Virus record (IMG/VR): IMGVR_UViG_3300031952_000114
Coordinates: 1 to 26,816 of that record
Reading direction: 5' to 3' (one strand)
Length of the DNA: 26,816 bases
DNA from: a virus
Shown: positions 1-26,816 of the stretch, in pieces
Layout: each line of letters starts with the position of its first letter
Position numbering within the stretch: the stretch's first letter is position 1
The notes under the pieces: generated by a model
What the model was told of the DNA's origin: nothing
Database searches by the model: none
What the model saw: the letters and a program-made list of their open reading frames with translations, nothing else
Made by a program: the position numbers and the translations under genes

Positions 1-101
1 GCCTCCGGGCCTCTGGTCTCCGCTACGGCCCTCCACACATCGTCGAACTGCAGCATCCCAACTCTTGCATAAAGTTCAGTTGCTTGAATTAGAACGGCCA
101 T
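1..101 (-). CDS. Partial unknown protein, N-terminal end only
   Basis: An open frame starts at an ATG on the - strand (complement of 99-101) and runs off the left edge, giving 33 residues that begin MAVLIQATELYARVG. A GAGGGG ribosome-binding site lies about 4 nt upstream. It overlaps the end of the neighbouring gene by 26 nt, in keeping with the tight packing of this operon. The visible part looks helical. It is too short to assign to a family. Confidence 0.5.
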   Translation of the reverse strand, partial: MAVLIQATELYARVGMLQFDDVWRAVAETRGPE

Positions 102-660
102 CTGCCCCTCGGAGAGGGTTAGGTTGAACGGTTGCGCGGGCACGCCCAGCCCGTAGGTTCTGGGTCTCTTTTGCTTTGGCTGAGGGGGTGTCTCGGATTC
201 CATCGACAAAGATCCTCATAGCTTCGACAGTGGATAGCAGCTCGTCTTTTGGCCGCTCAAATTTAAGGTGCGGCTTTAGGTGGTCGTAGCCAAGCATCCG
301 GAGCTTTTGCCAGATGACCAGCGGCGGACAGTCACATTTTAAGATGAACTCGCGCAGAACGTTCTTGTTTTTCTGGTCGATGATCTTGGCTTTTAGGAGG
401 TCTTCAAGGGACTCCAGAAACATCTCGCGATCGGTTGTGGTCTCTTTATGCAGCTCGGCAGCAGCTAAAATTTCAGCCCCCGAAGGGAACGCCCGACCGA
501 TCTGGTCGGGCGGAACGTTGGCAAGGTTCCTAAAGAACTGCATGCCGGCGGTCCCGTAGAGGGCAATCGTCCCAGAAAGAAAAGAGACGTTGAATTGATG
601 GCTGCCTGACACAACAAACGAGGTCTCGTTGACTTGTTCGATAGCTAGTCTTTTGTGCAC
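76..660 (-). CDS. Unknown phage protein, 194 aa
   Basis: I place the start at the GTG of VHKRLAIEQVNE because a GGAG site lies 6 nt upstream. A TTG 15 nt further out is less convincing. The N-terminal third looks beta-rich with a Gly-rich segment (FLSGTIALYGTAGMQF). The middle is charged and helical (about residues 65-110) and contains CDCPP. The last 40 residues are polar and probably disordered, and their coding sequence overlaps the next gene. I do not recognise the family. It is the penultimate visible gene of the - strand early-type operon, so a role in takeover or replication is more likely than a structural one, by position only. Confidence 0.65.
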   Translation of the reverse strand: MHKRLAIEQVNETSFVVSGSHQFNVSFLSGTIALYGTAGMQFFRNLANVPPDQIGRAFPSGAEILAAAELHKETTTDREMFLESLEDLLKAKIIDQKNKNVLREFILKCDCPPLVIWQKLRMLGYDHLKPHLKFERPKDELLSTVEAMRIFVDGIRDTPSAKAKETQNLRAGRARATVQPNPLRGADGRSNSSN

Positions 661-671
661 AGGCTCTCCTC

Positions 672-932
672 TCAATGCGTTGTTAACGGCCGCGCCGCGT
701 GCCTGCGGACCAGCGTGCGAAGGTGCTCGAGCTTAGTATGCTTCTCAGCAACCTTCTCAAGCTCCCCAAGGATCATTGCAGGGGTCAGCGTCGCCTTTAA
801 AAGCTCTTGCTGGTGAAGATACCCGAGCAAGTCGGCGAATGCCCGCTGATAGTAGACTGCATTATGAACAGAATCGTAATCGTATCTTCCTGAGTCGGTG
901 CTAAGATCAAATTCCAAGCTGGCTTTAGCCAT
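672..932 (-). CDS. Unknown small helical protein, 86 aa
   Basis: The ATG start is preceded by a clear GGAGAGAGC ribosome-binding site. The stop lies 11 nt before the next gene's start, so the two are probably co-transcribed. The protein is predicted mostly helical, with an acidic N-terminus (EFDLSTDSGRYDYDS) and a basic C-terminus (RTLVRRHAARP). There are no cysteines and no membrane segment. The basic tail could bind nucleic acid, but nothing diagnostic is visible and no family was recognised. Confidence 0.65.
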   Translation of the reverse strand: MAKASLEFDLSTDSGRYDYDSVHNAVYYQRAFADLLGYLHQQELLKATLTPAMILGELEKVAEKHTKLEHLRTLVRRHAARPLTTH

Positions 933-941
933 GCTCTCTCC

Positions 942-1172
942 TTAAGTGTGTTTGGGGTCAGCGTCTGTTTGCCCATCGGGAGCGCTCATATGAGCGAACT
1001 CTTTGTCCATCTCTTCTTTCAGAATCCGATAGTAATGGGCTAGTTTGGTTTCGTTTTGCTCACCTTCGACAATAGCCTTTAGGTCATTGATGCGCTGCCA
1101 ATCAGGTGAGTCTTTAATGTAGAGTCGTTGGAGGGCATCGAGTCCTCTGAAGATTGGGGGTTTAAAGTCCAT
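942..1172 (-). CDS. Unknown small protein, 76 aa, overlapping the RNase HII gene
   Basis: The ATG is preceded by AGGTGG at about 5 nt. The protein is charged and helical (for example LAHYYRILKEEMDKEF), with a polar tail. Its first 94 nt overlap the 3' end of the RNase HII-like gene in another frame, which is long even for a phage. Either the overlap is real, or the RNase extension is not a functional part of that protein. I do not recognise the family. Confidence 0.55.
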   Translation of the reverse strand: MDFKPPIFRGLDALQRLYIKDSPDWQRINDLKAIVEGEQNETKLAHYYRILKEEMDKEFAHMSAPDGQTDADPKHT

Positions 1173-1906
1173 GCGCCACCTGCGATCTCCATGCTAAGTT
1201 CACGTTCTGTAACCGCGCGCCACTTGCGCCGCCTGATCTGCCACTCAATAGCTTCGCTGCCTCGGCTGCTCTTCTTAAACGGCCAGTCCTTAAGGCGGTG
1301 GAGCCCAGGAATAACACCGCGCTTGTCCAGCCCGAGAAAATGGTCCTCACAAGGATAACCCTTGTTACTGTTCCACTTGTAGTACGGGTAGGACTGATGC
1401 AGCTTGATCATAATATCGTCACGGTAGACCTTGGCGATAATACCGGCCGCTGCAATGCAAAGACTTTTGGTGCCACCCTCCGCAATACCTTTTTGCGGGA
1501 TTGCGAGCGGGGCAATGACACCTTTTCCTGCGTCCACCATGAGAAAATCCGGCCTTAGCGGCCTGTTCTTGATGGTTGTCCTGCATGCAACAACAGCTCG
1601 TGCCATCGCAAGTCTGATGGCTGAGGCTTTACCTATGGCATCAAGCTCAGCAGGCTGAACCTCGCCGATGCCAATAGCCAAAGCATTCTGCCAGATGATT
1701 TCTGCCAGTTGCTTTCGGAAGTTTTCTGGCACCTTCTTTGAGTCGTCGACCTCAAAGAGTTTCACGTCGGGGCGCTGCAGTTCGAACTTCGGGAGTACAA
1801 CGCAGGCAGCCACGAGCGGCCCGGCGATGTCCACAACCCCGACTTCATCAAGACCTCCGATGTAGCGGCCTTTCCCGTAGTACATGCAATCAAAGCTGTT
1901 GTCCAT
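1079..1906 (-). CDS. RNase HII-like ribonuclease with altered signature motifs
   Basis: RNase HII removes RNA primers and misincorporated ribonucleotides from DNA. The fold is recognisable. GGLDEVG with acids D20 and E21 comes first, then VDDSKKV (residues 53-59), a third acid in FLMVD (D125), KSLCIAAAGIIAKVYRD (about 147-163), and the NKGYPCEDH and GLHRLKDWPF segments. Two conserved features are changed. The GRG that normally follows DEV is GVV (residues 23-25), and the usual fourth Asp in the GDAKS-type segment is Gly (G145 in GGTKS). About 60 extra C-terminal residues follow the core and overlap the next gene. The ATG start has GAGG 5 nt upstream. Position next to a polymerase-bearing operon fits a replication role. 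Activity may be altered or reduced. Confidence 0.85.
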   Translation of the reverse strand: MDNSFDCMYYGKGRYIGGLDEVGVVDIAGPLVAACVVLPKFELQRPDVKLFEVDDSKKVPENFRKQLAEIIWQNALAIGIGEVQPAELDAIGKASAIRLAMARAVVACRTTIKNRPLRPDFLMVDAGKGVIAPLAIPQKGIAEGGTKSLCIAAAGIIAKVYRDDIMIKLHQSYPYYKWNSNKGYPCEDHFLGLDKRGVIPGLHRLKDWPFKKSSRGSEAIEWQIRRRKWRAVTERELSMEIAGGAWTLNPQSSEDSMPSNDSTLKTHLIGSASMT

Positions 1907-1917
1907 AAGACCTCAGG

Positions 1918-2634
1918 TTAGTAAGGCGTAGGCATTACCATGGCGCAGGCGTCCCAGGATTTTTTACCAAAGAAAAATATCGGGTTGATCTGACCAGGCC
2001 TATTCTCGCAAGCGATATACACCTGATCGTAGCGCATGGCGTCGGTAAGGGCTAGTTGAAGGTAACTAGACTTTACAAGTACCGGCCCATCGTAGACCGC
2101 GGTGATAGGGAGCCTTACCATCATTCCCTGCGTGCTCGCTGGGATTTGAAAGAAGGCGGCTGGGTTGTTCTTCGCGCAGAACGCCTTGTCGTCAATCGCT
2201 ATAACGCTATGCTGGTACCCTCCGTATTCCCCGTCCCGCACTGCCTGCACGTAGTTTCTAAGTTCTGCAATAGACTGCCTTGGAATTGCCTCAGAGACGG
2301 TAAGCCCTGCAAAAGCAGGCATCATAGCGTCTGGGTCGAGGTAGTGTTCCCAGTCCAGGGGTCTGCTCCGTACCAGCTCGTTAAACGGGGTCAGCTTATA
2401 GAACCCGTCAGGGATGTCTAGGGGGGTGCGGATCAGGAGCGAGCCCGTGACACTCACGTTAGCTACCTGGTCCTTTACGCGAATGAGTACGGAATTGCGG
2501 CTTAGCCTTCTACTCTGTTCGGCGAGGATCACCTTCCAGTTTTCAATGAGGTAAGGCGCGTCGTTCAGAGGGTAGGTCTCGGGGCCAGTTTGGGGATAAG
2601 TCGTTGGGTTAGTCAGGGCCAGTGTGTTTTCCAA
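1918..2634 (-). CDS. Possible sliding-clamp-like protein, 238 aa
   Basis: The start is TTG with GGAG 8 nt upstream. The protein is beta-rich without cysteine clusters. Its last 55 residues resemble the C-terminal domain of DNA sliding clamps: a helix of the form SSYLQLALTDAM, a strand QVYIACENRPGQINPIFF, and a terminal strand ending in MVMPTP, where clamps end in a similar YxxMPMR-type strand. The length is close to phage trimeric clamps of the T4 gp45 type. It sits beside an RNase HII-like gene and in the same operon as DNA polymerase. The assignment rests on pattern resemblance only. An unrelated beta-rich early protein remains possible. Confidence 0.4.
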   Translation of the reverse strand: MENTLALTNPTTYPQTGPETYPLNDAPYLIENWKVILAEQSRRLSRNSVLIRVKDQVANVSVTGSLLIRTPLDIPDGFYKLTPFNELVRSRPLDWEHYLDPDAMMPAFAGLTVSEAIPRQSIAELRNYVQAVRDGEYGGYQHSVIAIDDKAFCAKNNPAAFFQIPASTQGMMVRLPITAVYDGPVLVKSSYLQLALTDAMRYDQVYIACENRPGQINPIFFFGKKSWDACAMVMPTPY

Positions 2635-2660
2635 GTGTCTGTCTCCGCAGAGTTATTAAA

Positions 2661-3020
2661 TCATGAGGCATTCGCGCCTCTTCGTTTGCGTTTGAAGGTG
2701 GCACGAACTTCATTAAGCCGCTGAACCGATACGTGGTTCCAGCGGCCCGTTTCAGTTGTCATGTAACCACGCAGCGCAGTTACAGAATGGATCCAGGGCT
2801 CAAATTCGCCAGCTGGCAGGCAGAACAGGTGAAAACCAAGACCGCGGCTGTCCTTACGCACAAATGTGTGCGGGTGGAATTGCGGCTTTACCGTAAGTTT
2901 ATTTCTCTCAGCCGTGTAGCTCAAACCGAGGAAATCGCAGACAGGGCGGACGGAGATCCAAAACTTACCGTCCAAGGTTCTAAATGTTCCATAAGCAGCT
3001 GGCGCAGTTGTCACAAGCAT
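2661..3020 (-). CDS. P22 antirepressor N-terminal-domain-like protein
   Basis: Residues 9-50 follow the pattern of the P22_AR_N domain found in phage antirepressors: a strand pair around GTFRTLDGKFWISVRPVCDF, then LGLSYTAERNKL. The middle segment LGFHLFCLPAGEFEPWI also fits, since these proteins often have a similar strand-turn before a helix. The C-terminal half is a helix with a basic end (ATFKRKRRGANAS), and no KilAC or other second domain follows. Start choice is open. The ATG at 3020 sits directly on a GGGGG run, while the GTG at 3014 has that run 6 nt upstream and is a good alternative. It overlaps the upstream membrane-protein gene by 10 nt. Likely role: transcriptional or antirepressor regulation. 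Confidence 0.6.
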   Translation of the reverse strand: MLVTTAPAAYGTFRTLDGKFWISVRPVCDFLGLSYTAERNKLTVKPQFHPHTFVRKDSRGLGFHLFCLPAGEFEPWIHSVTALRGYMTTETGRWNHVSVQRLNEVRATFKRKRRGANAS

Positions 3021-3193
3021 CCCCCATGTTTAGCAAGGTAGCAGATAATCAGGTGACCGGACCCCGAGAATACGCTCACGCCGAAGGCGTGGCCCATTGT
3101 CATAGGCCTAGATCTTTGAGATACGATTGCTGATGCTAGGGATAATGAGTACCAGAAGACCGTGTGCAGAATCCAGACGAGAATTACTTCCAA
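3011..3193 (-). CDS. Small membrane protein, 60 aa
   Basis: A TTG start lies just after a strong AAAGGAGG site (complement of about 3202-3209). Residues 3-24 form a hydrophobic helix (VILVWILHTVFWYSLSLA), and a second weakly hydrophobic stretch (SGHLIICYLA) lies near the C-terminus. It is therefore probably an inner-membrane protein. A GGTATAAGGG element lies 23 nt upstream of the start, so it may have its own promoter. No family was recognised. Phage membrane proteins of this size often act on the host envelope, but nothing here proves that. Confidence 0.55.
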   Translation of the reverse strand: MEVILVWILHTVFWYSLSLASAIVSQRSRPMTMGHAFGVSVFSGSGHLIICYLAKHGGCL

Positions 3194-3215
3194 TAGCGTA
3201 GCCTCCTTTCCAACG

Positions 3216-3225
3216 CCCTTATACC
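3216..3225 (-). promoter_or_regulatory. Candidate promoter element GGTATAAGGG (site A)
   Basis: It lies in the 36-nt gap upstream of the small membrane protein gene and reads GGTATAAGGG on the - strand. It resembles a -10 box, with no consensus -35 at normal spacing. The same core recurs at three other - strand intergenic sites, which is the main support. Confidence 0.4.
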
Positions 3226-3229
3226 TTGT

Positions 3230-3613
3230 CTAGTGCGGTTTTTCTTCTGGTTCAAAAGACCGGAATGCGGCATTGAATCGCCCAATAAAATCTGGGTCAT
3301 CACATAGATCGAGATTGTCGAGGACTGGGTCCTCCATAGTAGCTTCCGGGTATTCCTGCTTAATCCATTTGGAGAAGCTGCCGGCGGTGCCGACAATGTC
3401 CACTATAAGTTCATTGGTAGAGTTGCCATTGCCTCCATACCGATACAGCATGCCCAGGGGCTCCCAGTATGTGGATGCGAGGTAGACGGCGGTATCGAGC
3501 AGGCACTCGTACCACATTTCGAAAAGGGCCTCCTCGCCTTCGGTATGGATCGGCAGGGCTTCTGCTGCAGGGTCAACGATGTGCGCTTTCAGCTGTTCTA
3601 GAGTCTGGATCAT
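3230..3613 (-). CDS. Unknown acidic protein, 127 aa
   Basis: The ATG at 3613 has AAGGA about 8 nt upstream. The protein is acidic and helical (TEGEEALFEMWYECLLDTAVYL), with a Gly/Asn turn region (YRYGGNGNSTNEL) in the middle and an acidic C-terminus (FRSFEPEEKPH). There is no membrane segment or recognisable catalytic motif. Acidic small early proteins of phages sometimes mimic DNA or inhibit host enzymes, but that is only a general possibility. It is followed by a possible promoter for the next gene. Confidence 0.6.
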   Translation of the reverse strand: MIQTLEQLKAHIVDPAAEALPIHTEGEEALFEMWYECLLDTAVYLASTYWEPLGMLYRYGGNGNSTNELIVDIVGTAGSFSKWIKQEYPEATMEDPVLDNLDLCDDPDFIGRFNAAFRSFEPEEKPH

Positions 3614-3637
3614 GCAGTATTCCTTATATGGGTTAGC

Positions 3638-4009
3638 TCATTGTGAGCTGGTATCTATCTTTTTCTTGTTCGCCTGACGGTAGGCTTTCTGGTAGGCAAC
3701 CATTTTCTCTCGGTTCGCCTGACGGTAGGCTTTCTTTTCGGCAGCTATCTTTTCCTTGTTCGCCTCGTTGTAGGCTTTCTTTTCGGCAGCTATCCTCTCC
3801 TTGTTCGCCTCGTTGTAGGCTCTGTTCGCAGCGGCTATCTTTTCCTTGTTCGTTTCACGGTAGGCTTTACGCTGGGTAGCTCTCTTTTCCTTGTTCGCCT
3901 CGCCCCAGGCTTTCATGTAGGCTGCTATCTCTACCTTGTCCGCCTCGCTGTAGGTTCTACGCTGGGCAGGTCTCTTCCTCTTAACTGCGCTCTCTTTTTC
4001 TGCATTCAC
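3638..4009 (-). CDS. Lys/Ala-rich protein of seven 15-residue repeats
   Basis: I place the start at the GTG of VNAEKESAVKRK, because GGAGG lies 7 nt upstream and a promoter-like element lies further up. An ATG 66 nt upstream would pass through that element. After a basic leader, the protein consists of about seven tandem 15-residue units of the type AYNEANKEKIAAEKK, predicted to form one long charged helix. The same repeats appear in the DNA as 45-bp units. Similar repeats occur in phage proteins next to HNH endonuclease domains. No HNH motif follows here, so the nuclease part is absent or was never present. Function unknown; nucleic-acid binding is plausible. Confidence 0.6.
   Translation of the reverse strand: MNAEKESAVKRKRPAQRRTYSEADKVEIAAYMKAWGEANKEKRATQRKAYRETNKEKIAAANRAYNEANKERIAAEKKAYNEANKEKIAAEKKAYRQANREKMVAYQKAYRQANKKKIDTSSQ
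3650..3960. repeat. Tandem 45-bp repeats within the Lys/Ala-rich gene
   Basis: About seven imperfect 45-bp units encode the 15-residue helix repeats. On the + strand they show as recurring GTAGGCTTTCTTTTCGGCAG-type blocks. The two central units are nearly identical, which suggests recent duplication. Confidence 0.8.
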
Positions 4010-4030
4010 GTAAATTCCTCCATCTAGTAG

Positions 4031-4039
4031 CCTTATACC
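4031..4039 (-). promoter_or_regulatory. Candidate promoter element GGTATAAGG (site B)
   Basis: GGTATAAGG on the - strand lies in the gap between the 130-aa gene and the repeat-protein gene. It is 21 nt upstream of the chosen GTG start, leaving room for a transcription start just before the GGAGG site. Confidence 0.4.
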
Positions 4040-4087
4040 TAAAAGCGAGTGGACCTTGCAGGCCGGCCCGAGCACAAACCTTCTCCG

Positions 4088-4480
4088 TCACAGGAACCCC
4101 CTATTGATTCTCTGTGCGAGCTCACTGCTCCTTACTGCATCCCGATCCTGGCGCCGCAGCGTTCTGCACAAGTGCCACATGTACAGGCGCACCTTCCACC
4201 CCAGTTTTACGCCTAGCAAGCGCTCAATCGGATTTAGCTCTATGTGTAGCCGAACGCGGAGCAGTTCTACGAGGGAGGGGTCGGCTGTTCTCCGGAACTC
4301 CCTGTCACCGATGTTGTCGATATGCACCTGCTCATAGTAAAGCACGTCAATGCCCCCATTGCGACAAGGCTGCGCTTCGCTCTGAAGCAGCATACCGAGG
4401 CCGGGCAGCAGAATAGTTTGGCTGTGATTCGCGCTTCCGTCGTTCATTATTAGTCGAAGCCTCGGCTTGTGATTATCCAT
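4088..4480 (-). CDS. Unknown protein, 130 aa
   Basis: The ATG at 4480 has AAAGGG about 5 nt upstream. The N-terminal half looks beta-rich (PRLRLIMNDGS, DVLYYEQVHID). The C-terminal half is strongly basic and helical (VRLHIELNPIERLL, HLCRTLRRQDRDAVRSS), which suggests contact with nucleic acid. No known family was recognised. It lies immediately downstream of the DNA polymerase gene, with 54 nt between them, and is probably transcribed with it. Confidence 0.6.
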   Translation of the reverse strand: MDNHKPRLRLIMNDGSANHSQTILLPGLGMLLQSEAQPCRNGGIDVLYYEQVHIDNIGDREFRRTADPSLVELLRVRLHIELNPIERLLGVKLGWKVRLYMWHLCRTLRRQDRDAVRSSELAQRINRGFL

Positions 4481-4534
4481 TTCGCCCTTTCAAAGTAGCT
4501 AGTTTGTTCTCCGTACGCAGCCCCATAAACTTTC

Positions 4535-6397
4535 CTACTTTGTCCAGCAAGGGCCAACATGGCCATCAACTTCCATAGGGACGCTTTTGAGAAGGCTCTC
4601 CGCTGCCTCAATCATGATCTTCTGCTTGAGCGGGTGGAACTCGGCGCTATCGTCCTTGTGCGTGCGGGTCACGATCTCGTCGTAGACTTGGTTCATGAAC
4701 TTAGTGCGAAAGCCCCTTTGTTTTCTGAGCTTGCGGATGCCGTGCATCGCCATTTTAGTCATGTCTGCGTTAACAGACTGGATCAAATAGTTGCCGCCCT
4801 CCCGCTCGATGCCGCTCACGATACCCAGGTAAAGCGGGTCCTCGCGGCCTTTTGGAAACTGCTCTTTGTTGTGAGGGTCCGGCAAACGCCAGTATCGGCG
4901 ACGGCCTGAAAGGTTTGCCAGCCAGCCCTGCCGCTTGGCGAGCGCCCCCATCGCCCGCAGATAGCCTACCCCAGTGGCGAACTCACTATTGTACTTCTTA
5001 AAGATCTTCTTGCCCTCGGCCAGCTCCATCGGAAACCCCTGCCCGTTGAGCTGTTCGACCAAAGTATAGGCGCCCATGCCATAGGCAATTCCAAAGTTGA
5101 TGGCCTTGGCAGGTGTCCTCAAATGCGCATTCTCGTTCTTCTTCGTCACAGGAACATTGTACACTGAGGAGGCCACGTAGCAGTGGATGTCGACACCTTG
5201 CCGGAAGGCTTCACAGAGTTTTGGATCTTGAGACAGTTCGGCCCATATGCGGAGCTCGCAGCCGGAGAAATCATCGGTTTCCACCAGCTCATTGCTATCG
5301 CCCCGAAAGCAGTTTCGCATGCGCTTATCACGCGGGATGTTCAGCATGTTGACCGCACCCTTGCCAGCCGCTGCCGGGCGTCCGGTTTCGGTGCCTATCT
5401 GCCTAAAGCGAGGGTGGATGCGGCCCGTTCCAAGGTCCACAGCGTCAATGAAGGTCTGGCCGTAAGTACTGATACGCTTATGAAGCCCGCGCAGCTTTTT
5501 AAGCTGACCCACAAAGGGGCTGCCTACTATCTTCTTAAGAACCTTTGCGCCTGTGCTCGATATCAAGACGTCCTCCCAGCGGCCGGATCCCTTATTTTGT
5601 TGCCGCGCACGAAGACCCATATCCTGCAGGAGTTTTAGAACTTCCTTATCTGAGTGATAGTTGATATCGGGCTCGTGAAAGAGAGTCTCGCCAACGTATG
5701 GGGCTGCGAGCAGATTCATATCTTCCTCTAGTAACCGCGCGCTTTCTTTGTTTTCAAGCAGGATCTGCCGCCAGCCGTCGATATCAAGGCACTGCCCTTC
5801 CAGCTCCATCTCACAAAAGGCGGGCATGGCGTTGCACTCGATAAGCCAAACGTGTTGAAGCGTTTCCCGCTCCAGAGCCCGCGCTTGCTCCCAGGCGAGA
5901 GGTAAGAGGTACTCAACATCCCTGGCTGCGTAGGCAATCATGTCTTCGGTGTAGTCCCCATGAATCATTCCTTTCCCGAACACCCCCCTAACGTCTTTAG
6001 AAACCTCCACGTTCAGGTAGCTAAAGAGCACATCAGATAGGCTGAAGCCGGAGAATTTTTTGCCGTTAAAAAGTAGCTTCTCTGCAAAGAAAGTATCGCG
6101 AACACACTCCATCTCAATGTTGAAATTGGCCTTGATCATCTTCCAGTCAAAACCCGCGTTATGCACTATTTTCTTGTGGAAGTCTGATTCTAGAAAGGGC
6201 CTAATTGGTTCAATAGATGCTTTCCTCGTATCAATTACATACTGCTCATTTTGGGTTCCTATTTGCACCATAAGTACTTTGGAGCGGAGAGGGTCGAGGC
6301 CTGTGGTTTCGGTGTCAAAGCCCCAGCACGGCTTCTCCATTAGCCGTGGCAGCAGCTCTGATACTTCTTGGGTCGTTGAAAGCAGCGTAGCATTCAT
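4535..6397 (-). CDS. Family A DNA polymerase with 3'-5' exonuclease
   Basis: This is the phage replicative or repair polymerase, copying DNA with proofreading. The exonuclease domain (residues 1-190) keeps its acids: FDTETTG (D28, E30), HNAGFD and YAARD. The polymerase domain has motif A (TDDFSGCELR), motif B (RTPAKAINFGIAYG) and motif C (QVYDEIV, D573-E574). There is no 5' nuclease domain, and 620 aa suits a phage PolA. Two details stand out. Motif C carries Tyr (Y572) where most family members have His before Asp-Glu. The residue equivalent to E. coli Phe762 is Phe. The ATG at 6397 has only a weak ribosome-binding site (GGAC). A GGTATAAGGG element lies 38 nt upstream of the start. Confidence 0.95.
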   Translation of the reverse strand: MNATLLSTTQEVSELLPRLMEKPCWGFDTETTGLDPLRSKVLMVQIGTQNEQYVIDTRKASIEPIRPFLESDFHKKIVHNAGFDWKMIKANFNIEMECVRDTFFAEKLLFNGKKFSGFSLSDVLFSYLNVEVSKDVRGVFGKGMIHGDYTEDMIAYAARDVEYLLPLAWEQARALERETLQHVWLIECNAMPAFCEMELEGQCLDIDGWRQILLENKESARLLEEDMNLLAAPYVGETLFHEPDINYHSDKEVLKLLQDMGLRARQQNKGSGRWEDVLISSTGAKVLKKIVGSPFVGQLKKLRGLHKRISTYGQTFIDAVDLGTGRIHPRFRQIGTETGRPAAAGKGAVNMLNIPRDKRMRNCFRGDSNELVETDDFSGCELRIWAELSQDPKLCEAFRQGVDIHCYVASSVYNVPVTKKNENAHLRTPAKAINFGIAYGMGAYTLVEQLNGQGFPMELAEGKKIFKKYNSEFATGVGYLRAMGALAKRQGWLANLSGRRRYWRLPDPHNKEQFPKGREDPLYLGIVSGIEREGGNYLIQSVNADMTKMAMHGIRKLRKQRGFRTKFMNQVYDEIVTRTHKDDSAEFHPLKQKIMIEAAESLLKSVPMEVDGHVGPCWTK

Positions 6398-6434
6398 ACA
6401 TCGTCCAGCGTAATTAGGGTAATATCTTTCAGTA

Positions 6435-6444
6435 CCCTTATACC
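6435..6444 (-). promoter_or_regulatory. Candidate promoter element GGTATAAGGG (site C), polymerase gene
   Basis: It reads GGTATAAGGG on the - strand, in the 72-nt gap between the divergent polymerase and exported-protein genes. It probably drives the polymerase operon. It is the same core as sites A, B and D. Confidence 0.45.
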
Positions 6445-6469
6445 GTAAAATCTAACAGAGGAACTTTTC

Positions 6470-6763
6470 ATGAGCTTTCGCATCTTGGGTAAAACAGCAA
6501 CTCTAGCACTTCTTCTGCCCTACCCCCCTTTGCTGGCCGGATACATATGGACCTGTGAAGCTGGCGGCTTTACGCGGAAGATCGTTGTGGAGTCATCATA
6601 TGCCGCAAGGCTGCCATGTAAGATCGTGTATAAGAAGCCGACGGAAAAAGAGCCTGACGTAGTTCTCAGCGACGCAACCCGTGACCCTGAACTATGCGCG
6701 GATAAAGCAGAGGCGATTGCTTTAGAACTGCGGAGGAAACACTGGTCTTGCCGCCTCGATTGA
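6470..6763 (+). CDS. Small exported protein with four cysteines, 97 aa
   Basis: The ATG follows an AGAGGAA site. Residues 1-24 look like a Sec signal peptide: a basic start (MSFRILGK), a hydrophobic core (TLALLLPYPPLLA), then small residues. The mature part has cysteines at about 29, 50, 76 and 94, enough for two disulphides, which fits the periplasm or envelope. It is an isolated + strand gene between two - strand blocks, a typical position for an accessory gene that alters the host envelope or excludes other phages. The family is not recognised, and the function is inferred only from export. Confidence 0.6.
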   Translation: MSFRILGKTATLALLLPYPPLLAGYIWTCEAGGFTRKIVVESSYAARLPCKIVYKKPTEKEPDVVLSDATRDPELCADKAEAIALELRRKHWSCRLD

Positions 6764-6784
6764 TAAAAATTGGTTATGGTTAGT

Positions 6785-6945
6785 CCGTAGCTAAAATTAC
6801 GATCGGGGAAACCCCGATTGGCAATGCTGTTCGTGCGGGTTGCTCAACGAGATCTAGTCTCAAGCATCCTGCCGGTTCAGACTTTTCACCTAAGCGCATG
6901 CGCCTCACGTGGAAAGTCTGATTGATCTGAAGCTACATCATGTCT
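6785..6945 (-). ncRNA. Candidate structured small RNA
   Basis: This stretch has no convincing gene but carries three hairpins. The first pairs 6878-6889 with 6909-6920 (12 bp with one G-T wobble) around an inner palindrome GCGCATGCGC. The second spans 6841-6866. The third pairs 6802-6808 with 6812-6818 around a three-base loop and on the - strand is followed by TAATTTTAG. A GGTATAAGT element (site D) lies just upstream on the - strand. Together they look like promoter, structured body and weak terminator. The alternative is a set of terminators or cruciforms between convergent genes. Confidence 0.35.
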
Positions 6946-6954
6946 CTTCAAATA

Positions 6955-6963
6955 ACTTATACC
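6955..6963 (-). promoter_or_regulatory. Candidate promoter element GGTATAAGT (site D)
   Basis: It reads GGTATAAGT on the - strand and shares its core with sites A-C. No protein gene starts downstream of it. The structured noncoding stretch 6785-6945 does, so it may drive a small RNA. Confidence 0.35.
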
Positions 6964-6965
6964 AG

Positions 6966-7067
6966 CTAATTGGCTACTTTTCTAAATGGGCATCTCGCAG
7001 TGCCCTGGCCGCTGCGAGCTCCTCTTGTAGGAGCGTAGCGTCTTCCTTGTAAAGCCACGAAGTCCAT
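6966..7067 (-). CDS. Doubtful 33-aa reading frame
   Basis: An ATG (complement of 7065-7067) follows a perfect AAGGAGG site 6 nt away, and the frame runs 33 codons to a TAG. The product (MDFVALQGRRYAPTRG...) is basic and not protein-like in pattern. A different frame across the same bases reads as a plausible helix (LYKEDATLLQEELAAARAL) but has no start there. Either a tiny gene is present or a frameshift separates start and body. It follows the glycosyltransferase gene by 13 nt. Confidence 0.25.
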   Translation of the reverse strand: MDFVALQGRRYAPTRGARSGQGTARCPFRKVAN

Positions 7068-7080
7068 GGGTGCCTCCTTC

Positions 7081-8025
7081 TTAAAGGCTGCGATACATTT
7101 CGAGGTAGTGGTTGACTAGGGTTTCGGGTTTCCAGTAGGTCTCCATCCATAGGCGGGAGCGTTCCCCGTATACCTGCCACATCTTTGCGCGAACCAAATC
7201 GCCGACGTTTCTTTTAAGGCTGCCTGCGCTGCCGTCAAGCCACGGAAGATCCGTAGCCCCCGTCAGCTCTTTGATTCCAGCGCGGACCCTCTCACTGATG
7301 TCAGCAAAGCAAGGGACACCGAGAGCCAGATACTCAAGGGAGCTAAGGCCGCAGCTGCCGTCAAAGATTTCATCAACACCGATATCAGAGTGCCGTTTGA
7401 GGGCCAAGACCTCCTTGTGGGGGCGTTTGACTATGAGCTGGTAGTTGATCTCCCCTGCATCCCGCAGTGCGGTCAGCATAGGGTTTACGACCGTGAAGCT
7501 CTCCCCTTCCCACCCCCTTGCGGCCCAGTTGCTCGGCGCATGGGAGATGGTCGGCTGGGACCTTAGGCATTGCCGCAGAGGGAGGTAGGCCGCATCTGTG
7601 ATATCAAGCACTCCCGGCACGACGAAGTCAGCCTCCGGCCAGCCCTCTATATTGAGGTGCGCAGTCATAGCGACAGGTACTTTAGTAGCGAAGGCCGAGG
7701 TGAGGTCATCGATCCACGAACGGGGGCTGTGGACCTGGATAACAGAGACCTTTTTGGGCGGCGCTATTCCCAGGTGCCGCAGCACCTTCAGCTTCTTCCA
7801 GCCATCATGGTAGTGAATTACGTCGGCCCACTCGTGCAGCCAGTAGGCCAGCTCATCTTCGGGCATGGTTTCGGCCACGAGGTCCGTATCGAAAGTACGG
7901 AATCCCGATGTGGGTGCCCAGACGAGGTGGCGCGAGCCCACATCCCCTCCGAACTTCTGGAGGAGCCTGGAGATCTGAAGGGGGTTGCCCGATAGGGTTG
8001 TGTCACTTAGATGAAGTATCCTCAC
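7081..8025 (-). CDS. GT-B fold glycosyltransferase (GT4-like)
   Basis: It probably transfers a sugar from a nucleotide-sugar donor to DNA, a phage protein or the host surface. The N-terminal Rossmann half begins MRILHLSDTTLSGNPLQISR, with the Gly-containing loop usual for these enzymes, and continues with ADVIHYHDGW. The C-terminal half has the donor-binding pattern DEIFDGSCGLSSLEYLALGV, equivalent to the E-x7-E region of GT4 enzymes, and ends in a helix that crosses back (KPETLVNHYLEMY). At 314 aa it is somewhat short for the family. Its ATG overlaps the previous stop by 4 nt, so translation is coupled to the zinc-ribbon gene. Acceptor unknown. Confidence 0.8.
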   Translation of the reverse strand: MRILHLSDTTLSGNPLQISRLLQKFGGDVGSRHLVWAPTSGFRTFDTDLVAETMPEDELAYWLHEWADVIHYHDGWKKLKVLRHLGIAPPKKVSVIQVHSPRSWIDDLTSAFATKVPVAMTAHLNIEGWPEADFVVPGVLDITDAAYLPLRQCLRSQPTISHAPSNWAARGWEGESFTVVNPMLTALRDAGEINYQLIVKRPHKEVLALKRHSDIGVDEIFDGSCGLSSLEYLALGVPCFADISERVRAGIKELTGATDLPWLDGSAGSLKRNVGDLVRAKMWQVYGERSRLWMETYWKPETLVNHYLEMYRSL

Positions 8026-8261
8026 AGGTCCTCCCCAACGTGGATCACTCTTAGCCCGATCAGTTCGGCAATACCGTAGGCCTGGCCCAGGCAGTTATGG
8101 GTTCTTGTCATCAGAGCCCCGGCGCTGAACCCGCCCCCAGACGAGAGGCGGTCGTATGGGGGCAATACTTGGTACTGATTCTCGTGGAGCGCATCCTCCA
8201 CGGTCACGGTCTTACCACATTGCTTGCACCGGTAGATGTAGTTCGCCCGCTTAACCTTCAT
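8022..8261 (-). CDS. Small zinc-ribbon-like protein, 79 aa
   Basis: It starts with ATG inside the end of the upstream gene (11-nt overlap), so translation is probably coupled. It has a CxxC pair (YRCKQCGKTV) and a later HNC, which could together bind one metal ion. The middle is Gly/Ser-rich (RLSSGGGFSAGALM). The C-terminal strand (LIGLRVIHVGEDL) is hydrophobic. It lies between another Cys-rich gene and a glycosyltransferase in a three-gene overlapping set, suggesting a shared task. I do not recognise a named family. Confidence 0.55.
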   Translation of the reverse strand: MKVKRANYIYRCKQCGKTVTVEDALHENQYQVLPPYDRLSSGGGFSAGALMTRTHNCLGQAYGIAELIGLRVIHVGEDL

Positions 8262-8913
8262 ACAGCATGTCCAAGAGCTTTGGCTGATAACGGATCCAGC
8301 ACTCGTGGATCTTTGCAGCCTCGAAGGTTATAGGGGTATTGTTGGGTGCCTGAAAGCAAATATAGCCGGCGCCCTCCAGACTCACCAAGCCCTTAGCGGT
8401 AAGTTTCCTGGGAATACCGCACTGCTCAAAGCCCCAGAGGATATCCTCAATAATCCCTTCTTTCACTTCGCCCGACTTCTCGAAGCAATCGAAGAGGGCC
8501 CGCAGTGTGATTTGCGCCTCGTTTGACAACAGCGATGGGATGCTCTCGGCCAGTTTAAAGAACGGCCTCATAAGGCGGAGAGTTTGCTTCAACTGCATGC
8601 CGGCCGGCACTTCCACGTCCAATCGCTGTGTTCTTTGCAGCGGACGTTTATTTTTGGGCAGGGCCTCGGCCATGCGGCGAAGCATGGCCTCCGTTTCGCG
8701 CGCGCTCATAGTTTCTCCATTCGTCAGTATTTTCCCCATACTACGCATGCGGCGGCAAAGAAAAAAGGAAGAAGATGCCTCGGCCCCACCTTCCTCCTCA
8801 ACCCAACGATAGTTTTCTCCGACAGGTGCTCCCAGATTGGTGATCTGCGTTTTACCGCACTCGCAACCTTGGTGGGCCTCAACAAACGTTTCACACCCAA
8901 TACACTGGTACAT
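8251..8913 (-). CDS. Unknown protein with N-terminal Cys cluster, 220 aa
   Basis: I place the start at the ATG of MYQCIGCETF, with GGGAAA upstream. Earlier in-frame starts at 8973 (ATG) and 8994 (TTG) lack a ribosome-binding site and run into the divergent promoter region. Residues 4-19 carry C4, C7, C17 and C19, a compact zinc-ribbon-like knuckle. An acidic/Ser linker follows, then a long mostly helical domain (about 75-220). An internal ATG at about 8709 (MSARETEAMLRR) has its own GGAG 5 nt upstream, so a shorter product without the Cys cluster may also be made. It is first gene of the - strand cluster with the glycosyltransferase. No function assigned. Confidence 0.6.
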   Translation of the reverse strand: MYQCIGCETFVEAHQGCECGKTQITNLGAPVGENYRWVEEEGGAEASSSFFLCRRMRSMGKILTNGETMSARETEAMLRRMAEALPKNKRPLQRTQRLDVEVPAGMQLKQTLRLMRPFFKLAESIPSLLSNEAQITLRALFDCFEKSGEVKEGIIEDILWGFEQCGIPRKLTAKGLVSLEGAGYICFQAPNNTPITFEAAKIHECWIRYQPKLLDMLYEG

Positions 8914-8934
8914 AGTATTTCCCGATTGTTGTGG

Positions 8935-8964
8935 TTGACACTTTCCAAAATTAATGCCTATTTT
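8935..8964 (+). promoter_or_regulatory. Candidate sigma70-type promoter for the + strand
   Basis: TTGACA (8935-8940), an 18-nt spacer and TATTTT (8959-8964) lie 30 nt upstream of the ATG at 8994. The -35 is perfect and the -10 is weak. Confidence 0.35.
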
Positions 8965-8993
8965 GGAGGACATAAACTTCACTGGAGTATGCA

Positions 8994-9242
8994 ATGGGCA
9001 TCGACGATCGGTCGAACGTAATTGATTTTAGCAGGTATCAGAGACCTGCACTTTTCGGAAAAGACCTGAGGGGTAAGATCGAGGTAGGCCTCAAGCGGCA
9101 CACGGATGCTCCAGAGGAAGCTGTGGCGACGGTGGAGCAGATAATATGCACGCATATCGTAGGGCGTGTGCGGTTCCACGCGACCGAAGTGGGAACAAGG
9201 ATCGGCCACCGCCTTGCCGATTGGGCGCTGGGCAAACAGTGA
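8994..9242 (+). CDS. Unknown protein, 82 aa, first + strand gene
   Basis: The ATG has GGAG 6 nt upstream. The product is basic and mostly helical (KIEVGLKRHTDAPEEAVATV), with a hydrophobic strand-like middle (QIICTHIVGRVRF). It has its own candidate promoter and is followed by a strong terminator, so it seems to be a separate single-gene unit at the point where transcription changes direction. That position would suit a regulator, but no DNA-binding motif is clear. Open frames on the opposite strand across this stretch lack ribosome-binding sites and look like shadows. Confidence 0.55.
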   Translation: MGIDDRSNVIDFSRYQRPALFGKDLRGKIEVGLKRHTDAPEEAVATVEQIICTHIVGRVRFHATEVGTRIGHRLADWALGKQ

Positions 9243-9290
9243 GTCTCTCTACAGCTGGTTTTAGGTTTGGTAAAACCTTCCGAAACGGGC

Positions 9291-9330
9291 ACGGACGGGC
9301 TGCTTCCGCAGAGGACCAGTCCGTTTTTTT
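9291..9330 (+). terminator. Intrinsic terminator after the 82-aa gene
   Basis: ACGGAC (9291-9296) pairs with GTCCGT (9319-9324), with inner pairing GG/CC and CTGC/GCAG, followed by a seven-T run (9324-9330). Confidence 0.75.
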
Positions 9331-9362
9331 AGTAGCCAAACGCAGGAAAGTTGGTAAAATAT

Positions 9363-9392
9363 TTGGACTATCCCATGATCTGGCGCTATACT
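9363..9392 (+). promoter_or_regulatory. Candidate promoter of the structural operon
   Basis: TTGGAC (9363-9368), an 18-nt spacer and TATACT (9387-9392) lie between a terminator and the first structural-operon gene at 9451. It is the only good promoter-like pair in this gap. Confidence 0.45.
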
Positions 9393-9450
9393 TCCCGTAG
9401 ACATTCTTACGTGACATTATGGCAAGCCATTCCTTTTTTGAGGAAGTCTT

Positions 9451-10371
9451 ATGAGTTTTGACCTTGGCTCGTTCAACGAACGCCAGCTCTCAATGTCGCA
9501 CTTCCGCGAGTGGGCTTCGGAAATCGCGGAAGGCTACCTGGGTCAGGGGGCACTGCCGACAACCACGCTCACCAAGATCGCTCAGCAAGAGGACCTAACG
9601 CCGCCCAATATAAAGACCCTCGCTGCTGAAGCTAATAAGGAAATCCACCGGCTGAAGTTCGCTGCTGCCAGCTCTGGCGGCAAGTACTTCGCTGCTGACT
9701 TCCCCTTGGCCGATGCCCTGCATGCGATCGCGTCTGTGCAGGTAGATGGCGGTAAGGAAAAAGTTGCTCGTGAGATGCCCCTTCCCGTAATGGCCTATTC
9801 GGGTCCCGACGCTTACGCCCTCTTTGGCGTCAAGGAGGAGCCGCTCGATAAGACCGCCTCTGTCCGCGGTGAAATGCGGGTTGCTTCAGGCCGAATGGAG
9901 CTGCTCGAGCAAAAGCTCGGCGACGAGGTGATTCGCCGCGAGTTTCAAAAGGATGCTGCTGAGAAGCGATTCATCAAGCAGGCGCGGGAGCTGATCCTGC
10001 AGAACACCAGCAACGGCACAGAGCGCATGGACCAGATAAAGGTCCTTGATCAATTTGTTAAAAGCGCAGGGCTAGAGATTGGCCGCAAGCCGCTCGCTAA
10101 GCTAGCCTACGTCTTGGGCAAGGAAGGCCTGCTTACGCCTCTGCTAATGAAAGCAGCGTGCGCCAGACTCCTTAAGGTAGCCGACATGAAAGCCCCAGAG
10201 AACCTCATCTCCCAGACCCTTCAGGCGCAGGTAGTCAACGGCAACCACCCGCTCTATATAACGCTAAAAACTTTCCACGATCACAGCGAAGCTCTGGACC
10301 TTAGTCGGAACAGGCATAAGCTCGTCCAGGACGAGCTAAGGATTTTCAAGCAAAAAGCGAGGGCTTTGTGA
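9451..10371 (+). CDS. Unknown, probably virion-associated helical protein, 306 aa
   Basis: The ATG follows TGAGGAAG. The protein is mostly helical and charged. The first 60 residues contain a helix-turn-like segment (TTTLTKIAQQEDLTPPNIKTLA). The middle carries LDKTASVRGE and FVKSAGLE, which match the K-x-A pattern that recurs through the head-region proteins. The C-terminal third is a bundle of helices. It leads the structural operon, upstream of the protease-like gene, and the next gene starts inside its stop codon. I do not recognise the family. Candidate roles are core protein or internal head protein. Confidence 0.65.
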   Translation: MSFDLGSFNERQLSMSHFREWASEIAEGYLGQGALPTTTLTKIAQQEDLTPPNIKTLAAEANKEIHRLKFAAASSGGKYFAADFPLADALHAIASVQVDGGKEKVAREMPLPVMAYSGPDAYALFGVKEEPLDKTASVRGEMRVASGRMELLEQKLGDEVIRREFQKDAAEKRFIKQARELILQNTSNGTERMDQIKVLDQFVKSAGLEIGRKPLAKLAYVLGKEGLLTPLLMKAACARLLKVADMKAPENLISQTLQAQVVNGNHPLYITLKTFHDHSEALDLSRNRHKLVQDELRIFKQKARAL

Positions 10372-10625
10372 AGAGAAGTCTGCTCGCAGAGCTTCTGCCC
10401 GATGGCCGGGATATGGTGAAGGAGGCCTTCATCGCAGCGGCCGCAAGACTAGGGCTAGGAGCCATCACCCGAGTCGGTAAGGTCCTCGTTAAGAATCCCA
10501 TGAAGTCCGCCACTGCAGCTTTCGCGGCCAACGATGTGGCCAGCTCAGCATCCCGAATGGGTGATGTGGGAGCAGGCTCACGAAACCTAATGCGCAGCGT
10601 TGCGACACCCCCAGCCAATATGTGA
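10368..10625 (+). CDS. Unknown small protein, 85 aa
   Basis: It starts with GTG overlapping the previous stop (GTGA), with GAGGG a few nt upstream, so translation is coupled. The product is basic and Ala/Gly-rich, with an amphipathic N-terminal helix (MKRSLLAELLPDGRDMVKEA) and a low-complexity Ala/Ser/Gly C-terminus. It ends 7 nt before the next ATG. Its place in the operon suggests a minor head component. No family recognised. Confidence 0.55.
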   Translation: MKRSLLAELLPDGRDMVKEAFIAAAARLGLGAITRVGKVLVKNPMKSATAAFAANDVASSASRMGDVGAGSRNLMRSVATPPANM

Positions 10626-10632
10626 GGCCCCT

Positions 10633-11790
10633 ATGCAATACGCCTGGCTCGAAAAGCTATCATCTGAGGGTTATGTTCGGCCAGAGGCCAGGGAACAGAT
10701 CTATCGAGACTGCAGCAATCTGCTCAAGCACGCGAGCGCGCCCGCTTCAGGTGGGGGAGAAACCCTGCTTCAGGCAGTTGGTTCCGCACTTGGGAACTGG
10801 GCATCGAATATGGCGGGCAACGCAATAGAGAGCAAGATCCTCGGCTCGTTTCAGATGTCTGGCACCGTTAAAAAAATAAATAAGAACAAAGCCGCGATTC
10901 TAAGCCACCCCGACTTCTCGCAGTACCCTGAAAAAGCTGAGGCTAGATTTATGGATCTGGCAAAGATAGCGCCGACCATAGCGGCGCAAGAAGGTCGGGC
11001 AATAGATTTGGTGAAGGAAAAGCTGCACACTGGGTTTTCCTCCCAGGACATAGGCAACCTGGCTATTCTTCAGGCGATCTATACTTCCCAAGACCCTGCA
11101 TTCACATCTAAGGCAAATAAAGCCATGGAAAAAAAAGCGGGCGAGTCCCTTGGCGCAATGTATGCGGATGTGCTCTACATAGTTAAAGAGGCCGGCATAG
11201 CCGGAAGTCCCAGGCTAGGCGGAAGGTATCTAGCACCAGGAACCATGCTGAACGCCTTGAGAAACATGGCGATCGTAAGCTCCATCCCACTGCTTGCAGG
11301 GGTTGGGGCGGGAGCTGTTAAATCTTATGTCGCATCACGAGACAGTAAGGCGCTTGCTGGAAAGCTTCGAGACTCGTACGAACGTGCGCTACGAGATAGT
11401 GATTCTGAAACAAGCGACGACAAGAAGCTGCGGGAAGACCCCGCACGAGCTTACCAGGCGTTTCAGACCCTGGCTCATTTTGCCCCGCACGTTGCGATGC
11501 AGCCTACTGCGGCCCGATCTTTCATGAAGAGAATGGTTGGGTACAGTGAAGCAGGAGTTGGCATTGATGTCGACGGCCTGAAAGGGCTGAGCGAGATCGA
11601 GCGCAACATGTCGCAAACCAATCGAGGAGAGAGCCCCTTCTTCTCTGGATTTGAAACCGGTGCCGGTCTCTTTGGGCTGTCTAATACTTTGAGTGGGACG
11701 CTGAGCGATACCCTGTCCCCACTCCGGCAGCAGAGCAGGGAGATGGTTGCAAAGGACCTAGGGATATCTTTAGACAAGCATAAGAAGTGA
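10633..11790 (+). CDS. Unknown, probably virion protein with one hydrophobic segment, 385 aa
   Basis: I choose the ATG at 10633 (GAGG about 6 nt upstream) over an in-frame TTG 33 nt earlier that overlaps the previous gene. The N-terminus carries LLKHASAPASGGG, a K-x-A match followed by a flexible linker, so the first 35 residues or so may be removed. A helical middle follows. A hydrophobic stretch around residue 220 (MAIVSSIPLLAGVGAGAV) could span a membrane. The C-terminus is polar with repeated LSNTLSGTLSDTLS. Hydrophobic helices inside head proteins can mean DNA-ejection proteins, which is speculative here. It is not a recognisable portal. Confidence 0.6.
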   Translation: MQYAWLEKLSSEGYVRPEAREQIYRDCSNLLKHASAPASGGGETLLQAVGSALGNWASNMAGNAIESKILGSFQMSGTVKKINKNKAAILSHPDFSQYPEKAEARFMDLAKIAPTIAAQEGRAIDLVKEKLHTGFSSQDIGNLAILQAIYTSQDPAFTSKANKAMEKKAGESLGAMYADVLYIVKEAGIAGSPRLGGRYLAPGTMLNALRNMAIVSSIPLLAGVGAGAVKSYVASRDSKALAGKLRDSYERALRDSDSETSDDKKLREDPARAYQAFQTLAHFAPHVAMQPTAARSFMKRMVGYSEAGVGIDVDGLKGLSEIERNMSQTNRGESPFFSGFETGAGLFGLSNTLSGTLSDTLSPLRQQSREMVAKDLGISLDKHKK

Positions 11791-11799
11791 GGCCAAGTC

Positions 11800-13800
11800 T
11801 TGGATAAGCGACTCTTATACGCAGGCAAATCAGAAAAAGGGGTGTTCACGCATCTGATAGATGCGGAGCGTTCGTATCTTGAAAAGACTGCAGCACAATA
11901 CCATCCGACGATCGCCTCCTATATCAATTCAGCGAAACCGATCAAGGGTAAGACCCAAATCCTGCTCACGGCGCTCGGCGCTGGCGAGTGGTGGGGCGAT
12001 AATGCCAACGCGGATTACTTTGCCGAATCTGAACTGGCTCATGCCGGTCCCGACTATGGCTACCAGACATTCGAGCAGTGGGCCAGAGTCTATAAGCACC
12101 ATATAAACAAAGATCCGAACAATTCATACGGCACTGTGCCGCTCTCGATTTATAATCCGGAGTTCCATCGCTGCGAGCTGATCATCCATCTCGACAACCA
12201 CAAGGCCCCGGACATCCAGGCGCGTATCGAGAACGGCGACTACCCAGACTGGTCGATGGGCACCAAAATCCCCTACGATATCTGCAACATATGCGGAAAC
12301 AAGGCCCCCTCCAGGAAACAATACTGCGAGCACGCAAAGTACTATCTCGGACAAATCCACCCTGCGACGCAGAAGAAGGTTTTCCTCTACAACATCAAGC
12401 CACGCTTCTTCGATATCTCCTACGTGCTCCTCGGCGCGGACAGGATAGCAAAGACACTGCTAAAGGTAGCCCACGCCCGGCCGTCATACTACGGCATGAG
12501 TTCTGCGGCCTTGGCCGAGAAGCTCGCTGAGCGTGCGAAACAAGCAACTATCGAGAAACAGATTCCGGCCAATGACGCTGCGCCGCCAGGAAGCCAGGAG
12601 ATGCTTCACAATGCCAGAGCACTTCTCGAGGCTATTCCAGAGGTTAAGGCCAGAGAAAAGGTGCTGCCAAGAGAGACTCTCGACGAGCTCGCCGAGATGC
12701 CCCTACACAGTTCACTCTCCACAATGGCTATGCTGGGTATCGCTCCAAAGCCGCAGGAATTTCAAAGACTGTTCCTGATCTCCAAGGGCCTTCGTCAACT
12801 CGCCGATGCCTTGGACGCCAGGAACGCCTGCTTTGACCCGATGATGGCCGGAGATAGTCCGGATATGGGTGCGGTCGATATTGACGGAAAGCACGTGAAC
12901 GAGAGAGCGGTATCGCTCTTAAGCCCGCATATGGAAGGCAGGAGCTACGCGGCTCCTTTCCTTGGTCGACGCATTCTTCTGATGATCAAAAGCGGGGCAC
13001 AGGAGCAGCCTTTGCCAGTCTTCATCAAGGGCGCGGAAGATACTGGTGACAGAAAACCCATAGGGATTTTACCTGTGATGATTGCTGCTGCCGGCGCTTA
13101 TGCTGCCTTCTCTAGAAAAGCCCCCGCGGGAAGTCTTCAGGGCATAGATAAGCTGCTACAATCAAATGCGGGGCTTGGTCTTGCGACTGCACTCGGCATT
13201 GGACTTTTGAGTGTGTTTCATCATACCTTTGGACCTAAGATCAAAGGCCAGCTACACATGAACGCGCAGGAGAATCCTGACGCCAACGATATCTTTGCTC
13301 GTATCGAAGAGAGAAAGCAAAAGCCGTATCTTAAGCTCGGAGGGTCTTCCAACCTCGGGGCCGCTGCGAAACGGCTTTTCTTAGGTATTCCTGTAGCTTA
13401 TATGGCTTCAGGTGTTTTGCAAAAGCATAGAGACATAAACCCCTCCGAGCAGGAAGGCCAGGCGAAAAGTTTTCTCCGGCAAAACCCTGATCTTGTGAGC
13501 GGTGGTCTCATCGCGGATGCAATGCTGTCTGCCCGTGGAGGCGGCACGCACAAGATGCTGAAGAACCTCGGAAGGCAGTTCGCAAAAGCTGCCGAGGCTG
13601 CCGACGAGATCTTGAGCACCGACTTTTCGAAGACAGCGGACGCCCAGGATTTTCTTGCATCAGCCGTGACGTGGCCTTTGGCCATAGGCAATGCAAATCT
13701 TCCGGGGAGAATCGCAGGGGGGCTTTTTGATCAAGCGATGATTGAAGCTACGCATAAGTTCATGAAGTCGCGGCAGAAGAAGTCCCAGAGTCCCACTTGA
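11800..13800 (+). CDS. Putative head maturation protease with long C-terminal extension, 666 aa
   Basis: It would cleave scaffold and capsid proteins during head maturation. The TTG start has GAGG about 8 nt upstream, and no other start exists before residue 150. Residues 50-215 resemble phage prohead proteases of the herpesvirus-protease fold: LLTALGAGEWWGDNANAD, a YKHHINKD segment (H100/H101 as candidate catalytic His), HRCELIIHLD, and DYPDWSMGTKIPYD with S152 as candidate nucleophile. A CxxC...CxH cluster follows at once (C162, C165, C176, H178). K-x-A matches occur at LEKTA (27-31), LLKVA and FSKTA near the C-terminus. The last 400 residues include two hydrophobic stretches (near 430 and 465) and are of unknown role. 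It lies directly upstream of scaffold-like genes, as expected for a protease. Confidence 0.65.
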   Translation: MDKRLLYAGKSEKGVFTHLIDAERSYLEKTAAQYHPTIASYINSAKPIKGKTQILLTALGAGEWWGDNANADYFAESELAHAGPDYGYQTFEQWARVYKHHINKDPNNSYGTVPLSIYNPEFHRCELIIHLDNHKAPDIQARIENGDYPDWSMGTKIPYDICNICGNKAPSRKQYCEHAKYYLGQIHPATQKKVFLYNIKPRFFDISYVLLGADRIAKTLLKVAHARPSYYGMSSAALAEKLAERAKQATIEKQIPANDAAPPGSQEMLHNARALLEAIPEVKAREKVLPRETLDELAEMPLHSSLSTMAMLGIAPKPQEFQRLFLISKGLRQLADALDARNACFDPMMAGDSPDMGAVDIDGKHVNERAVSLLSPHMEGRSYAAPFLGRRILLMIKSGAQEQPLPVFIKGAEDTGDRKPIGILPVMIAAAGAYAAFSRKAPAGSLQGIDKLLQSNAGLGLATALGIGLLSVFHHTFGPKIKGQLHMNAQENPDANDIFARIEERKQKPYLKLGGSSNLGAAAKRLFLGIPVAYMASGVLQKHRDINPSEQEGQAKSFLRQNPDLVSGGLIADAMLSARGGGTHKMLKNLGRQFAKAAEAADEILSTDFSKTADAQDFLASAVTWPLAIGNANLPGRIAGGLFDQAMIEATHKFMKSRQKKSQSPT

Positions 13801-13834
13801 GTCATTGTTTCTAGAATAAACACCGGAGGATTGT

Positions 13835-14467
13835 ATGGCTACGTTACAAGAATTGCTCGAATCAGATTTCGGCGCATCCCAGACAAAAACCGCATCTGCT
13901 GGCAGAAGGCAGAACGATGACGAGATCGAAAAGCTCGCTGCAGAGCTGAATCTCGGGGACCTCTTCGGCAAGTCCGCCATGGACAAAGAAGAGGAAGAGG
14001 AAGAGGAAGAAAAAGAAGAGAAGAAGGCCGGCTTCCACGGGGGTCTGCCAGATCTCTACAACACTCTTTTCCCTTCGGATGGGGATTTGACCATCAAGAC
14101 TGCAGAGCAGGAAAAAAATGCCGCTGAGGAAAACCTCGGCTCTCGTGCATATGACTATTTCGGCGCCCAGTGGGACCGTCGTATCGAGAAGCTGGCTTCC
14201 GACGTCTTGACAGGCGGGGCCACCATCTCCTCTTCGACAGCTGCTGGCCATGACGGTGCGGTTCAGGAAGATTCCACCCCTCCACAGACTCAGGCCGACA
14301 ATAAGCCTGCAGGTGCCGGTTCTGGAATCAACACCAAAAGCACTGTGGTGACTAACAATGTCAAAGCGGAAAATGACGACGAGAGCGTCGGGCATTACGA
14401 GCAAAAGTCGGCAGCTATGAATCTTGCTATGCGCAAAGCATTCTTGATCTCGCAGCTCGAAGGCTGA
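13835..14467 (+). CDS. Acidic scaffold/core-like protein, 210 aa
   Basis: The ATG has GGAGG 6-7 nt upstream. The protein has a very acidic run near residues 50-65 (an almost pure Glu stretch) and low-complexity Ser/Thr/Asn in the C-terminal half. It holds at least six K-x-A sites: QTKTASAG, EIEKLAAEL, FGKSAMD, TIKTAEQ, RIEKLASDV and EQKSAAMN. Composition, position between protease and capsid genes, and density of possible cleavage sites fit a prohead core or scaffolding protein that is chopped up during maturation. The segment DDEIEKLAAEL is closely matched in the 137-aa protein two genes downstream, so they may share ancestry. Confidence 0.55.
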   Translation: MATLQELLESDFGASQTKTASAGRRQNDDEIEKLAAELNLGDLFGKSAMDKEEEEEEEEKEEKKAGFHGGLPDLYNTLFPSDGDLTIKTAEQEKNAAEENLGSRAYDYFGAQWDRRIEKLASDVLTGGATISSSTAAGHDGAVQEDSTPPQTQADNKPAGAGSGINTKSTVVTNNVKAENDDESVGHYEQKSAAMNLAMRKAFLISQLEG

Positions 14468-14516
14468 GTCTTTGAACGGGCAGTAGTCTAATTACAAATC
14501 AACAGGAGTAAATGAT

Positions 14517-15236
14517 ATGCGTTTTGAAGATTTAAGCGCCGCGGACCAAAAGCTCTTAAACACGGATTTTGGCGGCCTTGAGAAGGTAGCTGCGGATCAA
14601 GTTGCGCAGGCTCAGGAAATGTACGAGATCGGCTTTTCCAAGCTCGCGTCTCAAATTGCCGATCAGCTCGACGCTGAGGCAGCCGCTGAGAAGGTGGCAG
14701 AGGACAACACTCTGGATCCAGAGTCTGAGAAACTTGCCGCATCACTCGGCGCCTTTATCGAGCGCGGACAGTTCGATGGCCTCCGCAAGCTCGGCAGCGA
14801 TCGGCATGGCAATGAGTGGCACTATCTTCTTCCCTTCGTAGAAGAAAAAGTGGCTGCAGCAGGCGGGATGGCTGCCGTCACAAACTTCGGCAAAAAGCTC
14901 AAAGGCTACGCTGGGGCAGCTGGTAGTAAGACTAAAGAGTGGGCTGGGGCAGCTGGTAGTAAGACTAAAGAGTACGCTGGGAAAGCTGGTGATAAGGCGA
15001 AGGAAGTGGGCGGCAAGGTCAAAGACTACCACAAAAGTATGGCCGACGATGCACGCGGGGCGGCTACTGGCCGTAATGCGTTCATGGACCACACGGGCGT
15101 AAAGGGCAATCTGAACGCAGGGCAACGCGCCGGTGCTGGTGGCCGGGCTGCATTGAAGGCATCGCCATACCTCGCAGCTGGAGCTGGAGCCGGTTTGGCA
15201 GCAGCTATGCGCAAAAAAGAAGAACCAGCAAGTTGA
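14517..15236 (+). CDS. Scaffold/core-like protein with LEA-like repeats, 239 aa
   Basis: The ATG at 14517 has AGGAG about 10 nt upstream. An ATG 5 nt earlier is in a frame that closes quickly. Residues 1-115 are acidic and helical with K-x-A sites (GLEKVAADQ, GFSKLASQI, SEKLAASL, EEKVAAAG). Residues 131-174 hold four 11-residue repeats of the type YAGAAGSKTKE, which resemble LEA-type amphipathic helices. The C-terminus is Gly/Ala-rich with a weakly hydrophobic stretch (YLAAGAGAGLAAAM) and a charged end. It is probably an internal head or core protein. No firm family match. Confidence 0.55.
   Translation: MRFEDLSAADQKLLNTDFGGLEKVAADQVAQAQEMYEIGFSKLASQIADQLDAEAAAEKVAEDNTLDPESEKLAASLGAFIERGQFDGLRKLGSDRHGNEWHYLLPFVEEKVAAAGGMAAVTNFGKKLKGYAGAAGSKTKEWAGAAGSKTKEYAGKAGDKAKEVGGKVKDYHKSMADDARGAATGRNAFMDHTGVKGNLNAGQRAGAGGRAALKASPYLAAGAGAGLAAAMRKKEEPAS
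14907..15005. repeat. Three 33-bp tandem repeats in the LEA-like gene
   Basis: Units at 14907-14939, 14940-14972 and 14973-15005 encode 11 residues each. The first two are almost identical in DNA, and the third has drifted. A fourth, much weaker unit may follow. Confidence 0.85.
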
Positions 15237-15249
15237 GTTTGTAATGCTT

Positions 15250-15276
15250 CCGGGGGCATGTGCCCCCGGCTTTCTT
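15250..15276 (+). terminator. GC-rich hairpin, weak terminator candidate
   Basis: CCGGGGGC (15250-15257) pairs with GCCCCCGG (15262-15269) around ATGT, followed by CTTTCTT. It lies between two scaffold-like genes. The T tract is interrupted, so partial termination or mRNA protection is likely. Confidence 0.5.
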
Positions 15277-15292
15277 CAAGGAGCAGGGGCGT

Positions 15293-15706
15293 ATGCGGTC
15301 GATAAACGATATGATTCGTGATGCCGATGAGATCTTCGAGAAGAGGGCCTCAAAGCAGGAAAACACCAAGAGCACTAAATCTAGTGGCTATTCGGACGAT
15401 GAGATCTTCAAGCTCGCCGAGGAGCTAAAGAGCCCGTCCAGGACCAGCGCAGCTCGTGAGAAACTTGCCGAGCATGATGGGGAGACCAAGATTGCGTTTA
15501 CCCTGCGAGAGCAGATAGCGCACTCTGCGGCAATCATTGACACGCTTTTGAACCTGGAGCAGCTGGAAAAGTTTGCTGCGCTTGAGAGTGCAGCCAAAGA
15601 AAAAGGCTTCAGCGACGCGCAGATCCAGAGCTTTTTCGAGAAGAATGCTTCGACTGCTGGGTTTCGCTCAATCCTTTCGGAAATACCAGCTCTATTCGGA
15701 AAGTGA
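15293..15706 (+). CDS. Scaffold/core-like protein, 137 aa
   Basis: I choose the ATG at 15293 because AAGGAG lies 9 nt upstream. An upstream in-frame start would fall inside the GC-rich hairpin. The protein is charged and helical. It contains five K-x-A matches: IFEKRASKQ, EIFKLAEEL, REKLAEHD, QLEKFAALE and FFEKNASTA. The block SDDEIFKLAEEL parallels DDEIEKLAAEL in the 210-aa protein upstream. The last 25 bases and those after the stop form the left copy of a 37-bp direct repeat. A head-core role is inferred from composition and position. Confidence 0.55.
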   Translation: MRSINDMIRDADEIFEKRASKQENTKSTKSSGYSDDEIFKLAEELKSPSRTSAAREKLAEHDGETKIAFTLREQIAHSAAIIDTLLNLEQLEKFAALESAAKEKGFSDAQIQSFFEKNASTAGFRSILSEIPALFGK

Positions 15707-15726
15707 GTGAATGATCGTGCAAAACC
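15690..15726 (+). repeat. Left copy of a 37-bp direct repeat flanking the kinase-like gene
   Basis: It matches 16549-16585 at 34 of 37 positions in the same orientation. It covers the end of the 137-aa gene and the start region that belongs, in the right copy, to the 303-aa gene. This is the pattern left by insertion or unequal recombination. Confidence 0.85.
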
Positions 15727-15793
15727 ACCCAGTCCCCACCTTGATGCGCTGTGCGCCATTCGGGGTAGGTACCAGAGAGAGGGGGAAGTGATG

Positions 15794-16573
15794 ATGAACG
15801 ACTCATTCTGGGTTGGGTTTTTTAAGCACGCTTCGCCCAGGTGGATTAAAGAAATCCGAAAACTTAAACAAGTCCCTGAGGCTATGTCCGATAAGCTCAA
15901 AAGTTTGGGCCTTCCCCTGCGCGAAACTCGCCATATCGGCAGAGGGGGGAGTCAACTAGCAGATGAGGTGTTCCATCCAGTTCACGGGGTCTCTATTCGC
16001 AAAATACCTGTTGGGCACAACGCTGCAGACCGCGAAATACTAAAGGCAAGCGCGCGTGACAATATTGCTATGTGGGAGCATGCGCGTCACGCTACGGGGG
16101 GCAAGGGCCCGTTTGCTCACATTAAAGGCCATGAAGGACATGTGGCTTTTTATGAAAAGGCCATGCCATCTGCGAAAGACCGCGGTCCGCGGTTACGCCG
16201 TCTTATCCCCAAGGCTCTCGCTCTTGCGGAAACGCACAGCGCCATCCCAGGGCACAGTCGTCAAGAATGGCGCGCTTTGGATCTGTCTGTAAAACTGAAA
16301 AAAAAGAGCCGGGAAGAGGTTTCATTTAGCGGCAGAGACCAGGAGTACATAGATAAAATCAAAGAGAAGTATCCAGAGCTCCACGATTTGCGACACGGTA
16401 ATATCGTTGGTGGTAAAATAGTTGACATGGAGCCGGGTGGTAATCTTCGTATCCGACTCCACAGGCCTGATAATTATAAAAATCCTGTCAGCGAAGCTAA
16501 AAAGTACTTCGCTGCGGAGACGAGAGCAGCCCAAAAACAAAGGTCCGACTCTATTCGGAAAGTGAGCGAATGA
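15794..16573 (+). CDS. Kinase-like protein with FWVGF N-terminal tag, 259 aa
   Basis: I place the start at the second of two adjacent ATGs (GGGGGAAG about 6 nt upstream). The longer frame from 15707 begins in the repeat and has no ribosome-binding site. Residues 1-13 are the tag MNDSFWVGFFKHA. The rest resembles a small protein-kinase or aminoglycoside-kinase fold: a Gly-rich loop GRGGSQLADEVF (49-60), a candidate ATP lysine K70 in VSIRKIP, a hinge-like VAFYEKAM, and a catalytic-loop-like HDLRHGNIV with D198 and N203 at the usual five-residue spacing, then D211 in KIVDMEP. The C-lobe ends about 48 residues later, which is short. It lies between 37-bp direct repeats. Kinase activity is an inference. 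Confidence 0.5.
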   Translation: MNDSFWVGFFKHASPRWIKEIRKLKQVPEAMSDKLKSLGLPLRETRHIGRGGSQLADEVFHPVHGVSIRKIPVGHNAADREILKASARDNIAMWEHARHATGGKGPFAHIKGHEGHVAFYEKAMPSAKDRGPRLRRLIPKALALAETHSAIPGHSRQEWRALDLSVKLKKKSREEVSFSGRDQEYIDKIKEKYPELHDLRHGNIVGGKIVDMEPGGNLRIRLHRPDNYKNPVSEAKKYFAAETRAAQKQRSDSIRKVSE

Positions 16574-16585
16574 CTGTGCAAAACC
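16549..16585 (+). repeat. Right copy of the 37-bp direct repeat
   Basis: It differs from 15690-15726 at three positions. It encodes the last residues of the kinase-like protein and the first codons of the 303-aa protein, whose ATG at 16570 lies within it. Confidence 0.85.
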
Positions 16586-17481
16586 TCCTGATAGGTGATC
16601 AGCAGAAGCTGGCGTTTCTTAGTGGCTTTATGAGAAAACTCGTAAGCAAGGGAAAGCCGCTTCAAAAAATCGTCAAGGGGTCAGGGAAAGTCAGGAAGAT
16701 GGCTCCTGCAAGAGGGGGCAAACGCGTTTCAAAAAGCAACGCTGTGCCTGCTGGCTTTGCCGAGGGCACTAAATCCCCCAATGCACAGCGAGCTTGGGAC
16801 GCCTATCGCGAAAAGGCTATGACCTCAGGTGGTGGGGCCGACTCACTGCTTCTTTACCCTGCGCAGTTTGCTGCCGAAAAAATGTTGGGTAAAGAGCGGG
16901 TACGTAATAGAATGTGGAAAGCTGTTGGGGCGCCAGCGCTAAGAGCCGACACTGCTGTCGGGAGAGTCCTGGAAAAGACGCCGCTCGTAGGGAAGAAACT
17001 TTTTCGCGTGAAAGAGATGGTTCCTTGGGGCAAAGGACTTCATCGTGAGGTAGAGCGCTCTTCGGCTTTGGGGCCTCTCACGAAGGCTAGAGATATTGCT
17101 GCGCCCATCATTGTCGGCGCAGGTTTAGAGAAAGGCGTCAGGGCAATGACCAAGAAAAAAGATTCCGAGGATGGCCAGCACATAAGAGAAAAAGCCGCTT
17201 CAGTAATGCTTCATCTCCATCAGGAGAACAGGGGGCATGAGAAGCGTGCAGATGCCCTACGCCTTCTCTACAAGCAAGTAGAGCTAGGATACGGACAGCT
17301 GCCGCAATCTTTCGGCGAGCTAAATGAGAAATTAGCTTCGCTAGTAAAAGAGGATTTAGGTGTGTTGGAGAAGGCATTGGAATTAGCTGGGGGCAACCTA
17401 AAGTTTGGCGAGTTGGGATCGAAAGATAACTCCATAGCCGGGACCCCTGCAGAAAAATTCCAAGCCGACCTCCTGGACTGA
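16570..17481 (+). CDS. Basic head/core-like protein, 303 aa
   Basis: The ATG overlaps the previous stop (ATGA). The protein is strongly basic in its first 60 residues. It begins with a degenerate version of the tag (KLAFLSGFMRKLV), and further K-x-A matches occur at IREKAASV, GHEKRADAL and NEKLASLV. A weak hydrophobic patch (DIAAPIIVGAGLEKGV) lies near residue 185. The C-terminus is acidic. The gene would directly follow the 137-aa gene if the kinase-like insert were removed. The basic N-terminus suggests DNA contact inside the head. No family recognised. Confidence 0.55.
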   Translation: MTVQNLLIGDQQKLAFLSGFMRKLVSKGKPLQKIVKGSGKVRKMAPARGGKRVSKSNAVPAGFAEGTKSPNAQRAWDAYREKAMTSGGGADSLLLYPAQFAAEKMLGKERVRNRMWKAVGAPALRADTAVGRVLEKTPLVGKKLFRVKEMVPWGKGLHREVERSSALGPLTKARDIAAPIIVGAGLEKGVRAMTKKKDSEDGQHIREKAASVMLHLHQENRGHEKRADALRLLYKQVELGYGQLPQSFGELNEKLASLVKEDLGVLEKALELAGGNLKFGELGSKDNSIAGTPAEKFQADLLD

Positions 17482-17511
17482 TCGAAAACAACTTTTTTTG
17501 GAGGGGCAGAG

Positions 17512-18003
17512 ATGGTCGTCGCTATCTCGGACAGCAGAATCGTTCCCATCACTGAGGACTTGACCACAGAAGTGTCAACCCTAGAAATCTTGCGTGGTCT
17601 TGAGACCATGTACCGCGTGGACAAGCCCTTGGCTGTCCCCGGAACCACCGCACTTCTTATGGGTGAGTTTGCGGTACTGAATTCGGCCGGTAAGGCGGAG
17701 CGCGCAGGCGCTACACCTGTGGGCCAGACCTACCTTGTCTTTGCAGGTACCGATCGCTTTGATGTCAAGGCAACCGGACAAGTGACCCTCGTTATGAGTT
17801 GGCCAATCCAGGCGAAGACCACACGCTACAACACCGGCGGATCTTACGCGGTTGGGGATCTCCTCACCGTTAAGAACCTTGGTGGTGGTCAATCGCAGCT
17901 TACACCAGCGGCAACAACCGAATTCGCGGTTGCACGCGTGCTGGAAGTTGGAACAGGTTATCTCGTGTACGAGACTCTAGGCGGCGGCTCTACAGAGCTA
18001 TAA
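17512..18003 (+). CDS. Putative capsid decoration/accessory protein, 163 aa
   Basis: The ATG follows TTGGAGGGGC. The product is almost all beta-type, Gly/Thr/Val-rich, without cysteines (for example TDRFDVKATGQVTLVMSW and GGSYAVGDLLTVKNLGGG). The second half looks like a small beta-barrel. A small beta-rich protein directly upstream of the major capsid gene, with 55 nt between them, is a common arrangement for head decoration or stabilisation proteins. The assignment rests on this context and composition. It lacks the K-x-A motif, which suits a protein added to the outside after maturation. Confidence 0.55.
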   Translation: MVVAISDSRIVPITEDLTTEVSTLEILRGLETMYRVDKPLAVPGTTALLMGEFAVLNSAGKAERAGATPVGQTYLVFAGTDRFDVKATGQVTLVMSWPIQAKTTRYNTGGSYAVGDLLTVKNLGGGQSQLTPAATTEFAVARVLEVGTGYLVYETLGGGSTEL

Positions 18004-18058
18004 CCCCTGACCGAAGTCGCACTTGTTTGAAACACTTTTGAACATCAAGGAGATTTAG

Positions 18059-18970
18059 ATGTACGAAGGATTGGATAGCCAGACGTTTAACAATCTCTTC
18101 ATTGAGAGATTGGACACCGTCGAAGGGCTACAAAAAACAGCCGCTGCCGGCGCAGCATTTGTTCGATCAAAGATTCGTGAGATCGGTTTCGGGCGTCGCA
18201 TTCTGCCGCCAGAATCCGTATCCCGCGCAGATCTAACTCGCTCGACCGATCATGACACTCTGATCAAGATCGTCGATATCGAGCATGAGTCCAAGGCTAT
18301 GGCGGTCAACTTCGCTTCAACAGCGAACGAGCGCTATATCCAAGGCAAGCGTTATGCGCTGCCGTTCTTCAAGATCGAGTCCGAGAAATTCGTCAAGTCT
18401 GAAGGCGAACTCTTGGCCTATGATTACCCAATCACGAAAGTGATTGAGGAGAACTCAGTCAAGGACATTCAAAAAGTCGAAGATATCAAGTTCATCGAAT
18501 ATGCAGAAGCTGCGATCACGATCACAGGCAAGCGTATTATCTCTGCATCTACTTCGGTAGACCGCAAAGAGATGAACAGTCTCTTCAAGATGATCGACTT
18601 CGATCAGCTGACTGTTGGTTGCACGCTCATGAACACCGTCGACTATGACGATTACATGATCCAGCCTGCAACTGAAATCGGCTCGCCCTTGGCGTCGGAA
18701 ATCACTGTTGATGGCTACAAGTATCAGACGATTCTGAATCGTCGCCTTGTTGTCACCAACAAGCACGATATCCTGCTCCCTGGCGAAATCTGGGCTTTCA
18801 CTGAGCCAGCCTATCTCGGTAACTTCTTTATCCTGAATGACGTCAAGTTCTGGATCAAGAAAGAAGCCGATTTGGTTGTTTGGAAGACCTGGGAATATAT
18901 TGCCGAAGGCTTCGGTAATATCAAGTCGATCGCTAAGATCGAACTCGATGTTCCAAACCCAATTCCGTAA
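18059..18970 (+). CDS. Major capsid protein (HK97 fold)
   Basis: It forms the shell of the head. A strong AAGGAG lies about 7 nt upstream of the ATG, the best ribosome-binding site in the window, as expected for the most abundant protein. At 303 aa, the layout fits phage major capsid proteins: a helical N-arm, a long-loop region rich in charged residues (AVNFASTANERYIQGKRYALP), a spine helix region (ITKVIEENSVKDIQKVEDIKF), and a C-terminal A-domain-like part ending in strands (KHDILLPGEIWAFTEP...NDVKFWIKKEADLVVWKTW). GLQKTAAAG at residues 23-31 is a likely processing site; cleavage after A28 would remove a short delta-like segment. A hairpin follows the gene. Confidence 0.85.
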   Translation: MYEGLDSQTFNNLFIERLDTVEGLQKTAAAGAAFVRSKIREIGFGRRILPPESVSRADLTRSTDHDTLIKIVDIEHESKAMAVNFASTANERYIQGKRYALPFFKIESEKFVKSEGELLAYDYPITKVIEENSVKDIQKVEDIKFIEYAEAAITITGKRIISASTSVDRKEMNSLFKMIDFDQLTVGCTLMNTVDYDDYMIQPATEIGSPLASEITVDGYKYQTILNRRLVVTNKHDILLPGEIWAFTEPAYLGNFFILNDVKFWIKKEADLVVWKTWEYIAEGFGNIKSIAKIELDVPNPIP

Positions 18971-18977
18971 GTTTTTG

Positions 18978-19017
18978 GGGCGAGCTATCGTTCGGCAACG
19001 GCCGGTAGCTCGCCCTT
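18978..19017 (+). terminator. Hairpin after the major capsid gene
   Basis: GGGCGAGCTA (18978-18987) pairs with TAGCTCGCCC (19006-19015), ten perfect pairs, with only two Ts after it. It may protect or partly terminate the capsid mRNA. Confidence 0.55.
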
Positions 19018-19035
19018 CAATTGTGAGGAAGTTTT

Positions 19036-19581
19036 ATGAAGACAGAGGATCAGCCGCTTGAACTTTATCGGGTGACCAATATCACCGCCCGAGCTCCCCG
19101 CATTGATCCGGGCACTCAATTAGATCTTCGCACTGCCGCCGAGGCCAAAGGCCATGCGATCTCTTTTCGCGGTGCAAGAGGCGGCGCAATCCTGTTAGCA
19201 CCAGGCGAAAGCCAGGTCACTAATGATATTACCGGCAGCCTGAGGAAGCTGGAACAAAGACTTCTCGTGTCGATCGTAAACCTGGACATAAACGCAGAAG
19301 CACCGCCGGCACCTGCAGCTCCAGTTGTGGCAGCTTTGCCTGTCGAGGTCGCCCCTCCGGTTGTAGCAGCTGTGCCCGAGAAGGTCAGCCCTCCTGTGGT
19401 AGCTAAGCCTCCGGTAAAAGCCCCCGTAGCATTGCCAAAAACGGGCAGCGGGCCGGCACCAGTTGTAAAGAAAGCACCGGCAGCTCCTGCAGTCGCAGTT
19501 TCCGCAGCTCCCGTACCAGAAGCGACTACGCCAGCAGCTCCTGAAGTTGCGGTCGATAACAGCAACGACGAGATCATCTAG
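19036..19581 (+). CDS. Virion-associated paralogue 1 with Pro/Ala-rich tail, 181 aa
   Basis: The ATG has GAGGAAG upstream. Residues 8-82 form a compact domain: YRVTNITARAPRIDPGTQLD, then LRTAAEAKGHAISFRG and a helix before LLVSIVNLD. The same pattern recurs in the next gene. Residues 90-175 are a Pro/Ala/Val-rich stalk with repeated APVVA-type units, likely extended. The end is acidic. The location directly after the major capsid gene suggests a head-surface or head-tail interface protein, with the stalk pointing outward. No named family recognised. Confidence 0.6.
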   Translation: MKTEDQPLELYRVTNITARAPRIDPGTQLDLRTAAEAKGHAISFRGARGGAILLAPGESQVTNDITGSLRKLEQRLLVSIVNLDINAEAPPAPAAPVVAALPVEVAPPVVAAVPEKVSPPVVAKPPVKAPVALPKTGSGPAPVVKKAPAAPAVAVSAAPVPEATTPAAPEVAVDNSNDEII

Positions 19582-19635
19582 TTCGTGCGGACTTTGTATC
19601 GAGCGCCGTACGCCAGTTTCCCAATAGGAGTCCCT

Positions 19636-20181
19636 ATGCAAAAGCAGCAGCCGCAGCAGCAGTTCCAGTACAAGTTAACGAATACGACGGTTAAACCCCC
19701 CAAGCGCGATCCAAAAACCGGCGTCGATCTTCGCACGATGCTAGAGAAGGTCGGGCATGTTGTTTCCTTTCGAGGGAGAAACAACGAGTCCGTGATGGTT
19801 GGGCAGAACAAGTCCCACATCCTCTACGAGCTGACTGAAGGCATTATCGGCCTTCAGCGCGGTGGGCATGTGAGCGTCGAGAGAATCGACGATGTCATGA
19901 CGCTGCTGGCTCAACACACCAACAAGCCTGCAGCTCGGGCAACCGCACCGCAAGCAGCCGTTGCGGATAACCCAATGGCTAAGGAACCCGATTCGAGTGA
20001 GGCTTCTGACTACGCGGAAATACCAAGCTCTGAGCGAATGGCGAGCGCCATCGAGATGGGGCTGGACGATCACAAGCAAAAGGGCGGAAGCGAGTACGAG
20101 GGGGCCACCAATCCAGATGGTGAGCCTAATTTTCTCGTAACTGCCAGTAAAAAAATATCCCGTAAGGCTCGTCAAAGATAA
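19636..20181 (+). CDS. Virion-associated paralogue 2, 181 aa
   Basis: I choose the ATG at 19636 (AGGAG 5 nt upstream). An upstream GTG in frame has no ribosome-binding site. After a Gln-rich leader (MQKQQPQQQFQY), residues 12-85 repeat the domain of the previous gene: KLTNTTVKPPKRDPKTGVDL, then LRTMLEKVGHVVSFRG and a last strand GGHVSVERIDD. The C-terminal half differs: it is polar and charged rather than Pro/Ala-rich, ending in a basic KKISRKARQR. A duplicated gene that has specialised is likely. A role on the head or neck is inferred from its position. Confidence 0.6.
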   Translation: MQKQQPQQQFQYKLTNTTVKPPKRDPKTGVDLRTMLEKVGHVVSFRGRNNESVMVGQNKSHILYELTEGIIGLQRGGHVSVERIDDVMTLLAQHTNKPAARATAPQAAVADNPMAKEPDSSEASDYAEIPSSERMASAIEMGLDDHKQKGGSEYEGATNPDGEPNFLVTASKKISRKARQR

Positions 20182-20190
20182 GAGGCTACT

Positions 20191-20664
20191 ATGCCGACGT
20201 ACCAACAAGATTGGGTCACTGGGCGTCAAGAGAAGGCGAAGCGTTATCTTCGCCTTTTTTTGCGTGATACGCCGGAGCTTAACCGCTTGATCCGCAAAGA
20301 AGAGTCCGACGACGAGATGCTTCTCTTCTGCTTGGAGATGACGATCTCTGACTGGAACAGCACCACGCCCTTGATAAGGCAGGTGGATATCGGGAACTAT
20401 CCCAGTCTCTACCTGCTCATGCATGGCTCCGTGATCCAGGTAATGAAGTCCCAGGGGATATTTCAGTCGCGTAACGAGCTCAATTACTCGGCAGGCGGGT
20501 CGAGCTTTATCCGTGCGAATAAGACGAACTACTACATGGCCTGGATGACCAATTTCGTAAACGACTACGAAGTCAAGAAGCGAAACATGAAAATGCAACT
20601 CAATATCGCTGGTGGTTGGGGTGGGGTCAATTCTGAATACGATAGGATAGGCTATGCTTGGTAA
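20191..20664 (+). CDS. Putative neck/head-tail connector protein, 157 aa
   Basis: The ATG has AGAGG about 7 nt upstream. The protein is helical at the N-terminus (basic and Leu-rich, RYLRLFLRDTPELNRLIRKE) and mixed later (ISDWNSTTPLIRQVDIGNYP). It ends with an aromatic/Gly-rich tail. Its position after the capsid-associated genes, and a size usual for adaptor proteins, point to head completion or head-tail joining. An intrinsic-terminator structure lies inside the frame at codons 15-24. The next gene overlaps its end by 11 nt. No sequence family recognised. Confidence 0.5.
   Translation: MPTYQQDWVTGRQEKAKRYLRLFLRDTPELNRLIRKEESDDEMLLFCLEMTISDWNSTTPLIRQVDIGNYPSLYLLMHGSVIQVMKSQGIFQSRNELNYSAGGSSFIRANKTNYYMAWMTNFVNDYEVKKRNMKMQLNIAGGWGGVNSEYDRIGYAW
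20233..20261 (+). terminator. Intrinsic terminator structure inside a coding region
   Basis: AAGGCGAAG (20233-20241) pairs perfectly with CTTCGCCTT (20248-20256) around a six-base loop, and Ts run to 20261. It meets all standard criteria but lies 40 nt inside the 157-aa gene. Confidence 0.65.
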
Positions 20665-20830
20665 GTTCTGGGAGGGCTTCTTCAAAAAAGCAGAGGAAGC
20701 AGATATCAGAAAGCTAGAGGCTCAGGGCAATGCGCCGATGCTCGCCCGAACCATCAGCAAAGCCGGACCAAGAGCAGACGACCTTACCGCTGAGAGTGAC
20801 CGCGCTAAATTCGAGGTAGCCAGAGGGTAA
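20654..20830 (+). CDS. Short protein with FW-GF tag, 58 aa
   Basis: The ATG lies inside the end of the previous gene, overlapping by 11 nt, with AGGAT/AGG-rich sequence just upstream. It begins MLGKFWEGFFKKAEEAD, a version of the FWVGF tag with its K-x-A end. The remaining 40 residues are charged, without hydrophobic core or cysteines, and probably disordered (EAQGNAPMLARTISKAGPRA). It seems to be little more than a tag and a tail. A peptide incorporated into the virion or used as an assembly aid is possible. Confidence 0.6.
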   Translation: MLGKFWEGFFKKAEEADIRKLEAQGNAPMLARTISKAGPRADDLTAESDRAKFEVARG

Positions 20831-20832
20831 TC

Positions 20833-21240
20833 GTGATTGATATAGGCATAACAACTGAAGAATTCATCGAAGCGTTTCGTCAGGCCTGCGAGGATATGGT
20901 ACAGAAGGTGATCGAGAAGAACTCGGACTACACGGGTGACTCGGCAAACCCTTTCGAGACCTTCGAGGCTTGCGAGGCTCTTCGTATTTGTTCTGCCGAG
21001 ACGGGCCTTCTTACCCGGATCGTAGAAAAAGTAAAACGGGTAGACGGGCTGCTAAAAAAAGGCTCTCGTCTTGTGCACGACGAGCCCATTCAGGAGACCT
21101 GCCTCGACATCGCCAACCAAGCCATAATCCTGCTTATCCGGCAGAATTTCGTCGCACGACTTGCCGCTATAGCCCCCATCGACGGTAGTAAGTTTGTTCT
21201 TTCCGATATGCCCCCACCAATCAACTTCAAAGGGCAGTGA
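20833..21240 (+). CDS. DUF1599-like (MazG-like) nucleotide-modification-associated protein, 135 aa
   Basis: The GTG start (GAGGGT upstream) follows the previous stop by 2 nt. The pattern fits the DUF1599 family of small helical proteins: KNSDYTGDSANPFETF (29-44), AETGLLTRIVEKVKRVDGLL (about 56-75), then VHDEPIQETCLDIANQAIIL with the acidic residues that in related all-alpha nucleotide-binding folds hold a metal ion. A role in nucleotide turnover or base modification would be expected from the family. Its place between neck genes is odd, as such genes usually lie with replication genes. Expressed late, it may be packaged or act on the nucleotide pool. Confidence 0.6.
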   Translation: MIDIGITTEEFIEAFRQACEDMVQKVIEKNSDYTGDSANPFETFEACEALRICSAETGLLTRIVEKVKRVDGLLKKGSRLVHDEPIQETCLDIANQAIILLIRQNFVARLAAIAPIDGSKFVLSDMPPPINFKGQ

Positions 21241-21243
21241 CAT

Positions 21244-22110
21244 ATGGCCGGAGTGCTAAGAAGAATCCAGTTCGAGAGTATTGCTGTGACCATACTGTCG
21301 ACCGGGCAGATACCTCGCATTCTCATCAAATGGAAGCTGGAGCCAACCTCGCAAAAGCTATCCAACCTCAAATTCTTTGTGGATCGCGGGGAGAGCCCTA
21401 CGGAGATGCACCAGCTCAACGCGTCACCAATTGCTGCCAAAGGCCTGGATGAATACGTCGACCATACGGCAAACGTAACGGACCTCGATAAGATTTACTA
21501 CTTCCGTGTCCGTGCGGTGGAGTTCCAGGGCGCAACGCCGGTTCAGACATTTACCTCCCCAAGCACGACCTGGGATGGCGACCTGGATTTGGTGGGGCTC
21601 TACATCGTTGAGGAACACCTCTTTGCGCACCGCTGGGTCTACGGTGTGCCGGTCATGATTTACAAGAAGCGTCGCGATGGGGTCTATTGCCCAGAGTGCT
21701 GGGATGATGTTCTGCAGCGTGTGGCTAAAAGCAATTGCCGGACCTGTTACGGCACTGGGCGCCTTGATGGTTTCTACGCCCCAATCGAAGCGTGGATGAG
21801 CCTTGAACCCGATCCAAAGATGGAGCAGGTCGTCGACTGGGGAAAGCGGCAGCAGGGGCAGACGGACATCCAGTTCACCAACTACCCTTTGCTGTCGGTA
21901 GATGACCTCATTGTGGAGCTCAAACCGAATAAATTCTGGAAGGTCTCCATTGTGAGGGCTCCTGAGAAAAACAGGACTGTAATACTTCAGCTCTGTAGGC
22001 TCGATGCGGTAAACCCATCGGACGTCGAATACAAGATCCCTGTGCCTGATGACAGGCGCCGCATTTTGCTCGAAGAGTCAGATCAGCGAGAGAAGGAAAG
22101 GGAATTTTGA
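21244..22110 (+). CDS. Virion protein with fibronectin-III-like domain and zinc knuckle, 288 aa
   Basis: The ATG is 3 nt after the previous stop. Residues 10-100 look like a fibronectin type III fold (SIAVTILSTGQIPRILIKW, then DKIYYFRVRAVEFQGATPVQ). Residues 145-180 hold two CxxC pairs, YCPECWDD and NCRTCYGTG, typical of a zinc ribbon. The C-terminal part is beta-rich (SVDDLIVELKPNKFWKVSIV), followed by a charged helix. It precedes tagged and connector genes on the way to the tail sheath, so a neck or tail-completion role is likely. Domain calls are from pattern only; the precise family is unknown. Confidence 0.55.
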   Translation: MAGVLRRIQFESIAVTILSTGQIPRILIKWKLEPTSQKLSNLKFFVDRGESPTEMHQLNASPIAAKGLDEYVDHTANVTDLDKIYYFRVRAVEFQGATPVQTFTSPSTTWDGDLDLVGLYIVEEHLFAHRWVYGVPVMIYKKRRDGVYCPECWDDVLQRVAKSNCRTCYGTGRLDGFYAPIEAWMSLEPDPKMEQVVDWGKRQQGQTDIQFTNYPLLSVDDLIVELKPNKFWKVSIVRAPEKNRTVILQLCRLDAVNPSDVEYKIPVPDDRRRILLEESDQREKEREF

Positions 22111-22403
22111 TGCATGCATTTTGGGTTGGATTCGAAAAGCGTGCCGGAAGCCTGCTGGGGGCGATGCCTGGTATAACCTCAGGGCTTCGCACCACAAAGT
22201 CGTTTGGCAAGATCCGGTCTGCACAGCCTAAGTCGGGGATATCCATCGGCGCTCGGTCTTTGGCCAGCCCCATTCCGGGACCGCCCACAGCGAGTGCGGT
22301 AAAGGCCGGGATTCCTGGGGCAACCGCGTCCTCCGTAGGGCGTAATGGCATACCTAAGCCGCCTATGCAGTACGGGGCAGGCCTGCAAGGGAGCTACATA
22401 TGA
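22110..22403 (+). CDS. Short Gly/Pro-rich protein with FWVGF tag, 97 aa
   Basis: The ATG overlaps the previous stop by 1 nt (TGATG), with AAAGGGA upstream. It starts MHAFWVGFEKRAGSLLG, the clearest copy of the tag with a K-x-A end. The body is Gly/Pro/Ser/Ala-rich and probably disordered (SLASPIPGPPTASAVKAG), with no predicted domain. Its stop overlaps the next ATG. A cleavable targeting leader on a disordered cargo or spacer is the simplest reading, but the role is unknown. Confidence 0.6.
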   Translation: MHAFWVGFEKRAGSLLGAMPGITSGLRTTKSFGKIRSAQPKSGISIGARSLASPIPGPPTASAVKAGIPGATASSVGRNGIPKPPMQYGAGLQGSYI

Positions 22404-22561
22404 GGTCCAAGGATCTGGTAGGAATGGTCAAATACGGGTCTTATGCGGACGCATTTAAAGACGTGGCCAAGCAGATGGAAAAGCAGCAAAAAGTGGTCGT
22501 AAAGAAGCTCAAGAAAGATGTCCAAAAGAGATCCGCACCCGTAACCCCGCCCAAACTTTGA
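22400..22561 (+). CDS. Small basic coiled-coil-like protein, 53 aa
   Basis: The ATG overlaps the previous stop (ATGA), so translation is coupled. The product is a single charged helix, rich in Lys and Gln in the middle (DVAKQMEKQQKVVVKKLKKD), with a Pro-rich tail. The heptad-like spacing of hydrophobic residues suggests a short coiled coil. It ends 12 nt before a strong terminator. It has no tag and no K-x-A match. Function unknown. Confidence 0.5.
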   Translation: MRSKDLVGMVKYGSYADAFKDVAKQMEKQQKVVVKKLKKDVQKRSAPVTPPKL

Positions 22562-22616
22562 TTAAGCACGACAGGGACACGGTGTCCCTTTTTTTGGCCC
22601 CACCTAAACTTTGATT
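22551..22616. repeat. 13-bp direct repeat flanking a terminator
   Basis: CCAAACTTTGATT (22551-22563) and CTAAACTTTGATT (22604-22616) differ at one position and bracket the terminator at 22573-22595. The left copy includes the end of the 53-aa gene. Confidence 0.7.
22573..22595 (+). terminator. Intrinsic terminator within the structural operon
   Basis: AGGGACA pairs with TGTCCCT (22573-22579 and 22583-22589) around CGG, followed by a T run to 22595. It separates the neck genes from the connector, sheath and tube genes. Confidence 0.7.
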
Positions 22617-22627
22617 GGATATGACCG

Positions 22628-23290
22628 ATGGGAGCAGATGACAGGATAAACCCTTTGCTCGACGGCGCTGACACCGGCTATGGCATCCGGCGGCAGTCCA
22701 TAGCAAAAGGCAGCAAGATCCCGAATGTAGCTATATTTGTGAAGCGAACCGCGCTAGAATTTCTGCAGATCCTCTTTTCGCAAAGAGAGGTGGGATCCTT
22801 ACATTACGATCAGGACCCAGGCAGAAGCGATATCATCATTTCGGACGTCCACGCGGTAGACCTGAAGACTGTGGGCGCCCGTCCAGCAATCATCGCCATT
22901 CGTGGCCCCCTATCCTTTCAAGGGATGGGTCTTGGGGGTAATGCCCTTGAGAAACGGGACACGCGAACCGGCAAGTACACCTTCAATGACATCCTCACCG
23001 GGTCAGTGGCTTTAAACTGTATAAGTCGAGAAGGCTTGGAAGCTGAACAGATTGGGCACCTAGTGTTCAACTCGTTTAAGTACTTCCAGCCGGTCTTGCG
23101 TAAGCTCGGTTTTCTTTCGATAAAAAGCCTAAACATCGGTGGTGAGGCGCTCATTGAGCAAGAGGGCGGGGACGACAAGACCTACCTTGTGCCCATCCTT
23201 CTTACCGTACAAGTGCAGGACAGATGGACACTGGATTCGAATGTTGAGAAGCGACTGTCGCAGATTCTGATCGAAACGCTCATCGATTGA
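22628..23290 (+). CDS. Putative tail terminator/connector protein, 220 aa
   Basis: The ATG at 22628 has only a weak TTGGAT-type site. An ATG 7 nt earlier is in a frame that closes at once. The protein mixes helices (FVKRTALEFLQILFSQ, LVFNSFKYFQPVLRKLGFL) and strands (LVPILLTVQVQDRWTL), ending in a helix. The gene directly before the sheath gene in myoviruses often encodes a tail terminator or tail-completion protein, and the alpha/beta order here is compatible. It follows a terminator, so its expression must depend on read-through or a promoter I cannot see clearly. Confidence 0.5.
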   Translation: MGADDRINPLLDGADTGYGIRRQSIAKGSKIPNVAIFVKRTALEFLQILFSQREVGSLHYDQDPGRSDIIISDVHAVDLKTVGARPAIIAIRGPLSFQGMGLGGNALEKRDTRTGKYTFNDILTGSVALNCISREGLEAEQIGHLVFNSFKYFQPVLRKLGFLSIKSLNIGGEALIEQEGGDDKTYLVPILLTVQVQDRWTLDSNVEKRLSQILIETLID

Positions 23291-23304
23291 AAAGGAGATT
23301 TTCA

Positions 23305-25776
23305 ATGGCTTATCGTCGTCCTGGAGTGACCGTCGTACAGGAGTTCGTGGACCTTGCCCCCGCTCTTGCAGCGTTTACGCTGCCCAGTGTTTCCGTGGGG
23401 CCGGCTTACCAGCTGGTTGATAACGATGCACTTGGCAACTACATCGGAACCCTGCAAGCCTATGCTTATGCTTCACTGTTAGGAGGGGCGCTTGTCGACC
23501 TCTCTTTTACTGCTGAAGATGAGATGTTCCCCGCGACCAAAAAAGAGATCTCGGCTGTCATCAAAAACACCGTGGTAGAGATTTTGGCCCAACAGGCTAC
23601 AGGCTCGGGTGTTGGAGATGTGCTGTCAGATGTGACCCTCAATCAGTTTGCTAACACCCTTGCTGGCGACACCGTAGTCGTCGAAGAAGTGCTGGCGCTG
23701 ACCATAGTCGCCGCGCAGGTCAACGGTATCTCGACCGACACTGCTGGCCAGCGTAACCGCTTGACCGCAGGCACTGCGAATCAGTTTGCAAATGTCAAAA
23801 GCGGAGACAGCGTAGTCGTTACTGCCGGAACCAACGCAGTTGTGGCAACGTTTACCGTCATCGCCAAGCTGTCGAGTACGATCATTGTACTCAGCGCCAA
23901 CGTCAATGATGGTGTCGGGCCTTCAACGGACACAGCGTTCTCTATTACTGGGAACCGCGGTACGATCAACCAAGGCAACTATAAGGTTAAGACCGTCACT
24001 GACGAAAATAACCTTATACTCGAAACACCCTTCCCTGATACCCCGGAAGCGCCGCTCACCTACTCCATCCGTAGGGCCGTAGGGACCGTGACCTTGGTTC
24101 ACTTGGCAGCACCTGGCAACGGCTTCACCGCCGATGAGTCCGTGGTGACTCTGCCTGCCTCTCTGCAAGTCGTGATTGAGGCAATCCCATACGATATTCT
24201 CACGGGCGCTGTGCAGGCATCCTACCGTGCTCTGCGGACGGATCTTGCAGCAGAAGTTCGCGCGTATGACAACCTTACCGGCGTTGTCGCAGTCATGGGT
24301 GTAGGCAACATCAGCCCGCAAAACCCACTTGGCTATGGCCTCTCGATCATGCTCCAGAACACCGTGACGCCTGTCCATGGTCTGGGCTTGGACGCGAATG
24401 CAGTGGTGGATGAGATCTTATCCTACACGGCAGCTACTGAGGTCTTGCAAACCTCTGACATGTACGCGATCGCGCCCTTGTCACAAAGCCCTGTGGTTCA
24501 CACTCTTTTCAAAAACCACGTCGATCAACTTTCTCAGCCTGCGCGTAAGCAGGAGCGAGTTGTCCTCATCAGCAGCCTTTTGAAGACTGTGCTGGTTCTG
24601 CAGGAGGAGTCGACAACTGTCACCACCGCAAACGGCTCACGGATCATCGTTGCGACCCAAGTCGACGGTAGCGGAAGTTTCGTTGCAAGCCCTGCGACGC
24701 TGAACGACGCCACTCTCGATCAGTTCTTGAACGTGAACGTCGGCGACTCGGTTGTAGTTATCGGCGGCACTAACGTGACCCCCGGAACTTATGCTGTAGC
24801 GACCAAAACAAGCGTGAACGTGCTGATTCTCGCAAGCAATTTTATCACCTCCGGCACCCCGACCGACATCCAGTACTATATCATCCGCCGTGATGGTATC
24901 AGCGTAGGCGGCGCAATCCTCTACGATCGCAACGCATCGTTCATCAGCAATGGTGTCAGCTCTGGTCACTACCTGTCTATCCTTAGCGGGTCGTTAAAAG
25001 GCCGCTACAAGGTTGCCTCCGTGCAGAACGAGAAGCAGCTCACTCTTGCCCCAGCGATTCCTGGCGTCGTTACTCTCGCCACACTGATCAACTATCAGAT
25101 GGACCGGGATATGACGAAGACCGAGCAAGCAGCGAATGTTGCCGGCTACAGCGAAGCCTTCGCTGATCGCCGCGTCGTGCACTGCTGGCCCGATGTGCTC
25201 AAGGCTCCTGTTGGGCAGACGACTGAGAAGGTTCCAGGGTTCTACGGCTGCTGCTCAGTTGCTGGATTGACCACGGGCCTCCCTACTCAGCAAGGTTTTA
25301 CCAACCTTCTGATCTCGGGCTTCCTTGGCTTCGATCACTCAACCAAGTATTTCACCGAAGCGCAGCTTGATACCATTGCAGGCGGCGGCACTATGGTGTT
25401 TGCACAAGAGAGTCCAGATACTCCACTCTTCGTGCGCCATCAGCTGACAACCGATCGTTCTTCGATCAAGTTCCAGGAATTCAGCGTGACCAAAAACGTT
25501 GACTTCATTGCCAAGCACTTGCGAGACACCTATCGGGCCAATATCGGGCAGTTCAACATCATCGACACGACCCTGGACACGCTCAAGACCATCGCCGAAG
25601 GGGAGATTGTCTTCTTCCGAGACACCACTCGCATCCCGCGCTTTGGGGGCGTGGTTCGGAGCGGCAAACTCTCGAGCATCTCGGAGTCTGTCACCCAGAT
25701 TGATACTGTGGACATGCGGTTCAAGTTCAGCATTCCGATCCCGCTCAATAACATTGACATCGTCGTCGAAGTGTAA
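23305..25776 (+). CDS. Tail sheath protein with inserted repeat domains
   Basis: It forms the contractile outer tail tube. I choose the ATG at 23305, with AAGGAG 7-8 nt upstream. The protein is 823 aa, longer than many sheaths. The N-terminus MAYRRPGVTVVQEFVDLAPAL and the C-terminal 250 residues fit sheath proteins (RRVVHCWPDVL, VAGLTTGLPTQQGFTNLLI, FVRHQLTTD, then a final strand FSIPIPLNNIDIVVEV). Three copies of a beta-repeat interrupt it: a short one near residues 104-128, one near 152-240, and one near 460-590. The full copies share QFxNVxxGDSVVVxxGTN. The inserts probably decorate the outer surface. It is followed 14 nt later by the tube gene. Confidence 0.8.
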   Translation: MAYRRPGVTVVQEFVDLAPALAAFTLPSVSVGPAYQLVDNDALGNYIGTLQAYAYASLLGGALVDLSFTAEDEMFPATKKEISAVIKNTVVEILAQQATGSGVGDVLSDVTLNQFANTLAGDTVVVEEVLALTIVAAQVNGISTDTAGQRNRLTAGTANQFANVKSGDSVVVTAGTNAVVATFTVIAKLSSTIIVLSANVNDGVGPSTDTAFSITGNRGTINQGNYKVKTVTDENNLILETPFPDTPEAPLTYSIRRAVGTVTLVHLAAPGNGFTADESVVTLPASLQVVIEAIPYDILTGAVQASYRALRTDLAAEVRAYDNLTGVVAVMGVGNISPQNPLGYGLSIMLQNTVTPVHGLGLDANAVVDEILSYTAATEVLQTSDMYAIAPLSQSPVVHTLFKNHVDQLSQPARKQERVVLISSLLKTVLVLQEESTTVTTANGSRIIVATQVDGSGSFVASPATLNDATLDQFLNVNVGDSVVVIGGTNVTPGTYAVATKTSVNVLILASNFITSGTPTDIQYYIIRRDGISVGGAILYDRNASFISNGVSSGHYLSILSGSLKGRYKVASVQNEKQLTLAPAIPGVVTLATLINYQMDRDMTKTEQAANVAGYSEAFADRRVVHCWPDVLKAPVGQTTEKVPGFYGCCSVAGLTTGLPTQQGFTNLLISGFLGFDHSTKYFTEAQLDTIAGGGTMVFAQESPDTPLFVRHQLTTDRSSIKFQEFSVTKNVDFIAKHLRDTYRANIGQFNIIDTTLDTLKTIAEGEIVFFRDTTRIPRFGGVVRSGKLSSISESVTQIDTVDMRFKFSIPIPLNNIDIVVEV

Positions 25777-25790
25777 GGAGGCATACACAC

Positions 25791-26498
25791 ATGGCTACAA
25801 CGAGCTATAGCAACTGGGACTTCTACAATTTCAGGGTACAGCAAGAGCTGGTTGGGGGTCAGTTTGTGAGCGCCGAGTCCACACTCGTCGCCGCAGGACC
25901 TCCTTCACTTACCAACGCTGGTAAAGACGGATCGGAAGTCGCGTACCCAATCGGCCTGCTTGAGAGTGTGGGGCTCCAGCAGAACCGTCAGCTGCAGCGA
26001 ATCTTTGAGATCGGCTCCACCCGGAGCTACTTTATCCCAGGGCGCACGGTCGGCTCACTTTCGATTGGCCGGACGTTCTACTTCGGACCAAGCCTCCTGC
26101 GTGTCCTCTATGCTTACTACCGCAGTAACCCAGGTACCTTTGACCTGGGCACTAATGCACCTGGTGCGAGCGTGACGTCACCAGAAGGAAGGCGGGATGT
26201 TCCGGATCCCAATGCAGCCCTGCTGGATACTTTCAGTGTTGGGGACCTCAAAGAGCTGAAGCGTAACCCTGGTTACGGCTATCTGCTTATCGACTTGGCT
26301 TCGGACCTGTTCTCGCAGCCAACGGGAATGGCTATCTACTTCAAGGATGCCAACACCGATACCGTCGGCGGTTTTTATCTGGAAGAGGCCTATGTCCAGG
26401 GGCACCAGATGACAATCTCGAGTGGTTCTGTGCTGGTCATGGAAGGTGTTTCGATGCAATATGATCGGATTGTTCCGCTCAACATCGACGCCTTCTAA
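25791..26498 (+). CDS. Tail tube protein
   Basis: It forms the inner rigid tube through which DNA passes. The ATG has AAGGAGG about 9 nt upstream. At 235 aa it is beta-rich (SLSIGRTFYFGPSLLRVLYAY), with a long loop after about residue 110 and a final set of strands (VLVMEGVSMQYDRIVPLNIDAF). Direct placement after the sheath gene is the standard order in myoviruses, which is the main support, together with composition and size. A strong terminator follows, consistent with a sheath-tube transcript. The exact family of the tube was not confirmed by search. Confidence 0.75.
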   Translation: MATTSYSNWDFYNFRVQQELVGGQFVSAESTLVAAGPPSLTNAGKDGSEVAYPIGLLESVGLQQNRQLQRIFEIGSTRSYFIPGRTVGSLSIGRTFYFGPSLLRVLYAYYRSNPGTFDLGTNAPGASVTSPEGRRDVPDPNAALLDTFSVGDLKELKRNPGYGYLLIDLASDLFSQPTGMAIYFKDANTDTVGGFYLEEAYVQGHQMTISSGSVLVMEGVSMQYDRIVPLNIDAF

Positions 26499-26533
26499 GA
26501 AGACCTTTAGTGTAGTGTTTGCGCTATTATATG

Positions 26534-26571
26534 ACGTAACAGTGCTGCTATGCTGCACTGTTACGTTTTTC
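26534..26571 (+). terminator. Strong intrinsic terminator after the tail tube gene
   Basis: ACGTAACAGTGC (26534-26545) pairs perfectly with GCACTGTTACGT (26555-26566) around a nine-base loop, followed by TTTTT. Twelve base pairs make it the strongest hairpin in the window. Confidence 0.85.
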
Positions 26572-26592
26572 CTTTAGCCACAGAGGTATAAA

Positions 26593-26793
26593 ATGGTTTC
26601 TGATTCGTTTTGGGTAGGATTTGAGAAAAGAGCTGTATGGGGGTCAAGTAAGGAGAAGATGGAGGGTGACAAGCCAAAAACATCCACCAAAGTCCCTTCG
26701 ATACTAGCTCCAGTTTACGCACTCCACGCCGCCCTAAAAAATATTTCGCTATTGGATCAACATGGCGAACACAGTAAACATAAAAAGGACTAG
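26593..26793 (+). CDS. Short protein with FWVGF tag, 66 aa
   Basis: The ATG has AGAGG about 7 nt upstream. It begins MVSDSFWVGFEKRAVWG, a full copy of the tag. After a charged linker (SKEKMEGDKPKTSTK), a hydrophobic helix follows (SILAPVYALHAALKNISLL), and a His/Lys-rich end completes it. It is not a typical tail assembly chaperone, which would be expected near this point. The gene lies after the terminator and is followed within 3 nt by another tagged frame, so the two may be a pair of cargo genes. Confidence 0.6.
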   Translation: MVSDSFWVGFEKRAVWGSSKEKMEGDKPKTSTKVPSILAPVYALHAALKNISLLDQHGEHSKHKKD

Positions 26794-26796
26794 CTG

Positions 26797-26816
26797 ATGC
26801 AGCATTTCTGGGTAGG
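26797..26816 (+). CDS. Partial gene beginning with the FWVG tag
   Basis: An ATG 3 nt after the previous stop, with AAAGGAC upstream, opens a frame reading MQHFWVG before the window ends. The tag at the expected position supports a real gene start. Nothing else can be said about the product. Confidence 0.5.

Follow-up and report, generated by a model that had tools for sequence, protein, structure and literature searches.

A Lys/Ala motif in the head proteins of uncultured phages is a candidate prohead-protease site and ends a putative head-targeting tag

A short motif centred on lysine and alanine, hydrophobic-x-Lys-x-Ala (hxKxA), is concentrated in the head proteins of a group of uncultured phages, brackets the catalytic domain of a protease with the fold of T4 gp21, and closes a peptide, F-x-x-G-F-x-K-x-A, found at the N-termini of many unrelated proteins. 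The enrichment, specificity and conservation of the motif, the protease fold and the distribution of the tag were established from sequences and structural models. Judging from these, the motif is likely to be the recognition and cleavage site of the prohead protease encoded at 11800, and its extended N-terminal form a capsid-targeting sequence. With somewhat less confidence, we lean towards a wider reading in which a single peptide code does double duty in the group: as a Lys/Ala prohead-protease site and as an N-terminal head-loading zip code carried by 6-21 unrelated proteins per genome, which would be delivered to the host.

To our knowledge, capsid proteolysis in large phages has been mapped for few isolates. 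The code would make mature capsid N-termini and the packed protein set predictable for phages that nobody has grown; if it is true, the injected proteome could be read off the sequence. In each genome the tag singles out as many as some twenty proteins, most of them unannotated, as candidates for early proteins that are injected, and engineered heads might be loaded with its help. The Lys/Ala code appears unreported in the open-access literature, where we found neither 'GFEKRA' together with phage nor a paper on Salmonella phage Arash, one of the annotated relatives described below.

The head module and its relatives

The window analysed here is the entire IMG/VR virus record IMGVR_UViG_3300031952_000114, a 26.8 kb fragment of an uncultured phage. 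A head and tail module of the contractile-tail type starts at 9451 on the + strand and runs, in order, through a core-like gene (9451), the protease (11800), three scaffold-like genes (13835, 14517, 15260), a decoration candidate (17512), the major capsid protein (MCP; 18059), the sheath (23287; phrog_279) and a tube candidate (25791). The - strand carries a DNA polymerase (4535-6397; phrog_17, 4e-94) and a 275-residue protein (1079-1906; phrog_19422, 1e-30) that resembles ribonuclease HII by eye.

Using the MCP as bait retrieved 43 loci in relatives that share it, the longest contig measuring 182 kb; the protease retrieved only 2 loci and was the poorer bait. Among annotated isolates, the MCP matched only Salmonella phage Arash (180.8 kb; about 34% identity) and three Vibrio phages, D69, D148 and D181, the matches spanning 32-34% identity. 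Motif densities and tag counts for D69 refer to a 40 kb stretch, and the structure predictions were run without Arash and D69 rows.

Enrichment and specificity of the motif

We counted hxKxA with h as Phe, Leu, Ile, Met, Val, Tyr or Trp and took expectations from 2,000 rounds of shuffling within each protein. The head genes of the window (9451-18970; 3,107 residues) hold 31 matches against 8.45 expected, the highest shuffled count being 19, whereas the other genes (5,125 residues) hold 7 against 7.73. This head-versus-non-head comparison bears out the head excess suspected in an earlier note on this DNA, and every site named there is present, including GLQKTA at residues 23-28 of the MCP. As that note also stated, the decoration candidate has no hxKxA. 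Two of its points are corrected here. The motif clusters in head-region proteins but also occurs in tagged proteins elsewhere (20654, 22107, 26593), reaching beyond the head because an N-terminal tag on other proteins ends in it. The highest densities, which it placed in two or three scaffold-like proteins, belong to the core/scaffold-like 9451 product (eight sites) and the 15260 product (four sites). Of the sheath and tube, in which it noticed no such clustering, the sheath has no match and the tube candidate one of the Y type.

Because the head proteins are rich in Lys, Ala and Glu, the motif could in principle be a by-product of Lys/Ala-rich helices, a possibility that the earlier note had itself raised. 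Within the head proteins of the window, the reversed pattern AxKxh occurs 7 times against 8.5 expected, hxRxA 2 against 5.8 and hxQxA 5 against 4.1; hxExA reaches 15 against 7.4 (z 2.9), which did not repeat in other genomes. A natural control is provided by a Lys/Ala-rich repeat protein on the - strand (3638-4075), which has no hxKxA against 0.90 expected, so that Lys/Ala-rich helices alone do not yield the motif. Its repeats are of the type AYNEANKEKIAAEKK. The composition-preserving shuffles, the reversed motif and this control protein are thus all at background and the K-x-A positions are conserved, as described below; we therefore reject the by-product explanation as extremely improbable.

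The same specificity is seen across six genomes, in which the head enrichment of hxKxA has z 6.7-12.8, the reversed pattern z -0.5 to 2.4, and patterns with Arg or Gln in place of Lys little or no excess. Altered spacings gave z 5.3 and 4.2 in two genomes (hxKxxA) and z 4.1 in one (hxKA), always below hxKxA itself. Neither the T4-type pattern [LI]xE[AGS] (z -1.4 to 1.4) nor the phiKZ/SPN3US-type AxE (z -0.5 to 1.7) is enriched in the head proteins of these six genomes. Head densities are 9-14 per 1000 residues against 1.4-2.4 in the rest (records G001, G002 and G004, Arash and the 40 kb D69 stretch). Of all blocks as long as the head module, the module itself ranks first in motif density in each of four large related genomes (9-13 per 1000 residues); non-overlapping blocks reach 6.3 at most, with a median of 1-2. 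One-sided Fisher tests, treating residues as independent, gave p from 2e-11 to 4e-21 for these four; as the head limits were set by us and the genomes are related, these values are not independent tests. An exhaustive count of gapped triplets, made without a motif in mind, placed EK.A, L.K.A, F.K.A, M.K.A and K.AS among the leaders, and L.K.A, EK.A and K.AS are among the leading triplets in most of the six related genomes, Arash included; in one of them (G001) an unrelated S..S..S pattern ranks first.

A gp21-fold protease bracketed by the motif

The protease-like gene that the earlier note had placed at 11800 does encode a protein with the gp21/herpesvirus protease fold. The gene and its flanking motif sites are:

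11800..13800, + strand: gp21-fold prohead protease with a long C-terminal extension (phrog_18299 at 2e-9, fold, invariant residues)
11878..11892, + strand: protease site 1, LEKTA, residues 27-31, ahead of the catalytic core (conservation)
12457..12471, + strand: protease site 2, LLKVA, residues 220-224, just past the catalytic domain (conservation)

The product matches phrog_18299, a head maturation protease family. Its predicted protease domain (residues about 16-209; block pLDDT mostly 61-89) superimposes on T4 gp21 (5jbl) with Z 11.4 over 144 residues at 2.9 Å, the next structural matches being herpesvirus proteases at Z 4.5-5.8. His100, His101 and Ser152, the last within an SM[GA] motif, are invariant in 18 relatives and are presumably catalytic. 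The gene lies in the head module beside the scaffold and capsid genes. Fold, conserved residues and gene context together led us to class the protein as gp21-type, and it is predicted to cut the head proteins. Two relatives carry protease genes of about 1,030-1,070 codons (L027:3527-6601 and L030:3329-6532). In the first, the alignment shows an intein-like insertion of ~340 residues directly after the SMG of the catalytic serine, starting CLLSGSKIRLADG and ending VADGIVTHN|C.

At site 1, Leu27 and Lys29 are invariant and Ala31 nearly so among 18 proteases; at site 2, Lys222 and Ala224 are invariant, as are Lys247 and Ala249 of a third K-x-A. Outside the catalytic domain there are few invariant columns, and those nearest to it are mostly K-x-A positions; the others are Ser235, Ala239, Lys253 and three more residues. 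Residues 210-280, which include sites 2 and 3, are modelled with pLDDT under 50. Site 1 sits in a predicted helix, which counts against the cleavage reading. The homologous proteases of Arash and D69/D148/D181 (31-32% identity) carry the motif in homologous places, and the far more distant protease of phage G also has motif sites around its domain.

Predicted substrates in the head

The head proteins listed here carry the motif and are the predicted substrates of the protease:

9451..10371, + strand: core/scaffold-like protein with eight hxKxA sites (residues 40, 132, 165, 174, 202, 215, 232 and 240); 8 against 0.90 expected
10600..11790, + strand: head-module protein with four sites (LLKHAS, LAKIAP, MEKKAG, IVKEAG); 4 against 0.99 expected
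13835..14467, + strand: scaffold-like acidic protein with three sites (IEKLA, FGKSA, IEKLA); 3 against 0.36 expected
14517..15236, + strand: scaffold-like protein with two sites (LEKVA, FSKLA); 2 against 1.05 expected, alone not significant
15260..15706, + strand: scaffold-like protein with four sites (FEKRA, IFKLA, LEKFA, FEKNA); 4 against 0.43 expected
18059..18970, + strand: MCP (phrog_2522 at 5e-12; phage G gp27, 6wkk, at 1e-17)
18128..18142, + strand: predicted MCP maturation site LQKTA, residues 24-28 (conservation of Lys26 and Ala28)

In the family of the 9451 product, whose Arash and D69 members are 14-19% identical to that of the window, three K-x-A columns are present in 6 of 6 members; the aligner may favour K-x-A matches, so this conservation is supporting evidence only. 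The MCP has HK97-fold matches over residues 132-301 (Z up to 11), in a model whose overall confidence is low (mean pLDDT 49), a weak point of the case for cleavage. In its N-terminal arm, Lys26 and Ala28 are invariant and Gly23 nearly so among 20 MCPs, and both Lys26 and Ala28 also occur in Arash and D69. From this site we predict that the mature MCP begins at Ala29. The MCP of phage G, a remote relative, lacks the N-arm site, which counts against this reading.

Motif-rich proteins are also encoded outside the module: in Arash (174466-175335; 8 sites), where the protein is annotated as structural, in D69 (L003:27873-28724; 9 sites) and in two uncultured relatives (G001 6594-7721, 13 sites; G002 490-1590, 11 sites). 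Their site content suggests that they are further substrates. The RNA polymerase beta-type subunit of Arash (130093-134670) begins MPKSAS, an N-terminal K-x-A-S, and its D69 counterpart (L003:235-4872) has MPKKAS at the likely start.

Consensus and probable scissile bond

K-x-A sites pooled from the motif-rich proteins were compared by position, counting from the Lys. Position -2 is Leu, Phe, Met or Ile in 213 of 314 sites, Glu is favoured at -1 (88 against 25 expected) and Gly at -3 (43 against 21). Position +1 is commonly Val, Thr, Glu or Ile, with Gly and Asp depleted, and at +3 Ser (75 against 20) and Ala (63 against 37) are in excess with Leu, Ile and Val depleted. The preferences for Glu at -1 and Ser/Ala at +3 go beyond the motif of the earlier note. 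Information drops off past +4 and flank preferences weaken beyond about 7 residues. The consensus is roughly G-[LFMI]-E-K-x-A|[SA], or G-[LFMI]-E-K-[V/T/E]-A-[S/A] when written out more fully, and both the fading flanks and the Ser/Ala after the Ala are as expected for the subsite pattern of a protease. Small residues flank the Ala-(Ser/Ala) bond, which makes cleavage after the Ala our first choice and, on balance, a probable one; cleavage after the Lys, an arrangement that would resemble hydrophobic-x-Glu in T4, is a less probable second choice.

The motif might instead be an uncut docking or assembly peptide, acting between scaffold proteins, between scaffold and MCP or in protease recruitment, with the scissile bonds elsewhere. 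T4 targeting peptides do bind the core before being cut (PMC9026906), and many sites per scaffold would suit multivalent binding too. This explanation is nevertheless quite unlikely, given that sites on both sides of the protease domain and in the MCP N-arm are what cleavage predicts, and that a position-specific Ser/Ala after the Ala, with Leu, Ile and Val depleted, is a typical subsite pattern. The cleavage-site reading of the earlier note is thus supported by the gp21-fold protease, the motif bracketing its catalytic domain, the K26-x-A28 of the MCP N-arm and the high site density of the core/scaffold-like proteins.

An N-terminal tag that ends in the motif

The placement of the motif outside the head module revealed an N-terminal tag that does not appear in the earlier note. 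We defined it as F-x-x-G-[FILM]-x-K-x-A within 12 residues of the start codon. Ten genomes contain 100 N-terminal occurrences and 9 elsewhere; the reversed pattern has a single match, and replacing the Lys by each of seven other residues yields 31 in total. The pattern, like the head limits, was drawn from these same, mutually related genomes, so its count is descriptive; the weight lies on the N-terminal placement, the unrelated carriers and a collection-wide scan. That scan, of IMG/VR DNA for FWxGFEK[RS]A, found only 25 stretches, 17 of them on contigs from which this MCP was already known; of the 37 instances, 32 were N-terminal.

With the tag removed, the carriers fall into 74 families, and within each genome every tagged protein belongs to a different family (21 of 21 in G001). 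Large records hold 6-21 carriers, enzymes among them: an SNF2-type helicase (PF00176, 3e-17), NUDIX hydrolases (PF00293, 6e-18) and ligase-like proteins, which match PF14743 weakly and are remotely similar to annotated ATP-dependent DNA ligases. Four tagged proteins are encoded in the window:

15788..16573, + strand: tagged protein MMMNDSFWVGFFKHAS..., candidate capsid cargo (N-terminal F-x-x-G-F-x-K-x-A)
20654..20830, + strand: tagged 58-residue protein MLGKFWEGFFKKAEE... (tag pattern)
22107..22403, + strand: tagged 98-residue protein M-HAFWVGFEKRAGS..., ATG at 22110 (tag pattern)
26593..26793, + strand: tagged 66-residue protein MVSDSFWVGFEKRAV... (tag pattern)

The true start of the 15788 product lies downstream of the longest-ORF start at 15707. 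Kinase-like readings of this product and of a tagged G001 protein were guesses by eye and were dropped: the former has no Pfam or PHROG match, the latter no Pfam match.

Some tagged proteins, two NUDIX hydrolases included, carry a second, C-terminal tag-like sequence (FWRGFRKGAA, FWRGFGPVHG, FLAGFAGRAR; G004 83951-84487, G007 43377-43904, G004 149062-149814). At five loci (L131, L132, L144, L145, L146) a tandem K-x-A directly precedes the tag, as in EKSA-FWDGFEKRA and TKKA-FWQGFEKRA, and the 16570 product of the window has a degenerate tandem form, QKLA-FLSGFMRKL.

Even if the head motif is a cleavage site, the tag could do something else, for instance send proteins elsewhere in the infected cell. 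The tag is absent from Arash and from the 40 kb of D69 examined, both of which share the head motif, and the place of tagged proteins in virions is so far inferred. Set against this, the tag closes with the five-residue head motif and shows its Glu at -1 as well, and the Gly at -3 is common to the tag and the MCP site. The residues ahead of the Lys fit the head-motif logo, although ending in the protease motif is true by definition of the pattern. Moreover, the tag occurs mostly on contigs with this MCP, and the tandem arrangements of K-x-A followed by FWxGFxKxA exist. We consider a separate role unlikely and favour head targeting.

Proposed maturation pathway

In the pathway that we propose, the 11800 protease would be packed into the prohead and would free itself through cuts at the sites bracketing its domain. 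It would chop the core and scaffold proteins at their many motif sites and trim residues 1-28 off the MCP. N-termini of the form F-x-x-G-F-x-K-x-A would bring a large set of unrelated proteins into the prohead, there to lose the tag at its K-x-A end to the same protease, as T4 internal proteins lose their targeting peptides. The analogy to the T4 capsid-targeting sequence (CTS) would assign targeting to F-x-x-G-F and cleavage to F-x-K-x-A. Of this pathway, we infer the cleavage, the choice of bond, the packaging and the delivery to the host.

Comparison with known systems

The prohead protease gp21 of T4 recognizes L/I-X-E sites (PMC9026906), and those of phiKZ and SPN3US cut after the Glu of S/A-X-E and A-X-E sites (PMC5694885, PMC10052503). 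The distribution of the motif described here is that known from head proteolysis in all three. With T4 gp21 the present system shares the fold, the head-gene context, many sites in core proteins, a site in the capsid N-arm and possible self-processing at both ends, T4 gp21 being suspected of cuts at both of its own (PMC9026906); it differs in a long C-terminal extension and in a motif centred on Lys and Ala rather than Glu. With phiKZ and SPN3US, whose proteases process their C-termini themselves at the motif they recognize (PMC5694885), it would share head proteolysis in a large phage, several sites per propeptide and C-terminal self-cleavage; they cut after Glu, and AxE is not enriched here. 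A Lys/Ala code unlike these Glu sites, and recoverable from sequence, indicates that protease specificity has diverged.

The closest relatives with names, Arash and D69/D148/D181, have head modules with a homologous MCP (32-34%) and protease (31-32%) and the motif in homologous places. Among more distant protease relatives, phage G has an intermediate motif excess (z 3.5), mainly from its protease, and the Erwinia phages pEa_SNUABM_5 and Alexandra have none. In the actinobacteriophages Tonenili, Pupper, E3, Finch and Stormageddon any hxRxA excess is weak at best (z 1.9-3.8), and their MCPs start ..G[LF][GQ]R[FV][AS]K[AG]S; this is suggestive of a K-to-R variant, which is not established.

For the tag, the DarB protein of phage P1 likewise has an N-terminal capsid signal, but its authors found no consensus among the P1 Dar proteins (PMC9024508), in contrast to the shared sequence here. 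The closest model is the T4 CTS, for which the first ten residues are enough: positions 4 and 7 mainly serve targeting, and positions 8 and 10 processing (PMC9026906). Both are short N-terminal peptides on unrelated proteins that end in the protease's own motif (PMC9026906, PMC3012670); the tag described here differs in its sequence, F-x-x-G-F-x-K-x-A, in its 6-21 carriers per large record, enzymes included, and in that packaging is here a prediction from the analogy.

Follow-up and report, generated by a model that had tools for sequence, protein, structure and literature searches.

The locus

The window, meaning the whole stretch of DNA that was analysed, is the entire 26.8-kb record of an uncultured virus. 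Its capsid protein shares about 33% identity with the capsid proteins of Salmonella phage Arash and of three Vibrio phages (180-187 kb), and IMG/VR contigs of its relatives reach 182 kb, so the window is read as a fragment, very probably, of a much larger phage genome. The landmark genes are these:

11800 to 13800, plus strand: head maturation protease-like gene (phrog_18299, E 2e-9)
15293 to 15706, plus strand: gene A, 137 aa, in the capsid-assembly region; 67% identical in the relative L034 and present in many relatives
15794 to 16573, plus strand: tagged kinase-like gene, 259 aa, with an ATG also at 15791 (open reading frame, family alignments, profile match)
16570 to 17481, plus strand: gene B, 303 aa; 77% identical in L034, with the C-terminal half nearly identical
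18059 to 18970, plus strand: major capsid protein (phrog_2522, E 5e-12)

The kinase-like gene, the subject of this analysis, starts at 15791 or 15794 downstream of a G-rich stretch resembling a ribosome-binding site, and its stop at 16573 overlaps the ATG of gene B. Past the capsid gene, two adjoining genes (19036-19581 and 19585-20181) are 34% alike over part of their length and are probably an old duplication. Elsewhere in the window, at 3610-3982 on the minus strand, 45-bp tandem repeats code for YNEANKEKIAAEKKA-type protein repeats.

Direct repeats and the empty site

The kinase-like gene is enclosed by two direct repeats:

15690 to 15729, plus strand: repeat copy 1, at the end of gene A, the former A/B junction (single-copy in L034)
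16549 to 16588, plus strand: repeat copy 2, at the end of the kinase-like gene and the start of gene B (repeat comparison)

The first-pass annotation reported two 37-bp copies, 34 positions identical and 859 bp apart, around one gene. They were found as claimed, spaced 859 bp from start to start, and the match extends to 36 of 40 positions. The repeat unit is the junction of the two flanking genes: gene A ends within copy 1, gene B starts within copy 2, and the last eight or so codons of the kinase-like gene are repeat sequence in another reading frame. A hand estimate puts the chance expectation at about 1e-9 pairs of such quality in 27 kb, and a repeat scan of the whole window gave no comparable pair besides two tandem arrays and one weak 26-bp pair. 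A second contig, L002, supports the assembly: it carries both the gene and the repeats and differs from the window at 2 of 9188 bases over 12139-21326 (99.978% identity).

The empty site is present in L034 (IMGVR_UViG_3300037498_000108), the closest relative with the A/B region, where about 20 bp separate the stop of gene A from the start of gene B and the junction is present once. This is the arrangement that had been expected of close relatives, and in about 30 relatives holding gene B no homologue of the kinase-like gene lies between A and B. On parsimony, the gain of the gene is real. The first-pass annotation also called the gain recent, and that part is not supported: the repeats differ at 3 of 37 positions and the third positions of the capsid gene, window against L034, at 31 of 303, so that divergence between the repeats roughly equals that at synonymous sites between the two phages.

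The surroundings of the gene complicate its history further:

14900 to 17050, no strand: divergent block holding the kinase-like gene, between flanks with 93-95% DNA identity to L034

Within about 14.9-17.05 kb, the identity of the window to L034 and L170 falls sharply from about 94% to 55-75%, a stretch that takes in gene A together with the end of a 239-aa gene and the first half of gene B. On the left, the block ends within an array of 33-bp tandem repeats (14901-14999), which lies in the 239-aa gene and codes for AGAAGSKTKE-type protein repeats. Because the block around the gene is itself divergent over some 2 kb, the comparison does not show a gene cleanly inserted into surroundings that are otherwise identical. 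Judging from the sequence, the block is probably an exchange with a divergent relative, and fast local evolution may be an alternative source of its divergence. An outgroup comparison gave no direction for the exchange, that is, whether the window or L034 received the block, and the gain may have occurred in the donor.

The same repeats can be read the other way round, with the gene ancestral at the A/B junction and lost in the relatives by recombination between the repeats. L034 looks exactly like the product of such recombination; the closeness of repeat divergence to third-position divergence from L034, and the outgroups' silence on direction, would also suit a loss. However, no relative with genes A and B has the gene at this place, and the nearest homologues lie at other sites, and we consider the loss improbable. 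The preferred reading is a gain, in which the gene would have entered the lineage at the A/B junction and duplicated 37-40 bp of it, and in which, compared with the closest phage, its neighbourhood would have been swapped for a divergent allele.

A family of kinase-like proteins

Two stretches of the protein carry the residues of interest:

15923 to 16006, plus strand: glycine-rich loop to beta-3 lysine, ETRHIGRGGSQLADEVFHPVHGVSIRKI, with K70; G49, G51, V59, HP, HG, R69 and K70 are invariant
16376 to 16435, plus strand: catalytic-loop-like and magnesium-binding-loop-like stretch, ELHDLRHGNIVGGKIVDMEP, with D198, N203 and D211; D198, N203, K208 and D211 are invariant

Searches of Pfam, PHROGs and NCBIfam with the window protein returned nothing meaningful, and PADLOC returned nothing for it (a weak AbiEi match in L052 lies outside the kinase core). 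The protein does belong to an unnamed family, of which eight members were found: those of the window, L045/L046, L052, L071, L074, L076, L077 and L101. The homologue in L045/L046, 31-35% identical, lies elsewhere, some 4 kb beyond the capsid gene. The L052 member came from a profile search and lies in a 182-kb relative, while those of L071, L074, L076, L077 and L101 were reached with DNA patterns for HPxHGxxxRK and belong to phages of 150-197 kb; the first four of these, the ones checked, have the same capsid family. No homologue was found among cultured phages, Arash included, one weak faecal-phage match for L101 (E 0.1) aside, and none of the 13 matches from a codon-pattern search of bacterial genomes is a real homologue. 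Membership of the window protein is supported by a profile from five other members, made without the window's subgroup, for which the window's gene was the sole match among 377 six-frame open reading frames (E 2.3e-7). In window numbering, G49, G51, V59, H61-P62, H64-G65, R69-K70, D198, N203, K208 and D211 are invariant in all eight members. The residues that the first-pass annotation had named from one sequence (a Gly-rich loop, K70, D198-N203 and D211) are thus exactly those that the family keeps.

The likeness to protein kinases is clearest in L101. Its sequence alone matches the StkP kinase with E 1.5e-4; its match to Pfam Pkinase, covering only 4-142 of 263, is below the cut-off (E 0.0079). 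Against bacterial kinases, a profile of the five shorter members reaches P 1e-10 and a profile of all eight members P 1.3e-6, with 30 column shuffles reaching at most Prob 1.0. D198, N203 and D211 align with the HRDIKPxN motif and the DFG/DLG aspartate of these kinases, with kinase spacing. The predicted structure of L101 (pLDDT 87.3, pTM 0.77) has only kinases as its top PDB matches; the match to VIA has Z 14.3 over 139 residues with rmsd 2.7, its alignment ending near residue 190. The part that matches is the N-lobe and hinge, from the glycine loop to just past the magnesium aspartate. Taken together, the family very likely has a kinase-like fold. Two other assignments were tried and rejected: aminoglycoside phosphotransferase (PF01636), the APH fold that had been put forward as an alternative, gave profile Prob 0.1 and 0.7 and no Pfam match, and Kinase-PolyVal (PF18762) matched none of the 8 records at E<=10, with profile Prob 2.5 and 6.6.

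The kinase fold foreseen by the first-pass annotation held for L101; the AlphaFold2 model of the window protein itself is poor (pLDDT 43 with the first alignment). A profile of the window/L046/L076 subgroup alone has no significant match to kinases (Prob 1.9). This subgroup has extra inserts. The window protein is tied to the kinases by way of its family, most strongly between the tag and the beta-3 lysine. Given the insignificant subgroup profile and the failed model, the window protein is described here as a divergent member of a kinase-like family and not as a demonstrated kinase.

Whether such a protein would transfer phosphate is a separate matter. In the alignment as read by eye, the column of the alpha-C glutamate holds a lysine in the five shorter members, which makes activity uncertain; in the window, an insert makes the corresponding position ambiguous. 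The family has no HRD histidine, and the C-lobe (APE motif, helices F to I) is missing: the window protein has 48 residues after D211, and the matches of L101 end near residue 190. These features would suit a pseudokinase or nucleotide-binding module that serves as a binding or scaffold domain without phosphotransfer. Against it, the lysine, the catalytic aspartate, the asparagine and the magnesium aspartate are invariant across very divergent members, which is unusual for a dead enzyme, and the kinases of polyvalent proteins also lack the C-terminal subdomain yet keep the active site (PMC5512222). We regard a dead enzyme as unlikely and lean slightly towards an active phosphotransferase.

The genes around the family in other phages seem to fit a role in conflict or takeover. 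In L074 (2997-4511) and L077 (8955-10403), the kinase-like domain is fused to a 2H phosphoesterase (PF13563, E 1.5e-14; the profile of anti-CBASS Acb1 matches below the cut-off, E 1.6e-5). The L101 gene is preceded by an open reading frame (L172:6378-7154) with a tag-like FLSELEKIA N-terminus, which may be ADP-ribosyltransferase-like (its Pfam match is weak). The L071 gene adjoins a 2656-aa fused RNA polymerase. This polymerase (L071:2852-10822) is a fusion of beta and beta-prime with intein-like and LAGLIDADG-like matches.

An N-terminal tag shared by unrelated proteins

The kinase-like protein begins with a short peptide that recurs in the window, as found by motif search:

15806 to 15832, plus strand: N-terminal tag FWVGFFKHA of the kinase-like protein
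20654 to 20827, plus strand: small open reading frame with the tag FWEGFFKKA
22107 to 22403, plus strand: small open reading frame with the tag FWVGFEKRA, after a 288-aa gene
26593 to 26793, plus strand: small open reading frame with the tag FWVGFEKRA

The FWVGF tag of the first-pass annotation proved to be a real, lineage-wide N-terminal peptide. Across the lineage, 98 of 105 distinct matches to F-(W)-x-G-F-(E)-K-x-A lie within six codons of a start codon, against a background of 21%. The codons of the tag vary, so it is the peptide and not the DNA that is conserved. The closest relative has 7 tagged open reading frames in 80 kb, against 0.3 in shuffles, and these genes cluster within and beside its structural module. 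Dozens of non-homologous proteins carry the tag, many of them very small and glycine-rich. By Pfam, the tagged enzymes include SNF2-type helicases and one NUDIX, with a weak DNA-ligase-like case; within the kinase-like family, the members of the window, L046 and L052 are tagged. The capsid protein has an N-terminal QKTAAAG, kept as (x)KTAxxG in most relatives, and as a guess its K-T-A and the K-x-A end of the tag could be a shared protease site.

That one tag is common to many unrelated phage proteins suggests that the kinase-like protein is loaded in the particle and delivered to the host. On this analysis, loading of the tagged protein in the virion is possible, at a little under an even chance. 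It is rather unlikely, and still to be weighed, that the protein is made during infection and not packaged, its tag serving assembly, localisation or a structural complex, and that it acts late on targets of the phage or the host. In its favour, the family gene and the capsid gene are far apart in several relatives, the many small glycine-rich tagged proteins are possibly minor structural proteins, and the annotated structural proteins of Arash show no significant enrichment in a relaxed tag-like motif (p 0.16). What speaks against this reading is the clustering of tagged genes in and next to the structural module of the closest relative, the resemblance of the capsid's K-T-A motif to the end of the tag, and the presence of an SNF2 helicase and a NUDIX among the tagged enzymes.

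Proposed role

In the preferred account, the protein encoded by the window gene would belong, as a divergent member, to a phage family of minimal protein-kinase-like domains, laid out as an N-terminal tag and helix, an ATP-binding lobe, a catalytic loop and a magnesium aspartate, with no standard C-lobe. The FWVGFxKxA tag would most likely route the protein into the forming capsid, as the capsid targeting sequence does in T4, and the enzyme would be ejected with the DNA; in the early phase of infection it could then, by ATP-dependent transfer, phosphorylate a target of the host (or of the phage). For this account as a whole, from a mini-kinase gained at the junction to a packaged and ejected enzyme that acts early, we see the balance as about even. 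A wider proposal is more tentative: that the lineage uses one N-terminal peptide to load exchangeable enzymes (mini-kinase, helicase, NUDIX, possibly a ligase), which are gained and lost at junctions of the structural module, and that a phosphotransferase so enters the host with the DNA.

Should the tag prove to be a loading signal, a simple rule at sequence level would list what a large phage lineage may carry in its particles, and with it candidates for first-minute effectors and for counter-defence factors. The family would contribute a kinase core of its own, lacking the C-lobe and distinct from those of the polyvalent proteins.

Comparison with known systems

A packaged and injected kinase was put forward in the first-pass annotation as a new kind of phage effector, which is too strong. 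Iyer et al. 2017 predicted kinase domains on injected polyvalent proteins, to modify host proteins (PMC5512222), and T4 injects tagged internal proteins (PMC3012670). With injection already predicted for polyvalent kinases lacking the C-lobe (PMC5512222), the concept of an injected phage kinase has a precedent. The kinase-like family and the tag themselves appear new, and the literature searches made turned up no stand-alone phage kinase that is injected, though this does not prove that none exists.

Kinase-PolyVal (PF18762) is likewise a phage-encoded kinase core that keeps its active site and has lost the C-terminal lobe. It is part of a giant multidomain protein, in company with further effector domains (2H phosphoesterases and ARTs, for example), whereas the protein here is small and tagged and has no match to its HMM. 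The PASTA-type Ser/Thr kinases (StkP, PknB, Stk1) are the nearest in sequence and fold: StkP is the best sequence match of L101, these kinases are among its best fold matches, and L101 runs in register with them from the glycine loop to the magnesium aspartate. Unlike them, the family has no C-lobe, activation segment, transmembrane part or PASTA part. As to Acb1 and other 2H phosphoesterases, two relatives have a 2H phosphoesterase fused to the kinase-like domain, and the window gene has no such domain. T7 gp0.7 is made after infection and, to our knowledge, is not packaged. As a phage kinase, it acts on proteins of the host (cited in PMC5512222).

The closest parallel for the tag is the conserved capsid targeting sequence by which T4 loads very diverse internal proteins (PMC3012670). 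Both are short conserved N-terminal peptides on diverse unrelated proteins. The peptides differ, and for the tag here packaging and protease cleavage are putative.

What the first reader, a model, noticed from the sequence alone, without database searches (positions are those of the whole stretch)
15794..26816. A shared N-terminal FWVGF(E/F)KxA peptide on unrelated small virion-operon proteins
Four complete genes (15794, 20654, 22110, 26593) and one cut by the window end (26797) start with nearly the same peptide: SFWVGFFKHA, KFWEGFFKKA, AFWVGFEKRA, SFWVGFEKRA and HFWVG. The bodies are unrelated: kinase-like, charged, Gly/Pro-rich, helical. The DNA encoding the peptide differs at many third positions, so it is kept at the protein level rather than copied recently. 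The 303-aa protein at 16570 may carry a worn version (FLSGFMRKL). A common leader on unlike proteins expressed with the virion genes suggests an address tag, comparable in principle to the capsid-targeting sequences of T4 internal proteins, whose sequence is different.
Basis: partly seen in the sequence, partly recalled or inferred. Interest (0 to 1): 0.85.

Follow-up and report, generated by a model that had tools for sequence, protein, structure and literature searches.

The report
Phage leader peptide for capsid cargo
A family of large, mostly uncultured tailed phages puts the same roughly 12-residue peptide in front of dozens of otherwise unrelated proteins; sequence evidence says it is a packaging label, cut off by the phage's own head protease, that marks proteins to be loaded into the virus head and probably injected into the host.

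Summary
The leader M(x0-4)F-[W]-x-G-F-[E]-K-x-A starts five genes here and at least 85 unrelated protein families in related phage contigs. It is almost always N-terminal, its codons differ, and none of 51 chance DNA matches in 257 Gb of cellular genomes is a real leader. Its last residues (hydrophobic-x-K-x-A) recur at the propeptide end of the major capsid protein (invariant, 41 of 41), flank the head maturation protease domain, and are the strongest over-represented pattern in head-assembly proteins but not tail proteins. Best explanation: a capsid-targeting sequence ending in a prohead-protease site of new specificity (K-x-A instead of T4's L/I-x-E). Bodies are strongly basic, include helicase, NUDIX, DNA-ligase and thioredoxin domains, and are swapped exactly at the leader's last codon between close relatives. 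The tagged helicase is orthologous to an abundant, mass-spectrometry-proven virion protein of Salmonella phage Arash, which lacks the leader. It works like T4 internal-protein targeting but is not a member of that family: new variant of a known kind. Targeting, cleavage and injection remain unproven experimentally.

The parts
15794..16573 (+). tagged gene 1, 259 aa; leader MNDSFWVGFFKHA at 15794-15832; body unidentified (weak kinase-like Gly-rich loop); inserted relative to the close relative G009
16570..17481 (+). 303-aa protein with a worn leader QQKLA-FLSGFMRKL (16600-16641); homologue in relative G009 has LEKIA-FLAGFLRKA
20654..20830 (+). tagged gene 2, 58 aa; leader MLGKFWEGFFKKA at 20654-20692
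22110..22403 (+). tagged gene 3, 97 aa; leader MHAFWVGFEKRA at 22110-22145
26593..26793 (+). tagged gene 4, 66 aa; leader MVSDSFWVGFEKRA at 26593-26634; DNA homology to relative G009 stops at 26634, the last base of the leader
26797..26816 (+). tagged gene 5, cut by the window end (MQHFWVG...); the G009 counterpart reads MQHFWVGFEKRAG...
18059..18970 (+). major capsid protein; 28-residue propeptide (18059-18142) ending in LQKTA, K26 and A28 invariant in 41 of 41 sequences
11800..13800 (+). head maturation (prohead) protease; catalytic domain flanked by LEKTA (11878-11892) and LLKVA (12457-12471)
13835..14467 (+). acidic scaffold/core-like protein with 9 K-x-A motifs
14517..15236 (+). scaffold/core-like protein with 5 K-x-A motifs
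15260..15706 (+). scaffold/core-like protein with 6 K-x-A motifs
9451..10371 (+). head-module protein with 10 K-x-A motifs
10600..11790 (+). head-module protein with 5 K-x-A motifs

Best explanation
The leader is a capsid-targeting sequence joined to a prohead-protease site. While the prohead core assembles, the F-[W]-x-G-F part binds the core or inner shell and carries the protein inside; the head maturation protease (gene at 11800) then cuts after [L/F/M]-x-K-x-A, releasing the mature cargo, at the same time as it cuts the capsid-protein propeptide, its own flanks and the scaffold proteins. The cargo, mostly small basic proteins plus some enzymes, stays with the DNA and is probably injected. 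Shown here: a portable, lineage-restricted leader; the shared K-x-A motif; body exchange at the leader's end; basic bodies; one virion-proven orthologue. Inferred: binding partner, cleavage after the Ala, packaging, injection.
For: Leader on at least 85 body families, consensus MxxFWxGFEKxA, K10 and A12 invariant in 82 representatives. K-x-A is the top-ranked gapped residue pair in the head modules of the window, Arash and Vibrio D69 and of 14 relatives (404 h-x-K-x-A found, 95 expected; downstream genes 80 against 53), with S/A favoured after the Ala. Capsid protein K26 and A28 invariant 41/41. Sites at both ends of the protease domain in most relatives, including Arash, D69 and phage G. Internal leader copies are directly preceded by K-x-A in 7 of 13, P = 2e-13. 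Bodies +7.9 charges per 100 aa against +1.5 in size-matched genes, p = 2e-12. Homology between close relatives ends at the leader's last codon. The tagged helicase G001:13961 is orthologous (38% over 476 columns) to Arash gp217, 38 unique peptides and 1148 spectra in virions, which lacks the leader.
Against: No tagged protein has itself been found in a virion, and no K-x-A cut has been observed. The gp21-type proteases described in the papers read cut after Glu, so the specificity is new and inferred. Depletion of sites inside tagged bodies, expected if bodies must survive the protease, is weak (17 found, 24.5 expected, about p = 0.07). Arash has the K-x-A pattern but not the leader, so packaging of the helicase does not always need it. 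The fold search for the protease model was inconclusive.
Confidence: 0.82

Rival explanations
1. The leader is only a protease-site extension: proteins enter the head by their own affinity (for example basic bodies binding DNA or core) and the leader merely keeps them inactive or lets them be released on maturation.
For: The K-x-A end is the best conserved part and matches the protease motif; bodies are basic; the Arash helicase is in virions without the leader.
Against: F, G and F upstream of the K-x-A are nearly as conserved as the site itself across 82 unrelated proteins, more than scaffold sites show, so the first half probably carries a second function.
Confidence: 0.1
2. The leader directs proteins to the tail, baseplate or membrane rather than the head interior, since several tagged genes sit among tail genes.
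For: Tagged genes 20654, 22110, 26593 lie between or beside capsid, sheath and tube genes; some bodies have glycine-zipper segments.
Against: Genes downstream of the capsid gene show little K-x-A excess; tagged genes also occur next to the RNA polymerase gene and far from the operon; the leader ends in the head-protease motif.
Confidence: 0.04
3. The shared peptide is a by-product of recombination: a common ribosome-binding/start region copied in front of new genes, without function in the protein.
For: Body swaps with the upstream DNA retained.
Against: Synonymous positions vary while residues are kept, tag-plus-body pairs also exist with different upstream DNA, and distant relatives keep the core with other residues around it.
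Confidence: 0.02

Closest known systems
Capsid-targeting sequences of T4/T-even internal proteins (IPI-III, Alt)
   Same: Short N-terminal leader, the only similarity among otherwise unrelated small basic proteins; ends at a site for the phage's own prohead protease; targeting residues precede processing residues; bodies vary between close relatives (PMC9026906, PMC12373910).
   Different: Different sequence (F-[W]-x-G-F-E-K-x-A); predicted cut after K-x-A rather than L/I-x-E; at least 85 body families including helicase, NUDIX, DNA ligase and thioredoxin domains; internal copies behind a second K-x-A.
Propeptides of inner-head/ejection proteins of giant phages phiKZ, 201phi2-1, SPN3US
   Same: N-terminal propeptides removed by the head protease from inner-head proteins; SPN3US gp53 and gp54 share an identical 15-residue N-terminus (PMC5694885).
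   Different: Those are mostly longer than 100 residues and are cut after a Glu (A-x-E in SPN3US); here 12-14 residues and K-x-A.
Salmonella phage Arash and Vibrio phages D69, D148, D181 (head module)
   Same: Homologous capsid protein and protease, and K-x-A-rich scaffold-like proteins in a similar order.
   Different: No FWxGFxKxA leader found in Arash or in the 36 kb of D69 read.
Encapsulin cargo-loading peptides (own knowledge)
   Same: Short peptide loads unlike proteins into an HK97-fold shell.
   Different: Usually C-terminal and not removed by a protease; no sequence relation was tested.

Membership tests
T4-type capsid-targeting sequence (internal proteins) | short N-terminal leader shared by proteins with unrelated bodies | tested here: met
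   85 body families, consensus MxxFWxGFEKxA
T4-type capsid-targeting sequence (internal proteins) | leader ends at the recognition motif of the phage's own prohead protease, also found in capsid and core proteins | tested here: met
   K-x-A in capsid protein, protease flanks and scaffold proteins; cleavage itself not observed
T4-type capsid-targeting sequence (internal proteins) | cleavage motif L/I-x-E, after Glu | tested here: not met
   the conserved end is K-x-A; L/I-x-E from PMC9026906
T4-type capsid-targeting sequence (internal proteins) | proteins are in the virion head | tested here: inconclusive
   published mass spectrometry finds Arash gp217, orthologue of a tagged helicase, in virions; no data on tagged proteins themselves
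T4-type capsid-targeting sequence (internal proteins) | leader alone suffices to package a foreign protein | not testable with these tools
   needs a fusion experiment
T4-type capsid-targeting sequence (internal proteins) | small basic bodies exchanged between close relatives | tested here: met
   median +7.9 charges per 100 aa, swap at the leader's last codon
T4 gp21-type prohead protease (gene 11800) | profile similarity to head maturation proteases and conserved His and Ser | tested here: met
   phrog_18299 E = 2e-9; H71 and S122 among invariant columns in 9 relatives; their catalytic role is assumed by analogy
T4 gp21-type prohead protease (gene 11800) | fold match to solved prohead protease/assemblin structures | tested here: inconclusive
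   no match at E <= 0.001; HCMV protease 1nkk at TM 0.40
HK97-fold major capsid protein (gene 18059) | sequence match to a solved tailed-phage major capsid protein | tested here: met
   phage G Gp27, 6wkk, E = 1.7e-15

The most novel reading that the evidence does not exclude
An entire non-T4 lineage of large myoviruses has evolved its own one-word packaging address, read by its head core and erased by a prohead protease of Ala-directed K-x-A specificity; it serves as a docking seam onto which new injected proteins are swapped, and internal copies between two K-x-A sites let one precursor deliver two cargo proteins. The injected proteome of uncultured phages can then be listed by sequence alone.
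Probability: 0.6. Interest if true: 0.82.

Novelty: new variant of a known kind. Interest (0 to 1): 0.74.

Why it matters
Which phage proteins are carried in the head and injected is normally learned one phage at a time by mass spectrometry. A readable address would give that list directly for uncultured phages, point to many candidate host-takeover and counter-defence proteins of unknown function, and provide a new short tag for loading proteins into phage heads. It would also extend head-maturation proteases beyond the glutamate-directed specificity described for T4, phiKZ and SPN3US.

Tried and rejected
(1) Chance: rejected by shuffles, a reversed-pattern control (0 hits in 18 records) and the cellular-genome control. 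(2) Recent copying of one start region: rejected because codons vary and cores diverge. (3) Looking for the leader in Arash: absent, although several Arash virion proteins begin with a very short K-x-A end, such as gp206 MPKSA and gp100 MEKQA; not pursued. (4) Folding the 15794 protein without an alignment failed (mean pLDDT 36); only one near-identical homologue was found in IMG/VR, so its function stays open. (5) Fold search of the protease model was inconclusive. (6) Solved-structure search with the protease profile gave only chance hits. (7) A literature search for the motif letters found nothing; the library lacks most subscription journals. (8) Site depletion in bodies is in the expected direction but weak once one protein per family is used. 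(9) Capsid-gene co-occurrence on the other leader-bearing contigs was uninformative because most are short fragments. (10) Short-frame matches such as L067, L081, L090, L093 and L101, and the nuclease match in L079, were judged chance.

Full report
What was claimed and what is there. The window is a 26.8-kb IMG/VR virus record. The five N-terminal peptides are at the stated coordinates. Gene context: a K-x-A-rich head module at 9451-15706 including a head maturation protease (phrog_18299), the major capsid protein at 18059 (phrog_2522; profile match to phage G Gp27, 6wkk, E = 1.7e-15), a tail sheath at 23287 (phrog_279), and on the minus strand DNA polymerase A and RNase HII.

Extent. Protease and capsid queries fetched 53 related loci. 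Scanning them showed the leader again and again, usually three to five residues after the start codon. An unbiased scan of all IMG/VR contigs for DNA encoding FWxGFEKxA gave 71 distinct frames, 62 N-terminal; leaving out seven with fewer than 30 residues downstream, 57 of 64 are N-terminal and five of the seven others directly follow another K-x-A (counted by hand). The same pattern in 257 Gb of cellular genomes gave 51 hits, about what chance predicts by my estimate; none is an ATG-started leader of an ORF of 30 aa or more. In eight relative contigs read whole the core F-x-x-[GA]-F-x-[KR]-x-A is N-terminal 51 times, against about 0.06 in shuffled proteins. Two contigs whose capsid proteins are 62-64% identical carry 16 and 11 N-terminal copies, mostly without the W (MFALGFQKIA, MSFRDGFDKTA and so on), so the essential core is F-x-x-G-F-x-K-x-A. 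Third codon positions vary.

Bodies. Pfam identifies SNF2-type helicase, NUDIX, ATP-dependent DNA ligase, thioredoxin (below its cut-off), DUF5661 and glycine-zipper segments. Most bodies are unknown. They are basic: median +7.9 net charges per 100 residues against +1.5 in size-matched genes (p = 2e-12) and 0.0 in same-strand neighbours (p = 7e-9).

The second half of the leader is a protease site. Among all residue pairs at spacings 1-4, K-x-A ranks first in the head modules of the window, Arash and Vibrio D69, and is not among the top pairs in other window genes. In 14 relatives the motif hydrophobic-x-K-x-A occurs 404 times in the region upstream of and including the capsid gene (95 expected) and 80 times downstream (53 expected); the surrounding preference is L/F/M at P5, E at P4, T/V/I at P2 and S or A at P1' (the genomes are related, so the z-score of 21 overstates independence). 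In the capsid protein the motif closes a 28-residue propeptide, K26 and A28 invariant in 41 of 41 sequences down to about 35% identity. In the protease it sits at both ends of the catalytic domain in most relatives (window residues 27-31 and 220-224), also in Arash, D69 and phage G. This is the expected layout of a prohead protease that cuts the shell protein, scaffold and itself. The described gp21-type proteases cut after Glu (T4 L/I-x-E, SPN3US A-x-E; PMC9026906 and PMC5694885), so K-x-A would be a new specificity.

Tandem sites. Thirteen leaders lie inside longer frames; seven are immediately preceded by a further K-x-A (HEKSA, LTKKA, RTKTA, EEKTA, VEKKA, ITKKA, LEKIA), P = 2e-13. Such proteins look like two cargo parts joined by a leader with a cut site on each side. 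The 303-aa protein at 16570 is a decayed case: QQKLA-FLSGFMRKL here, LEKIA-FLAGFLRKA in the 77%-identical homologue.

Swapping. Window and contig G009 are about 94.5% identical from 19477 to 26634, and 26634 is the last base of the leader's Ala codon; identity is 98% just upstream of the gene, 89% over the FWVGFEKRA codons and 29% after. Other pairs share upstream DNA and leader but not body, or leader and body but not upstream DNA. The gene at 15794 is an insertion relative to G009. The leader is thus a seam at which cargo is exchanged, as reported for the T-even internal-protein loci, where Ip1-3 share nothing but the N-terminal leader (PMC12373910).

Link to virions. Arash, the closest cultured phage with a virion proteome, has the K-x-A head module but not the leader. 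Its gp217 helicase, 38 unique peptides and 1148 spectra in virions (PMC10585845), is the orthologue of G001:13961, a helicase that begins MHSFWLGFEKRA in front of the aligned domain. In G001 that gene and another tagged gene follow the RNA polymerase gene, whose Arash counterparts are among the most abundant virion proteins. This ties a tagged protein to a virion protein family by experiment, though in a phage that packages it without the leader.

Mechanism and limits. The leader has the layout of a T4 capsid-targeting sequence: targeting residues first, processing residues last (T4 IPIII: residues 4 and 7 target, 8 and 10 process; PMC9026906). I therefore propose targeting by F-[W]-x-G-F and cutting after K-x-A. 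Binding partner, cut position, packaging and injection are inferred. It works like T4 internal-protein targeting but fails the L/I-x-E criterion, so it is filed as a new variant of a known kind.

Noticed in passing
L005 (G002), G003:59400, L011, L012; compare window protease at 11800: The head maturation protease of several relatives is interrupted directly after the conserved Ser-Met-Gly-Cys by what looks like an intein (by eye: Hint-like and LAGLIDADG-like motifs); in G002 and G003 the protease domain continues about 350-380 residues later.
   Followed up: partly
G001:7532-13558, G004:22467, G005:13235: RNA polymerase beta and beta-prime, separate virion proteins in Arash (gp206, gp216), are fused into one chain of about 2000 aa in the leader-bearing phages; G002 and G003 have about 500 extra residues at the junction.
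   Followed up: partly
L100, G002:72641, G003:50841: The virion helicase family shows possible stages of leader gain and loss: FLAAFEKRA, a worn FLKKFAALKK, and an internal GFYKAA behind a glycine-rich N-terminal domain starting MADEKTA.
   Followed up: partly
L058-L061 (Arash gp95, gp97, gp100, gp206, gp242): Arash virion proteins outside the head module carry K-x-A near the N-terminus (MPKSA, MEKQA, MSLHKLA, GFIKRA), possibly a shorter form of the same address.
   Followed up: no
L056 22852-23514: Vibrio phage D69 has a long EAEV repeat array in a gene just behind the capsid gene.
   Followed up: no
window 13835-14467: Scaffold-like protein with a run of glutamates (EEEEEEEEKEEKK) between K-x-A motifs.
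   Followed up: no
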